NCBI RefSeq assembly: GCF_000374365.1
Contig: NZ_KB894128.1
Span: 1 to 64,000 of the forward strand
Origin: Bacteroides gallinarum DSM 18171 = JCM 13658
Lineage (GTDB): Bacteria; Bacteroidota; Bacteroidia; Bacteroidales; Bacteroidaceae
Length of the DNA: 64,000 nt
Reading direction: 5' to 3'
A program made the position numbers and the translations under genes. Of the stretch, positions 1-64,000 are shown one piece after another (within the stretch, counting starts at the first letter, position 1; each line of letters starts with the position of its first letter). Under the pieces are notes generated by a model. It searched no databases. It had not been told where the DNA came from and saw only the letters and a program-made list of their open reading frames with translations.

Positions 1-130
1 CAAACGGGAACACTGAGTGAAGCCTGCCAAGCTCACTCTCATTAAAACTTTTGCGGTATTTTTCCAGAACATCAAATTCTGTGAAGCCCAAAGTTGGGTG
101 AATTTCGGAAATATTTTGTATCTTAGCCAT
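1..130 (-). CDS. IS transposase, N-terminal fragment (cut by window edge)
   Basis: A minus-strand reading frame opens with ATG at 130 and stays open to the window edge, giving 43 residues that begin MAKIQNISEIHPTLGF and include SELGRLHSVFPF. The SELGRLH-VFPF block is familiar from the N-terminus of transposases common in Bacteroides genomes (IS4/IS1182-like groups); I recognise the style, not the exact IS family. The catalytic part lies outside the window, so it cannot be judged whether the element is intact. The sequence after the start codon (131-300) holds palindromes and a tandem duplication that may belong to the IS end. Confidence 0.55.
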   Translation of the reverse strand, partial: MAKIQNISEIHPTLGFTEFDVLEKYRKSFNESELGRLHSVFPF

Positions 131-300
131 ATCTTAGTCGGGGAATTTCCCCCGTTTTGGCCTTCAAACCTTATTTGCGGGGGAATACCTAAAGATACAA
201 AAAAGCCAGCTAATTCGCAATATTTTGTGTATGAATTAGTTGGCTGATTTTATATTATTTACTGAATGTCCCTATTTACTGAATGTCCCTTTGCAGTCGG
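131..300. repeat. IS-end/intergenic region with hairpin and 17-bp tandem duplication
   Basis: A stem with arms AGCCAGCTAATTC (204-216) and GAATTAGTTGGCT (233-245) has one mismatch. It is followed by a perfect head-to-tail duplication of ATTTACTGAATGTCCCT (257-273 and 274-290). The hairpin could be a terminator or part of the IS end; no protein-coding gene is credible here. Confidence 0.5.
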
Positions 301-316
301 AAAGAAGGTGTGCCGG

Positions 317-433
317 AATTCACCGCAGACTATACAGATTAGTACCGATTTTCTATCTCCGTAATCGGTTATTTAATTTCAGCCTGTGCTAATCTGTACT
401 AATCTGTGCTGCTCTGTGTAATTCTGTGTGGTG
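317..433. repeat. Imperfect palindromic intergenic element
   Basis: Nested inverted arms are visible: CAGATTAGTAC (335-345) against GTACTAATCTG (396-406), ACCGATT (344-350) against AATCGGT (363-369), and an outer TTCACC/GGTGAA pair near 320 and 430. The right arm contains a short run of AATCTGT-like words. It lies just past the 3' end of the minus-strand oxidoreductase gene and may fold in its transcript tail. No coding potential is seen in 300-462. Confidence 0.5.
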
Positions 434-462
434 AACTCTGATGCACTCCTTTCTGCTCGTGT

Positions 463-2772
463 TTACTTCTTTTTAAGTTGTTCGTTCATGGAAGCGGCAG
501 CTTTCCGGCCGTCACCCATAGCGAGGATTACGGTTGCACCGCCGCGTACGATGTCGCCGCCTGCATAGATTGTCGGAATGGACGACTGCATGCTGTCGTT
601 TACGGCAATCGTGCCTTTGCGTCCTAACTCCAAGCCTTCGATAGAGCTGGGAACGATAGGGTTCGGCGATACGCCTACGCTGACGATAGCAAGGTCTATG
701 TCGATTGTTTCGGTGGCTCCCGGAATGGGGACGGGGCTGCGGCGTCCGGATGCGTCGGGTTCACCCAGCTTCATTTTCTGAAGGACTACCTGTTTTACTT
801 TTCCCTGTTCGTCGGCAATGTACTCTATCGGGTTATGGAGTGTCAGGAATTCTACTCCTTCTTCTTTGGCGTGTTTCACTTCCTCGATACGGGCAGGTAT
901 TTCCTCTTCCGAACGGCGATAGATAATCATGGCGCGTTCTGCCCCCAGGCGGCGGGCTGTGCGGACAGAGTCCATAGCCGTGTTGCCGCCGCCGATAACG
1001 GCCACGCACTTGCCGAAAGGTACGGGGGTATCGGAATCTTCACTGGCGGCGTCCATGAGGTTGACACGTGTGAGGTACTCGTTGGAAGAGAGGATGTTGA
1101 TAGAGTTCTCGCCGGGTATGTTCATAAAGTTCGGCAGTCCGGCGCCGGAAGCGACGAATATGCCTTTGAAGCCTTCTTCTTCCAGTTGCTTCACGCTTAA
1201 TGTCTTGCCGATGATACAGTCTTTGATGAATTTCACACCCATTCGGACGAGGTTTTCAATCTCGACGTCCACCACTTTGTTGGGTAAACGGAATTCGGGA
1301 ATACCGTATTTCAATACGCCGCCGATTTCGTGCAGCGCCTCGAATACAGTAACGTCGTATCCGTATTTCGCCATATCTCCGGCAAAAGACAGCCCGGCAG
1401 GACCCGAACCGATTACAGCAACTTTGATGCCGTTTTTCTCTTTGATTTCGGGAACGGAGATTTGTCCGCTTTCGCGTTCGTAATCTGCGGCAAAGCGTTC
1501 CAGGTAGCCGATAGCTACCGGCTTTTCGTTCATCTTCAGGTGGATACACTTGGATTCGCATTGTTTTTCCTGCGGGCAAACGCGGCCGCAAACAGCTGGT
1601 AGTGCACTGGTTTCTTTCAATGTCTTGGCAGCTTCCAGGAATTCGCCGCGTTCTATATTCTTGATGAAGCGGGGGATGTCTATACCTACGGGGCAACCTT
1701 CCGTACAACCCGGATTGGCACAGTCCAGGCAGCGTTTGGCTTCTGTGAGCGCCTGTTCTTCGGTCAGTCCCCGGTTCACTTCTTCTTTGCGGCTGTGCGA
1801 GCGGTATTCTGCATCCAGCTCGTTCATAACCACCCGTGGAATGGCGGCGCGTTCTTTGGCTTTCATGGATTTGCGCAGCTCTTGACGCCAAGCGGCATTG
1901 CGGCTCTTTTCGTCTGTTTGTTGGGTGTTTTCACCAGTTGCCTGGCAGGTTTGCGGTGTTTCCAGTTTATGCATTTCTTCGCGTTCGATGTTTTTGAATG
2001 CGCCCATGCGTTTCAGCATTTCATCGAAATCTACTTGATGTCCGTCGAATTCGGGGCCGTCTACGCATACGAATTTGGTTTTGCCGCCGATAGTGATACG
2101 GCAGGCGCCGCACATGCCTGTTCCGTCTACCATGATTGTATTCAGGGATACATCGGTGGGTATCTCGTATTTCTTTGTCAGCAGGCAAACGAATTTCATC
2201 ATGATTGCCGGACCTATACAGAAGCATTTGTTTATTTTCTCGCGTTTGATAACTTCTTCTACCCCTTCCGTAACCAAGCCTTTGCGACCGTATGAGCCGT
2301 CGTCCGTCATGATAATGACTTCATCGGAGCTTTCCCGCATTTCTTTTTCGAGGATAATCAGTTCTTTGGTACGGCCTGCCAGTACCGTGATTACGCGGTT
2401 GCCGGCAGCTTTCAGTGCCTGTACGATAGGAAGCATCGGAGCTACGCCCACACCGCCGCCCGCACATACTACGGTTCCGAAATTCTCGATATGGGTAGCT
2501 TGTCCCAGCGGACCGACAACGTCGGTTATATAATCGCCTTCATTCAATTCGCACAAGCGGGTGGATGAGAGTCCCACTTCTTGTACGACCAAAGTGATAG
2601 TTCCTTTTACGGGGTCGGCAGAAGCGATAGTCAGCGGCATACGCTCGCCCTTTTCGCCTACACGTACTATTACAAAGTGCCCTGCCTTGCGTGATTTAGC
2701 AATTAACGGTGCTTCGATTACTAATTTGAAGACCTTTTCAGAGAAATGTTCTTTGCTAATGATTTTATTCAT
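463..2772 (-). CDS. Fused NfnAB-like NAD(P)H:ferredoxin oxidoreductase (DHOD-B NAD-binding subunit / GltD-type fusion)
   Basis: A 769-residue fusion. The first ~275 residues are a ferredoxin-reductase-type FAD/NAD module with AGGGVGVAP and a [2Fe-2S] cysteine cluster (GTGMCGACR ... FVCVDGPEF). The rest is a GltD-like flavoprotein with two cysteine-rich cluster motifs (CLDCANPGCTEGCP and CGRVCPQEKQCESKC), a FAD Rossmann motif (GSGPAGLSFA) and an NADPH motif (GGGNTAMDSVRTA). Such pairs form NfnA/NfnB, which couples NADH, NADPH and ferredoxin; annotation pipelines often call the fused form 'dihydroorotate dehydrogenase B NAD-binding subunit/glutamate synthase'. No glutamate synthase large subunit lies beside it, so an Nfn role is more likely. 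It is a single-gene unit with its own promoter (2829-2858). Confidence 0.88.
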   Translation of the reverse strand: MNKIISKEHFSEKVFKLVIEAPLIAKSRKAGHFVIVRVGEKGERMPLTIASADPVKGTITLVVQEVGLSSTRLCELNEGDYITDVVGPLGQATHIENFGTVVCAGGGVGVAPMLPIVQALKAAGNRVITVLAGRTKELIILEKEMRESSDEVIIMTDDGSYGRKGLVTEGVEEVIKREKINKCFCIGPAIMMKFVCLLTKKYEIPTDVSLNTIMVDGTGMCGACRITIGGKTKFVCVDGPEFDGHQVDFDEMLKRMGAFKNIEREEMHKLETPQTCQATGENTQQTDEKSRNAAWRQELRKSMKAKERAAIPRVVMNELDAEYRSHSRKEEVNRGLTEEQALTEAKRCLDCANPGCTEGCPVGIDIPRFIKNIERGEFLEAAKTLKETSALPAVCGRVCPQEKQCESKCIHLKMNEKPVAIGYLERFAADYERESGQISVPEIKEKNGIKVAVIGSGPAGLSFAGDMAKYGYDVTVFEALHEIGGVLKYGIPEFRLPNKVVDVEIENLVRMGVKFIKDCIIGKTLSVKQLEEEGFKGIFVASGAGLPNFMNIPGENSINILSSNEYLTRVNLMDAASEDSDTPVPFGKCVAVIGGGNTAMDSVRTARRLGAERAMIIYRRSEEEIPARIEEVKHAKEEGVEFLTLHNPIEYIADEQGKVKQVVLQKMKLGEPDASGRRSPVPIPGATETIDIDLAIVSVGVSPNPIVPSSIEGLELGRKGTIAVNDSMQSSIPTIYAGGDIVRGGATVILAMGDGRKAAASMNEQLKKK

Positions 2773-2828
2773 TATCTTATAATTTTGTTGGTATAATTAC
2801 GTAATTTCTTTCAGATTGATAGATTTTG

Positions 2829-2858
2829 CAAAGATACGGCTTATTTGTTAATAACAAA
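2829..2858 (-). promoter_or_regulatory. Promoter of the Nfn-like gene
   Basis: Read on the minus strand: -33 TTTG (2858-2855), about 18 bp, then -7 TATCTTTG (2836-2829). This matches the Bacteroidales consensus TTTG / TAnnTTTG and lies about 57 bp before the ATG at 2772. Confidence 0.6.
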
Positions 2859-2920
2859 GAATGTATCGGGAAAAAAGAGGGCAGGAGGAGGGGATAAGAC
2901 GATTTTGAAGGTAGGGAATG

Positions 2921-3350
2921 GGGTTTGGAGGGAGGCTTTTTGGGGGGGGGGATAACTTTATGGGGTAAGGTTGTTTTTGAGAGGAGTAGCTTCTTAGGGT
3001 AAATTTGCTTTGAGGGAGAAAGTAACTTCTTGGAATAAATTTATTTTTGAGGGGAGCGGCTTTTTAGGTTAAATTTGTTTTGAGGGGGAGAGTAACTTCT
3101 TGAAATAAATTTGTTTTTGAGGGGAGTGGCTTCTTAGTGTAAATTTGCTTTGAGGGGGAGAGCAACTTCTTGAAACAATTTTGTTTTTGAGGGTAGTGGC
3201 TTCTTAGGTTAAATTTGTTTTGAGGGGGAGAGCAACTTCTTGGAACAAATTTGTTTTTGAGGGGAGCGGCTTCTTAGTGTAAATTTGCTTTGAGGGAGAG
3301 AGCAACTTCTTGGAATAAATTTGTTTTTTTGAGGGGAATGACTTTTGGGG
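2921..3350. repeat. 70-bp tandem repeat array (about five copies)
   Basis: The word TTCTTAG (or TTTTTAG) recurs at 2991, 3061, 3131, 3201 and 3271, an exact 70-bp period. Each unit consists of two similar half-units of ~35 bp, both of the form CTTCTT...AAATTTG.TTTTGAGGGG. Copies decay at both ends. The plus strand is G/T-rich and poor in C. There are no spacers, so it is not CRISPR. The array fills most of the gap between the Nfn-like gene and the REP transposase; I see no gene in it. Confidence 0.85.
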
Positions 3351-3420
3351 TAAAATTGTTTTGGGAGAGAATAATTTTTTGAAGCAAGGTTATTTTGATA
3401 AAGAATAATTTTGGGGTAGT

Positions 3421-3501
3421 AAGGCTGAAAGCCTTATATCTTATAGCCCGGGGTAACACCCCGGGGAAACTATACATTTCCCATTTGCGCCCTGAAAGGG
3501 C
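3421..3501. repeat. Left REP-like arm of the RAYT unit
   Basis: A 45-bp segment (3421-3465) with two internal palindromes (AAGGCTGAAAGCCTT and CCCGGGGTAACACCCCGGG) is the inverted copy of 4015-4059, differing at only a few positions. A further palindrome, GCCCTGAAAGGGC (3489-3501), mirrors 3975-3987. These are the structured ends expected of a REP element mobilised by the transposase between them. Confidence 0.8.
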
Positions 3502-3508
3502 ATAAGCA

Positions 3509-3961
3509 TTAACTCCATAGGTATTCTTCTTTATATTCAACTTGGTAACTTTTCAGGAATTCAACCAATTCTTCTTTAAAGTTTTTCTTTGTATGATGCT
3601 CTTTTTGGTTCCGGATGTAATTGGTGACGGTATCAACTTTTGATTGGCTGACTGAAAATGCGGCATAACCGCTTTGCCATGCAAAGTTGGAGTATTGGGG
3701 ATATTTGCCTTTTATCCATTTGGAGGAACTTCTTTTGATTTCTTGTAATAGAATGGCAGTAGAAACTGTGCTTGTCAATTCACAGAGAATGTGTATGTGA
3801 TTGGTAGTGCCACCTATGATGATGCTTTTGCATAGGTTTTGATTGATGATTCCCCCTATATAAGAGTGTATTTCATTCAGATTTTTTTCAGGTAATAGGT
3901 CTTCGCGATTTTTGGTGGAGAAGATGATGTGTATGTAGATTTTGTTTAAGGATTGTGACAT
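3509..3961 (-). CDS. REP-associated tyrosine transposase (Y1/IS200-like, RAYT)
   Basis: A 150-residue single-domain Y1 transposase. The HUH metal-binding motif is His55-Ile-His57 (TTNHIHIL) and the likely nucleophile is Tyr115 in VTNYIRNQKEHH. The length is normal for IS200-type enzymes (about 140-160). No TnpB is present, and the gene is bracketed by inverted REP-like palindromes, which identifies it as a RAYT (domesticated REP-copying enzyme) rather than a classical IS200 element. The reading frame is intact, so the protein could be functional. Start: ATG at 3961 directly after the right-hand palindrome region. Confidence 0.85.
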   Translation of the reverse strand: MSQSLNKIYIHIIFSTKNREDLLPEKNLNEIHSYIGGIINQNLCKSIIIGGTTNHIHILCELTSTVSTAILLQEIKRSSSKWIKGKYPQYSNFAWQSGYAAFSVSQSKVDTVTNYIRNQKEHHTKKNFKEELVEFLKSYQVEYKEEYLWS

Positions 3962-3974
3962 GATGTGGGGTTTT

Positions 3975-4059
3975 GCCCTTTCAGGGCGTAAGAGGGGATA
4001 GGGGTGGATGATTACCCAGGGTGTTACCCTGGGCTGTAAGATATAAGGCTTTCAGCCTT
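3975..4059. repeat. Right REP-like arm of the RAYT unit
   Basis: GCCCTTTCAGGGC (3975-3987) and the 45-bp block 4015-4059 (CCCAGGGTGTTACCCTGGG followed by AAGGCTTTCAGCCTT) are reverse-complement counterparts of the left arm. Together the arms define a unit of about 640 bp (3421-4059). Confidence 0.8.
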
Positions 4060-4060
4060 C

Positions 4061-4510
4061 AGTTTTGCGTTTCATTCTTTAGCTTTGCATTTTAGTCTTT
4101 AGTTCAGTGTTTCAGCCTTCAGTTCTGCGTTTCAGTCTTCAACTTTGCATTTTGGTCTTCAACTCTGTGTTTCAGCTTTCGGTTCTGCGTTTCAGTCTTT
4201 AGCTTTGCATTTTGGTCTTCAGTTCAGTGTTTCAGCCTTCAGTTCAGTGTTTCAGCCTTCAGTTTTGCGTTTCATTCTTTAGCTTTGCATTTCGGTCTTC
4301 AGCTCTGTGTTTCAGCCTTCAGTTCTGCGTTTCAGTCTTCAACTTAGCATTTCGGTCTTTAGTTCAGTGTTTCAGCCTTCGGTTCTACGTTTTCAGTCTT
4401 AAACTTTGCATTTCCGTCTTCAGTTCTCTCTCTCAGCCTCCGATTCTGCATTTTCAGCCTTTAACTCTGTCTTTCAGCCTTCAGCTTTATATTCTTAGCC
4501 TTTAACCTCA
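4061..4510. repeat. 20-bp tandem repeat array (about 22 copies)
   Basis: Units of exactly 20 bp follow one another without spacers, for example TTCAGTGTTTCAGCCTTCAG, TTCTGCGTTTCAGTCTTCAA and CTTTGCATTTTGGTCTTCAA. Three unit types tend to rotate, giving a 60-bp super-period. One-base slips appear after ~4390 and copies decay to ~4510. The unit core TTTCAGCCTTCAG is the same as the outer edge of the adjacent REP arm. The plus strand is T-rich and A-poor. The open frame at 4212-4505 is a by-product of the periodicity. The remaining bases to 4665 hold only the serS terminator. Confidence 0.9.
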
Positions 4511-4584
4511 TAGCTTTTTGTTCTAATTTTCATGACTTTTATCTTTGTTGTTTTACATTTAAGCTCTTCAATCTTAGATTTTTA

Positions 4585-4632
4585 TAAAAAAAGTGCATCA
4601 GAATACAAAATCCTTATTATTCTGATGCACCT
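4585..4632 (-). terminator. Terminator of serS
   Basis: Arms GTGCATCAGAATA (4593-4605) and TATTCTGATGCAC (4618-4630) form a 13-bp perfect stem. Read on the minus strand it is followed by a run of T, as expected downstream of serS. Confidence 0.85.
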
Positions 4633-4665
4633 TTTATTATTTTAGATAAGGAAGTGATTCCTTCC

Positions 4666-5940
4666 TTAATCAATCATCTCGAATCCTGTATACGGAATCA
4701 GGGCTTTCGGTATGCGGATACCTTCCGGGGTCTGGTTATTTTCCAATAAAGCGGCTACGATACGCGGTAGAGCCAGTGCGGAACCATTCAACGTATGGCA
4801 AAGCTCTGTTTTCTTTTCTGCCGTGCGGTAACGGCATTTCAAGCGATTGGCCTGATAGGTGTCGAAATTGGATACGGAGCTTACTTCCAGCCAGCGTTTC
4901 TGTGCTTCGGAATATACTTCGAAGTCAAAGCAGAGGGCGGCAGTAAAGCTCATGTCACCGCCACACAGACGGAGGATGCGGTAAGGCAATTCGAGCTTCT
5001 GAAGCAACCCTTCTACGTGGTTCAGCATTTCTTGGTGGGATTCTTGAGAATGTTCCGGCTTGTCGATGCGCACTAACTCTACTTTGGAGAATTCGTGCAG
5101 GCGGTTCAAGCCGCGCACATCTTTACCGTAAGAACCGGCTTCGCGGCGGAAACATTGTGTGTATGCACAGTTCTTGATAGGCAATTGCTTTTCGTCGAGG
5201 ATTACATCGCGGTAGATATTGGTTACGGGAACTTCGGCAGTAGGAATCAGGTATAAATCGTCTACTTCGCAGTGGTACATCTGGCCTTCTTTGTCGGGCA
5301 ACTGACCTGTGCCGTAGCCGGAAGCGGCGTTGACCACTGTCGGCGGCATTATTTCCGTATAGCCCGATTTGCGTGCTTCGTCCAGAAAGAAGTTGATGAG
5401 CGCACGTTGGAGTTGTGCACCTTTGCCTTTGTAGACCGGGAATCCTGCGCCTGTAATCTTAACACCCAGGTCGAAGTCTATCAGGTCGTATTTCTTTGCC
5501 AGTTCCCAATGGGGAAGCGCGTCTTTGGGAAGTTCGGTTTCCATGCCGCCCATTTTCTCGACTACGTTGTCGTCGGCGTTCACTCCTTCGGGTACGCTGT
5601 CGTAAGGGATATTGGGAATTGTATAAAGCAGATTTTGTAGGTCGGTTGCCGCCTGCTCCATTTCTTCCTGTAATGTTTTGTTGGCTTCTTTCAGTTCGGC
5701 TACGCGTTGTTTGGCGGTTTCCGCATCGTCTTTCTTGCCTTCTTTCATTAACAGCCCGATAGATTTGGAAAGGGTGTTGACTTCCGACAGGTTTTTATCT
5801 AAAATGGTTTGAGTGTTGCGTCGTTTGTTGTTGGTTGCCAGCACTTGTTCAATCGTTTCTTTGGCATTCTTGAAGTGCTTTTTCTCCAGGCCGCGTATTA
5901 CCGCGTCGGTGTTGTCTGTAATTTGTTTAATGGTAAGCAT
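4666..5940 (-). CDS. serS: Seryl-tRNA synthetase
   Basis: A 424-residue class II aminoacyl-tRNA synthetase that charges tRNA-Ser. The N-terminal long helical hairpin (about residues 30-105, rich in K/E/Q heptads) is the tRNA-binding arm. Class II motif 2 appears as CFRREAGSYGKDVRG and motif 3 as GSALALPRIVAALLENNQ. Length is normal for bacterial SerRS. It has its own promoter and terminator and stands alone between the repeat region and the L21-L27 operon. Confidence 0.97.
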   Translation of the reverse strand: MLTIKQITDNTDAVIRGLEKKHFKNAKETIEQVLATNNKRRNTQTILDKNLSEVNTLSKSIGLLMKEGKKDDAETAKQRVAELKEANKTLQEEMEQAATDLQNLLYTIPNIPYDSVPEGVNADDNVVEKMGGMETELPKDALPHWELAKKYDLIDFDLGVKITGAGFPVYKGKGAQLQRALINFFLDEARKSGYTEIMPPTVVNAASGYGTGQLPDKEGQMYHCEVDDLYLIPTAEVPVTNIYRDVILDEKQLPIKNCAYTQCFRREAGSYGKDVRGLNRLHEFSKVELVRIDKPEHSQESHQEMLNHVEGLLQKLELPYRILRLCGGDMSFTAALCFDFEVYSEAQKRWLEVSSVSNFDTYQANRLKCRYRTAEKKTELCHTLNGSALALPRIVAALLENNQTPEGIRIPKALIPYTGFEMID

Positions 5941-5979
5941 ATCTTATACTTGTTTTATGATATTCCGGGTTTGAGAGAG

Positions 5980-6010
5980 CAAAGATAGTGCAAATCGAAA
6001 GTAATACAAA
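5980..6010 (-). promoter_or_regulatory. serS promoter
   Basis: Minus strand: -33 TTTG (6010-6007), 19 bp, -7 TATCTTTG (5987-5980); about 40 bp from the start codon at 5940. A good match to the Bacteroidales consensus. Confidence 0.65.
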
Positions 6011-6039
6011 AAAGATGCTTGCTTATTTTTACGTTTAAA

Positions 6040-6078
6040 AAGAAAGGGATGCAATCTGAAAAGATTGCATCCCTTTGC
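6040..6078 (-). terminator. Terminator of the rplU-rpmA operon
   Basis: Stem arms AAGGGATGCAATCT (6044-6057) and AGATTGCATCCCTT (6062-6075) with a GAAA loop; on the minus strand it is followed by TTTCTTTTT. Placed directly after rpmA. Confidence 0.85.
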
Positions 6079-6096
6079 TTTATTTCTGTCGGAAAC

Positions 6097-6366
6097 TTAT
6101 GCTTCTGCGTTTTCAGCAGGAACGACAGAAACGAATCTTCTGTCTGCTTTACCTACTTTGAACTGTACAGTTCCGTCTATCAAAGCGAAAAGAGTGTGGT
6201 CTTTACCCATACCGATGTTGTTACCCGGGTGGAATTCAGTACCTCTTTGACGAACGATGATGTTACCTGCTTTGCAAGCTTCGCCACCAAATATCTTAAC
6301 GCCTAATCTCTTACTCTGCGATTCGCGGCCGTTCTTAGAACTACCGACACCTTTTTTATGTGCCAT
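6097..6366 (-). CDS. rpmA: 50S ribosomal protein L27
   Basis: An 89-residue basic protein with the N-terminal signature [20 protein letters not shown] and the conserved [28 protein letters not shown] region (split here by description, not spacing) typical of bL27, which sits near the peptidyl-transferase centre. It starts directly with MAHKKG, so there is no cleavable N-terminal extension of the Firmicutes kind. Second gene of the rplU-rpmA operon, 22 bp after rplU. Confidence 0.97.
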
Positions 6367-6388
6367 TTCTTCTTACTTTTTTAATTGA

Positions 6389-6706
6389 TTAAGCTACTAC
6401 TTCCTTAATTGTTAACTCTGTAAATTGCTGACGGTGACCGTTCAGTTTGCGATATCCTTTTCTTCTTTTCTTGTGGAAAACAAGAACTTTGTCGCCTTTT
6501 ACCAAACCGGAAACAACTTCGCAAACTACTTTTGCGCCTTCTACCGTAGGAGCGCCTACAGTGATGTTACCGTCTTTGTCTACCAAAAGAACTTTTTCAA
6601 ATTCTACTGTCGCACCGGCTTCTGCATTTTGCATGTGGTGTACAAACAGCTTTTTGCCAGCTTCTGCTTTGAATTGCTGACCGTTGATTTCTACAATTGC
6701 GTACAT
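6389..6706 (-). CDS. rplU: 50S ribosomal protein L21
   Basis: A 105-residue bL21 with the usual opening [19 protein letters not shown] and the [19 protein letters not shown] 3' block that contacts 23S rRNA. First gene of the conserved rplU-rpmA pair; transcribed from a strong consensus promoter (6798-6829) with a ~85-nt leader. Confidence 0.97.
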
Positions 6707-6797
6707 TTCTTATATATAATGTATAAGTTAGCTCCGTCGGGTGGTTTCTAATCACTTAGAAAGCACTTGATTGAACCCGGTGCGGAATAATCGGGCA

Positions 6798-6829
6798 CAA
6801 AATTACATCTTTTATTTGGAACGGGCAAA
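6798..6829 (-). promoter_or_regulatory. rplU-rpmA promoter
   Basis: Minus strand: -33 TTTG (6829-6826), 20 bp, -7 TAATTTTG (6805-6798). This is a close match to the Bacteroidales vegetative promoter. The leader to the ATG at 6706 is long enough for a regulatory structure, but I cannot identify one. Confidence 0.7.
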
Positions 6830-6941
6830 TCTTTCTTTCTCTTTTTTAAGAGAATTGGTGTTTTATGCTTAAGCAAATTCTTCTCCATAGGCCGGAGTGT
6901 TCCGGAGGCGGCGCTAAGGGGTGGAGATGCGGATATTTATT

Positions 6942-7026
6942 CGTTCTACCGTGGGGAATATTTTGTTCCACCGTGAGGGAAGTTTTGTTCCACCACGGTG
7001 GAACGAAACTTTCTCCCTGGTGGAAC
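6942..7026. repeat. Nested GTTCCACC inverted repeat
   Basis: GTTCCACC occurs at 6965-6972 and 6987-6994, and its complement GGTGGAAC at 6997-7004 and 7019-7026. The inner pair forms an 18-bp palindrome with a 2-bp centre; the outer pair plus the intervening GAGGGAAGTTTTGTTCC-like bases extend the dyad to about 62 bp. A diverged copy (CGTTCTACCGTGG) lies at 6942. It sits between the 3' end of the HAD gene and the rplU promoter. No gene is seen in 6830-7058. Confidence 0.75.
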
Positions 7027-7058
7027 GATTTAATTATAGCAAGGAATTTCCTTGAACG

Positions 7059-7811
7059 TTATATAAAGGTGAGGAGGCAAAAGAGGAGGGCGAGTGCAGC
7101 AAAAAGGACTGACAGAAGTACGATACGACGTACGCTTATCTTCTTCGGGGATGAGGCGGAGGGCAATGGCTCCCGTTCTAACAATTCTTCCAGGCTGCTC
7201 ATTATTTTCTTGTGCGGATACTGTTGCAGTTCTTCGGCTGTTGTCATGCCATGCGTTATGCCGGCAAAATCGACCCCTGCTTTTTGTGCGGTCTCTGCAT
7301 CTACCGTGCTGTCGCCGATATACAGTGTTTCGGCTTTGGTGGTGTGCAGTTGCTTGATTGCGAGCAGGAGCCCTTCGGGAGAGGGTTTAGGGGTTTTTAC
7401 ATCTTCACCGCCGATGATGATGTCCAGGAAGTCGTCGGGAAAATGTTGGTTCAGCAGTTCTTTGATACGGTAGCGGTATTTGGTGGAGATAATTCCGATG
7501 CGGGCGCCGGAGTCTTTCAATGCAACCAAAACCGATTTGGTTTCGAGAAAGAGTACTGTATTGACGGTCATATGCGTATCGGCCTCTTTTACGTATTCTT
7601 TTTTGAATTCGGCAAGTTGGCGGGCATCGGTGACGCCGGAAAGAATGGAGAAGGAATCTTCCAGGGTTTTACCGATAGTACGCTTTATGTCGTCGTCGGT
7701 GGGGCGGGTGTATCCGTGGCGGTTCAGGACGTTGCGAAAGCAGGTAACGATGCCTTGTGAGGAATCGGCAAGTGTGTAGTCGAAATCGAAGAGGTAGGTT
7801 GTGTAGTTCAT
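7059..7811 (-). CDS. HAD-family phosphatase with C-terminal membrane anchor
   Basis: A 250-residue phosphoglycolate-phosphatase-like HAD hydrolase. Motif I is FDFDYTLADS (nucleophile and acid Asp near residues 9-11), motif III includes GEDVKTPKPSPEG and motif IV YIGDSTVDAETAQKAG. A helical cap lies between motifs I and II. After the enzyme domain the protein ends in a basic stretch and a ~20-residue hydrophobic helix (VLLSVLFAALALLFCLLTFI), an unusual tail for this family that suggests attachment to the inner membrane. I place the start at ATG 7811 (MNYTTYLFDFDY); the longer frame would need TTG. The substrate is not evident. Confidence 0.8.
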   Translation of the reverse strand: MNYTTYLFDFDYTLADSSQGIVTCFRNVLNRHGYTRPTDDDIKRTIGKTLEDSFSILSGVTDARQLAEFKKEYVKEADTHMTVNTVLFLETKSVLVALKDSGARIGIISTKYRYRIKELLNQHFPDDFLDIIIGGEDVKTPKPSPEGLLLAIKQLHTTKAETLYIGDSTVDAETAQKAGVDFAGITHGMTTAEELQQYPHKKIMSSLEELLEREPLPSASSPKKISVRRIVLLSVLFAALALLFCLLTFI

Positions 7812-7950
7812 TATGCCTTTTTGCGGCAAAGTTATGAATAAATCGGTATTTTATGTTCTATTTGTTTGCCGGATTTTACGGATGTGTTGGGAATAGTGTT
7901 TTTGGGGTTGGGTTGTGTGTCTTGCTTCTTTGTTATCCTCTTGCTTTTTG

Positions 7951-8463
7951 CTATTTCACCCTTCCGCCGCAGAGCCAGTGTTGTGTGTAGTATTTTTCTT
8001 TAAGGTTGCTTACAATGACTCCTCGGCTGGTGCTGGCGTGGATAAATTTACCGTCTTTTAGGTAGATGCCTACATGGGCTACTTTTTTGCGGGAGGTACG
8101 GCTGGTGAAGAATACCAAATCGCCTTCACGCAGGTTACGGCGGGATATTTTGTTGCTTTCTTTTAATTGGCTGCTCGTATTGCGCGACAAATGTATATGG
8201 TAGGTTTTCTTATAGATTTGGTACACCAGGCCGGAGCAGTCTGTTCCGTGTTTGCTGTTGCCTCCCGACCGGTAGGGAGTGCCTATCCATTGGGCGGCAT
8301 TGATATAGAGTTTGTGGTTGTCTGTTAAACCGATGTCCATACCCAGGCGTACGGAGGCTTGTGCCAATGCTTTATAATCGAGGCGCGGGGCGGAGGTATG
8401 GCAGGAGCTTAGGCCGGATGCTAATCCGGCAAGGACGATTATATAAAAAAGGTAGTGTTTCAT
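7951..8463 (-). CDS. NlpC/P60 cell-wall peptidase lipoprotein
   Basis: A 170-residue secreted lipoprotein: signal peptide with lipobox LSSC (Cys21), then an NlpC/P60 domain with catalytic Cys76 in TDCSGLVYQIY, His130 in KVAHVGIYL and polar third residue His142 in FIHAST. These enzymes cut peptide stems of peptidoglycan (D-gamma-Glu to diamino acid bonds). Its ATG overlaps the stop codon of the upstream ABC ATPase gene by 4 bp, so the two are translationally coupled; a functional link is only inferred. Confidence 0.9.
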   Translation of the reverse strand: MKHYLFYIIVLAGLASGLSSCHTSAPRLDYKALAQASVRLGMDIGLTDNHKLYINAAQWIGTPYRSGGNSKHGTDCSGLVYQIYKKTYHIHLSRNTSSQLKESNKISRRNLREGDLVFFTSRTSRKKVAHVGIYLKDGKFIHASTSRGVIVSNLKEKYYTQHWLCGGRVK

Positions 8464-9224
8464 GCTTGTTCTTCTACGGTCGTTTCTTCGTCGGTGTTAT
8501 TGTCTGTTTCCGGATTCTCGTCTACGCTGACATTGAAATAGGCTTCTAATTCTTTTTCTGCCGAGTTGTCTTCGTTTTGTATGTCACGGATAATGACTCC
8601 GTGTTCCAATAAGGCGATGCGCGGGCATACGCCTACCGTGTGGTTGAGGTTGTGGCTGGAGATGATGACGGTTGCCTTGTGTTCTTCGTTGTATTTTTTC
8701 AGCAGTTGTTTGATGATAGACTGCGAGCTCGGGTCGAGGAAGTTGAAGGGTTCGTCCAGTATCAATAGTTGCGGGTGATGCAACATGGCGGAGATAATGC
8801 CTATTTTTTGTTTGTTACCGGCGGAGAAATTGCGTATGAATTTCTTTTGTCCCATGACTTCGCCGTTCATGAAGCGTTCGAAAGGGGTGATACGCTCGTC
8901 TACTTCTTCTTTTTTCAATCCGTACATTTTGCCGATGAAGTAGAAGTATTCTTCCGGGGTGAGGTAGTCTATCAGGAAACCGTCGTCTATAAAAGCGCCG
9001 GTGAAGTTTTTCCAGTCTTCGCTTTTGCATACGTCTATATCGTTAATGGTAACGTTTCCGCGGTCTGCCTGCAACAAATCCAGTATTAACCGGAAAAGCG
9101 TTGTCTTACCGGCTCCGTTATTGCCTACCAAGCCTAACATGTCGCCTTGGTTGATGAAGTAGTTTTCGATATTTACGGCAATCTTTGTGCCGAAGTGTTT
9201 TTGTAGGTTGTTTATCCGAATCAT
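8460..9224 (-). CDS. ABC transporter ATP-binding protein
   Basis: A 254-residue ATPase. Walker A is GNNGAGKTT (residues 34-42), the signature is FSAGNKQKIG, Walker B is LLILDEPFNFLD, and the switch His lies in ISSHNLNH. An acidic tail of ~30 residues (ENPETDNNTDEETTVEEQ) follows. The upstream gene encodes its probable membrane partner (DUF5687) 50 bp away. The pair resembles ABC-2 exporters; the substrate is unknown. Confidence 0.92.
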   Translation of the reverse strand: MIRINNLQKHFGTKIAVNIENYFINQGDMLGLVGNNGAGKTTLFRLILDLLQADRGNVTINDIDVCKSEDWKNFTGAFIDDGFLIDYLTPEEYFYFIGKMYGLKKEEVDERITPFERFMNGEVMGQKKFIRNFSAGNKQKIGIISAMLHHPQLLILDEPFNFLDPSSQSIIKQLLKKYNEEHKATVIISSHNLNHTVGVCPRIALLEHGVIIRDIQNEDNSAEKELEAYFNVSVDENPETDNNTDEETTVEEQA

Positions 9225-9274
9225 ATCTCTGTAAGTCTAAAATCTGAAATCATGAATTTGAAATCTATAAAATC

Positions 9275-10762
9275 TTATTGCCTGCTGTCCCTGAATCCTT
9301 CCATGTTCTTGTAACGCCGTTTCATAAAACGGTGGTATACGTTTTTCAGCCAGAAACGCGAGGTCAGTATAAATCCTGCACCGATAGCAATCAATATCCA
9401 GGCTGTAACTGTGGGGCCGAAGAAGGTGGTCAGCACAAAGTTTATGAGCAGGGGTACGCCGAATGCTGCTCCGGAAATCAGGTTCTGTAATCCGCTTCCC
9501 ATATTTTGCCGGTTGGTCATTTTGGCATTCAAATCTACTGTTTTGTTATTATATACAGCCAGTTGGAACAGGCAGAAGTAAACGCCGCCGGCCACGAATA
9601 TAGCCCAGGCGATACAGCTCAATACGGATAATTTTCCGGTTGCCATAGCGGGTATCATCAGGATTAGGGGTATGAGTATGGCAATGCTGTATAGGATATA
9701 TTTGGCGCGGAGCAGTGTGTAGATAGACTCTTTGCGGCTCATCAATCCGTCGATGTAATTGCCTTCGTAACTCATCAGGCTGGATAGAAATAAGATACCG
9801 AAGATGACGAAGTTATAGACCATGATGAAGCTTTTCATACTTTGACCGTCGTATGCTTCGGTAAAGCTCAGGATGCAGGTAAAGGCGACGACTACCAGGA
9901 AAACTGTACGCAAGGCGGTTTTGCAGACTTTATTACGCAGCAGCATTTTCAGCTCCAACCGCATGTATTCGCCGATTTCTCCGTAACGGTCTAAGAACTT
10001 GTATTCTGACACATGTTTTACCTTGGTATCTTCTACTTTGTTGATTTCATTATAAATCAGTTTAATCATCAGTTTATGATTGATGAACCATAGCGATACA
10101 ATCGCTATGAGAACTCCGGTAAAGGTGAGCGGATTTCCGGTAATGAATCCTTCTCCTAAGTCGATAGACCAATCGAATAGGGGACTGTCTTCCGGTATGA
10201 ACAGGCCGGCAGCTATCCCTCCGTATATCGATACCGGTAGGGCTACCCACCAGATGCGTTCGTTCATCAGCGTACGGCATAGCAGGAACCAGTAATTGTT
10301 GAATACTATCAGCAGCCATATTCCGATGCTGTATGTCAGTACGCCCGTTATGCCGTAGAATTTGGTAATGGTAATGATAGCGAACGGGACGAAGAAAAAT
10401 AACCATATCAGGTTGAAACCGTTCAGCCCGGAGCGTATCAATAGAAAATCGATAAGCCGGTTACGCTTTACCGGTAGGAGCAGGTAGGGTTTTACTTCTT
10501 GGGCGGGTGTTTTTTGAAAAGGAAAACGCATCAGGAAATCCATGGTAAGGACGAATATCAGTCCGCTATTGAGGACATGGTATGCTTCTGTTGCCCCATC
10601 ACCGAAAGCAAAAGCGAAGGTTGTTCCGAAGAACATCAGATAGCCGGCCCAGAATACTGCCATGAAGTACATCCAGAATTTTCCGAACTTATTCTTCTCG
10701 TACATCGGATTTCGCTTGGCGGCCAACTTTCCGTGTTTGCGTAGTTCTATAAAGAGGTTCAT
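9275..10762 (-). CDS. DUF5687 family membrane protein (ABC permease partner)
   Basis: A 495-residue polytopic protein with many hydrophobic segments spread along its length (for example FWMYFMAVFWAGYLMFFGT, FVIFGILFLSSLMSYEG and TAWILIAIGAGFILTS). The opening MNLFIELRKHGKLAAKRNP is typical of the Bacteroidetes DUF5687 family, which is usually encoded next to an ABC ATPase, as here. I start it at ATG 10762; the upstream extension would need a TTG codon and lies in the terminator hairpin of the preceding gene. Substrate unknown. Confidence 0.82.
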   Translation of the reverse strand: MNLFIELRKHGKLAAKRNPMYEKNKFGKFWMYFMAVFWAGYLMFFGTTFAFAFGDGATEAYHVLNSGLIFVLTMDFLMRFPFQKTPAQEVKPYLLLPVKRNRLIDFLLIRSGLNGFNLIWLFFFVPFAIITITKFYGITGVLTYSIGIWLLIVFNNYWFLLCRTLMNERIWWVALPVSIYGGIAAGLFIPEDSPLFDWSIDLGEGFITGNPLTFTGVLIAIVSLWFINHKLMIKLIYNEINKVEDTKVKHVSEYKFLDRYGEIGEYMRLELKMLLRNKVCKTALRTVFLVVVAFTCILSFTEAYDGQSMKSFIMVYNFVIFGILFLSSLMSYEGNYIDGLMSRKESIYTLLRAKYILYSIAILIPLILMIPAMATGKLSVLSCIAWAIFVAGGVYFCLFQLAVYNNKTVDLNAKMTNRQNMGSGLQNLISGAAFGVPLLINFVLTTFFGPTVTAWILIAIGAGFILTSRFWLKNVYHRFMKRRYKNMEGFRDSRQ

Positions 10763-10790
10763 AATGGATAGGTGGTGGTTAATGTATATG

Positions 10791-10827
10791 AAAAGGCTGC
10801 GCTGCTTTGCAGACAACGCAGCCTTTT
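10791..10827 (-). terminator. Stem-loop after the M16 peptidase gene
   Basis: AAAAGGCTGCG (10791-10801) pairs with CGCAGCCTTTT (10817-10827). On the minus strand it follows the stop codon at 10842 and ends in TTTTC, a weak intrinsic terminator; partial read-through into the DUF5687 gene is plausible. Confidence 0.6.
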
Positions 10828-10841
10828 GGATAAGCTCTGTT

Positions 10842-13664
10842 TTATTTCTTTTCAGGACTAATCATTGAAACAGTGATTTGATTTTTCTGTTTCAGCAGCT
10901 CGTCGGCAAATTGTTGGACTTCTTTTGCTGTGATGCTGTCGATGATTTGTTCGTAGTCTTTTATCGGATTGACGCCGGTATATAGGTATTCGTCTATGCT
11001 GTTCAGCCAGTAGGCATTTTCTTTCAGGTCTTCATTATGTTTTTTCAGCATGTATTCTTTTACTTTGTTCAGGCTGGCTTCATCGGGACCGTTCTTGGCA
11101 AAGGCTTCTGCTTCGGCATAGATAATCTTCATCAGTTTGTCTTGCTTTTCGGGAGCTGTGTTGAAGAAGATTTGAAGAACTGCTCTTTCTGTGGGGTATT
11201 TAACGAGTTGTCCTATCGGATATACACCGTAAGTTCCGCCTTCGTCTTCACGCACTTTCTCTGTATAAATCAGGTTGAGAAGCTGGTCGGTCATGCTCAT
11301 TAGAATGTCGTTGCGGAGGCTGTATTGGCAAGTGCCGCTATAACAGATAAAGTTATTTACTTTCGGAGTTTCCTGCTGGCGGATGAACTCGTTTTTGTAA
11401 ATGCCTTTGCGCATTGTTATATGGTTGTCTTTGAATGTTTCCTTGCGGTTGATAGAGGGTAATGAGCCTAGGTAGGATTCAATCAGCGGTTTTACTGTTT
11501 CTACATCGATGTTCCCTACGAAGATGAAGGTGAAGTCGCTGGCGTCTTTAAAGCGGTCTTGATACATGGACAGTATCTTGTCGTAATTCATCTTATCCAC
11601 CATGTCGGCTTTCATTCTCAGGGTTCTGGGATGTTTCATGTAGAGAGTGGATGTGACGGAGTCGCTGAAAGATGAATTGGGATTCAGGTCCATATTCTGC
11701 AATTGGGCTTTGCTACGGTTTTTGTATGATGCAAAAGCTTCGTCGTCGCGTCTGGGGGAAGTGAAAGTGAGGTAGGTGAGTTGCATCATCGTTTCAAAGT
11801 CTTTAGGAGAGCAACTGCCGGTCACTGCTTCTGTTTTATCGCCGATGCCGTAGTTTACGGCTGCTTTTTTGCCTGCTAACACTTTTTCCAGTTCGATAGC
11901 GCTGAAATTGCCCAAACCGCCTACCGCTACGGCATCCAGCCCGTTGATATTGATTATCTCGGAGTCGGGGAAGAGTGAGCTACCGCCCATACTTACGCCT
12001 TTCATACGGATTTCATCGGCTTTGAAGTCGGTCTTTTTAATTATAACCTTGGCTCCGTTGGATAGTGTCAACATGGTAGTACCGAAAATATCGTCTTTCT
12101 TTTCAGAAACGATTTTGCCGCCTTTCGGGGCTTCTTTCATCAGAGGTTCGTTGGAGACTTTATCTACATACGGGGTCAGCTTTTCTGCCTTTACGTCTTT
12201 CAAAAGTTTCTTGACTGCGTCTTCGCTCGGCAGTTGCAGGCCTTCTTTTTCAGGACCGAAAATGGCTACTACCTGGTTGCTGTCTGTAACCAGCTCTTGC
12301 ATCATCTGATTCAGGGCGTTTACCGGAATGGCGGGTGCTATCTGGTTGATAATAGTATATTCATTGGCGATTCCCGGAATAGGCTCGTTATCGAGGAAGT
12401 GGCGGACGTATTCTTTTACGTAATTTTCATTTTTACGTTTGTCGCGTTCCTGGAAAGCCGATTCCAACTGGCGCAGGTATTCTGCACGGGCACGGGTGTA
12501 TTCTGTTTCGGTGAAACCGAATTGACGGGCGCGTTCTATCTCACGGAGAACGGTTGAGATGCCGTTTTCAATGTTATCTTCTTTGCAGACGACTATACCG
12601 GTGAAAGCGTCTTTTGTCTTGGCAACGAAGAAGTTATCGTCATATGCCGCTGCGTAGATATAGGGTGGGTTGGCTACTTGAACCAGTTCGTTCAAACGTG
12701 CATTCAGCATATTGGTAATCAGGGTAACTGCGTAGTCTTGCATCAGGTAACCTACGTTGTTCTTTTCTTCTCTGGGAGTGGTTTCGTGTTTGTTGAAGAT
12801 AAAGGTTTGTACGTATGGTTGTTCCTTATCGCGTGCAATCAGTACGATAGGTTCTTTGTTGTCATTTACGGGGTAGTATTCGCGCTTGGCGCCGTTGGGT
12901 TGTGCCGGTATGTCGGCAAACATTTTTTTGATTTGAGCTTCGACAGCGTCTACGTCGATGTCGCCTACTACTATTACGCCTTGCAGGTCGGGACGATACC
13001 ATTTCTCATAGTAATCTCTTAATGTTTGAGGTTTGAAGTTCATTACGACGTCCATTGTTCCGATAGGGAAGCAGTTGGCGTATTTGGTTCCGGCAAACAT
13101 AACCGGAAGCATCTTTTCTTGAAAACGTTGCATGGCGCTCATGCGGGTACGCCATTCTTCGTTGATAACACCGCGTTCTTTGTCGATTTCTTTCGGGTCC
13201 AGAGTCAGGTCGTTACTCCAGTCGTGCAGAATCAACAGGCAGGAGTCGATAGCTCCCGGGGTGTTGACCGGTACGTTGGAGATGTTGTAAACCGTTTCGT
13301 CTACGGAAGTGTATGCGTTCAGGTTTTCACCGAATTTTACGCCGATGCGTTCCAGGTATTGTTTCAAGGCATCTCCGGGAAAATGGGTCGTTCCGTTGAA
13401 ACACATGTGTTCGAGGAAGTGGGCAAGACCGCGCTGGTTATCTTCTTCTTGTATGGAACCTACTTTCTGGGCGATATAGAAGTCGGCACGGTTGGCGGGA
13501 AGGCTGTTTTTACGGATGTAATAGGTTAATCCGTTATCCAACTTACCGATACGGACGTCTTTGTCGATAGGGATGGGTGGTAGTTGTTGTGCAAATACCT
13601 GTTGGAAGTTACAGCATACGATGAGTGCAACAATCCATAAATTACGTAATAAGTGTTTCATCAT
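10842..13664 (-). CDS. M16 family zinc peptidase (insulinase/PqqL-like)
   Basis: A 940-residue secreted peptidase with a signal peptide (to about residue 25, ending VFAQ). The inverted zinc motif HxxEH is His82-Phe-Leu-Glu85-His86 in AHFLEHMCFNG, and the downstream Glu ligand is probably in GVINEEWR. The protein has the two-halves layout of M16 enzymes, with a second, inactive-type half (IELEKVLAGKKAAVN..., RRDDEAFASYK). It probably degrades peptides in the periplasm. Monocistronic or first gene before the ABC unit, with a hairpin in between. Confidence 0.92.
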   Translation of the reverse strand: MMKHLLRNLWIVALIVCCNFQQVFAQQLPPIPIDKDVRIGKLDNGLTYYIRKNSLPANRADFYIAQKVGSIQEEDNQRGLAHFLEHMCFNGTTHFPGDALKQYLERIGVKFGENLNAYTSVDETVYNISNVPVNTPGAIDSCLLILHDWSNDLTLDPKEIDKERGVINEEWRTRMSAMQRFQEKMLPVMFAGTKYANCFPIGTMDVVMNFKPQTLRDYYEKWYRPDLQGVIVVGDIDVDAVEAQIKKMFADIPAQPNGAKREYYPVNDNKEPIVLIARDKEQPYVQTFIFNKHETTPREEKNNVGYLMQDYAVTLITNMLNARLNELVQVANPPYIYAAAYDDNFFVAKTKDAFTGIVVCKEDNIENGISTVLREIERARQFGFTETEYTRARAEYLRQLESAFQERDKRKNENYVKEYVRHFLDNEPIPGIANEYTIINQIAPAIPVNALNQMMQELVTDSNQVVAIFGPEKEGLQLPSEDAVKKLLKDVKAEKLTPYVDKVSNEPLMKEAPKGGKIVSEKKDDIFGTTMLTLSNGAKVIIKKTDFKADEIRMKGVSMGGSSLFPDSEIININGLDAVAVGGLGNFSAIELEKVLAGKKAAVNYGIGDKTEAVTGSCSPKDFETMMQLTYLTFTSPRRDDEAFASYKNRSKAQLQNMDLNPNSSFSDSVTSTLYMKHPRTLRMKADMVDKMNYDKILSMYQDRFKDASDFTFIFVGNIDVETVKPLIESYLGSLPSINRKETFKDNHITMRKGIYKNEFIRQQETPKVNNFICYSGTCQYSLRNDILMSMTDQLLNLIYTEKVREDEGGTYGVYPIGQLVKYPTERAVLQIFFNTAPEKQDKLMKIIYAEAEAFAKNGPDEASLNKVKEYMLKKHNEDLKENAYWLNSIDEYLYTGVNPIKDYEQIIDSITAKEVQQFADELLKQKNQITVSMISPEKK

Positions 13665-13734
13665 TATTTGATTTTAAAATGTTTTTCCTTATCTGTCGAA
13701 GCAATAGATAATAAATCACATGGGGGCTACTTTT

Positions 13735-14535
13735 TTATTTAATTGCTTCCCGGATGCGTACTAATTTGGTTAGAAGATTTTCCAGCAGGTCTAATTTCAA
13801 CATATTGGCGCCGTCGCTTTTGGCTACAGCCGGATTTTCGTGTGTCTCGATGAACAGGCCGTCTGCGCCTACGGCGATACCGGCTTTGGCTACGGTTTCA
13901 ATCAGTTGCGGCATCCCGCCTGTAACGCCACTGGTTTGGTTGGGTTGTTGGAGGGAGTGGGTAACGTCCAGTATAACAGGAAAACCGAAAGTTTGCATTT
14001 CCGGTATTCCCCGATAATCCACTACCAAGTCTTGATAGCCGAAAGTTGTTCCGCGTTCTGTAATCATAACATTCTTATTGCCGGCTTCTACTACTTTATC
14101 TGCTGCAAAGCGCATGGCGAGCGGAGAGAGGAACTGTCCTTTCTTTATATTGATTATTTTACCGGTTTTGGCGGCAGCTACCAGTAAATCGGTTTGTCGG
14201 CAAAGGAAAGCGGGAATTTGCAGGATGTCCACATATTGGGCTGCCATGGTAGCTTCTTCTGCTGCATGGATATCCGTTACGGTAGGTACTCCGAATGTGT
14301 CGTGTACTTTTTTAAGGATTTTCAATGCTTTTTCATCGCCTATGCCCATAAATGAGTCCAGGCGCGAACGGTTGGCTTTACGGTAGGAGCCTTTGAATAC
14401 GTAGGGTATTTGCAGTTTGTCGGTAATGGTAACTACACGTTCGGCAATGCGCATTGCCATTTCTTCTCCTTCAATGACGCAAGGACCTGCTAATAGGAAG
14501 AAATTCCCGGCAGGATTATTTTTCAGTTCAATCAT
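13735..14535 (-). CDS. kdsA: 3-deoxy-8-phosphooctulonate synthase (KDO-8-P synthase)
   Basis: A 266-residue class I DAHP-synthase-fold enzyme that joins PEP and arabinose-5-phosphate to give KDO-8-P for lipopolysaccharide inner core. Recognisable blocks: LLAGPCVIEGEEMA, FKGSYRKANRSRLDSFMG, DILQIPAFLCRQTDLL, and ITERGTTFGYQDLVVD. Length is normal. It lies in a same-strand run of housekeeping genes (miaA, lipid kinase, kdsA). Confidence 0.96.
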   Translation of the reverse strand: MIELKNNPAGNFFLLAGPCVIEGEEMAMRIAERVVTITDKLQIPYVFKGSYRKANRSRLDSFMGIGDEKALKILKKVHDTFGVPTVTDIHAAEEATMAAQYVDILQIPAFLCRQTDLLVAAAKTGKIINIKKGQFLSPLAMRFAADKVVEAGNKNVMITERGTTFGYQDLVVDYRGIPEMQTFGFPVILDVTHSLQQPNQTSGVTGGMPQLIETVAKAGIAVGADGLFIETHENPAVAKSDGANMLKLDLLENLLTKLVRIREAIK

Positions 14536-14637
14536 ATCTTTTTGAGTTATCGGTTATTCTTTGATTGCGGGTTATGGGTGATTGGTTATAAGATTTTGGC
14601 TCTGAATCGTTGGGAACGAATGGTTAAACCGTATTTT

Positions 14638-15564
14638 TCAGTTCGGTATAATCAGTGTTATCGCCTCATGCAGTACTCCGATGTCTAACGGGAAATGACG
14701 GGCAAGGATACGTCCGTCCAGGTCGACGGAGGCGTTTTGTGCACGTAATACTTTTATCTTTTGGGTACGGTAGGGCTTCACTACTTTGTGATTGAGGATT
14801 CTTCCTTCCATAAGCATCCATATTCCCGAGAAAAGCTGTAATAGTTCGGGGCGGTAGATAACCGAGACATCCAGCCAGCCATTGTAGGGTACTGCGCTGG
14901 GGGCTTGTCCATATCCCCATGCACTACCTATGCAGACGGTCATAATGCGTCCGCGTATGTGTTCTCCGTTTATTTTGAGGTGCATGCGGTATAGTTTCCG
15001 TTCGAAAATCAATGAGATGAATGCCATAAAATATGACAGGAATTTTACGCCCCAGAAACGTTTGCATTGGTCGGTGATTTTTACGATACTGGCTCCGAGC
15101 CCGATGTTAATGGCATTCAGGAAGTAACGGGTCAGGTGTTTCTCGCCGTCATAATAATAACAGGTTCCTACATCGATTTTACGGCGGCGATTATTTATGA
15201 TGCAATCTACCGCTTCTTTGTATTCGGAGCTCATTTCCCAATATTTGGCAAAGTCGTTTCCTATGCCATTGGGGATAATGCCGATAGCGATATTTTCTTT
15301 ATCTTCTGCGTTGGAATGCATAATGCCGTTGATTGCATCGTTCAGTGCACCGTCACCTCCTACAACGACGATAGTGCGATAGCCGTTATTAGCGAGAATG
15401 CCTGCCAAGCGTTCTACCGAACCGAATCCTTCGGACTGTACGTAGTCATAAGACACGCCTTTGCTGTCCATATATTCTTTGATTTCTTTCCACCGCTTTT
15501 GCACCTTGCGTGTTCCGGCTTTGGGGTTATAGATTACTCCCCATTTATCGGGTTCTACACTCAT
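14638..15564 (-). CDS. Diacylglycerol/lipid kinase family protein
   Basis: A 308-residue protein of the DagK/YegS/BmrU-type lipid kinase family. The N-terminal catalytic domain has IYNPKAG and the phosphate-binding VVGGDGALND (GGDG at residues 69-72), followed by IPNGIGNDFAKY; the C-terminal half is the beta-sandwich typical of YegS-like proteins. I chose ATG 15564 (MSVEPDKW) because a longer frame would run back into miaA. Substrate (diacylglycerol or another lipid) is not determinable. Confidence 0.88.
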   Translation of the reverse strand: MSVEPDKWGVIYNPKAGTRKVQKRWKEIKEYMDSKGVSYDYVQSEGFGSVERLAGILANNGYRTIVVVGGDGALNDAINGIMHSNAEDKENIAIGIIPNGIGNDFAKYWEMSSEYKEAVDCIINNRRRKIDVGTCYYYDGEKHLTRYFLNAINIGLGASIVKITDQCKRFWGVKFLSYFMAFISLIFERKLYRMHLKINGEHIRGRIMTVCIGSAWGYGQAPSAVPYNGWLDVSVIYRPELLQLFSGIWMLMEGRILNHKVVKPYRTQKIKVLRAQNASVDLDGRILARHFPLDIGVLHEAITLIIPN

Positions 15565-15632
15565 ATGTACATTCCTTTTATTAAGTCTAACATTCTCTAT
15601 GTATCGCTTTGCCAACGTTGCCGTCAAAGATA

Positions 15633-16553
15633 CTAAATCTCTTTGAGTTTTGACTTTACAAAAGCTATCTTTTCTTGCATAGGACACCGGGCATCTATCC
15701 AGTGAATGGTAAAGCCTCGCCTTTCCATTCCCCGGAACCATGTCATTTGGCGTTTGGCGAACTGGTGGATAGCTATTTCCAATTGGCTGAACATTTCGTC
15801 GTAGGTCAGTTTTCCGATAATGTAAAGTGTCAGGTACTTGTATTCTAATCCGTAATAGATGAGGTCGTCCGGCTGGATACCTCGCTCTATCAACAGGCGT
15901 ACTTCGTCTACCATTCCTTCATTCAGCCGTTGGCGTAGTCGGCGGGTAATTTTCTCGCGTCGTAATTCCCGGTCTATGTCTATACCGATGATGAGGCTGT
16001 TCAATTGTGGGAATGAACGCTCTTCTACCGGGGTATGGGCGTAAAATTCTTCGATTTCGATAGCACGGATAGCACGTTTCACCGTGTCTACATCTGTTAT
16101 ATTGTGCAGGCTTTTATAAGTTTTCAGTATCTCAGTCAGGGTTTCCAACGATTTATCTGACAGGCGGGTGCGTAATTCTTGGTTTTCGGGCACAGGGAGC
16201 AGTCTATACCCTTTCAGTACCGATTCCAGATACATTCCTGTTCCGCCACATACAATGGGTAGGCAGCCTTTTTGCCTGATACTTTCGTAAGCAGCCAAAA
16301 AATCGCGCTGATATTCGAATACATTGTATTTGTATCCCGGGTCGGCTATATCGATAAGGTGGTAAGGTATTTGTTTACCGTTTACGATGTAATCGGCAAG
16401 GTCTTTGCCTGTACCGAGAGTCATGTCCCGATAAATTTGCCGGGAATCGGCACTGATGATTTCTGTGTTGAGCTCTGCTGCTAATGCGGCGGCAAATGGG
16501 GTCTTGCCGGATGCTGTTGGACCTAATATGGCGATTAAATCATAGTCAGGCAT
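15633..16553 (-). CDS. miaA: tRNA dimethylallyltransferase
   Basis: A 306-residue prenyltransferase that adds the dimethylallyl group to A37 of tRNAs reading UNN codons. The P-loop is GPTASGKT (residues ~11-18); ISADSRQIYRDMTLGTGK and YHLIDIADPG are family signatures, and GLEYKYLTLYI and KRQMTWFRG lie near the C-terminus. Length is normal. Upstream lie two promoter-like copies (see 16578-16710). Confidence 0.96.
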   Translation of the reverse strand: MPDYDLIAILGPTASGKTPFAAALAAELNTEIISADSRQIYRDMTLGTGKDLADYIVNGKQIPYHLIDIADPGYKYNVFEYQRDFLAAYESIRQKGCLPIVCGGTGMYLESVLKGYRLLPVPENQELRTRLSDKSLETLTEILKTYKSLHNITDVDTVKRAIRAIEIEEFYAHTPVEERSFPQLNSLIIGIDIDRELRREKITRRLRQRLNEGMVDEVRLLIERGIQPDDLIYYGLEYKYLTLYIIGKLTYDEMFSQLEIAIHQFAKRQMTWFRGMERRGFTIHWIDARCPMQEKIAFVKSKLKEI

Positions 16554-16577
16554 ATTGAGTATTCATTAATTTGAATA

Positions 16578-16710
16578 CAAAGATAATGCAAACCGAGAGC
16601 AGAATAAAATGAACTTGTTCATTTTTTATGCCGAGGTGCAGCTTATCTTCGCTTTTCTTGCAAAGATAATGTAATTTGCGGGCAGAAAAAATGAAACGGT
16701 TTATTTTATG
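16578..16710 (-). promoter_or_regulatory. Two tandem promoter-like repeats upstream of miaA
   Basis: CAAAGATAATG occurs at 16578 and again at 16661, each giving a minus-strand -7 TATCTTTG. The sequences after them are similar as well (GCAGAATAAAATGAAC and GCAGAAAAAATGAAAC), so the ~83-bp unit is an imperfect direct repeat. The nearer copy lies about 25 bp before miaA. Neither copy has a clean -33 TTTG. Confidence 0.5.
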
Positions 16711-16824
16711 AATAAAAAGTGCCCTCCTTTCTATCTTTTTGAGATGTATTCTTGAAAAAGGAAGTAAAAAATAGAGTATCGCTTCTTAAAATGTGTTATA
16801 AAGCATATTTTTTCTCTTGAATAA

Positions 16825-16855
16825 TTTGCAGAAATACCAGAAGTACGTACATTTG
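16825..16855 (+). promoter_or_regulatory. Promoter of a short transcript
   Basis: -33 TTTG (16825-16828), 19 bp, -7 TACATTTG (16848-16855). A consensus-quality Bacteroidales promoter with an expected start near 16862, pointing at the hairpin described next. Confidence 0.6.
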
Positions 16856-16860
16856 CAATG

Positions 16861-16923
16861 TGTTTTTCATAGTATTAGATTTAAGGTTAACAAAGGTTGG
16901 AGTACAGCGGTACTCCTTTTTTT
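16861..16923 (+). ncRNA. Candidate ~60-nt RNA or short leader ending in an intrinsic terminator
   Basis: Directly after the promoter comes TAGTATTAGATTTAAGGTTA and then a perfect 7-bp stem GGAGTAC-AGCG-GTACTCC (16899-16916) followed by seven T. Promoter and terminator together predict a transcript of about 60 nt with no room for a protein. The next gene starts 330 bp further on, so it may be a free small RNA rather than an attenuator. I do not recognise a named RNA family. The rest of 16554-17252 holds only the miaA promoter region and the GH43 control region. Confidence 0.45.
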
Positions 16924-17030
16924 ATTTTATACTTTTCTCTACTCATCTGGGTTTTCCATATTTCTTTTTTGATAATAAAATATGTTGTTCTGTATAAGTT
17001 GTTGATATATAGAATTATATGTCACGATAT

Positions 17031-17098
17031 GTTACATATAAGACAAAGAATGTAACGTGAAAAGGAAAGATGCAATATTAGCAAAGAAACGTGTAACA
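17031..17098 (+). promoter_or_regulatory. Putative regulator half-sites upstream of the GH43 gene
   Basis: Half-sites GTTACAT (17031), TGTAACG (17051) and TGTAACAT (17092) are spaced 21 and 41 bp, i.e. on one face of the helix. The same arrangement is found upstream of 19251, 34507 and 48793. A possible -7 TACATTTG follows at 17129. Confidence 0.5.
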
Positions 17099-17252
17099 TG
17101 ATTTTTTTTAGCTGTACAGGTGTGTTTGTACATTTGTTGCGGATAAGCCAGTTCTGATATAAAGAATTATTCATATTATGAAATACATAGGTATGAAAAC
17201 GCATTTCTTTATATGGCTCGGAAATATTTGTTAATTATAAAATCGAGTTTTG

Positions 17253-18983
17253 ATGAATAGAAAGTCTTTTTTCGCAATTTTATCGGCTTTGTTGATTGCT
17301 GCCGGCATGGGAGTGTTATGTTCTTGCAGTTTATCCCGGGCAAATGAGAAAACACCTGTTATCAAGGATTCTACAGCTCTTTTCGATTACTTTACCTATA
17401 AAGGTGATGATGATTTTTATAAAGAGAATCCGTTACCCGACGATGAATCTTTTTATAATCCGATTTTACCGGGGTGGTATTCGGACCCCAGTATATGTAC
17501 TAATGGTGAAGGCGATTATTTCTTGGTAACTTCTACTTTTACTTATTTCCCGGGTGTGCCTATTTTTCACAGTAGGGATTTAGTCAATTGGAAGCAGGTG
17601 GGATATGTTCTCAATCGCCCTTCGCAGTTGGTTAACATGAAGGGACAACATGTGAGTGGTGGTATTTTTGCACCGGCTATTTCTTATAATCCGCATAATA
17701 AGACTTATTATATGGTAACGACCAATGTGGGAGCGGGGAATTTCTTTGTAAAAACTCAAGACCCTTTCGGAGAATGGTCTGAACCTATCATGTTGCCTGA
17801 AGTGGGCGGAATAGACCCGTCTTTTTTCTTTGACGAAGACGGAAAAGCTTATATCGTGAATAATGATGATGCTCCGGATAATAAACCGGAATATAGCGGA
17901 CATCGTACAATTCGTATACAAGAGTTCGACGTAAAGTCGGATAGAACGGTTGGTCTCCGTAAAATATTGGTGAATAAAGGTGTACATCCGGAAGAAAAGC
18001 CTATTTGGATAGAAGGTCCTCATATGTATAAGATTAATGGAAAGTATTTCCTTATGGATGCAGAAGGCGGTACGAGTAATTGGCACTCTGAGGTTATTTT
18101 CCATGGGGATTCTCCAATGGGAACTTTCGTTCCTTGGACGAAAAATCCGATTCTGACGCAAAGGCATCTCAGTGCGGAGCGCCCTAATCCGGTTACTTGC
18201 GCCGGACATGCGGATTTGGTGCAGACAAAAGAGGGGGATTGGTGGGTTGTGTTTTTGGCATGTCGCCCTATTAGTAATAAGTTTGAGAATTTGGGACGTG
18301 AAACTTTCTTGATGCCGGTAAGGTGGAGTGAAGACGGTTTCCCTTACATAACGCAGGGGGATGAAACTGTTCCTATGATTTTGAAACGGGCGGGCGTGAA
18401 GCGTAATCCCGATGTTACTTTTGGTAATTTCGAAGAGGTTGAGAATTTTGACGATACTTCTTTAGGCATGCAGTGGATGACGTTGCGTGCTCCTGCCACA
18501 GATTTGTATTCTTTGTCTGACGCTCCGGGTTTTTTAACGTTGAAGTGTGCGAATGTCAGTGCTACGGAAAAAGATACTCCTGCTTTAGTGTGTCGCCGTA
18601 TGCAACACCATAAGTTTGAATCTGCTACCCGTATGTTGTTCAATCCTTCTAATGATAGGGAGACAGCCGGTATGCTGTTGTTTAAAGATGAGACACATCA
18701 ATATTTCCTCGGTATGGGTAAGGAAGGGGAAGGCAAATCGGTTTTCCTGAAACGGATTGGGGAATCTGAACAGGTGTTGGCATCTGATACTATTCCTGGA
18801 GATATAAAGGATATTCATTTGAAAGTCGTATCCGAAGGTACGTATTACGATTTCTATTATTCTTTAAAGGGAGGAGAAGACTGGGTATTGCTGTGTAAGA
18901 ATGTTGATGCCAATTATTTATCTACGGCCACTGCTGGCGGATTTACCGGCAGTATGATAGGGTTGTATGCTACTTGTAATTAA
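17253..18983 (+). CDS. GH43 glycosidase lipoprotein (beta-xylosidase/arabinofuranosidase type)
   Basis: 576 residues. The signal peptide ends in a lipobox (LCSC), so the protein is probably a lipoprotein of the periplasm or surface. The five-blade GH43 domain (about residues 65-390) has the catalytic base Asp in GWYSDPS, the pKa-modulating Asp in GGIDPSFFFDEDG and the acid Glu in IWIEGPHMYKING. A C-terminal beta-sandwich (about 400-576) follows, as in XynB-type beta-xylosidases. Subfamily 1 is my best guess. I start at ATG 17253 rather than the in-frame TTG at 17250. It is transcribed alone, ahead of the Sus operon, with its own half-sites. Confidence 0.9.
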   Translation: MNRKSFFAILSALLIAAGMGVLCSCSLSRANEKTPVIKDSTALFDYFTYKGDDDFYKENPLPDDESFYNPILPGWYSDPSICTNGEGDYFLVTSTFTYFPGVPIFHSRDLVNWKQVGYVLNRPSQLVNMKGQHVSGGIFAPAISYNPHNKTYYMVTTNVGAGNFFVKTQDPFGEWSEPIMLPEVGGIDPSFFFDEDGKAYIVNNDDAPDNKPEYSGHRTIRIQEFDVKSDRTVGLRKILVNKGVHPEEKPIWIEGPHMYKINGKYFLMDAEGGTSNWHSEVIFHGDSPMGTFVPWTKNPILTQRHLSAERPNPVTCAGHADLVQTKEGDWWVVFLACRPISNKFENLGRETFLMPVRWSEDGFPYITQGDETVPMILKRAGVKRNPDVTFGNFEEVENFDDTSLGMQWMTLRAPATDLYSLSDAPGFLTLKCANVSATEKDTPALVCRRMQHHKFESATRMLFNPSNDRETAGMLLFKDETHQYFLGMGKEGEGKSVFLKRIGESEQVLASDTIPGDIKDIHLKVVSEGTYYDFYYSLKGGEDWVLLCKNVDANYLSTATAGGFTGSMIGLYATCN

Positions 18984-19020
18984 TGAATTTTTAATTAATG
19001 TAATATAAAGAATACTTTTT

Positions 19021-19046
19021 GTTACATGTGAAAAAGGTATGTAACA
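19021..19046 (+). promoter_or_regulatory. Putative regulator site of the Sus operon
   Basis: GTTACAT (19021) and GTAACA (19041) are 20 bp apart, with a GAAAAAGG core between. A -7 TATATTTG follows at 19099-19106 without a good -33 element, as expected of an activator-dependent promoter. The leader to the ATG at 19251 is about 135 nt. Confidence 0.5.
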
Positions 19047-19250
19047 TCTATGTGTAGTATAGGAAATGCTCCTATAAATTATTTTGTGTTTCATTGAATA
19101 TATTTGTAAAAACGAAGGCAAATATATATAACTGTTAGCATTTATTAATCTAATACTAATAAAAATGAAATGTATGTACGATGATAGCTGAAGCTATTGA
19201 AAAACGACTGATGATTAGAGAACAATGTAGTTAATTAACATCTTAAACTA

Positions 19251-22200
19251 ATGGTAATGAAAAATGTAACAAAAAAAAATCAAAAGATTCCTTATCTGTT
19301 TCTGCTTATGCTGTTCAGTTGTCTGACGGTGTCGGCACAAAGAGGAACAACGGTAAGGGGAACTGTTTTCGACAGTAACGGTGAGACAATCATTGGAGCC
19401 TCGGTAGTTTTAAAAGGTAATAATTCAATAGGTACAATTTCAGATATAGATGGTAATTTTATGTTGACTGTGCCCAATGAAAACTCTACTCTTATCGTTT
19501 CGTTTGTGGGAATGAAGTCCAAAGAGGTGAAAGCGACAAAAGGATTAATCAGGGTGACATTGGAGGACGACTCCCAGCAGTTGGAAGAAGTAGTGGTAGT
19601 AGGTTACGGTCAGCAGAAGAAGGCATCGGTGGTAGGTGCTATTACACAGACTACGGGTAAAGTGTTGGAACGTGCAGCAGGTATCTCGGACATTGGTGCA
19701 GCTTTGACCGGTAATCTGCCAGGCGTTGTTACTACTCAAGGTACCGGTATGCCTGGTGAAGAAGAACCGAAAATAACCATTCGCGGTGCAAGTTCATGGA
19801 ATGACAATGAAGACCCGTTGGTTTTGGTGGACGGTATCGAGCGTCCTATGAATTCTGTAGATATTAGTTCGGTACAATCTATTTCTGTTTTAAAGGATGC
19901 ATCGGCAACTGCTGTTTACGGTGTAAAAGGAGCCAATGGCGTAATTCTGGTAACGACAAAACGCGGTACGGAGGGTAGTGCAAAAATAGATGTTGGTTTC
20001 AACGCTACGCTGAAATCTCCTTCTAAATTGCCCAATAAGTATGATTCTTATGATGCATTGATGTTCCGTAATACGGCTATTGAACACGAGTTGGCTTTAC
20101 GGCCTGATTCATGGGAGTATATTCGCCCCCAATCCTTCATCGAGAACTACCGTAATCAGACTACTGTTGAACAGAGGGAGCGTTATCCTAACGTAGACTG
20201 GCAAAAAGCCTTGTTTAAAGACAACACGATGTCTTATAATGCCAATATAAACATTAGCGGCGGTACGAAGTTTGTGAAGTATTTCGCTTCGGCCGATTAC
20301 GTGCACGAAGGAGACCTCTTTAGAATTTACGATAACGGGCGTGATTATAATTCGGGTTATGGATACGACCGTATCAACGTACGTAGTAACTTGGACTTCA
20401 ATATAACAAAGACCACTGTGTTGAAGGTGAATTTAGCCGGTTCTAATGCCATTCGTAAGGCTCCGTGGAGTAATACTGTAAATTCGGAGTGGCAGATTGG
20501 CCAGCAATGGTCAGGTGCATACAATATTGCTCCGGACGTATTCCTTCCACAATATTCTGACGGTAGCTGGGGTATGTATCCGCTTGTTTCCAACACTACC
20601 AATTCGGCGGAAAATATTTCTTTGGGCGGTACGATGCAGCTTACAACGATCCGCATTAATACCGACTTTACGTTGGAGCAAGATTTGAAGTTTATCACCA
20701 AAGGCCTTTCTGCCCGGGCTACAGTTTCCTGGGATAATGTTTTTGTAGAAAATAACCGTGGTATAAATGACTTGTATAATAGTGCACAGCACAAATGGAT
20801 AGACCCGGATACCGGTCAGGAAAGATATGAACAATCCTATGATACCAATAATGGTTTCGACTGGACACAGGGAGTCAATTGGACTACTTCTCCCGGTGCT
20901 GTGGACAACAGCCAAACTGTTCGTAACCTTTATTATCAAGCACAATTGAACTGGGTTCGTAGTTTTGGCAACCACAATGTAACAGCCATGGGATTGTTCA
21001 GCCGTCAGGAGAATGCCCGAGGAAGCGTGATGCCTACTTATCGTGAAGACTGGGCTTTCCGTACTACATATAATTATGCCGACCGTTATTTTATTGAATA
21101 TAACGGCGCATACAACGGTTCTGAGAAATTCAGTCCGGAGAACCGTTTCGCTTTTTTCAATTCCGGAGCTATCGGCTGGATGATTAGCGAAGAACCTTTC
21201 ATGAAATTCTTCCGCGAGAAAAAGATAATAGACATGTTGAAAGTGCGTGCTTCTTATGGTGAAATCGGTTCCGACCAATTAGGTCCCGACCCGTTTGATT
21301 CGAGCCGTCGTTGGCTCTATATGAACCAGTGGGCATATGGCGGACATACGACGATGGACCTCAATCATACGGAAAGTATCTATACATGGTATCGGGAATC
21401 TGCTATTGGCAATAAAGACATTCAATGGGAAGTTGTGAAAAAGTTGAATATAGGTATAGACTATTCGCTCCTTGAAGGATTGTTTGCCGGTAGCGTAGAG
21501 TTTTTCCGCGATGTACGTTCCAATATCTTTGTTTATGGTGGCGACCGTTCTATCCCTTCTTATTTTGGTGGAACGCCCCCGTCGGTTAATAAAGGTAAGA
21601 TTCGCACAAGCGGATATGAGCTGGAATTGCGTGTCAATAAAACTTTTGCTAACAATTTACGTGTTTGGGGAAATTTCAGTATGACACATGCCAAGAATAA
21701 GGTGCTTGTGAAAGACGACCAGGCTCTGCGCCCTGCATATCAAAAAGCAGCCGGACATGGCGTCAATCAGTACACCTCTTATATCGATGCCGGTTTTATC
21801 CAGAATTATGACCAGTTGTACGGTGCACCCGCTCACGATGCCAATGATTCGCAGAAACTGGTAGGCGACTACTATATTGTCGACTTCAACGGTGACGGTG
21901 TGGTGGACAACAAAGACCAGGCGCCTTATGGCTATACCAGCTCTCCTGAGAATACGTTTAATGCGACGGTTGGATTCGAATGGAAAGGCTTCAGTGCTTT
22001 TGCACAATTCTACGGTGTAACGAACGTAACCCGTGATGTTGCCCTCAATAGTTTTGGAAGCAAATTAAATACCGTGTTCGATAATGGTACATGGTGGTCG
22101 AAAGCTACTCCCAATGCAGATGTAGTTGTACCCCGTTGGAATTCTACACCGAGTTATAATGACGGAACTCAGTTCTTGTATGACGGTTCCTACATTCGTT

Positions 22201-22409
22201 TGAAGAATGTAGAGTTGGCCTATACCTGGAACAAAGGCTGGATTAAAAAGCTCGGATTAAGTAATTTAAAGATTTATATCAACGGCAATAATCTATGGTT
22301 ATGGACGCGTATGCCGGACGACCGTGAAGCAAATCTCTCCGGAGCCGGTTATCTGGGTGCTTACCCTACGGTGAAGCGTTATAATTTAGGTATCAAATTC
22401 ACATTATAA
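19251..22409 (+). CDS. SusC-like TonB-dependent outer membrane transporter (first)
   Basis: 1052 residues: signal peptide ending VSAQ, a carboxypeptidase-regulatory-like beta-sandwich (RGTVFDSNGETIIGASVVLKG, about 35-110), the SusC/RagA linker EEVVVVGYGQQKKASVVGA, the plug domain (about 120-240, with DPLVLVDGIERPMNSVD and VYGVKGANGVILVTTK) and a large beta-barrel ending YNLGIKFTL with a C-terminal aromatic/hydrophobic strand. It imports xylan oligosaccharides by inference from the downstream GH10 genes. The partner SusD begins 2 bp after its stop codon. Confidence 0.97.
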   Translation: MVMKNVTKKNQKIPYLFLLMLFSCLTVSAQRGTTVRGTVFDSNGETIIGASVVLKGNNSIGTISDIDGNFMLTVPNENSTLIVSFVGMKSKEVKATKGLIRVTLEDDSQQLEEVVVVGYGQQKKASVVGAITQTTGKVLERAAGISDIGAALTGNLPGVVTTQGTGMPGEEEPKITIRGASSWNDNEDPLVLVDGIERPMNSVDISSVQSISVLKDASATAVYGVKGANGVILVTTKRGTEGSAKIDVGFNATLKSPSKLPNKYDSYDALMFRNTAIEHELALRPDSWEYIRPQSFIENYRNQTTVEQRERYPNVDWQKALFKDNTMSYNANINISGGTKFVKYFASADYVHEGDLFRIYDNGRDYNSGYGYDRINVRSNLDFNITKTTVLKVNLAGSNAIRKAPWSNTVNSEWQIGQQWSGAYNIAPDVFLPQYSDGSWGMYPLVSNTTNSAENISLGGTMQLTTIRINTDFTLEQDLKFITKGLSARATVSWDNVFVENNRGINDLYNSAQHKWIDPDTGQERYEQSYDTNNGFDWTQGVNWTTSPGAVDNSQTVRNLYYQAQLNWVRSFGNHNVTAMGLFSRQENARGSVMPTYREDWAFRTTYNYADRYFIEYNGAYNGSEKFSPENRFAFFNSGAIGWMISEEPFMKFFREKKIIDMLKVRASYGEIGSDQLGPDPFDSSRRWLYMNQWAYGGHTTMDLNHTESIYTWYRESAIGNKDIQWEVVKKLNIGIDYSLLEGLFAGSVEFFRDVRSNIFVYGGDRSIPSYFGGTPPSVNKGKIRTSGYELELRVNKTFANNLRVWGNFSMTHAKNKVLVKDDQALRPAYQKAAGHGVNQYTSYIDAGFIQNYDQLYGAPAHDANDSQKLVGDYYIVDFNGDGVVDNKDQAPYGYTSSPENTFNATVGFEWKGFSAFAQFYGVTNVTRDVALNSFGSKLNTVFDNGTWWSKATPNADVVVPRWNSTPSYNDGTQFLYDGSYIRLKNVELAYTWNKGWIKKLGLSNLKIYINGNNLWLWTRMPDDREANLSGAGYLGAYPTVKRYNLGIKFTL

Positions 22410-22411
22410 TA

Positions 22412-24364
22412 ATGAACAAGATGAAATATAATACATATAAAACTCTTTTTTATGCAGGCCTCTTGTCTTTCTCGGTAGGATTCTGTATGACATCTTGCGA
22501 GGATTATCTGGACAAAAGTCCGGAATCGACAGTGTCCGAGGACGATGCGTTCAAGAATTTCCGTAACTTTCAAGGGTTCATAGAGGAAATATACAACTGT
22601 ATACCTGACAAAGAAAAGTGCAATTACTGTACATCCTGGAATTGGGGCGATGATGAAGTTTTCAATTCTATGGGCGATGCGCACATGACACATCAAGCCG
22701 ATTTAGGCAACTTCCGTGCTTGGCAAACCAATGGTCAGTGCTGGTTGTATAGAGACCCCAGTACTCCGTCGTCTACCGATAAGTTCCAGCATTCTTTATG
22801 GCCTCATTCCTGGTATTGTATCCGTAAGGCCAATGTAGGTCTTGCCAATTTGGATAAATTAGTCGGTACTCAGGAAGAAAAAGACCTGATTGCCGGTCAA
22901 CTTTATTTTTTCCGTGCATGGTGGCACTTTGAGTTGATGACCTATTGGGGCGGTTTGCCTTATATCGATTCGGTGCTCGATGCTACTCAGGAGCTGACCT
23001 TGCCCCGATTGAGTTATCAGGAATGTGCAGATAAAGCTGCGGCTGATTTCCGTCAGGCCGCCGACTTGTTGCCGATTGATTGGGATAAGACATCCACAGG
23101 TAAAGCTACGGAAGGCAAGAACCAGTTGCGCATTAATAAAATTATGGCATTGGGTTACCTCGGCAAAAACTATTTGTGGGCAGGGAGTCCTTTGATGAAG
23201 AACGGCGCGCAACTCGGAGGCGCCAATACATACAATTATGATGAAGAATATTGTAAAAAGGCTGCGGAAGCATTCGGTGAATTGCTTGCACTGGTAGAGA
23301 GCGGACAAACGCAATATGCACTTGCCGAGTTCAACTATACGAATGTTTACGACCATGAGAAAGCAAGCGATGCCAAAACCTGTTATTCCGATATTTTCTA
23401 TACACGCCGCCAAGGTTGGCTGATGCCCGGTTCGGTCGAGGCAATATTCCGTGGACCTTCCGCCGATTACAATGGCAGTAACTGGAATATGACGAAACTC
23501 TGGGGACCGAAAGTCGCAGGTCTTGTTGCCCATGATAAGATTATACATTTGCCTACAGCGAATCTTGTAGAAATGTATGGCATGGCAAATGGCCTTCCGA
23601 TTGACGACCCGAATTCCGGTTTCGATAAGAGATTTCCGTTCAAAAACAGAGACCCGCGTTTTTATCATGACATTGTATTCGACGGCTTCCATTATGTACT
23701 GGCGGAAGACAAACTGTCTGATGCACAAAAGCCCTATGCTTACTGTGACCTTTCCACAGGTTCGGATATGCGCTCGATAGACCTCGGCAGCCGTACCGGT
23801 TATTTCTTCCAGAAACTTGTTCCCCACACTTGTAATGAAGGCGACAAGGAATACGACTGGGGCAGTAACTTACATACCTATTTGCCGTATATGCGTTTGG
23901 CAGATATTTATTTGATGTATGCTGAAAGTTGTGCAGCCATTGGCGGTGCATCTGCCAAGTCCGATAATTGCACGCTTACCGCTCTCGATGCAATCAATAA
24001 GATTCGTGAGCGCTGCGGTGCGGAAGGTGTTCATACTTCCTATATAGCAGACAATAATAAGTTCATGGATGAAATTCGTCGCGAGCGTGCAGTGGAACTC
24101 TCTATGGAGGGCTTCCGTTTCAATGACCTCCAACGCTGGCTGTTGCTTTCCGAATCTCCTTACACAGAGAAATATTCTGTAGAATTCGACCGTGTAGAGA
24201 GCCCGGAATTCTATAAAACAAACGACCCAGCAGATGCAGAAGTTGCCAACTACCGCCATGAACTGATTGTGAAGCGCGTGTTCGGTACGAAGCATTACTG
24301 GTTCCCCTTACCCGACGATGATGTTTATCTGTATCCGGAGTTCGAACAAAATCCCGGTTGGTAA
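22412..24364 (+). CDS. SusD-like surface glycan-binding lipoprotein (first)
   Basis: 650 residues. The signal peptide ends at Cys29 (MTSCEDYLDKSPES), followed by the N-terminal SusD_RagB opening (DDAFKNFRNFQGFIEEIY), TPR-like helices, and the closing block RERAVELSMEGFRFNDLQRW with a terminal YPEFEQNPGW typical of the family. It acts as the lid of the neighbouring SusC and binds oligosaccharide at the cell surface. It is somewhat longer than the usual ~550 residues. Confidence 0.96.
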   Translation: MNKMKYNTYKTLFYAGLLSFSVGFCMTSCEDYLDKSPESTVSEDDAFKNFRNFQGFIEEIYNCIPDKEKCNYCTSWNWGDDEVFNSMGDAHMTHQADLGNFRAWQTNGQCWLYRDPSTPSSTDKFQHSLWPHSWYCIRKANVGLANLDKLVGTQEEKDLIAGQLYFFRAWWHFELMTYWGGLPYIDSVLDATQELTLPRLSYQECADKAAADFRQAADLLPIDWDKTSTGKATEGKNQLRINKIMALGYLGKNYLWAGSPLMKNGAQLGGANTYNYDEEYCKKAAEAFGELLALVESGQTQYALAEFNYTNVYDHEKASDAKTCYSDIFYTRRQGWLMPGSVEAIFRGPSADYNGSNWNMTKLWGPKVAGLVAHDKIIHLPTANLVEMYGMANGLPIDDPNSGFDKRFPFKNRDPRFYHDIVFDGFHYVLAEDKLSDAQKPYAYCDLSTGSDMRSIDLGSRTGYFFQKLVPHTCNEGDKEYDWGSNLHTYLPYMRLADIYLMYAESCAAIGGASAKSDNCTLTALDAINKIRERCGAEGVHTSYIADNNKFMDEIRRERAVELSMEGFRFNDLQRWLLLSESPYTEKYSVEFDRVESPEFYKTNDPADAEVANYRHELIVKRVFGTKHYWFPLPDDDVYLYPEFEQNPGW

Positions 24365-24408
24365 TCGTGGAAAGCTACAAAGTATGTTTAACAATAAATG
24401 AATAAACA

Positions 24409-27273
24409 ATGAAATATATACAAGCAAGATTCATTCTCTGTGCCATGCTGGCTGCCTCTCCGGTGTTTGCCAGTGCTCAGGCTGCAGATTGGAATGAAAC
24501 CGATTCATTGACAAACAAAGAAGACCGGATGGTACAGGTCGCTTTCCGCAAGGTGGCTCAGAAAGACCTCTTGGGCGGTGTCTCTGTGGTCGATGTAGAG
24601 GAACTTACGAAAAAGAATTATAACACCTACAGTTTGGACAATATGCAAGGATACATCGGCGGTTGGAATGGAAACTCACTGTGGGGCATGGACGGAGATA
24701 ACGCCGGTTATCTGGTACTGGTCGATGGCGTACCCCGTGATGCGGATAATGTGATGCCTTCCGAGATAGCCCAGATTTCATTCTTGAAAGGTGCGCAGGC
24801 CGTAGTCCTTTACGGTAGCAAGGCTGCTAAAGGTGCGATAGTAATTACTACCAAACGCGGCAATGTGGAGGGGTTGAACGTGAGTGTCAGGGCCAATACC
24901 GGGGTTCATGTAGCTAAGGCATATCCTGAATATCTGGGCTCTGCCGAATATATGACCCTTTACAACGAGGCGCTTTTGAATGACGACCCTACTGCAAAGC
25001 CCCTTTATACGGCAGAGCAGATTTACAATCACGGTTCGGGATTGAATCCTTACCGTTATCCTAATATCAATTACTATTCTTCGGATTATGTAAAGAAAGT
25101 ATATAACCGTTCGGAAGTAACGGCAGAGATTACCGGTGGCGGTAAACGTGCACGTTTTTACAGCAATGTGAGCTACTACCGCAATGGTGATTTCCTGAAC
25201 TTCGGCGAGGCCAAAAATAATATGACAGACCGTTTCAACGTGCGCGGTAATGTAGATGTGGATATCAATAGCTTTATCAGCGCTTACATCAATGCTAATG
25301 CCACATTCTATAATTCGAAAAGCGCAAAGGGCGATTTCTGGAATGCTGCGGCAACGATGCGTCCTAACTTCCCGCAAAATGCGGCTCCGCTTATTCCGCT
25401 GGACATGGTTGACCCCAATGCTTCGGCTGCGTGGGATTTGTTGAGTACAACTTCCAATATCATCGACGGTAAGTACTTCTTATCCGGTAGCCAGGCCAAT
25501 CCTACCAATGCGTTCGCTGACAGCTATGCAGCAGGAAGCAGTAAATGGACAAGCCGCCAGTTCCAATTCGATACGGGTGTGAATGTCAACCTGGACAAAG
25601 TTTTGAAAGGCCTTTCTTTCAATGCGATGTTTGCGGTAGACTATGCTACTTCCTATTCAACCTCTTTTGACAACAACTATGCGGTATTCATCCCTACATG
25701 GGCTAATTATGGTGGAAAAGATGTCATTGTAGCGCTTACCAAAGAAGGTAATGATGAAAAGCCGGGAACCCAGAACGTAGGCGGAAGCGCTGATAAGCAG
25801 ACGATTGCATTCTCCGGACAATTCAATTATCAGAATACATTCAAGAAGCGTCATAACGTATCGGCTATGCTTATAGCCAATGGTTATCAGCAGACAATCT
25901 CCGCCCAATACCACCGTATCAGTAATGCTAATCTGGCATTACAGCTCGGATATAATTACCAACAGCGCTATTATGCGGATTTCGGTGCGGCATTGATTCA
26001 TTCGGCAAAACTTGCCGAAGGACATCGCCAGGCTCTTTCCCCTTCGCTGACATTGGGGTGGCGTCTGAGTAGCGAGAGCTTCCTGAAAGACTCTCCCGTT
26101 GTTGATGATTTGTTGTTCAGCGTATCGGGTAGTATCCTCAATCAGGATATCGACTTGGTAATGGGCGAAAACGAGTTCTACCTTTACGAATCGGTGTGGA
26201 CTCAAAATGACGGTTATTCGTGGTACGATGGTCCGTCGGGTAAATACACAATCTCCACCAGAGGGCAGAACGACGACCTTTCTTTTATCAAGCGCAAAGA
26301 GTTTTCTGCAAACTTGAGGACATCGCTTTGGAACAAGCTGATTACGGCGGACGCATCATTCTTCATTAACTCCACCGAGGGATACCTGATTAATCAGCCC
26401 ACATTCTTCCCGTCTCATCTCAACACCGGTTATCCTGCAGCGTCATTCATGGCTATTATGAATTATAACAATAACCGCCGCATAGGATTTGATTTCAGTG
26501 TGAATGCCAACAAACGTTTCGGAGAGGTCGATTTGTCGCTTGGCGTATCGGGAACATACTATGACACTAAAATTACCAAACGCGATGAAATTTACGATGA
26601 TGCTTACCGGTATCGCGAAGGCAAACCCGTTGACGGTATCTGGGGGCTTCAGAGTGCAGGATTGTTCCAAAGCAAAGAAGAAATCGCAGATAGCCCTGAA
26701 CAAAAACTGGGTAGCACAGTCCAACCGGGCGATATTAAATATGTCGACCAGAACGGAGACGGTGTGATTGATGATAAAGACGAGGTTTATTTAGGCAAGG
26801 GAGGTTGGTACGGTTCACCCTTCACGCTCGGTATCAACTTTACGGCTAAGTGGAAGAACTTTACATTTTTTGCGTTGGGAACAGGCGGTTTCGGTGCTTA
26901 CGGCATGAAGGACAGTTCTTATTATTGGGTGGATGGCGACGACAAATACTCGGCTGTGGTACGTAACCGTTGGACCGAGGCAACTGCCGCTACCGCAACT
27001 TATCCGCGTTTGTCGGCTAAAAGCTCCAGCAATAATTTCCGTACTTCGGACTATTGGATGTATAAAGCCAACCGTTTCGATTTGGCGAAGGTACAGATTA
27101 CCTACGATTTGCCCAAACGCATATTGCGCAACACCTTCATCAGAGAATTCTCTGCTTACGTAAGCGGTGCAAACCTGCTTACAATCTCGAAGGAGCGCAA
27201 ACATATGGAAATGAACGTGGGTAGTGCTCCACAAACCAGATTCTACAATATTGGTGTAAAAGCAGTATTTTAA
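24409..27273 (+). CDS. SusC-like TonB-dependent transporter lacking the N-terminal regulatory domain (second)
   Basis: 954 residues. A signal peptide (ending ASAQ) is followed by a short region and then directly by the plug (AQKDLLGGVSVVDVEEL ... YLVLVDGVPRDADN ... VLYGSKAAKGAIVITTKRG) and a complete barrel ending YNIGVKAVF. The carboxypeptidase-like domain and the usual VVVVGYG linker are absent, so it is about 100 residues shorter than the first SusC. A Ca-binding-like loop DQNGDGVIDDKDE lies in the barrel. It is paired with the SusD 18 bp downstream. The two SusCD pairs may take up different xylan fragments. Confidence 0.94.
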   Translation: MKYIQARFILCAMLAASPVFASAQAADWNETDSLTNKEDRMVQVAFRKVAQKDLLGGVSVVDVEELTKKNYNTYSLDNMQGYIGGWNGNSLWGMDGDNAGYLVLVDGVPRDADNVMPSEIAQISFLKGAQAVVLYGSKAAKGAIVITTKRGNVEGLNVSVRANTGVHVAKAYPEYLGSAEYMTLYNEALLNDDPTAKPLYTAEQIYNHGSGLNPYRYPNINYYSSDYVKKVYNRSEVTAEITGGGKRARFYSNVSYYRNGDFLNFGEAKNNMTDRFNVRGNVDVDINSFISAYINANATFYNSKSAKGDFWNAAATMRPNFPQNAAPLIPLDMVDPNASAAWDLLSTTSNIIDGKYFLSGSQANPTNAFADSYAAGSSKWTSRQFQFDTGVNVNLDKVLKGLSFNAMFAVDYATSYSTSFDNNYAVFIPTWANYGGKDVIVALTKEGNDEKPGTQNVGGSADKQTIAFSGQFNYQNTFKKRHNVSAMLIANGYQQTISAQYHRISNANLALQLGYNYQQRYYADFGAALIHSAKLAEGHRQALSPSLTLGWRLSSESFLKDSPVVDDLLFSVSGSILNQDIDLVMGENEFYLYESVWTQNDGYSWYDGPSGKYTISTRGQNDDLSFIKRKEFSANLRTSLWNKLITADASFFINSTEGYLINQPTFFPSHLNTGYPAASFMAIMNYNNNRRIGFDFSVNANKRFGEVDLSLGVSGTYYDTKITKRDEIYDDAYRYREGKPVDGIWGLQSAGLFQSKEEIADSPEQKLGSTVQPGDIKYVDQNGDGVIDDKDEVYLGKGGWYGSPFTLGINFTAKWKNFTFFALGTGGFGAYGMKDSSYYWVDGDDKYSAVVRNRWTEATAATATYPRLSAKSSSNNFRTSDYWMYKANRFDLAKVQITYDLPKRILRNTFIREFSAYVSGANLLTISKERKHMEMNVGSAPQTRFYNIGVKAVF

Positions 27274-27291
27274 TTTAAAAAGACGGAACAA

Positions 27292-29100
27292 ATGAAACTA
27301 AGAAATATCATATTATCTACAGTTCTATTGGCTACCCTTTCTGCTTGCGAGGACCTTTTCGAACCTGCCAAGGAGAACAACCGCGGTGTCGAGGAGATGC
27401 TTACGGACCCTAATTATGCAGCCGGTCTGTTAGGTTACGGCTATGCCATGCTGCCGTATGACAACTTCAGCGTGAGCGATGTAGCTACGGACGATGCGGT
27501 GACCAATGACAAGGAAAGCAGTTATTCCAAAATGGCTCTCGGTGCATGGGCTTCAAACAATAACCCTATGGAACAATGGCAGGCACGCAAAGCTGCCATA
27601 CAATACCTCAATACATTTTTAGGAATTGTAGACCAGGTAAGTTGGGCAAAAAACGAGGTGACGAATAAGATGTTCATCGACAAACTCAGCGGAGAAGCTT
27701 ATGCGCTCCGTGCCCTGAACTATTACTATCTGCTAATGGCACATGGCGGTTGGACGGAAGACGGCGAATTGCTGGGTGTACCGATACTTCTCGAACCCGA
27801 AAACACCAATTCCGACTTTAACCAGGCGCGTGCACCTTTCAGCGAATGCGTAGAACAAATATTCGAAGATTTGGAACTGGCCTCCGAACTTCTGCCGTTG
27901 GATTATGAAAATATCAACAGCGATGCGGAAGTGCCTGCCAAATACAAGGAAATCGGCGCCCAGTTGGGAAATTACAATCTTGTCTTCGGCACTTATCAGC
28001 GGGGACGTCTTACGGCAAGAATTGCCGAGGCTATCAAGGCACAGGTAGCATTGCTTGCAGCCAGCCCTGCTTACAGAGAAGGCTCTGGGGTTACCTCGGA
28101 AACCGCAGCGAACTATGCAGCTACGGTACTGAACCGTATTGGCGGAGTATCGGGACTCGACCCTGTTGGCAATACTTGGTACATGAATACGGCCGAACTC
28201 GACGGTTTGGGTTCGGGCGAAGTTACTGCCGAGATACTTTGGAGGGGAAACAAGAGTATCGGAACAGAGGACTGGGATATAGGTATCAAGCAGGAAAAAG
28301 ACAATTTCCCCCCTACATTTTATGGCAGCGGGCGTATCAACCCCACCCAGAATCTGGTAGATGCTTTCCCTATGGTAAACGGTTACCCCATTGACGATAA
28401 AGCCAATAGCGGTTATTCGGCCAACGACCCTTACGTAGACCGTGACCCTCGCCTGGAGAAATACATCCTGTTCAACGGTTCCGAGTTTAAAGACAAGACC
28501 ATTATTACCGGCCTTTATCCTGATGCGGACAATAAGCAGGATAACGGTCTGAACCAGTTGAGCACTTCCACACGTACAGGCTATTACATGCGTAAGTTGT
28601 TGCGCGAAGATTGCAATGCCAATCCCAGTTCGCTCAATGCCAAATATCATATTCCCGTCCGTATCCGCTACACGGAAATATTCCTGGCCTATGCCGAAGC
28701 AGCGAACGATGCTTGGGGGCCGACAGGTATAGGTGGCAATACGTATAGCGCTTACGATGTGATAAAAGCTATCCGTGCCCGTGGCGGAGTAGGAACAGGT
28801 AATGGAGATGCCTACTTGGAGAGCATCAAAGGAGACAAGGACAAAATGACCCAGCTTATCCGTAACGAACGCCGCATAGAACTTTGTTTCGAGAACAAGC
28901 GCTTTTGGGACATCCGTCGCTGGAAGATGCCTTTGGACGAGAAAGCCAAGGGCATGCAGATAGAGAAAACGGGTGAAAGTTTGAGCTACAAAGTGATTGA
29001 TGTAGAAGAGAGAAACTACAAAGATTATATGTACTATGGTCCTATTCCTTACAATGAAGTATTGAAATGGAGCAATCTGCAACAAAATAAAGGCTGGTAA
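27292..29100 (+). CDS. SusD-like surface glycan-binding lipoprotein (second)
   Basis: 602 residues with lipobox LSAC (Cys19) and the SusD/RagB fold: YAAGLLGYGYAMLP near the N-terminus, LSGEAYALRALNYYYLLMAHGG in the middle, and the closing signature IRNERRIELCFENKRFWDIRRW (given as a description of the block) before a C-terminal LKWSNLQQNKGW. It partners the second SusC. Confidence 0.95.
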   Translation: MKLRNIILSTVLLATLSACEDLFEPAKENNRGVEEMLTDPNYAAGLLGYGYAMLPYDNFSVSDVATDDAVTNDKESSYSKMALGAWASNNNPMEQWQARKAAIQYLNTFLGIVDQVSWAKNEVTNKMFIDKLSGEAYALRALNYYYLLMAHGGWTEDGELLGVPILLEPENTNSDFNQARAPFSECVEQIFEDLELASELLPLDYENINSDAEVPAKYKEIGAQLGNYNLVFGTYQRGRLTARIAEAIKAQVALLAASPAYREGSGVTSETAANYAATVLNRIGGVSGLDPVGNTWYMNTAELDGLGSGEVTAEILWRGNKSIGTEDWDIGIKQEKDNFPPTFYGSGRINPTQNLVDAFPMVNGYPIDDKANSGYSANDPYVDRDPRLEKYILFNGSEFKDKTIITGLYPDADNKQDNGLNQLSTSTRTGYYMRKLLREDCNANPSSLNAKYHIPVRIRYTEIFLAYAEAANDAWGPTGIGGNTYSAYDVIKAIRARGGVGTGNGDAYLESIKGDKDKMTQLIRNERRIELCFENKRFWDIRRWKMPLDEKAKGMQIEKTGESLSYKVIDVEERNYKDYMYYGPIPYNEVLKWSNLQQNKGW

Positions 29101-29115
29101 TCTCATAATTATAAA

Positions 29116-30174
29116 ATGCAAAAAACAATGGAAATGAAACTATATAAATTTTTATCTATAATGGCTTTGGGGAGCGTAGCATTTGCTTTTTCTTCATGCG
29201 AGAATGGCGACAGGTCTTTCCCCGACTACGAAGGCGGCACTTCAGTGTATTTCGCCTACCAGTATCCGGTACGTACGATAGTGCTTGGCAATGACGAAAT
29301 TGTGGATAACTCCCTCGACCGCCAGCACAAATGCGCAATCTATGCTACCATGGGAGGAGCCTATGGCGGCAGGGATATTACGATAGACATTGCTGTGGAC
29401 AATACGCTTTGCGACAACCTCTTTTTCGAAGACGGTTCGCCGGTATTGGCTATGCCTTCTACGCATTACACACTTGCCGGCGATAAAATCAATTACAATG
29501 GCGAACATTGGGGCAATGTAGAGGTACAACTCACAGATGCTTTCTTTGCCGATGAAAAATCGTTGGAGTGCAACTATGTTATTCCCGTAGTAATGAAGGG
29601 ACAAACCGGGGCAGACCGTATCCTTACCGGTACTCCTCTGATTGAGAATGATGAGCCGGCACGTACCAATTCGGATTATTGGAGTGTGCTGCCTATGGAT
29701 TACGTCCTTTATTGCGTGAAATATATGAATCCGTGGCATGCCTCCTATCTGCGCCGCGGAGTAGACAAGATTACAGAAAACGGAGAGGTGACAACCTCGG
29801 TACGTCATGCCGAATCGGTAGAAAAAGACGAAGTATGCAGTATTACTACCCGTTCATTGGATACGGCTGTATTCCCCGTCAGTACGACCGATGTTAACGG
29901 TACGACCGTGAGCTGCGATTTGTTGTTGACATTCAATGATAAGAATGAATGTACCATAACTTCGGGTACGACAGGAATTTCGGCCACAGGTTCCGGTAAG
30001 TTCGTGGAGGACGGCGAGAAGAAAGCATGGGGCAACAAAGACCGCGACGCTATCTACCTCGAGTACAACGTAGATTTCGGCATCAAGCAGGTTGTTACGA
30101 AAGACACATTGGTGCTGCAAACGCGCGGAACTAATAAGTTGGAGGTGTTTACCCCTAAGTATATAGCTAATTAA
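29116..30174 (+). CDS. DUF1735-type surface glycan-binding lipoprotein
   Basis: 352 residues, lipobox FSSC (Cys28). The N-terminal half (SVYFAYQYPVRTIVLGND ... DITIDIAVDNTLCDNLFF ... YVIPVVMKG) matches the DUF1735 (BT_3987-like) Ig-type domain; the C-terminal half resembles DUF5627. Proteins of this type after susD act as accessory surface glycan-binding proteins. Alternative starts exist at 29128 and 29134; the last gives the most compact signal peptide. It lies 11 bp before the GH10 gene in the same operon. Confidence 0.85.
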   Translation: MQKTMEMKLYKFLSIMALGSVAFAFSSCENGDRSFPDYEGGTSVYFAYQYPVRTIVLGNDEIVDNSLDRQHKCAIYATMGGAYGGRDITIDIAVDNTLCDNLFFEDGSPVLAMPSTHYTLAGDKINYNGEHWGNVEVQLTDAFFADEKSLECNYVIPVVMKGQTGADRILTGTPLIENDEPARTNSDYWSVLPMDYVLYCVKYMNPWHASYLRRGVDKITENGEVTTSVRHAESVEKDEVCSITTRSLDTAVFPVSTTDVNGTTVSCDLLLTFNDKNECTITSGTTGISATGSGKFVEDGEKKAWGNKDRDAIYLEYNVDFGIKQVVTKDTLVLQTRGTNKLEVFTPKYIAN

Positions 30175-30185
30175 ATTTTGGAGAT

Positions 30186-32342
30186 ATGATTATGAAAAAT
30201 AGCATAAGTAAATATATAGGTTTGGTTTTGCTGTTTGTTTTAGCCTCTTGTGCCGACGATAAGTTTGTCGAATTTAAGACGGATAAACCGGAAAGCATTG
30301 CCCAATACGAATATCTCAATGCATACGATGCATTGAAAACATATATAGACCGCAGCACCCATCCCAACTTCAAGTTGGGAGCGGGTATCACGGCGAGCGA
30401 GTTCCTGAAAGGAGAAATGGTCCGTAGCATGGCCATTGCCAACTTCGATGAAATGGTGGCGGGCAATGCCATGAAATATGCGTCGTGCGTGGCAGATGAC
30501 GGTACGCTGGACTTTTCAACGGTAACGAAATTTGTGGATGCAGCCAAAACGGCAGGTTTGACGGTTTACGGGCATACGCTTTGCTGGCACTCGCAACAGA
30601 ACAATAAGTATCTGAATAGCCTGATTGCAGATGAGGAAATAGAAGTCGACCCGGATGCGAAAGAAGAAGTCGAAGATGCTTTTGTAGACTACTCAACTCT
30701 TACTAACTATACGTACTGGAGCCAAGGTACTGACAGGATTGGAATCGAAAACGGGGCATTGAGTGTGGTTAACAATTCGGTAAGGCCGAATTTCTATGAA
30801 GTACAATACCATATCGCTGACGGCGTTCCCACCGTAGAAGGAACAACCTATAAGATAACATTGAACATTAAGGGTACATCCGCAGCTCAGATTACTTTGG
30901 TCTTTGGAGATTGGAGCAACCAATCCAGCACGAAAATAAACATTACCGATGAATACCAGGAAGTCCCCGTCGAGTTAGTCGGCAAAAGCTCTTCGAGCTT
31001 CGTAATGTTACAGTCCGGCGATTTTGTAGGGACTATAGATATAAAAAGCGTGAAAGTATCCCATATGGAAGCAGTGGGAGGCGTGATGACAAATGTATAT
31101 GTAGTAGAAGACGATTTCTCCAGCGATAATATGATTGGTTGGGGTAATAATTCCACCCGGGTGGTAAATAATGGAGTAATGGGACTGACGAATCCCTCTG
31201 CCGTAAATGCATGGGAGACACAGGCTGGTTATGATTTCTCGTCCGCGTTAACCGAAGGGACTACCTATTTCCTGAAAATGAAGATTAAAGGCAGTGTGGC
31301 AGGTAGCATCGGAGCGGCTTTCCAGAAAGTCGAAGGATATGAAGGGCGGGGAGACTTCCCTTCCATATCGATTACGACAGACTGGCAGGAAATTACGGTA
31401 AGTACAAACTGTACGGGTGATGCCGCTACCCGTTTCCTCTTCAACTATGGTACATATGTCGGTACTATCTATCTTGACGAATTGTCCATTTACTGGCAGA
31501 AATCAAGTAATAGTATTCCTTTGACTCCGGAAGAAAAGAAAGAAAACCTCACCAATGAACTCGAACGCTGGATTAAAGGCATGATGGAAGCCTGCGGCGG
31601 TTATGTAACCGCATGGGATGTCGTAAACGAGCCTGTCTCCGGCGGCGGAAACGACGGCAACGGCAATTATGCCCTCCAGTCGGCTACCAATCCGGACGAC
31701 AACGGAGTAGGAGGAGAGAACTTCTACTGGCAAGATTTCTTGGGAGACGATTATGCCCGGATTCCGATTAAGTTCGCCCGTAAATATTTTGCGGAATACG
31801 GCGGCAATCCCGGAGACTTGAAACTCTTCGTCAATGATTATAATCTGGAGTCCTGGTGGGATGATAATAAGAAAGTAAAGAGCTTGATTAATTGGATTGA
31901 ACGTTGGGAGTCCGACGGTGAAACCAAGATTGACGGTATCGGCACACAGATGCATGTCAGCTATATCCTGAACGAGGATGACCAGAAGAAGCAGGAAGAA
32001 TCCATAGTCAAGATGTTCGAATTGCTGGCAGCAAGCGGCAAGCTGATTAAGATAACGGAACTGGATATGGGTATTGTAGAGAAAGCATTCGGCGAAGGTA
32101 TCAAGACGGAACTTGTTACTTTTGAACAACAGTTGAAGATGTCCGAATTCTACAAATTCATTATTCAGAAATACTTTGAAATCATTCCGGTTGCACAGCA
32201 GTATGGCATTACACAGTGGTCTACCACGGATAGTCCTGCCGATTCAGGGTGGAGAAAGGGAGAACCTATCGGTCTTTGGGATGCAAACTATAACCGTAAG
32301 CCTACTTATGAAGGATTCTTGGAGGGACTCTCTGGAAAATAA
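30186..32342 (+). CDS. GH10 endo-xylanase with inserted CBM tandem
   Basis: 718 residues, lipobox LASC (Cys22). The GH10 barrel begins at about residue 60 (FKLGAGITASEFLKGEMV ... VYGHTLCWHSQQNNK), is interrupted at about 150-480 by two beta-sandwich modules of the CBM4/9 kind (YTYWSQGTDRIGIENGALSV and a second repeat with NSTRVVNNGVMGLTNPSA), and resumes with GYVTAWDVVNEPVSGGG (acid/base Glu) and LIKITELDMGIVE (nucleophile Glu). This split architecture is known for surface xylanases of gut Bacteroides xylan loci. The two CBM repeats share the motif TYxLKM/KITLNIKG and T-W/YQEI/V. It is a surface enzyme making oligosaccharides for the SusCD pairs. Confidence 0.94.
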   Translation: MIMKNSISKYIGLVLLFVLASCADDKFVEFKTDKPESIAQYEYLNAYDALKTYIDRSTHPNFKLGAGITASEFLKGEMVRSMAIANFDEMVAGNAMKYASCVADDGTLDFSTVTKFVDAAKTAGLTVYGHTLCWHSQQNNKYLNSLIADEEIEVDPDAKEEVEDAFVDYSTLTNYTYWSQGTDRIGIENGALSVVNNSVRPNFYEVQYHIADGVPTVEGTTYKITLNIKGTSAAQITLVFGDWSNQSSTKINITDEYQEVPVELVGKSSSSFVMLQSGDFVGTIDIKSVKVSHMEAVGGVMTNVYVVEDDFSSDNMIGWGNNSTRVVNNGVMGLTNPSAVNAWETQAGYDFSSALTEGTTYFLKMKIKGSVAGSIGAAFQKVEGYEGRGDFPSISITTDWQEITVSTNCTGDAATRFLFNYGTYVGTIYLDELSIYWQKSSNSIPLTPEEKKENLTNELERWIKGMMEACGGYVTAWDVVNEPVSGGGNDGNGNYALQSATNPDDNGVGGENFYWQDFLGDDYARIPIKFARKYFAEYGGNPGDLKLFVNDYNLESWWDDNKKVKSLINWIERWESDGETKIDGIGTQMHVSYILNEDDQKKQEESIVKMFELLAASGKLIKITELDMGIVEKAFGEGIKTELVTFEQQLKMSEFYKFIIQKYFEIIPVAQQYGITQWSTTDSPADSGWRKGEPIGLWDANYNRKPTYEGFLEGLSGK

Positions 32343-32424
32343 TCCGGTGTTCTTGCCATAGGTTACACGGATTTTCACAGATTATCTACTTTGACAATCG
32401 TAAATTGTATAAACAAAGAATGAC

Positions 32425-33567
32425 ATGAAAAACAGAAAGATACTATTGGTATTGCTGGTAAGCCTTGCCTTAAACTCCTGCACCTCCCGTGTTGCAACGG
32501 AGACGGAAGCCTCCTTGAAAGGCGTACTGGGCGACAAGTTCCTTATCGGCGCAGCCTTGAACACCCGCCAGTCGTCCGGCCTCGACACGGCCGCCGTACG
32601 GATTGTAAAGAGGCATTTCAACTCTATCGTTGCCGAGAACTGCATGAAGTGCCAGACTATTCATCCCGAGGAAGACCGTTATGACTTCCGCCAGGCCGAC
32701 GAGTTCGTTAAGTTCGGCGAAGATAACGGGATGTACATCATCGGGCATTGCCTTATCTGGCATTCGCAGCTCGCCCCGTGGTTCTGTGTAGACAAGGAAG
32801 GCAAGAATGTTTCGCCCGAAGTCCTCAAACAACGGATGAAGGAGCACATCACGACTATCGTCAGCCGCTATAAAGGGCGCATCAAGGGTTGGGATGTCGT
32901 GAACGAGGCTATTCTGGACGACGGTTCTTACCGTAAGAGCAAGTTCTACGAAATATTGGGCGAGGATTTTATTCCCCTTGCTTTCCAGTACGCCCACGAA
33001 GCCGACCCCGATGCCGAGCTGTACTACAACGATTATAACATGCATTCCCCCGGCAAACGCGATGCTGTGGTGAAGCTGGTTAAGGATATGAAGTCTAAGG
33101 GGTTGCGTGTGGATGCAGTCGGTATGCAAGGTCATGTGGGTCTCGACTATCCTTCCATGAAAGATTTCGAGTCCAGCATGCTCGCTTTCGGTTCTACAGG
33201 TGTCAAGGTAATGATAACTGAGTGGGATATGAGTGCCCTTCCTACCTTGAACCGTACTGCCAATATCTCCGATACGGTGGCTTATAAGCAGATGCTCAAC
33301 CCTTATCCCGATTCGTTGCCCGACAGTATTTCCCGGCAATGGAACGAGCGTATGTCGGGTTTTCTCAATCTCTTTATCAAGCATTCTGATATCGTGAGCC
33401 GTGTTACTGCCTGGGGTGTTAGCGACGGTGATTCCTGGAAGAACGATTTCCCTGTACGTGGTCGGAAAGATTACGCTTTGCTGTTCGACCGCGACTATCA
33501 GCCCAAGGACTTTATCAAAGATTTACTTAAGAAAGAAAAAACATTCAGTTCCGAGAAACTGGATTAA
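32425..33567 (+). CDS. GH10 endo-xylanase lipoprotein
   Basis: 380 residues with lipobox LNSC (Cys19) and an uninterrupted GH10 barrel. Landmarks: [29 protein letters not shown], acid/base Glu in [15 protein letters not shown] and nucleophile Glu in [13 protein letters not shown]. It probably cuts xylo-oligosaccharides in the periplasm or at the surface. It is last in the Sus operon, 82 bp after the modular GH10. Confidence 0.95.
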
Positions 33568-33588
33568 TTTGTGCATTTTATAATGAGA

Positions 33589-33618
33589 ATCCTGCATTTT
33601 CTGTGAAGAAAGTGCAGG
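33589..33618 (+). terminator. Stem-loop after the Sus operon
   Basis: CCTGCATTTTCT and AGAAAGTGCAGG pair with one mismatch just after the second GH10; flanking GTGC/GCAC extends the stem. No T-run follows, so it may be an mRNA 3'-end structure rather than an intrinsic terminator. Confidence 0.35.
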
Positions 33619-33840
33619 AGCACAAAACAAAACTTCATATTTCCTCCCCGTAGATGCGGCTGCTATTATAATGACATGTGTAAGGCATCCGATACGTTTT
33701 CCTCGTTAACCCTACTTTCCGCCGGCATACGGCATTGCCTTGCATAGACTGTTTATACTTCCTTGTTTGCCGCCTTTGCACACAACCCTGTACAATCCTA
33801 CTCTCTGCTGCAATAAAACCGGTATGTCCTTGTGATAAAA

Positions 33841-34035
33841 CCGGTACACCCCATATCCCTCCCTGAAAAGCCGAAAGGCAAATACCGGCATGTACCGTTA
33901 TTTTCTTTCTTTTAGCCCATATAAAATGTCGTTATGCTTATGGTAAAACCTCGTTTTGCAGTTGTGAACCCGAGGGGGCGCAACTGCAAAACGAAGTTTT
34001 GATACCGGTAAAAGCACGAAATATATGGGGTACGG
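33841..34035. repeat. Nested inverted repeat in the 0.9-kb gap before block C
   Basis: An inner pair of 20-bp arms, 33945-33964 (AAAACCTCGTTTTGCAGTTG) and 33981-34000, has one mismatch and a 16-bp G/C-rich loop. An outer, weaker pair (GTACACCCCATAT at ~33844 and ATATGGGGTACGG at 34023) and repeated ACCGGTA words surround it. There is no convincing gene on either strand in 33568-34350. Confidence 0.7.
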
Positions 34036-34238
34036 TAAGGTTTACAACGGTCTGTTTCCCGTTTTTCCTCGTTTGCCGGCCGGAATAAGCTTGGGGAATG
34101 GTTGCCGGAACAGAGGGGACGTATCCGCTTATGAAGTGAACTTTAAAAGTTTTTTGTTTGACTTTTATGGTTCGCTTTACTTTCTCCCGCTCTGTTCTGC
34201 ACATACCATGCAGGACAGGGGAGAGAATGCCTTAAAGA

Positions 34239-34266
34239 TGTAACATAGGGAAAAGCATCTGTAACA
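34239..34266 (+). promoter_or_regulatory. Putative regulator site of block C
   Basis: TGTAACAT (34239) and TGTAACA (34260) stand 21 bp apart as direct repeats with the core AGGGAAAAGC between them; this core is nearly the same as at 48700 (AGGCGAAAG). A TTTG at 34301 and TACGATTT at 34324, 19 bp apart, form a weak promoter downstream. Confidence 0.5.
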
Positions 34267-34351
34267 AGTTTTGGGTAAGGATTGAGACAAGATGTTTTTC
34301 TTTGTAATACGATTTAACCAGTTTACGATTTAATCAGCTTATAGTATAGAA

Positions 34352-34420
34352 ATGAAAAAGATTATTATCTTGTTCGGTATCCTTGTATGTATCGGTATGC
34401 ATAGTTACAGTTTTAGATGA
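34352..34420 (+). CDS. Small ORF, 22 residues, hydrophobic (hypothetical)
   Basis: ATG at 34352 opens a 22-codon frame, MKKIIILFGILVCIGMHSYS..., ending TGA at 34420. It has the charged start and hydrophobic core of a signal peptide but nothing after it. It lies in the leader between the putative block C promoter and the GH43-Sde182 gene. It could be a leader peptide, a small membrane protein, or the remnant of a lost secreted protein; coding is unproven. Confidence 0.25.
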   Translation: MKKIIILFGILVCIGMHSYSFR

Positions 34421-34506
34421 AAATGTTTTAGAGACACGGGCTTATCCGTTCTTATACGACGGTTACGGGCTTGTTTTAATCCGGAATAATAATTTAATGA
34501 GAATAT

Positions 34507-37365
34507 ATGAAAACACAGAAAACTCTTTTACTCTTATGCGGCCTGCTTTGTTACATGTTGCCGCTGGCGGCGCAGAAGCCCGCAACTAATCCGGTGATTT
34601 ATGCCGATGTGCCGGACATGTCGATGCTGCGTGTGGGCGATACCTATTACATGAGCAGCACCACAATGCATATGTCTCCGGGCGTTCCTATCATGAAGTC
34701 GAAAGACCTGGTGAACTGGGAGATAGTGAATTATGCCTACGACACGCTTGCAGATATACCCGTGATGAACCTGGACAACGGCGAAAACACCTATGGCCGT
34801 GGTTCGTGGGCGAGCTGCCTCCGCTATCACAAAGGGCTTTATTACCTCTCCACATTTGCGCAAACCACGGGCAAGACGTATTTCTATACCACGGAAAACC
34901 TGGAGAAGGGGTCGTGGAAACGTACGGAGTTCTCGCCCGCCTACCATGACCACTCTTTCTTCTTCGATGACGACGGGCATATCTACATGATATACGGTAA
35001 CGGAAAACTCTTTCTGGCGGAGCTGGAGCCGAACCTTTCGGGGGTGAAACCCGGTACGGAACGGGTGCTGATAGAGAATGCCAGTGCGCCGGCAGGAGAT
35101 AATATCATGCTGGGAGCAGAGGGCTCGCAACTTTTCAAGGTGAACGGCAAGTATTACCTTTTCAATATTGCCTGGCCGCACGGCGGGGTGCGTACCGTGA
35201 TTGTGCATCGCGCAGACAAGATAACGGGACCCTACGAGGGACGTGTCGTCTTTCAAGACCGCGGCATCGCGCAAGGCGGGCTGGTGGATACGCCGGACGG
35301 ACGCTGGTTTGCCTACCTGTTCGAAGATTGCGGGTCGGTAGGGCGTATTCCTTACCTCGTTCCGGTGGAGTGGAAAGACGGCTGGCCGGTGCTTGGCGTA
35401 GAGGGGCTCGCCCCTGCCGGGTTGGAGTTGCCTGACAGCCGCGGGCTGATTCCGGGTATTGTAAACTCCGACGGTTTCAGCCGTAAGAAGGGCGAACGCG
35501 CGTTGCCTCTGGTATGGCAGTGGAATCATAATCCGGATAACTCCCTTTGGTCTCTTTCCGCCCGCAAGGGATATCTGCGGCTGACGACGGGACGGGTGGA
35601 GACTTCTTTGATGCAGGCCAGGAATACGCTGACGCAGCGCACTATCGGCCCAGTCTGTTCGGGTTCGGTAGGCATGGATGTTTCGGGGATGAAAGAGGGA
35701 GACTTTGCGGGTCTTGCCCTTTTCCAGCGTAAGTACGGTCAAGTCGGCGTCAAAGTTATCGAAGGCAAGAAGTATATCGTAATGGTGAATGGTGCGGCCG
35801 AGCAGCCGGTGGAAGTGGAGAAACTTCCGTTGGAGCAGCAGGTAGTGTACCTGAAAGCGGCCTGTGACTTCCGCGGGCGGGCGGATAAAGGTTACTTTTA
35901 TTACAGCCTCGACGGAAAGGAGTGGAAGGCGATAGGCAATGTCCTGGGAATGGAATACACCCTTCCGCATTTCATGGGTTACCGTTTTGCCCTGTTCAAC
36001 TACGCTACGAAGGAGACGGGCGGCTATGCGGACTTCGATTACTTCGAGATAACAGACCGGTTTCCGGAGCTTTCCGGAGCCTCGGAACTTCGGGCAGAAT
36101 GCCGTGACAAGCAGCGGCTTATCGTCACTACCGACCTCGGAGGGACGGATCCCGACGATGTGCAGTCCATGATTCATCTGTTGCTCTGTTCTAATATGAT
36201 TGATATAGAAGGGCTTATCAGTTCCCAGGTTTGGGTGGACAATTCGGATAAAACGGATAAGATAAGGAAAGTCGTTGAAACATTCGGGCAGGTACTGCCG
36301 CGTTTGAAGAAGCACGCAGACGGGTATCCGGATATCGATTACCTCAGGTCGGTTATCAGGAGGGGACAAGAGAAATCGAATATGTCGGGAGTGGGAGAGG
36401 GAAAAGATTCTCCCGGGTCGGAACTCATTATCGAGACGGTCGATAGGGAAAACGACGGACGTCCTGTCTGGATTGCAGCCTGGGGAGGGATGAACACCGT
36501 GGCGCAGGCGCTGTGGAAGGTAAGGAACTCGCGGAGCGGGCAGGCTTTCCGCAAGTTTGCCGGTAAGATACGTATCTACGATGTATTGGGACAGGATGAC
36601 GCGGGTGCATGGATTGCCAAGGAGTTTCCGGAGATAATGTATATCCGTAATAAGGAAGTGTATGGCTGGGCGCCTTCCGACGAATGGATTAAGAGAAATA
36701 TCCAGTCCTGCAAGCCTTTGGGTGAGGCGTATCCTGACCGGATGTGGGCTACGGAAGGAGATTCGCCTTCTTTCTTATATGTATATGCCAATGGTCTGAA
36801 TGTTCCGGAGTATATAGACTACGGAGGCTGGGGAGGCCGGTTCTCTACGGAGAAGGCAAGCGGGGTACGCGGTATGGATTTCATTGTGAAAAGCGGGAAG
36901 GACGAAACGCAGTACGACCCGTATTATATGTATGCGAGTTCGGAAGAAGGCATCGGGGCTATAAACAGGTGGAAGCAACATATATGGAATAATTTTGCCG
37001 CCCGGATACTTTGGACTACCACCGATGATTATTCTGTCGTGAATCATCATCCTGTGGCGGCCGTTGACGGCGACCGGTCTTTGCAATGCATCTATAAGAG
37101 GGTAAAGGCGGGTAGCAGCTTCTGCCTGGATGCTTCGATGTCGGCAGACCCCGACGGAGATTCGTTGGATTATAATTGGTCTGTGTACCGTGAGCCGGGT
37201 ACTTATAAAGGAACGGTGGGCATCGAAGGAAAGAGTACGCCCTTATGTAAGGTTACTGTCCCCTCGGACGCTTCGGGGAAGTCTTTCCATATCATCCTGG
37301 AACTGACGGATAAGGGTGTACCGGCTCTGACTGCATATAGGAGGATTGTGGTGGATGTGGATTAG
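34507..37365 (+). CDS. GH43 - Sde182 (DUF1593) fusion protein
   Basis: 952 residues with a signal peptide (ending LAAQ). Residues ~28-310 are a GH43 propeller (YADVPDMSML base Asp; YHDHSFFFDDDG; acid Glu in GAEGSQLFKVNGKYYL), followed by a C-terminal beta-sandwich to ~520. From about 535 a different enzyme-like module begins: RLIVTTDLGGTDPDDVQSM, with the Asp-rich N-terminus of the nucleoside-hydrolase-like fold of DUF1593/Sde182 proteins, and its own C-terminal Ig-like domain (VNHHPVAAVDGDRS ... SMSADPDGDSLDYNWSVYREPG). Either half is the size of a full single-domain gene elsewhere. The GH43 half probably removes arabinose or xylose; the Sde182 half has no assigned activity. First gene of block C. 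Confidence 0.88.
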   Translation: MKTQKTLLLLCGLLCYMLPLAAQKPATNPVIYADVPDMSMLRVGDTYYMSSTTMHMSPGVPIMKSKDLVNWEIVNYAYDTLADIPVMNLDNGENTYGRGSWASCLRYHKGLYYLSTFAQTTGKTYFYTTENLEKGSWKRTEFSPAYHDHSFFFDDDGHIYMIYGNGKLFLAELEPNLSGVKPGTERVLIENASAPAGDNIMLGAEGSQLFKVNGKYYLFNIAWPHGGVRTVIVHRADKITGPYEGRVVFQDRGIAQGGLVDTPDGRWFAYLFEDCGSVGRIPYLVPVEWKDGWPVLGVEGLAPAGLELPDSRGLIPGIVNSDGFSRKKGERALPLVWQWNHNPDNSLWSLSARKGYLRLTTGRVETSLMQARNTLTQRTIGPVCSGSVGMDVSGMKEGDFAGLALFQRKYGQVGVKVIEGKKYIVMVNGAAEQPVEVEKLPLEQQVVYLKAACDFRGRADKGYFYYSLDGKEWKAIGNVLGMEYTLPHFMGYRFALFNYATKETGGYADFDYFEITDRFPELSGASELRAECRDKQRLIVTTDLGGTDPDDVQSMIHLLLCSNMIDIEGLISSQVWVDNSDKTDKIRKVVETFGQVLPRLKKHADGYPDIDYLRSVIRRGQEKSNMSGVGEGKDSPGSELIIETVDRENDGRPVWIAAWGGMNTVAQALWKVRNSRSGQAFRKFAGKIRIYDVLGQDDAGAWIAKEFPEIMYIRNKEVYGWAPSDEWIKRNIQSCKPLGEAYPDRMWATEGDSPSFLYVYANGLNVPEYIDYGGWGGRFSTEKASGVRGMDFIVKSGKDETQYDPYYMYASSEEGIGAINRWKQHIWNNFAARILWTTTDDYSVVNHHPVAAVDGDRSLQCIYKRVKAGSSFCLDASMSADPDGDSLDYNWSVYREPGTYKGTVGIEGKSTPLCKVTVPSDASGKSFHIILELTDKGVPALTAYRRIVVDVD

Positions 37366-37398
37366 TATTTCTGCTTTTATGAAAAACGCTTTTATTAT

Positions 37399-39999
37399 AT
37401 GAAAACGATAGGGAGACTGGTAATGGTTATGGCCCTGTGGTGTCTCTTTTTAAAAGGAGGCATTACCGCCGGAGCGGCTACGGGGCGGGAGACTGTTAAT
37501 CTGAACCGTGAATGGGTGTATAAGATTGGCGATTGTGACAAGGCGGAACAGCCGCTATATGATGATACGTCATGGGAGCCGGTAGGGTTACCGCATTCGT
37601 TTAGCATCCCTTATTTTCTGTCCAAGGATTTTTATGTGGGATACGGTTGGTACCGGAGGCATCTGGAGCTGGACGAAGCCGATATGGATAAGCGGCTGTT
37701 TTTAGAGTTCGACGGGGTGTTTCAGGAAGCCGAAGTGTATGTCAACGGGCATTTGGCAGGAAAGCATGTAGGGGGATATACGGGGTTCAGTGTCGATTTT
37801 ACGCCGTATGTTACAGAGGGCGATAATGTAGTGGCGGTAAGAGTCAATAACCTGTGGCGCCCTACGGTGGCTCCCAGAGGGGGCGAGCATGTTTTCAGCG
37901 GTGGGATATACCGCAATGTACGCTTGGTGAAGAAGCATCCGGTGCATTTGGACTGGTACGGTACGGCGATAACTACTCCTTCGCTGGAGAAGAACAGAGG
38001 AAAGGCGTCAGACGTGAGGGTGAAGGCTTGCGTGAAGAATACCGGCGGCAAAGGCGGTACTTATACATTGACGATAATGGTGAAAGACAGGTTCGGTCGT
38101 GTGGTGGCGGAAAGTTCCGGAACGGAAAGGATTAATGCGGGCGGTGCTTGTGTCTATGATTTGAGAACCGATGAAATCGGTTCTCCCGAGCTTTGGTCAC
38201 CTCGAAGCCCGTCGCTTTACACGCTGGAGAGCAGGCTTTATGCGGGTAAGCATCTGCTGGATTCTGAAGAAATTACGTTCGGCTTCCGCTGGTTCGGGTG
38301 GACTGCCGACAAAGGTTTTTTCCTTAACGGAGAGCATTACTATTTTCGGGGAGCCAATGTATATCAGGACCAGGCGGGCTGGGGGGATGCCGTAACCGAT
38401 GCAGCCGCACGCCGTGATGTATGCCAGATGAAAGAAGCCGGTTTTGATATGATTCGGGGGGCGCACTATCCCCATTCTCCGGCTTTCTCCGATGCTTGCG
38501 ACCGTGAAGGCATGTTACTATGGTCGGAAACTCCTTTCTGGGGCACGGCAGGCCCGAAGGTAGACGGTGGATGGACTGCCGGGGCTTATCCGGTGATTGC
38601 CGCCGATACGGCGGCGTTCGAAGCGAATGTGCTGCAACAGTTGGAAGAGATGATACGTATCCACCGTAATCACCCCTCGGTGTTTGTGTGGAGCCTTTGC
38701 AATGAGCCCTTCTTTACCGAAAGTGCTTCGCTTCCCGGCGTGAAACGATTGTTGGGACGTATGGCAGACTTGGCGCATCGGCTGGACTCTACCCGCAGGG
38801 TGGCTGTCGGAGGTGCGCAACGCCCGTTGGGGGCCGAACGCATAGACCTGATAGGCGATGTGGCGGGGTATAACGGCGACGGGGCTAATATTGCTGATTT
38901 TCAGGAACCCGGTATTCCGTCGGTGGTGTCGGAGTATGGCAGTGTTACGTCTGACCGTCCGGGACAATATATGGCGGGTTGGGGCGACCTTGCCCGCAAC
39001 GAAGGTTGGAAAGGCCGTGAATGGAGAAGCGGGCAGGCTATTTGGTGCGGCTTCGACCACGGCAGCATCTTTGGTAATGATATGGCAAAAATGGGGATTG
39101 TAGATTATTTCCGTTTGCCGAAACGTTCCTGGTACTGGTATCGCAATACATATGCAAAGACTGCTCCGCCCCGGTGGCCGGTGGAGGGAAAGGCCGCGCG
39201 CCTGCGGCTGGTTGCTTCGAAATCCGACGGGATAAAAGCGGACGGTACAGACGATACGCATCTTACGGTTATTGTGCTCGATGCGGATGGCCGTGAGCTG
39301 AGCAATAGCCCCGCTGTCGAGCTGCGTGTACTTTCGGGGCCGGGCGAGTTCCCTACAGGAAAGTCTATATTGTTTGCTCCGGGCAGCGACATCCGTATTC
39401 AAGACGGAAAGGCGGCTATAACCTTGCGCTCATATTATGCAGGGCATACATTGGTCGAGGCTTCTTCGCCGGGGCTTGAGTCGGCTCGCGTTACATTGGA
39501 CTTTGTGGGTGCTCCTGTTTATAGAAAAGGCGAAAGCAGGGAAGTGGAAGCCCGTCCGTACATACGGTATGAGAATAGGGTGAGGAAGGATTCTTTGCAG
39601 ACTTATGGCATTGACAATCCTACATTTGCTTCCAGCTCGTTGGAGGGGCATTCGCCCGGGCTGGCTGCCGACGGAGATAAGGACAGTTATTGGCAGCCTT
39701 CGGGCGATGACCGTTCGGTCTATTGGATGTTGGATACCGAGCGCGGATTGCGGTTGCATAGCATAACTGTGGAGTTTGCCGAGAGTGTCGGTTGTAGCTT
39801 TAGAGTCGAGGTTTCTGCCGACAAGACCGTATGGCAGACGGTTGGCAACTACGATTATATTGCCCGAAAACAGAGAATGGAGATTATCCCTGAACAGCCG
39901 TTGAAGATGCGTTTTGTGCGTTTCTCCTTTATGGACCGGATAGGATTGGCGACTCCGAAACTGGTGGAAGTCCGGGTAACGGGATGTCTGGTGGAGTGA
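37399..39999 (+). CDS. GH2 family glycosidase with C-terminal F5/8-type domain
   Basis: 866 residues, signal peptide at the N-terminus. Domains in order: sugar-binding jelly roll (about 30-175, VGYGWYRRHLELDEADMD), Ig-like domain (185-295), TIM barrel (300-600) with acid/base Glu in FVWSLCNEPFF and nucleophile Glu in PSVVSEYGSVT, an invasin-like Ig domain (605-710) and a discoidin-like domain (745-866, DGDKDSYWQPSGDD). Substrate cannot be read from sequence; a beta-galactosidase or another beta-glycosidase acting on xylan side chains is plausible. 33 bp after the fusion gene. Confidence 0.9.
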   Translation: MKTIGRLVMVMALWCLFLKGGITAGAATGRETVNLNREWVYKIGDCDKAEQPLYDDTSWEPVGLPHSFSIPYFLSKDFYVGYGWYRRHLELDEADMDKRLFLEFDGVFQEAEVYVNGHLAGKHVGGYTGFSVDFTPYVTEGDNVVAVRVNNLWRPTVAPRGGEHVFSGGIYRNVRLVKKHPVHLDWYGTAITTPSLEKNRGKASDVRVKACVKNTGGKGGTYTLTIMVKDRFGRVVAESSGTERINAGGACVYDLRTDEIGSPELWSPRSPSLYTLESRLYAGKHLLDSEEITFGFRWFGWTADKGFFLNGEHYYFRGANVYQDQAGWGDAVTDAAARRDVCQMKEAGFDMIRGAHYPHSPAFSDACDREGMLLWSETPFWGTAGPKVDGGWTAGAYPVIAADTAAFEANVLQQLEEMIRIHRNHPSVFVWSLCNEPFFTESASLPGVKRLLGRMADLAHRLDSTRRVAVGGAQRPLGAERIDLIGDVAGYNGDGANIADFQEPGIPSVVSEYGSVTSDRPGQYMAGWGDLARNEGWKGREWRSGQAIWCGFDHGSIFGNDMAKMGIVDYFRLPKRSWYWYRNTYAKTAPPRWPVEGKAARLRLVASKSDGIKADGTDDTHLTVIVLDADGRELSNSPAVELRVLSGPGEFPTGKSILFAPGSDIRIQDGKAAITLRSYYAGHTLVEASSPGLESARVTLDFVGAPVYRKGESREVEARPYIRYENRVRKDSLQTYGIDNPTFASSSLEGHSPGLAADGDKDSYWQPSGDDRSVYWMLDTERGLRLHSITVEFAESVGCSFRVEVSADKTVWQTVGNYDYIARKQRMEIIPEQPLKMRFVRFSFMDRIGLATPKLVEVRVTGCLVE

Positions 40000-40055
40000 T
40001 GATACGCTACTGTGAGATTGTTATTGAAAATACACATTTAAAATAGAGATATATT

Positions 40056-41399
40056 ATGAACACAAAACAATTTTCATTTGCCGGGCTTCTCTTCATTGGA
40101 AGTATGTTACCGGCGTTGTCATGTCATTTGTCGGCACAAAATCCGATTATACAAACTAAGTTTACGGCCGATCCGGCGCCGTTGGTGTATAACGATACGG
40201 TTTATCTTTATACCACGCATGATGATGATGAAGCGGTGGGATTTCTTATGAAAGAATGGCTGTTGTATACTTCTACCGATATGGTAAACTGGACGGACTG
40301 TGGTCCTGTGGCCTCCTTGAAGGATTTTATCTGGACAAAACGCGAAAATGGGGCATGGGCCCCCCAGGTTATTGAACGTGATGGCAAGTTTTACATGTAT
40401 TGTCCGGTTCATGGGAACGGTATCGGGGTGTTGGTGTCTGATTCTCCTTACGGGCCATTTAAAGACCCGATAGGAAAGCCACTTGTATGGCAAAAGGAGC
40501 ATTGGGAGGATATTGACCCCACTGTGTTTATCGACGACGACGGACAAGCTTACCTTTATTGGGGTAATCCAAATCTTTATTATGTGAAATTGAATAAGGA
40601 TATGGTTTCTTATTCGGGCGATGTCGTAAAATGCGACGTAAAGCCGGAAGACTATCAGGAGGGGCCCTGGTTTTATAAGCGGGAGGGTAAATATTATATG
40701 GCTTATGCATCAACTTGTTGCCCTGAAGGAATAGGCTACGCCATGAGTGATTCTCCTACGGGGCCTTGGCGTAAGACCGGTACCATTATGGACCATAATC
40801 CCAGGAGTAACGGCAATCATCCGGGGATTATAGATTTTAAGGGGAAATCTTATCTTTTCGGTTTTAATTATGATATACACAAAGCACAGAGCGATATACA
40901 TTGTGAACGCCGTTCTATCTGTGTAGCTGAATTCAAGTATAATACCGACGGAACTATAGATGAATTGGCCTTTTGGGACAAACAAAAAGTAACTCCTGTG
41001 ACCCCACTGAACCCTTATCGCAGGGTGGAGGCAGAAACTATGGCATGGAGCGACGGGGTGAAAACTGCCAAGGATGAAAAGACAGGTGTCTATGTTACTG
41101 ACATTCATAATACAGATTATATAAAAGTGCGGAGTGTGGATTTCGGAAAAGGAGCAAGCAGCTTTGAGGCTTGTGTGGCATCCATGTATAGGGAGGGAAG
41201 CATAGAGCTACGTCTGGATAGTCCTAAAGGAAAATTGATTGGTGTCTGCCAGGTGGGATGTACCGGAGGAAAAAAGAACTGGAAGCTAAAGACTTGTACT
41301 ATAGAGGGGGCTACTGGTGTTCACGACCTTTATTTAATATTTGTCGGTAAAGGGAAATATCCTTTCTTCTATTTCGATTGGTGGCAATTCAAACAATAA
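40056..41399 (+). CDS. GH43-CBM6 arabinofuranosidase/xylosidase type
   Basis: 447 residues: signal peptide, GH43 propeller (about 30-310; base Asp in [24 protein letters not shown], acid Glu in YQEGPWFYKREG) and a CBM6-like beta-sandwich (about 320-447; RRVEAETMAWSDG ... YIKVRSVDFGKGA ... HDLYLIFVGKG). The catalytic domain is strikingly similar to the inverted paralogue at 43971-45347. Probably removes arabinose from xylan. Last gene of block C, 56 bp after the GH2. Confidence 0.93.
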   Translation: MNTKQFSFAGLLFIGSMLPALSCHLSAQNPIIQTKFTADPAPLVYNDTVYLYTTHDDDEAVGFLMKEWLLYTSTDMVNWTDCGPVASLKDFIWTKRENGAWAPQVIERDGKFYMYCPVHGNGIGVLVSDSPYGPFKDPIGKPLVWQKEHWEDIDPTVFIDDDGQAYLYWGNPNLYYVKLNKDMVSYSGDVVKCDVKPEDYQEGPWFYKREGKYYMAYASTCCPEGIGYAMSDSPTGPWRKTGTIMDHNPRSNGNHPGIIDFKGKSYLFGFNYDIHKAQSDIHCERRSICVAEFKYNTDGTIDELAFWDKQKVTPVTPLNPYRRVEAETMAWSDGVKTAKDEKTGVYVTDIHNTDYIKVRSVDFGKGASSFEACVASMYREGSIELRLDSPKGKLIGVCQVGCTGGKKNWKLKTCTIEGATGVHDLYLIFVGKGKYPFFYFDWWQFKQ

Positions 41400-41428
41400 T
41401 ACCAGATAATCCCGGCTTTATACAGCAT

Positions 41429-41463
41429 GCCCCATGACAACCGATACATTGTTGTCATGGGGC
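41429..41463. terminator. Bidirectional terminator between block C and block D
   Basis: A perfect 13-bp inverted repeat, GCCCCATGACAAC (41429-41441) and GTTGTCATGGGGC (41451-41463), with a 9-nt loop lies between the convergent GH43-CBM6 (plus) and GH31 (minus) genes. Confidence 0.8.
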
Positions 41464-41487
41464 AATTCATTTGTCTGTGTAGGATAA

Positions 41488-43941
41488 CTACAACTTAACT
41501 TTTATTTTCTTTCCCGTATAGGTAACTGTCTTGCTGTTGCCGTCTATTGTTTTCACTGTAAAGCGGCGTTGTTCCAGCATGCCATTGTATGCTCCCTTCC
41601 GTGTACCGATAGTGAGGGTCTTGCTGGCATTGTTCCATGTCATCGGGATTTCGGTGTAAGCTCCCTTTTCGTAGTTGTAATTGTCTCCCTCGTCTTCGTA
41701 AAGGGTGAAGCTGCCGTTTTCGCCGGGATATATGCACAGGGTCAGGTTGTCCCATTTCTTTTCACCGGTGTACTGCACATCCGGGCCGAACGGAACGATG
41801 CTGCCGGCACGTACAAAGAGGGGGATACGGTTGAACGTGGTGGAAACAGTGAGTTTCTGTCCGCCCTCTACGGCTTCGTTCGTCCAGAAGTTATACCAGC
41901 GTGTGTCGGCGGGCAGGTAGACTTCCATGCTCTTGGGCTGGGTAAAGTCGGCAAGTACGGGCGTATCGACGGTCGCCTTATGGTCGCGGTTCCAACCTTC
42001 GTTTTCTTTCAGGCTCTTTTGCTGCACTTCCGGAGTGTATTGGGCATGGAGTACCGGCGCTACGAGGAATGATTTGCCGAACATGTATTCATTGTTTATA
42101 TCCCATGTCTGCTTGTCGTTCAGGAAATCCATGAAAAGCGCACGCATAAAGGTGGAGCGGTTGTGCGTTACGTCCCATGAAGTGGAATAGATGTATGGCA
42201 ACAGGGTATAGCGCAACTTGACTGCATCGACCAGGGCGTCGTACACGGGTTCGCCCGCTTTGCCGTACCAGTAGAATTCGCGCGGAACGTCGGCGCCGTG
42301 GCTGCGCATCATGGGGCAGAAAACACCGAACTGCAACCAGCGCACGTAGAGCTCCTGGTACATCGGGTTGCGGGTGGCGCTGTTGTCTGCCCAGCTCTTG
42401 TTGTACGAACCGGCGAAGAAGCCGCCGAGGTCAGTGTTCCAGTGGGGCATGCCGGTCAGCGAGAAGTTCAACCCTGCCGTTATCTGCTTGCGGAACATGT
42501 CCCAGGAGGATTGTACGTCGCCCGACCAGACGTTGGAACCGTAACGCTGCTGTCCCAGGAAGCCGGAACGGGTCAGGATGATAACACGCTTGTCTTGGGT
42601 CAACGCACGTTGATGTTCGGAAACACCGCCTACGCTAATGAGCGGATAGGCATTGCGCACGCTGCGGTAAGAGCCGAGGAAGGTCTGGCGGTCGAAGTCG
42701 CTTTCTTTATGATTGAAATGGTCCGGTTCCGTAGAGTCCATCCACCAGCCGTCCATACCGAGCTGGAAGATGCCTTTGTTGAGGTGTTCCCAATAAATGT
42801 CGCGGGCTTTGGGACTGTAAGCATCGTACACGCGTACTCCGGAGGGGTATTCCAGGTTGGGCGGCCAGCCTTCGACACCGGATTGCGGCCAGGTTTCGAT
42901 GTCGAAAAGCAGTCCTTCCTTGTCCAGTGCCCTGTAAGGCTTGGTGGCAGGACCGAACGACGACCAAATGGAAATCATCATGCGGGCGTTCATGGCGTGT
43001 ACTTCGTCAATCATTTCTTTGGGGCGGCTGAAGGCGGGATTCTGGAAGTCCATGGCATTCCAGAGATAGTTGTGTCCCCAGTATTGCCAGTCTTGAATGA
43101 TGCAGTCCAGCGGAATGCCCAGTTCGCGGTATTTCTTCACTACTCCTACTGTTTCTTCCTGGCTTTTGTACCGTTCTTTGCTCTGCATGAATCCGTAGCT
43201 CCAAAGCGGCATCATCGGTACATCGCCGGTCAGTGCGCGTACTTCGGCTATGACTCCGTCGGCAGAGCCGCCGTACATGAAGTAGTAGTCTATGCAGTCG
43301 CCCACTTCGGAGCGGAAGGAGGTTTCCTGCTCGTTGTCGGTGTATGTGGTTCCCGAATAGTTGTCCCAGAACAGACCGTAGCCTTTGGTAGACTGGAAGA
43401 AGGGGGAAACATCCTCTACATTGCCCTGAACCAGATGTTTGGTCATATCGCGTTGCATCATCTGTCCGTTTTGTAATTGCCCGAGTCCGTAAATGCCTTC
43501 TTCTTTGTCGGTGGTGAAACCTTGATAAACGGCATAGGTGGCACGTCCGGCATCGCTGACGGGTGTAAAAGCTTTGCTGTTTTCCTGTTCGCTGAGCAAT
43601 GTACCGCCGTTGGCTCCGGTATAGCTGATAATACCTGTTTGGGTATTGAGTGTTACCGTGAGCGACTGGCTTTTCATAACGATGCGGCCGTTTCCGGGAG
43701 TGGTGATTTTGATACTCGGATTTCCGGGTCGTGCAATGACGGACAGGCTTTTCTTGTCCACACTCTTGCCCTGGGGCGTTTTTAATACGCGGAGGGTACG
43801 GGGACCGAACCACTGGATTTCTACGTCGGTCTGCTTGCCGGGAATTGTGGTTTTAATGCCCGATGCGGTTTTTTGATACTCTTGTGCCCATGTCCATGAG
43901 GCGAGCAGGCACAAGGCCATGATTGCGATACTTCTTTTCAT
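41488..43941 (-). CDS. GH31 alpha-glycosidase (alpha-xylosidase/alpha-glucosidase type)
   Basis: 817 residues with a signal peptide ending TWAQ. The N-terminal beta-sandwich is followed by the (beta/alpha)8 barrel with the substrate-pocket motif GHNYLWNAMDF, nucleophile Asp in GWWMDSTEPDHF and the acid region around LTRSGFLGQQRYG and WSGDVQSSWDMF; a DUF5110-like C-terminal sandwich (LTLCIYPGENGSFTLYEDEGDNY, quoted as a block) closes the protein. Exact specificity (alpha-xylose, alpha-glucose or alpha-galactose) is not evident. Second gene of block D, 29 bp after the GH43-CBM6 gene. Confidence 0.93.
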   Translation of the reverse strand: MKRSIAIMALCLLASWTWAQEYQKTASGIKTTIPGKQTDVEIQWFGPRTLRVLKTPQGKSVDKKSLSVIARPGNPSIKITTPGNGRIVMKSQSLTVTLNTQTGIISYTGANGGTLLSEQENSKAFTPVSDAGRATYAVYQGFTTDKEEGIYGLGQLQNGQMMQRDMTKHLVQGNVEDVSPFFQSTKGYGLFWDNYSGTTYTDNEQETSFRSEVGDCIDYYFMYGGSADGVIAEVRALTGDVPMMPLWSYGFMQSKERYKSQEETVGVVKKYRELGIPLDCIIQDWQYWGHNYLWNAMDFQNPAFSRPKEMIDEVHAMNARMMISIWSSFGPATKPYRALDKEGLLFDIETWPQSGVEGWPPNLEYPSGVRVYDAYSPKARDIYWEHLNKGIFQLGMDGWWMDSTEPDHFNHKESDFDRQTFLGSYRSVRNAYPLISVGGVSEHQRALTQDKRVIILTRSGFLGQQRYGSNVWSGDVQSSWDMFRKQITAGLNFSLTGMPHWNTDLGGFFAGSYNKSWADNSATRNPMYQELYVRWLQFGVFCPMMRSHGADVPREFYWYGKAGEPVYDALVDAVKLRYTLLPYIYSTSWDVTHNRSTFMRALFMDFLNDKQTWDINNEYMFGKSFLVAPVLHAQYTPEVQQKSLKENEGWNRDHKATVDTPVLADFTQPKSMEVYLPADTRWYNFWTNEAVEGGQKLTVSTTFNRIPLFVRAGSIVPFGPDVQYTGEKKWDNLTLCIYPGENGSFTLYEDEGDNYNYEKGAYTEIPMTWNNASKTLTIGTRKGAYNGMLEQRRFTVKTIDGNSKTVTYTGKKIKVKL

Positions 43942-43970
43942 GTTGCTTAAAGTTTCTTTTCGTATGTATG

Positions 43971-45347
43971 TTATTTATCTGATTTCTTGAATTCCCACCA
44001 GTCCAGCATGAACAGGTTCTTCTTCTGTAACCGGTTGCCTTTGAATACGAAATACAGGTCGTGTATTCCTTCGATTTCTTTTATGCCGGTTTCGAATTCC
44101 TTTAATTTATCTTTAGTGTTGGCTATATGGACGGTTCCTATACATTCCCCTTCTTCCGAATCTATACGGATTTCGATGTAGCCGCCATAAAGGTGGCAGG
44201 CGGCGGATACTTTGAACCGGCTTGCTCCTTGTTTGAAGTCCACCCCTTTTACCATTAGATATTCGCCTTCGTCTATGCCGGTTACCAATTGGTTGCACCG
44301 GTCGCTGCCCCATACGTTCTTAGGAGTGGTTTTCAGCCCATATCCCCATGCCATGGTTTCGGCCTCTACTTTGCGGTAAGGGTTGAAGTGCTCGATTTGT
44401 TCCAGTTTGCAGTCAAGGAAGTAGGGGAGCTCGCGGATAGTTCCGTCCGGGTTGTATTGCATCTCGGCCACGGAAACCGAACGGCGTTCTGCGTGGCGGC
44501 TGGTTTCGAGGCGGAAAATGTCATAGTTCAGTCCGAAGCAGTAGGACTTGCCTTTATAGTCGATAATGCCGGGATGATTGCCGCGGGTGCTGGGGGTGTG
44601 GTCCATGATGTGGCCTTTGTATTGCCAGGGTCCCGTAGGGCTGTCGCTCATGGCATAACCGATACCTTCGGGGCAACAGGTCGAGGCGAATGCCATGTAG
44701 TAATGCTTACCGCGTTTGTAGAACCAGGGACCTTCCTGGTAGTCCTCAATCTTCGGAGTCTTTACGATGTTGCCCGTATAGGAAATCATGTCTTTGTTGA
44801 GTTTGACATAGTAGAGGTTCGGATTTCCCCAATACATATATGCTTGCCCGTCGTCGTCGATGAATACGGTAGGGTCGATGTCATCCCAATGCTCTTTTTG
44901 CCATACGAGCGGTTTGCCTATCGGGTCTTTGAAAGGCCCATAAGGGGAGTCTGCAACCAGTACGCCGATGCCGTTTCCATGAATGGGGCAGTACATATAA
45001 AACTTACCGTCGCGTTCGATGACCTGGGGAGCCCATGCTCCGTTATCGCCTTTGTACCATTCGAAGTCTTTGAGCGATGCCACGGCTCCGCGGTCTTGCC
45101 AATTCACCATGTCGGTGGAAGTGTATAACAGCCATTCCCGCATCTTGAAACCCTCTGCATCGTCCTCGTCGTGGGTTGTATAGAGATAAACCGTGTCGTT
45201 GTGTACTATCGGGGCCGGGTCGGCCGTGTACTTTGTCTGGATAACGGGCATGTTCAAGTCGGGGAGTATCCCTTCTGTGTTCTGTGCCGTTAACCAACCG
45301 GATATAAGAAGCGATATTCCGGCAATTCCTACTTTTGCATTTTTCAT
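43971..45347 (-). CDS. GH43-CBM6 arabinofuranosidase/xylosidase type (paralogue)
   Basis: 458 residues from the ATG at 45347 (MKNAKVGIAG, a normal signal peptide; the longer frame adds 12 polar residues). GH43 propeller with base Asp in [24 protein letters not shown], and acid Glu in YQEGPWFYKRGK; C-terminal CBM6-like domain. Long stretches of the catalytic domain are the same as in the gene at 40056, while signal peptide and CBM6 differ more. Transcribed in the opposite direction, first gene of block D. Confidence 0.93.
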   Translation of the reverse strand: MKNAKVGIAGISLLISGWLTAQNTEGILPDLNMPVIQTKYTADPAPIVHNDTVYLYTTHDEDDAEGFKMREWLLYTSTDMVNWQDRGAVASLKDFEWYKGDNGAWAPQVIERDGKFYMYCPIHGNGIGVLVADSPYGPFKDPIGKPLVWQKEHWDDIDPTVFIDDDGQAYMYWGNPNLYYVKLNKDMISYTGNIVKTPKIEDYQEGPWFYKRGKHYYMAFASTCCPEGIGYAMSDSPTGPWQYKGHIMDHTPSTRGNHPGIIDYKGKSYCFGLNYDIFRLETSRHAERRSVSVAEMQYNPDGTIRELPYFLDCKLEQIEHFNPYRKVEAETMAWGYGLKTTPKNVWGSDRCNQLVTGIDEGEYLMVKGVDFKQGASRFKVSAACHLYGGYIEIRIDSEEGECIGTVHIANTKDKLKEFETGIKEIEGIHDLYFVFKGNRLQKKNLFMLDWWEFKKSDK

Positions 45348-45380
45348 GATACTTTGTTCTTTTATGTTTGAATGATGTTG

Positions 45381-45388
45381 CAAAAGTA
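45381..45388 (-). promoter_or_regulatory. -7 element of block D
   Basis: Minus strand TACTTTTG matches TAnnTTTG and lies ~34 bp before the ATG at 45347. No clean -33 element at the usual spacing; a GTAACC half-site lies just upstream (45415-45410), possibly a single activator half-site. Confidence 0.4.
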
Positions 45389-45458
45389 GTCTGAAACCGC
45401 TTGAATGCCGGTTACAAATGTTGCAGAAAGCAACACTCTCGTTGAAAAAGGGGAGTTT

Positions 45459-48400
45459 TTACCGCTTTTTCCATTGGTTTACGTATTGCGAAGGGCGCAT
45501 GCCGAATTCCTCCTGGAAACACTTGCTCAGGTAGCTGGAAGTGCTGAACCCGACGAGGTCGGCTACTTCGGCTACGGTGTAACCTTCTTTCAAGAGCCGG
45601 GCTGCCCGTTTCAGACGAATGGAACGGATGAAGTTGGTGGGCGTTTTCCCCACTACCGAAATGAGTTTACGGTAAAGTCCCGTGCGGTCCATGCCCATGT
45701 CGCGGCTCAGAACTTCCACCGAATAGGCGGGATTGTCGAGGTTCTGCTCTACGTATTGCAGCACTTTACGGAGAAAAGCTTCATCGGCAGCCGATAAAAG
45801 GGAGTCGTCCGGCAGGGGTTTACGGGTGTTTTTTAACTGTTCTTTCCGCTTTTCCTGCTGTTCTAACAACTGGCGCATGTTAAGTAGCAGTTCTTCCTGT
45901 GTCCATTCGTTTTCGCCGGGCGACAGAGGAGACAATATACCTTCCGAAAGCTGCTCAACCAGCTCTTTCAGCGCTGCGGCATTGTTCCGGATTTCCTCGA
46001 GTTGCAGTTTGTCTTTTCCTTCGTCCGCATATTGCAGCAGGTTGTCCAAAGGGGCGATAATCCGGTCGACAGGCTCTTTCAGTTCCTCATTGACGTTTTG
46101 CAGGAAAACGGTTTTCATCTCGTCCAGTTTCTGTTTCTGTTCGCGCAGCAGTTTCCGGCGTTTGCGCCGTATATATATAAGGATAAGGAAGATGATGCTT
46201 CCTGTCGTGAACAGAGCGTAAAAGAGATAGGCATAGGGCGTTTTCCAGAACGGAGCCTTTATCGTGATGTTCATTTCCGCATATTTGTCCGGCCATACTT
46301 CGCTGTTATCGGCGGCCTGTACCCGGAATGTGTAGGTTCTGGGAGGCAGGTTGGTGTAGGTGGCGTACCCCTTGCCGGCAGAGGAACGGATTTCTCTCTC
46401 CGAATGGTCGATGCCTGTCAATCGATAACGGTAATATGTCTGTGTGGGGTTGATGTAATTCAAGGCGGAGAATTCTAAGGTAAAGAAATTCTGGTCGTGT
46501 TCCAGGACGATTTCTTTAGTCTGGGTGATAGGCCGGGACAGTATCCGGTTGCCGTTGTAGCTTTTACCGTTCTCCACCTGCTCTCCCAGCAATTCAAGGC
46601 CGGTGAACAGAGGGGGAGAGTATGCTTTATCCGTTACGGCGGGAGAGGTTCCGATTGTGTTGAAGCCGTTGATACCGCCCCAATACAATGTTCCGTCGGT
46701 TGCCGCGAAAGCGGAACGTTCGCAAAATTCATCTGTGATTACGCCGTCGTACCGGTTGAAGTTGGCGAATGAATAGGGTGTCTGCTCCTTGTTTCTGCCG
46801 GTCGTAATGCGTGTTATCCCGTTGGAGGTGGATACCCAGACAGTATTGTCCCCGGCCTGGATTATAGAGCGTATGGAATTGTTGACTAATCCGTCGGTGG
46901 TGTAGAATGTTTTCTGCTGTCCGGTATCGGGGTTCCATAGCAGTAATCCGTCTTCCAGGCCAACCCAGATTTGTTTCCGGTTGTCTACCATAATGGCGTT
47001 GCAGGTGTGGGAGGTGGGATTGAAGCGGTATTCTTTCTTTTGGCGGTTATAGATAAACCACCCTTTCCGCCCGATACCTGCCAGGCTGTCTTTTCCATAA
47101 GGAACCAGTTGGTAAACGGTGGAATTGTTTGTACCGGGTATTTCCGCTTCTTTTTCGAATTTCCCGGTTTCGGGGGTAAATGTTCCGAAGCCTTGCTTGT
47201 CGATACATACCTGGAATGTTCCGTCGGGCAGTTCCATAATGGAACGGATGTTGTATCCGGGCAACAGGTATTGTTCGGTCTTTCCGTTCGGCAGGATACA
47301 GAATAGGCCTTCTCCGGTGGTCCCCAGCCAGATTCGTTGCCGGCTGTCTTTGAATAAGGCGTTGCAGCAAGTGGCGGACAGTGCTTGCGAATACGGGGTT
47401 AAGCTGCCGCCGGAAGGAGTATAGTAGAACAATCCTTTCTTTGTACCTACCAATATATTCTCCTCTTTATCCGTGGCAAAGCAGGTAACAGACAGATTGG
47501 CGTTTTTGGAAACCGGGAATAAGCTGCTACCGATATTCTGGAAACGGAAACGGTTGGGGTGGTAATAGAGTATACCTCGGTTCAGGGTTCCTAACCATAG
47601 TCCTCCCTGATTATCGTTATAAAGAGTACTTACCTCCGTATGGATAGTGCGCCCGTCTACCAGTTTGAGGTTGGGTATGTGTTGCTTCTTTTCCAGTCCG
47701 GCGTCGATGTTCCATAAACCCATATGGCCGCTGACCCATATGCTGCCGTCTTTATCAACGGAAAGGCTGTTGAGCCATTGCCCGGTCTGGAGCACGATGT
47801 TCCACTTCCTTCTTGTTATGTCGTAGTTCAGCATCACCCCGCCTCTGTTGCCGTTGCGCAATTGATAGAAAGTGTCGTTGCCGGGTACTACGTAGGAGGT
47901 GTTTTCATATTTTCCTTCGGGAAGCTCATCGGGTAATTTCTGCCTGTAAATTTCGTTACGCGATTCAAGATTATAGCAAACCAGCAAGCCGGAACGGTAA
48001 AAAAGGTACAGGCGGTCTTTCACTACGCCGAGGTCGTACACCTGGTCGGCGGTATCGCCAGTCAGGGATATATGGGGCAGGAAAGTTTCTGCTTTCAGGC
48101 TTTCCCTGTCTATACGTACCAGTTCGTCTTTTTCGCTTATGACCCACAGGCTTTTAGTCCTGTCTATAAAGAAGTCCTTCATGGGCGAGCTGATACCCCA
48201 TGAGGCAAGCAGGCTGTCCGGCCGCTCTACGAAACATTCGCGTCCTATGTCCACGACCATTAACTGGTGCTGGTTCTTAAGCCACATGTATCCGTGAGAA
48301 TCTATGTATTCGTGATGAAAGCCCGAATAGGCCGACAGTGGGCAGATATGTTTCCGGTTGTAATGCAGGTAACTGAAATCGGTTCCGTCGTACAAGTTCA

Positions 48401-48569
48401 ACAACCCCTCGGTAATAATCATCATGCGCCCGTCCGGTAATTGGGTAATGTTGCGCACCCTGTTTCCGGCCAGTCCGTCCGTTCCGTTAATCGGAGTGAA
48501 TACACAGTATTTCTCCGCGGCGAGGGGTAATGAAAAAAGTAGAAATAGTAGATTGATTATGTATTTCAT
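45459..48569 (-). CDS. Kinase-less HTCS-like regulator: periplasmic sensor - TM - AraC
   Basis: 1036 residues. A signal peptide precedes two Reg_prop beta-propellers (repeated blades such as DKEENILVGTKKGLFYYTPS and DSRQRIWLGTTGEGLFCI, about 25-660) and a Y_Y_Y domain (YRYRLTGIDHSEREIR ... YTFRVQAADNSEVW). One TM helix follows at about 780-800. The cytoplasmic linker (about 800-925) has a remnant of the HisKA helix, FLQNVNEELKEPVDRIIAPL, where hybrid regulators have N-x-S-H-E-x-R-T-P; the His is Glu here. No HATPase (N, G1, G2 boxes) and no receiver domain are present. The last ~108 residues are an AraC-type domain (VEVLSRDMGMDRTGLYRKL, VAEVADLVGFSTSSYLSKCF). A full hybrid would need 250-300 more residues. 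It probably senses xylan oligosaccharides and activates the locus without phosphotransfer. Confidence 0.92.
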   Translation of the reverse strand: MKYIINLLFLLFSLPLAAEKYCVFTPINGTDGLAGNRVRNITQLPDGRMMIITEGLLNLYDGTDFSYLHYNRKHICPLSAYSGFHHEYIDSHGYMWLKNQHQLMVVDIGRECFVERPDSLLASWGISSPMKDFFIDRTKSLWVISEKDELVRIDRESLKAETFLPHISLTGDTADQVYDLGVVKDRLYLFYRSGLLVCYNLESRNEIYRQKLPDELPEGKYENTSYVVPGNDTFYQLRNGNRGGVMLNYDITRRKWNIVLQTGQWLNSLSVDKDGSIWVSGHMGLWNIDAGLEKKQHIPNLKLVDGRTIHTEVSTLYNDNQGGLWLGTLNRGILYYHPNRFRFQNIGSSLFPVSKNANLSVTCFATDKEENILVGTKKGLFYYTPSGGSLTPYSQALSATCCNALFKDSRQRIWLGTTGEGLFCILPNGKTEQYLLPGYNIRSIMELPDGTFQVCIDKQGFGTFTPETGKFEKEAEIPGTNNSTVYQLVPYGKDSLAGIGRKGWFIYNRQKKEYRFNPTSHTCNAIMVDNRKQIWVGLEDGLLLWNPDTGQQKTFYTTDGLVNNSIRSIIQAGDNTVWVSTSNGITRITTGRNKEQTPYSFANFNRYDGVITDEFCERSAFAATDGTLYWGGINGFNTIGTSPAVTDKAYSPPLFTGLELLGEQVENGKSYNGNRILSRPITQTKEIVLEHDQNFFTLEFSALNYINPTQTYYRYRLTGIDHSEREIRSSAGKGYATYTNLPPRTYTFRVQAADNSEVWPDKYAEMNITIKAPFWKTPYAYLFYALFTTGSIIFLILIYIRRKRRKLLREQKQKLDEMKTVFLQNVNEELKEPVDRIIAPLDNLLQYADEGKDKLQLEEIRNNAAALKELVEQLSEGILSPLSPGENEWTQEELLLNMRQLLEQQEKRKEQLKNTRKPLPDDSLLSAADEAFLRKVLQYVEQNLDNPAYSVEVLSRDMGMDRTGLYRKLISVVGKTPTNFIRSIRLKRAARLLKEGYTVAEVADLVGFSTSSYLSKCFQEEFGMRPSQYVNQWKKR

Positions 48570-48591
48570 ATGATATGTTTTTCATCGAAGA

Positions 48592-48599
48592 CAAAATTA
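48592..48599 (-). promoter_or_regulatory. -7 element of the regulator gene
   Basis: Minus strand TAATTTTG (48599-48592) about 22 bp before the ATG at 48569. No clear -33 TTTG; a GTAACG half-site (48615-48610, minus) lies next to it and might serve autoregulation. Confidence 0.4.
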
Positions 48600-48698
48600 T
48601 GGAAACTTTCGTTACGCCCGATGAATTCTGTGAAGTTTTTAATGAAATATGGTTCAATGATGATTTTGGAGGAAATAGGTGTATAAAAGAAACTAATT

Positions 48699-48726
48699 TG
48701 TAACATAGGCGAAAGTTTATGAAACG
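48699..48726 (+). promoter_or_regulatory. Putative regulator site of block E
   Basis: TGTAACAT (48699) and TGAAACG (48720) are 21 bp apart, with core AGGCGAAAG, very close to the site at 34239. It lies in the divergent gap between the regulator gene and the GH115 gene and could serve both. Confidence 0.5.
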
Positions 48727-48792
48727 TGGTTTGAATGCAATTTGATAAAGGATGCTTTCCTTTGCAATATGTCGTTCACTAAGGAAAAGAAA

Positions 48793-51402
48793 ATGAAAAC
48801 ACGCTTGTCTACTTATCGGTTTATGTTTTTTGCCTTGAAAGGATATTGTTATTTTAATGCGGAGGCCATTCGGAAAATTTTATTATGGGTGGCGGTATTG
48901 TTGCCGGCATCTTCTTTAAGAGCGGCTGATACGTTTGTAGCATTCGGTCCGCAGGATACCGGTTTTGCGTTGGTTACTCCGCAAAACAGGTCATTTGCCG
49001 TCTGGTGCGATAAGGCGGAACATAAGGGAGTATTGACTGCTGTCCGGAATTTGCAAACGGATTTTGAAAAAGTTACTGCCGTACGTCCGGAACTGGTACA
49101 TGATGCCGGCAAAGGGATACGCATCATAGTCGGTTCTTATGATAAAAGCCCGTTGGTTCGCCGGCTGGTGAAAGCCGGTAAGCTGGATGCCGGGCTGCTG
49201 GAAGATAAAAACGAGAAGTTTATCATAACCACGCTTCATGCGCCGTTGGAAGGAGTGGAAGGAGATGTTTTGCTCATTGCCGGAAGTGACAAGCGGGGTA
49301 CGATTTATGGCGTTTACGAGCTTTCGCGCCAGATAGGGATATCACCGTGGTATTGGTGGGCGGATGTTCCGGTAACGCGCCGGGATGCTGTTTATATAAA
49401 AGGCGGTATCTATACGGACGGAGAACCGGCAGTACGGTATCGCGGCATTTTTATCAATGACGAATGGCCGTGTATGGGAGGATGGACTACCGAAAAGTTC
49501 GGTGGATTCAACAGTAAGATGTACGTGCATGTGTATGAGCTTCTGCTTCGCCTGAAAGCAAATTTTTTGTGGCCTGCCATGTGGAGTGCGGCGTTCTATG
49601 CCGACGACTCGATGAATAGTCCCTTGGCCGACGAAATGGGAATCATAATCGGCACTTCGCATCACGAACCGATGGCAAGGAACCACCAGGAATATGCACG
49701 CAAGCGCAAGGAGTACGGCCCGTGGAATTATCAGACGAATAAGGAGAATATAGACCGTTTCTTCCGTGAGGGGATTGAACGTATGAAAGGCAAGGAAGAA
49801 GTAGTGACCATAGCCATGAGGGGCGACGGAGATGCTCCGATGGGCCCTGACACGGATACGCGGCTTCTGGAAAATATTGTAAAAGAACAGCGTAAAATCA
49901 TTGCGGACGTTACCGGTAAGCCGGCTTCCGAAACTCCCCAGCTTTGGGCACTTTACAGCGAAGTGCTGGAGTATTATGATAAGGGAATGAAAATCCCGGA
50001 TGATGTGATGATTTTGCTTTGCGATGACAATTGGGGCGATGTACGCCGTTTGCCGGATTTGAATGCCAAGCGGCATCCCGGCGGATACGGTATGTATTAT
50101 CATGTAGACTTGCATGGTGCGCCGCGCGCTTATCAATGGCTGAACATGACACAGATTCAGCATATGTGGGAACAGTTGTACCTGACATATACTTATGGGG
50201 TGGATGAAATGTGGATTCTGAACGTGGGCGATTTGAAGCCGAATGAGTTCCCCACCGATTTCTTCTTGACTATGGCTTGGAATCCGGAACGGTTCACTGC
50301 CGGTAACTTGTCGGATTATACCCGTAACTTTTGCAGGCAGCAATTTGGAGACGAATATGCAGCAGAGGCCGCCCGCATCTTGAATCTGTATTGCAAATAT
50401 GCCGCCCGGGTAACCGCCGAGATGCTCGACAGCCGGACGTATAATCTTTCCAATGGAGAGTTCAAGGCCGTAACGGATGAGTTTCTTGCCTTGGAGGCTT
50501 ATGCTTATCGCCAGTTCCGGGTATTGCCCGACAAGCTGAAAGATGCTTATAAGGAACTGATACTTTTTCCGGTACAGGCCATGGCCAATCTTTATGAGCT
50601 ATATTATGCCGTGGCTGTAAACCGCAAATATGCTGCCGACGGCGACCCGCGTGCCAATGAGTGGGCGGATAGGGCGGAATATTGTTTTAAGCGGGATGCA
50701 GAGCTCTGTTATGACTACAATCACAATATCGCAGGGGGAAAATGGAATCATTTAATGGACCAGACCCACATCGGATATACCAGTTGGGACGAGCCTAAAG
50801 AGGGAAATATAATGCCCGAAGTGAAACGGGTGGATGCCGATGCTTACCGGCCGGGAGGTTATGTGTACGAAGAGGCGAGAGGGGTAGTTGTTATGGAGGC
50901 CGAGCATTTTGTAGAAAGCACGCAAAGTGCCGACACCCGCTGGACGGTTATTCCAGATTTAGGCCGTACACTGTCGGGGTTGGCATTGATGCCGTATGAT
51001 AAGCCGGTGGAGGGTGCTTCGCTGACATATCGGATGAAGCTTAAATCCGAATTGAAAGGAGTTCGCCTGCGGTTGATTCTGGATAGTACATTACCTTTTA
51101 TTAAAGGCGGACATAGTTATGCCATTAGCCTGGACGGTGGAAAGGAACGGATTATCAACTATAATTCGGAGATGACCTGGGCTAATTGCTATACCAAGAT
51201 GTATCCTGCCGGTGCAGCCCGGATTATAGAATCAGCGGTTTATTTTCCGGAGGTCGACTGGGGTAAGGGCGTACATACATTGACAATCCGTCCATTGGCG
51301 CCTGCTATGGTGTTGCATAAAATAATAGTGGATTGCGGCGGAGATGAGGCGAGCCGCCTGAATCTTGTGGAAAGCCCTTATCGGAAAGGCGACGGACTGT
51401 AA
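48793..51402 (+). CDS. GH115 alpha-glucuronidase (first)
   Basis: 869 residues from ATG 48793, chosen because an A/G-rich ribosome site (AAGGAAAAG) precedes it; a longer frame opens at 48742. The signal peptide is displaced inward (hydrophobic core LLWVAVLLPASSLRA), so the true start might be later still. GH115 landmarks: VGSYDKSPLVRRL, GSDKRGTIYGVYELSRQIG, RYRGIFINDEWP, NFLWPAMWSAAFYADD, GTSHHEPMARNHQEY, MRGDGDAPMG and LCDDNWGDVRRLP. The family removes (4-O-methyl-)glucuronic acid from internal xylose units of xylan. A C-terminal beta-sandwich follows the helical domain. First gene of block E. Confidence 0.93.
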   Translation: MKTRLSTYRFMFFALKGYCYFNAEAIRKILLWVAVLLPASSLRAADTFVAFGPQDTGFALVTPQNRSFAVWCDKAEHKGVLTAVRNLQTDFEKVTAVRPELVHDAGKGIRIIVGSYDKSPLVRRLVKAGKLDAGLLEDKNEKFIITTLHAPLEGVEGDVLLIAGSDKRGTIYGVYELSRQIGISPWYWWADVPVTRRDAVYIKGGIYTDGEPAVRYRGIFINDEWPCMGGWTTEKFGGFNSKMYVHVYELLLRLKANFLWPAMWSAAFYADDSMNSPLADEMGIIIGTSHHEPMARNHQEYARKRKEYGPWNYQTNKENIDRFFREGIERMKGKEEVVTIAMRGDGDAPMGPDTDTRLLENIVKEQRKIIADVTGKPASETPQLWALYSEVLEYYDKGMKIPDDVMILLCDDNWGDVRRLPDLNAKRHPGGYGMYYHVDLHGAPRAYQWLNMTQIQHMWEQLYLTYTYGVDEMWILNVGDLKPNEFPTDFFLTMAWNPERFTAGNLSDYTRNFCRQQFGDEYAAEAARILNLYCKYAARVTAEMLDSRTYNLSNGEFKAVTDEFLALEAYAYRQFRVLPDKLKDAYKELILFPVQAMANLYELYYAVAVNRKYAADGDPRANEWADRAEYCFKRDAELCYDYNHNIAGGKWNHLMDQTHIGYTSWDEPKEGNIMPEVKRVDADAYRPGGYVYEEARGVVVMEAEHFVESTQSADTRWTVIPDLGRTLSGLALMPYDKPVEGASLTYRMKLKSELKGVRLRLILDSTLPFIKGGHSYAISLDGGKERIINYNSEMTWANCYTKMYPAGAARIIESAVYFPEVDWGKGVHTLTIRPLAPAMVLHKIIVDCGGDEASRLNLVESPYRKGDGL

Positions 51403-51423
51403 ACTAAGAAGGTAATAAAATAA

Positions 51424-53955
<2,532 letters not shown>

Positions 53956-53985
53956 ACACATTGCACACCTTAAGACCCACATACC

Positions 53986-59705
<5,720 letters not shown>

Positions 59706-59742
59706 GAAACACGTATATGGAACGATACTTAAATAATAACCT

Positions 59743-61332
59743 ATGAATTTAAAGAAAATAACTGTCTCGGCCGTTCTGCTTCTTCTCTCGTTGGGAGCGG
59801 CTGCGCAGCAGCAGGAAACATTCAGCAATCCGGTAATAAATGCCGATGTGCCCGACCCGTCGATGATAAGGGTGGGCGATTATTACTACCTGGTGAGTAC
59901 TACCATGCATCTGATGCCCGGTTGTCCGGTGATGCGTTCGAAAGACCTGGTACATTGGGAAACTATCAGCTACGTATTCCAGAAACTCACCGACCTGCCC
60001 CGTTACGATTTGAAGGAAGGAACCGCATACGGCCGCGGACAGTGGGCATCGAGCATCCGCTATCACGACGGGCGGTTCTATGTATGGTTCTCGCCCAATG
60101 ACGAACCCTACCGCGGTTATATCTATACCGCCGAAGACCCTGCCGGCGAGTGGACCTTGGTTTCGCGTCCGCCTCATCATCACGATGCCTCGTTGCTTTT
60201 CGACGACGACGGTAAAGTCTACCTGTTTTACGGAACGGGACAGTTGCGCCAGCTCAAGAGCGACCTCAGCGACGTGGAACCCGGCGGCATAGATATGAAA
60301 ATATTCGAACGCGATGCCGACGAACAAGGACTGTTGGAAGGAAGCCAGGCTTTCAAACATAACGGCAAGTACTACCTGATGATGATATCCATGGACTGGA
60401 GCATACCCGGCAGGCTGCGCCGCGAGGTATGCTACCGTGCCGACAAGATTACCGGTCCGTATGAGAAGAAAGTCATCCTCGAAACCGAGTTCCAGGGCTA
60501 CGGCGGCGTGGGGCAAGGCTGCATCGTGGATACCCCCGACGGCAACTGGTACGGATTTATCTTCCAAGACCGGGGCGGCATAGGGCGCGTACCTACCCTG
60601 ATGCCCTGCCGCTGGGTAGACGGCTGGCCGATGCTGGGCGATGCCGAAGGGCGCGTGCCCGAGTCGATGACGATGACCACCTATCCCGACGAATGCAAGG
60701 GGAGCATTATGGGAAGCGACGATTTCAGTACCGGCAAGCTGAGCCTTAACTGGCAGTGGAACCACAACCCGCTGGACGATTGCTGGTCGCTGACCGAGCG
60801 TCCGGGCTTTCTGCGGCTGAAAACGGGGCGGGTGGCAGACAACCTGTTCCTCGCTCCCAATACACTGACCCAACGCATGAGCGGACCCCGGTGCAGCGGC
60901 GTAATTGCCATGGACGTGTCGAAGATGAAAGAGGGAGACGTAGCAGGCTTCAGCGCTTTCAACGGTTTGTCGGGAGTACTTGCCGTGGTAAAGGAGAACG
61001 GGAAGAAACACCTGGTGATGTCCACCCAGTCCGTCAGCCTGTCGGAAAAGAAAAAACGGGTGACGGCAGTGGATGTAGCAGAGAAAGAACGTGTAGCTTG
61101 TGAGAAAGATTTTGTTTATCTTCGCATCGACGGCGACTTTGCCGACAAGAAAGACGAAGCCACTTTCTATTACAGCTACGACAACAAAGAGTGGAAGCGG
61201 ATAGGAGAACCCTGTAAGATGATTTTCGACTATACCAAGTTCTTTATGGGAAGTAAGTTCGCTATATTCAATTATGCGACGAAATCCTTGGGAGGCTATG
61301 TAGATGTAGACTATTTTAAATACGATAACTAA
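59743..61332 (+). CDS. GH43 glycosidase with C-terminal beta-sandwich
   Basis: 529 residues, signal peptide ending AAAQ. GH43 propeller (about 27-310): base Asp in NADVPDPSMIRVG, HHHDASLLFDDDG, acid Glu in LLEGSQAFKHNGKYYL; a concanavalin-like sandwich to the end (LNWQWNHNPLDDCWSL ... FFMGSKFAIFNYATKSLGGYVD). It resembles the GH43 half of the fusion protein at 34507 in both domains (subfamily 12-like). It probably acts on arabino-xylo-oligosaccharides. 37 bp after CE6-GH95 and 5 bp before the last GH115. Confidence 0.92.
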   Translation: MNLKKITVSAVLLLLSLGAAAQQQETFSNPVINADVPDPSMIRVGDYYYLVSTTMHLMPGCPVMRSKDLVHWETISYVFQKLTDLPRYDLKEGTAYGRGQWASSIRYHDGRFYVWFSPNDEPYRGYIYTAEDPAGEWTLVSRPPHHHDASLLFDDDGKVYLFYGTGQLRQLKSDLSDVEPGGIDMKIFERDADEQGLLEGSQAFKHNGKYYLMMISMDWSIPGRLRREVCYRADKITGPYEKKVILETEFQGYGGVGQGCIVDTPDGNWYGFIFQDRGGIGRVPTLMPCRWVDGWPMLGDAEGRVPESMTMTTYPDECKGSIMGSDDFSTGKLSLNWQWNHNPLDDCWSLTERPGFLRLKTGRVADNLFLAPNTLTQRMSGPRCSGVIAMDVSKMKEGDVAGFSAFNGLSGVLAVVKENGKKHLVMSTQSVSLSEKKKRVTAVDVAEKERVACEKDFVYLRIDGDFADKKDEATFYYSYDNKEWKRIGEPCKMIFDYTKFFMGSKFAIFNYATKSLGGYVDVDYFKYDN

Positions 61333-61337
61333 ACGAT

Positions 61338-63935
61338 ATGAATACGATGAAAATGAAAAAAAGTTTGGGAATATTGCTGTTTTCCCTTTTCTGCCTGGAT
61401 GCAGGAGCCATAGACCATAAAGGCATCACCTCCGCCCGGTTGGCTCCCGACCGCTTTACGCTTGTAGAGAACGGCGTTCCCGATGCTATCCTGATAGACG
61501 AACAGGAAGATGCCGGCGTAATGATAGCGGCGAAAAACCTCCGGAGCGACTTTAAGCGGGTAACCGGCAAGGCTGCCGATTTGCAGTTCGAACCCCGTGC
61601 AAAACGTATGATTATAGTGGGTACGCTCCACAGCCGCTATATAAAAGAACTGGCGAAAGCCAAGAAGATAGACGCCTCGTTGCTGAAATCCAAGAACGAA
61701 AAATACTTGATGACCGTAGTATCCGCCCCTTTGGAGAATGTGGACGAGGCGCTGGTTATTGCGGGAAGCGATAAGCGCGGAACGATTTATGGAATATACG
61801 AGCTTTCGGAGCAGATAGGCGTCTCGCCGTGGTATGACTGGGCTGATGTGCCGGTAGTGCCGCAGCAGAACTTATCCATTGCCCGCGGAAGCTATACGGC
61901 GGGCGAACCGGCAGTGAAGTACCGCGGTATCTTCCTGAATGACGAGGCTCCTTGCCTTACGGGGTGGGTAAAGCACACCTATGGAACGGATTACGGCGAC
62001 CACCGTTTTTATGCCCGCGTGTTCGAGCTGATTCTCCGTTTGCGCGGCAACTTCATGTGGCCTGCCATGTGGGGCTGGAGCTTCTATGCCGACGACCCCG
62101 AGAACAGCAAGACCGCCAATGAAATGGGCGTCATTATGGGAACCTCCCACCACGAACCTATGGCGCGCAATCATCAGGAATGGGCGAGAAAGCGCAAGGA
62201 ATACGGAGTATGGGACTATGCCTCCAACCAGGAAGTCATCGACCGCTTCTTCCGCGAAGGTATCGAACGGGCAGCCGGTACGGAAGATTTGATAACTATC
62301 GGCATGCGCGGCGACGGCGATACCCCCATGGGCGGAAAAGAAGGAGAAGACGACAAGTATGTACCGCGCGACGAAGAGAATATGCGCTTAATGGAGAAAA
62401 TCTTCAAGAACCAGCGGCGCATCATTAAGGAAGTAACGGGGAAGGCTCCGGAAAAGCGTCCGCAGGTATGGGCTATCTATAAAGAAGTACAGCGCTACTA
62501 CGATATGGGGCTCAGAGTACCCGACGATGTCATCATGCTGCTGAGCGACGACAACTGGGGCAATGTGCGCCGCCTGCCCAATGCGGAAGAGAGGAAACAT
62601 CCCGGAGGCTGGGGCATGTACTATCATGTGGACTACGTAGGTGCGCCCCGTAATACGAAATGGCTCAACGTAACCCCTATCCAGAACATGTGGGAACAGT
62701 TGCAACTGACCTACGACTATGGAGTAGACAAGTTATGGATACTCAATGTGGGCGACCTGAAGCCCATGGAATACCCCATTACCCTGTTCCTCGACATGGC
62801 ATGGAACCCTAAACGCTACACGGCGGACAACCTGCTGGAGCATCCGCGCGGGTTCTGCGCCCAGCAGTTCGGCGAGGAGCAGGCGGATGAAGCCATGCGC
62901 ATCCTGAACCTGTACAGCAAATACGCCGGCAGGGTTACCGCCGAGATGCTCGATAGCGGAACTTATAACCTGGAAACCGGAGAATGGAAGCAGGTTTCGG
63001 ACGAGTTTATAAAGCTCGAGGCGGAAGCGTTACGCCAGTATATATCGCTCGAGCCGGCGTACAAGGATGCGTACAAGCAACTCATCCTGTTCCCGGTCCA
63101 GGCAATGGCCAACCTGTACGAGATGTACTATGCGCAGGCCATGAACCACAAGCTCTACAAAGAGAACAACCCGCAGGCAAATTACTGGGCGGATAAGGTA
63201 GAGCAGGCTTTTAAGCGGGATAAAGACTTGTGCCACGACTACAACAACGTGATGTCCGGCGGCAAGTGGAAGAATATGATGATACAGAAACACATCGGCT
63301 ATACCTCATGGAACGACAACTTCCCGGAGGACAAACTGCCGGAAACATATCGCGTGGAAGCGCCGGAGCAGGCGGCGGGCGGCTATGTATTCAAGTCCCG
63401 TAACGGAGTAGTGGCAATGGAAGCCGAGCACTATTTCGAGAAAAAAGACGCTGCCGGGGCACAGTGGACGGTTATCCCCTATATGGGACGCACATTGAGC
63501 GGAATGGCGCTGATGCCTTACTCGAAAGAGGTTGCCGGAGCCTCCCTTTCCTATAAAATGGAAATCCCCGAAGATGTTACCGAAGTAACCGTGCATGTCG
63601 TCGTAAAGTCCACGCTGGCGTTCCATGATACAAAAGGGCACGAATATGAAGTCGGTTTCACCGGCGGCGATACGCAAACGGTTAACTTCAATGCCAACCT
63701 GAACGAAGAACCGGAGAATGTGTACTCGGTATTCTATCCGACCGTTGCCCGGAGAGTGGTCGAGAGCCAGGTGAAGCTGAAGCTGCCGGCTGCCGGCGAC
63801 AAGCTGCGCACCCTCACGTTGAAACCTTTAGACCCGGGAATCGTATTTGAAAAGATTGTGGTCGATTTAGGCGGATACCGGAAAACCTATCTGTATATGG
63901 ACGAGTCGCCCTGCTTCATTCCCCGTCCGGAGTAG
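61338..63935 (+). CDS. GH115 alpha-glucuronidase (second)
   Basis: 865 residues; signal peptide MKMKKSLGILLFSLFCLDAGA (start at 61338 or 61347). The same GH115 landmarks as the first copy: GSDKRGTIYGIYELSEQIG, KYRGIFLNDEAPCLTGW, NFMWPAMWGWSFYADD, GTSHHEPMARNHQEW, MRGDGDTPMGG and LSDDNWGNVRRLP. An insertion with GEDDKYVPRDEEN distinguishes it from the first, and the two copies are clearly diverged, so they may prefer different decorations. Last gene of block E; its 3' end overlaps the convergent gene by 20 bp. Confidence 0.94.
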   Translation: MNTMKMKKSLGILLFSLFCLDAGAIDHKGITSARLAPDRFTLVENGVPDAILIDEQEDAGVMIAAKNLRSDFKRVTGKAADLQFEPRAKRMIIVGTLHSRYIKELAKAKKIDASLLKSKNEKYLMTVVSAPLENVDEALVIAGSDKRGTIYGIYELSEQIGVSPWYDWADVPVVPQQNLSIARGSYTAGEPAVKYRGIFLNDEAPCLTGWVKHTYGTDYGDHRFYARVFELILRLRGNFMWPAMWGWSFYADDPENSKTANEMGVIMGTSHHEPMARNHQEWARKRKEYGVWDYASNQEVIDRFFREGIERAAGTEDLITIGMRGDGDTPMGGKEGEDDKYVPRDEENMRLMEKIFKNQRRIIKEVTGKAPEKRPQVWAIYKEVQRYYDMGLRVPDDVIMLLSDDNWGNVRRLPNAEERKHPGGWGMYYHVDYVGAPRNTKWLNVTPIQNMWEQLQLTYDYGVDKLWILNVGDLKPMEYPITLFLDMAWNPKRYTADNLLEHPRGFCAQQFGEEQADEAMRILNLYSKYAGRVTAEMLDSGTYNLETGEWKQVSDEFIKLEAEALRQYISLEPAYKDAYKQLILFPVQAMANLYEMYYAQAMNHKLYKENNPQANYWADKVEQAFKRDKDLCHDYNNVMSGGKWKNMMIQKHIGYTSWNDNFPEDKLPETYRVEAPEQAAGGYVFKSRNGVVAMEAEHYFEKKDAAGAQWTVIPYMGRTLSGMALMPYSKEVAGASLSYKMEIPEDVTEVTVHVVVKSTLAFHDTKGHEYEVGFTGGDTQTVNFNANLNEEPENVYSVFYPTVARRVVESQVKLKLPAAGDKLRTLTLKPLDPGIVFEKIVVDLGGYRKTYLYMDESPCFIPRPE

Positions 63936-64000
63936 GCGGTTGCAGGCTCTGCTCCATGTAGGCGGTGGGCGTCATTCCATATAACTCCTTGAAAGCAGTC
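63916..64000 (-). CDS. AraC/HTCS-type regulator, C-terminal fragment (cut by window edge)
   Basis: Read on the minus strand from the edge, the frame gives TAFKELYGMTPTAYMEQSLQ and ends PPTPDGE-stop (TGA at 63918-63916). FKELYGMTPTAYM corresponds to the last helix of AraC-family DNA-binding domains (compare FQEEFGMRPSQYVNQW at the end of the regulator at 45459). This could be a full hybrid two-component regulator or another AraC protein; only the last 27 residues are visible. Its stop codon lies inside the end of the GH115 gene. Confidence 0.65.
   Translation of the reverse strand, partial: TAFKELYGMTPTAYMEQSLQPPTPDGE

Follow-up and report, generated by a model that had tools for sequence, protein, structure and literature searches.

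Hybrid two-component system (HTCS) proteins are membrane-anchored DNA-binding proteins, and by what route the signal of a periplasmic sugar reaches the AraC domains of an HTCS is an open question. Among other membrane regulators, ToxR has a cytoplasmic OmpR-like winged helix and a periplasmic C-terminus, and SusR has, to our knowledge, neither a kinase nor a receiver. SusR and SusR-like regulators of B. thetaiotaomicron (BT3705, BT3091) join a periplasmic sugar sensor and a cytoplasmic DNA-binding domain in one membrane polypeptide; the DNA-binding domain of SusR does not significantly resemble that of any other known regulator, and its operators are predicted to be repeats spaced by 67 or 77 bp (PMC3878776). 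One-component transmembrane transcription regulators (TTRs) also combine a transmembrane (TM) segment and a DNA-binding domain in one chain without a two-component core domain, and Rsp of Neisseria gonorrhoeae, a chimera of the PilS receptor and the PilR DNA-binding domain, offers a parallel case (PMC10269533). Since that census gives approximately 72% of Bacteroides TTRs as hybrid, core-less proteins may be present among the remainder. In the HTCS BT4236, Gln stands in place of the phospho-acceptor His, and phosphorylation-independent action has been suggested (PMC11253607).

The window analyzed here is a stretch of 64,000 nucleotides from Bacteroides gallinarum DSM 18171 = JCM 13658. It contains a single intact open frame for a regulator with a propeller/Y_Y_Y sensor, a TM helix and an AraC domain, as an earlier note on this DNA had read it. 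Its features were assigned as follows.

45459–48569, minus strand: core-less regulator gene, 1036 aa (open frame, Pfam, 15 orthologues)
46254–48512, minus strand: periplasmic sensor, propellers (Reg_prop) and Y_Y_Y, residues 20–772 (Pfam, PDB sequence match, Foldseek)
46167–46238, minus strand: TM helix, approximately residues 778–801, running into the next helix in the model (AlphaFold model)
45939–46133, minus strand: remnant of the HisKA/DHp dimerization hairpin, residues 813–877 (HisKA 13.9 bits, local DHp model 49 bits, model helices, 4mtx_D)
46086–46088, minus strand: codon of Glu828, the expected place of the phospho-acceptor His (alignment)
45828–45902, minus strand: surviving receiver alpha5 helix and start of the linker, residues 890–914 (alignment, profile, model)
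45462–45791, minus strand: AraC-type DNA-binding domain, residues 927–1036 (Pfam HTH_18, fold matches)

Reg_prop, Y_Y_Y and HTH_18/HTH_AraC all scored above their cut-offs in a Pfam scan, and no NCBIfam model reached its cut-off among the best 25 of 26 matches. The sensor matched 4a2l, the sensor of BT4663, both in sequence (PDB, E 5.7e-56) and by Foldseek (E 2.5e-50), so that a BT4663-like fold is kept. In the AlphaFold models, which are monomers with pLDDT below 50 at the junction (878–889), helices span residues 778–847 and 852–875, and the TM helix continues unbroken into the hairpin, with alpha5 as a separate helix ahead of the AraC domain; the extent of the TM segment was judged by eye from the sequence and the model. 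Approximately 125 residues separate the TM helix (from 778) from the AraC domain (from ~927), the distance given in the earlier note.

That note had proposed that the whole phosphorelay was lost. HATPase_c and Response_reg were absent from the 12 Pfam families listed for the regulator at E values up to 10, a listing in which HMMER filters discard most matches above ~0.1, and local HMMs for HATPase and receiver gave no match. HisKA reached only 13.9 bits at 819–874 (cut-off 26.9), and the fold match of the hairpin remnant to 4mtx_D was weak (E 0.94). In alignment, the H-box reads NVNEELKEP in the regulator and NISHELRTP in its full-length relatives, which places Glu828 at the phospho-acceptor position; the absence of the His described in that note was borne out. 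Domain search and structure prediction together left a hairpin remnant and alpha5, with no HATPase or receiver fold, and the proposal needs amendment only in that the receiver's last helix is still recognizable. Judged from its sequence, a phosphorelay inside this protein is impossible. In genome annotation, proteins of this kind can readily be mistaken for HTCSs, which they cannot be.

The same junction was found in the regulator and its 15 orthologues (group A), that is in 16 of 16 genes from 16 genomes and two genera, a count that includes the near-copies L038/L039 and L087/L115/L116 and falls to 13 once these are collapsed. All 16 lack the phospho-acceptor His (Q in 12, E in three, R in one). 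In the seven pairs, out of eight, for which dS was finite, dN/dS was 0.04–0.27 in the hairpin remnant, 0–0.03 in the AraC domain and 0.03–0.30 in the sensor, distant pairs being near saturation. The loss of the phosphorelay is old and under purifying selection. Nine of 12 short frames were core-less, and full-length sisters were 40–44% identical to the regulator over residues 1–875.

Traces of the receiver were compared in group A, in full-length proteins and in a broader core-less group, group B, in which the hairpin is lost too and the TM helix is fused to receiver alpha5. The S/CHIP motif was found in 28 of 32 full-length proteins and in none of the group A (0/16) or group B (0/15) proteins. 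The alpha5 profile scored low in group A, at up to 11 bits, with four of 16 no better than shuffles. Of the REC-DBD clamp residues, D and K were present in 16 and 14 of 16 group A proteins, in 11 and 15 of 15 group B proteins, and in 31 and 32 of 32 full-length proteins. Relaxation of these residues after receiver loss was slight and is not counted as evidence; that group A still keeps the clamp contacts, which receiver loss might have freed, counts against our best explanation.

Beside the regulator gene lie a predicted operator and a predicted target operon.

45431–45444, minus strand: operator half-site 1, CAAC-N6-GTTG (operator scan)
45410–45423, minus strand: operator half-site 2, CAACATTTGT..., 21 bp from half-site 1 (operator scan)
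45381–45388, minus strand: TAnnTTTG promoter box, 35 bp past the second CAAC (operator scan)
43971–45347, minus strand: GH43-CBM6, first gene of the predicted target operon (domain scan, start codon choice)
41488–43941, minus strand: GH31, second gene of the predicted target operon (domain scan)

A CAAC-N17-CAAC repeat, located just 3' of the regulator gene and 35–36 bp ahead of a TAnnTTTG box, was found at 16 of 16 group A loci, or 13 with near-copies collapsed; 13 of the 16 loci had served to derive the pattern. We take the box to be the Bacteroides −7 consensus. The full element, CAAC-N17-CAAC-N31/32-TAnnTTTG, did not occur in 8,000 shuffles. Out of sample, the same operator lay 3' of 11 of 15 group B genes, which had not been used to derive it. 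The group A loci, 295,183 bases in all, contained 15 copies, 13 at the regulator and two at GH31 genes; 33 chosen control loci that have neither A nor B genes, totaling 261,153 bases, contained none, a control that excludes L042 and L043, each with one copy. The strict operator occurred once in the whole genome, at 45381–45444 of the window, ahead of GH43-GH31, and a relaxed scan of the window (one mismatch in total) gave one weak extra place near 7865 on the minus strand, compared to none in five shuffles. Among 18 full-length HTCS genes, two had the same element nearby and five a version with a spacer 1 bp longer.

The predicted operator is a direct repeat with a period of 21 bp. HTCS operators have an average repeat period of 21 bp (PMC3878776), and the AraC pair is therefore expected to be placed as in an HTCS. 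That an operator next to the gene is conserved speaks for a working transcription factor, although another AraC protein might use the site instead. A 77-bp direct repeat 5' of the regulator gene (87-bp in two orthologues), which had appeal because SusR operators are spaced 67/77 bp, was rejected: it matched at 11 of 13 letters, and the shuffle maximum was 11–12.

Compared with the described systems, the regulator resembles an HTCS in its Reg_prop/Y_Y_Y periplasmic sensor, TM helix and C-terminal AraC domain, its place in a polysaccharide utilization locus and its predicted operator with 21-bp direct repeat, and differs in lacking HATPase, receiver fold, S/CHIP motif and phospho-acceptor His. 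BT4236, by contrast, is counted as an HTCS and keeps its receiver, with the non-consensus contact motif CSIP-EK (PMC11253607). The regulator shares its one-chain layout with SusR, from which its AraC domain and 21-bp repeat set it apart, and with the TTRs, including Rsp, whose sensor and DNA-binding domains differ from its own (PMC10269533). PDB 3ott, 'putative one component system BT4673', has a related sensor fold; under a second entry, 3va6, this protein is named a hybrid two-component system. The ToxR-type likeness drawn in the earlier note needs correction, the C-terminal output domain being of AraC type rather than a winged helix, and Bacteroides already has one-component sensors in SusR (PMC3878776). 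The chromosome would indeed be pulled to the membrane, as that note had it; this is nothing special, since it is true of all HTCSs, themselves anchored in the membrane. Within the available portions of the literature, including PMC10766802, PMC3878776, PMC3243724, PMC11253607, PMC3404733, PMC8631079, PMC10269533, PMC12125979 and PMC4855328, we found no description of a Reg_prop/Y_Y_Y-TM-AraC regulator that lacks kinase and receiver. Known already are sugar sensors of the one-component kind (SusR), as well as regulators bound to the membrane; what is new is the conserved operator next to a core-less regulator.

The xylan-locus setting was confirmed, with GH10, five GH43, two GH115, CE15-GH8, GH95-SASA, GH2 and GH31 genes around the regulator; SusC/SusD-like pairs and another GH10 were recognized by eye. 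All 12 flanked orthologous loci have GH31 close to the regulator. The predicted target is one small operon (GH43-CBM6, GH31) and not visibly the whole xylan locus. An HTCS gene of a B. xylanisolvens xylan locus, BXY_29350, is reported to be required for growth on xylan (PMC4855328). Because the kinase and receiver are gone while the DNA-binding part and its matching DNA switch are kept, the signal probably passes mechanically to the genes of the neighboring enzymes. With a probability of about 0.68, we regard the regulator as an HTCS-derived, phosphorylation-independent, membrane-tethered activator of the GH43-CBM6/GH31 operon, its ligand, activation and signal path being inferred. Dimerization through the hairpin remnant and alpha5 would put two AraC domains on the repeat; the propellers would bind an oligosaccharide, probably xylan-derived; and binding would shift the TM segment and the helices beneath it, switching the AraC pair so that it activates the operon. 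The direct signaling proposed in the earlier note agrees with the lack of an internal phosphorelay, the old and selected loss and the conserved operator.

The inhibitory receiver clamp of HTCSs is gone, and control must therefore come from the helices, or there is none. In the latter case the AraC pair would always be bound and the sensor would no longer exert control, leaving regulation to expression of the gene or to catabolite control. Gao, Wu and Stock 2024 (PMC11253607) report that DNA binding becomes independent of phosphorylation once the REC-DBD contact is broken, and that the DNA-binding domain could be activated through dimer tethering. Several group A sensors are also shorter and missing some propeller blades, which could reflect weaker selection on sensing. 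However, the BT4663-like fold is retained and sensor dN/dS stays at 0.03–0.30 in the seven pairs above, of which the distant ones are near saturation, and we consider a constitutive activator unlikely. A repressor, blocking the promoter by phosphorylation-independent binding until ligand frees it, is very unlikely. HTCSs whose clamp is broken may act as repressors, according to a report that cites BT2391 (PMC11253607). Here, however, the −7 box lies downstream of the whole repeat, whose proximal half-site would lie near −46 to −33, and no second strict operator copy overlaps the start. A half-site near −46 to −33 matches the position of the AraC-type activator at araBAD. We infer activation rather than repression solely from this position of the operator.

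It is also improbable that the regulator serves as an accessory subunit of a full-length HTCS of the same locus, pairing with it through sensor or hairpin or competing for operators and so tuning it. A full-length HTCS does lie 15 kb away in this xylan locus, and others at 12 kb in G138, 11 kb in G131 and 32 kb in G041; a 42%-identical one adjoins the regulator in G470, another is ~2 kb away in G294 (L090), and in G414 (L087) the regulator directly adjoins an AraC protein of 296 residues. Against this, the best match to the HTCS of this genome is 132 kb off in G095 and more than 1 Mb off in G456; for the remaining group A genomes, the matches listed place it on another contig or further away. 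Regulator, operator and GH31 stay together despite the distant HTCS, and a search of the 220 bp 3' and the 400 bp 5' of the locus HTCS gene found no strict operator. The two missing domains and lost phospho-acceptor could suggest a pseudogene or an assembly error, a reading with next to no probability: the frame is open, the junction common to 16 genomes excludes an assembly error, and purifying selection and the conserved operator refute the remainder.

The origin of the core-less proteins was examined in trees from which the duplicate full-length genes L005 and L009 had been removed. Groups A and B were joined by the DNA-binding-block tree (96/92), weakly by the combined alignment (82/70), and not by the sensor-tail tree, which omits L050 (no local Y_Y_Y match). 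In AU tests (p 0.125, 0.145 and 0.153), neither a single nor a separate origin was rejected. The core-less, long-branched L104 fell beside L046/L047 in one tree and within group B in the other, and was left out of the evidence. It is conceivable, though less likely than not, that one Bacteroidaceae sensor lineage lost its phosphorelay stepwise while keeping the DNA switch, from full-length HTCS through a dead hairpin (A) to no hairpin (B). Because alpha5 and the linker are kept in both groups, they may be the true mechanical coupler of the AraC pair, with or without phosphorylation.

These proteins form a natural series with like sensors, a closely related DNA-binding domain and an operator of the same kind, combined with a full, partial or absent phosphorelay. 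Compared in one strain, the series would reveal what the phosphorelay contributes and whether a helix alone carries the signal. The core-less regulators, at ~680–1055 residues compared to ~1350, would be compact glycan-responsive switches with a defined predicted operator.

Two features of the window are central to this part of the analysis:

45459-48569, minus strand: regulator gene without kinase and receiver domains (core-less), intact frame, 1036 residues
45381-45444: putative operator element, before the GH43-CBM6/GH31 operon

In the regulator, Reg_prop, Y_Y_Y and AraC (HTH_18) scored above the Pfam cut-off, while HisKA, at 13.9 bits, stayed below its cut-off of 26.9. Sequence (4a2l, E 5.7e-56) and fold both make the sensor BT4663-like. 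Where full-length relatives, which are hybrid two-component system (HTCS) proteins, have the H-box NISHELRTP, the regulator aligns as NVNEELKEP, with Glu828 at the position of the phosphorylated histidine. These results bear out the earlier note's description of one continuous sensor-transmembrane-AraC frame that has lost its phospho-acceptor histidine, and the HMM check that it proposed for HATPase and receiver domains found neither among the 12 Pfam families listed.

Alignment to full-length sisters placed one break where the dimerisation hairpin ends and another just before alpha5, the last helix of the receiver, which is kept in the regulator (QEELLLNMRQLLEQQEKRKEQ versus MNILLLRIQHLIEQQDQRKKL in the sisters). 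For alpha5, a 24-residue profile was derived from 26 full-length proteins and its scores were compared with the best of 200 shuffles. It exceeded this control in 12 of the 16 linkers of group A (the regulator and 15 orthologues, in which the hairpin remnant is kept; scores up to 11 bits) and in 13 of the 15 linkers of group B (a wider set in which the hairpin is also gone; scores up to 20 bits), and it did not do so in L050, a further core-less gene of the same genome, or in L104, a core-less frame from the family search. The predicted model of the regulator has helices at 778-847, 852-875 and 891-914, followed by the AraC domain, with an unsure junction at 878-889. In Foldseek searches, AraC-domain structures ranked first and a dimerisation/phosphotransfer domain was matched weakly (4mtx_D, E 0.94).

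Among 149 genomes of the genus, the same protein was found at full length in four more (74-79% identity) and in a shorter form in two. A profile of the cytoplasmic part gave contiguous matches in 9 of 399 family genomes and, in a second genus, in 9 of 61; across the order, the only match among 295 genomes was in the regulator's own genome. Group A totals 16 genomes (7 + 9), and this recurrence rules out the assembly error that the earlier note had wished to check by a survey of homologues. The histidine is absent from all 16 genes (Gln in 12, Glu in 3, Arg in 1); because these orthologues are related, they do not represent 16 independent events, and 13 are left once near-copies are collapsed. 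For the seven of eight pairs with finite dS, the distant ones being near saturation, dN/dS was 0.03-0.30 in the sensor, 0.04-0.27 in the hairpin remnant and 0-0.03 in the AraC domain. Orthologues of 937-985 residues are found at L040 and L041 (and, by length, L086-L091 and L115-L117). The L040 and L041 proteins are missing approximately 60-75 sensor residues (propeller blades) around residues 389-450 of the window protein, and regulator, operator and GH31 remain together there despite the shortened sensors.

The operator element consists of CAAC-N17-CAAC followed, 35 or 36 bp past the second CAAC, by TAnnTTTG, the Bacteroides -7 consensus. It lies just 3' of the stop codon in 16 of 16 group A genes, a count that is no blind test because the pattern was derived from 13 of those loci. 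Shuffling of these regions gave the repeat in 0.19% of versions and its combination with the box in none of 8,000, and other CAAC spacers within 0-59 were each seen in at most 3 of the 16 loci. Strict copies in group A loci (295,183 bases) numbered 15, with 13 at the regulator and 2 at GH31 genes, preceding the gene in L089 and sitting at its called start in L091; these are the two loci with a SusC-like gene after the regulator. The strict element was absent from 33 chosen loci (261,153 bases) that have no group A or B gene, a set to which L042 and L043 did not belong. Out of sample, the element lies within 80 bp of the stop in 11 of 15 group B genes, and in seven of these it overlaps the stop codon with an identical offset; the strict search, which misses diverged copies, did not find it at the other four. 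The 149 genus genomes gave 69 pattern matches against 23 for the reversed control (hand count). All 7 group A genomes among them carry the pattern at the regulator, and the regulator's own genome has one copy; the pattern is not exclusive to core-less regulators, as 52 of the 149 have some match, part evidently in coding DNA.

We also scanned the flanks of 18 full-length genes, as far as 600 bp in either direction and less at locus ends. For L042 and L043, the nearest full-length relatives of groups A and B in the DNA-binding tree (97/93), the opposite strand carries the element 5' of the gene. In five sister HTCSs (L044, L045, L046, L048 and L049), the element occurs 3' of the gene with an N18 instead of an N17 spacer, which changes the period by one base. 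Neither form was found in the other 11, including L047, a close sister of L046.

The locus around the regulator encodes GH10, five GH43, two GH115, CE15-GH8, GH95 with an acetylesterase domain, GH31 and GH2, together with a second GH10 and SusC/SusD-like pairs (named by eye). It is a glucuronoarabinoxylan-type utilisation locus, and its enzyme content agrees with the xylan setting noted earlier. For this genome, the GH43-CBM6/GH31 operon is the predicted target of the regulator, and all 12 flanked orthologous loci have a GH31 gene close to the regulator (BLAST to the window GH31, 44-92% identity). In G131 (L037:7600-7850), the GH43 start past the operator seems, by eye, to lack an open frame, and operator and GH31 are kept. 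A single chain encoded at 34507-37365 of the window combines GH43 with a Sde182 nucleoside-hydrolase-like domain at its C-terminus. At L038, L039 and L041, the regulator adjoins genes for an IPP transferase, a diacylglycerol kinase and an M16 peptidase. In the window these housekeeping genes (8460-16553) are at the far end of the xylan locus from the regulator, so the locus occupies one chromosomal site but has been rearranged.

PMC3878776 reports predicted HTCS operators to be direct repeats whose period averages 21 bp, against 67 or 77 bp for SusR operators. Because the element at the regulator also has a 21-bp period, loss of the receiver seems to have left the placement of the AraC pair on DNA unchanged. 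Counting from the -7 box, we infer a proximal half-site near -46 to -33, the usual position for an AraC-type activator.

According to PMC11253607, most HTCS receivers keep their AraC domain inactive for as long as they are unphosphorylated. With the receiver absent, control must come from the sensor via the helices or have been lost. Conservation of the sensor favours the former, and constitutive action, as expected if control went with the receiver, is improbable. We prefer a ligand-switched activator (probability roughly two in three), in which the sensor signal would reach the AraC pair through the helices, receiver-free. Less probably, the regulator may act jointly with a full-length HTCS, since one lies nearby in several genomes: a 1363-residue protein just outside the window on the same contig, 15 kb away; at 12 kb in G138, 11 kb in G131 and 32 kb in G041; in tandem in G470 (L088, HTCS 2081-6160 and regulator 6216-9155, 55 bp between); and approximately 2 kb away in G294 (L090:14304-18323 and 9562-12450). 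Against joint action, the best match to the own genome's HTCS is 132 kb from the regulator in G095 and over 1 Mb in G456. In G414, a 296-residue AraC protein (L087:12082-12972) directly abuts the core-less regulator.

The family search yielded 12 short frames, of which local HMMs found 9 (L096-L104) without the core and 3 (L094, L095, L105) with it; group B comprises 8 of those 9 and 7 later ones. Its layout is a transmembrane segment, a short helix fused to alpha5 and the AraC domain, with no hairpin. Counted as profile matches, it occurs in 33 of 301 family genomes and 11 of 30 genera and, beyond the family, in one genome of another family (247 phylum genomes). A third core-less case, L050:846-3629 (own genome, contig 28; 927 residues, Reg_prop-Y_Y_Y-TM-AraC), has a long branch and groups with the full-length HTCS L051 (99/90); given this placement, kinase-receiver loss probably occurred at least twice, with groups A and B perhaps sharing one loss. 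L050 has approximately 60 residues from transmembrane segment to AraC domain and no recognisable alpha5. The own genome contains 18 frames with Y_Y_Y, 14 of 1275-1512 residues and 4 short, namely the regulator and L050 (AraC-type, core-less), L093 (SusR-like by eye) and L092. The SusR-like sensor L093:1459-4353 ends, judged by eye, in a LuxR-like part and adjoins the HTCS L051:1018-4842 (own genome, contig 17).

By its sequence the regulator is not an HTCS, as three defining features tested are absent. The evidence, all of it from sequence and prediction, points to HTCS-like action on DNA and a SusR-like layout; the DNA-binding domain is not of the SusR kind. The sequence fits the definition of a one-component transmembrane regulator, and the DNA-binding domain is not of the ToxR type to which the earlier note likened it. 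One-component transmembrane regulators are an already known class, and the idea that some possibly evolved from two-component systems is raised in PMC10269533. The Reg_prop/Y_Y_Y-TM-AraC core-less architecture, the stepwise loss series and the operator, which our literature search did not find described, are new relative to the literature searched.
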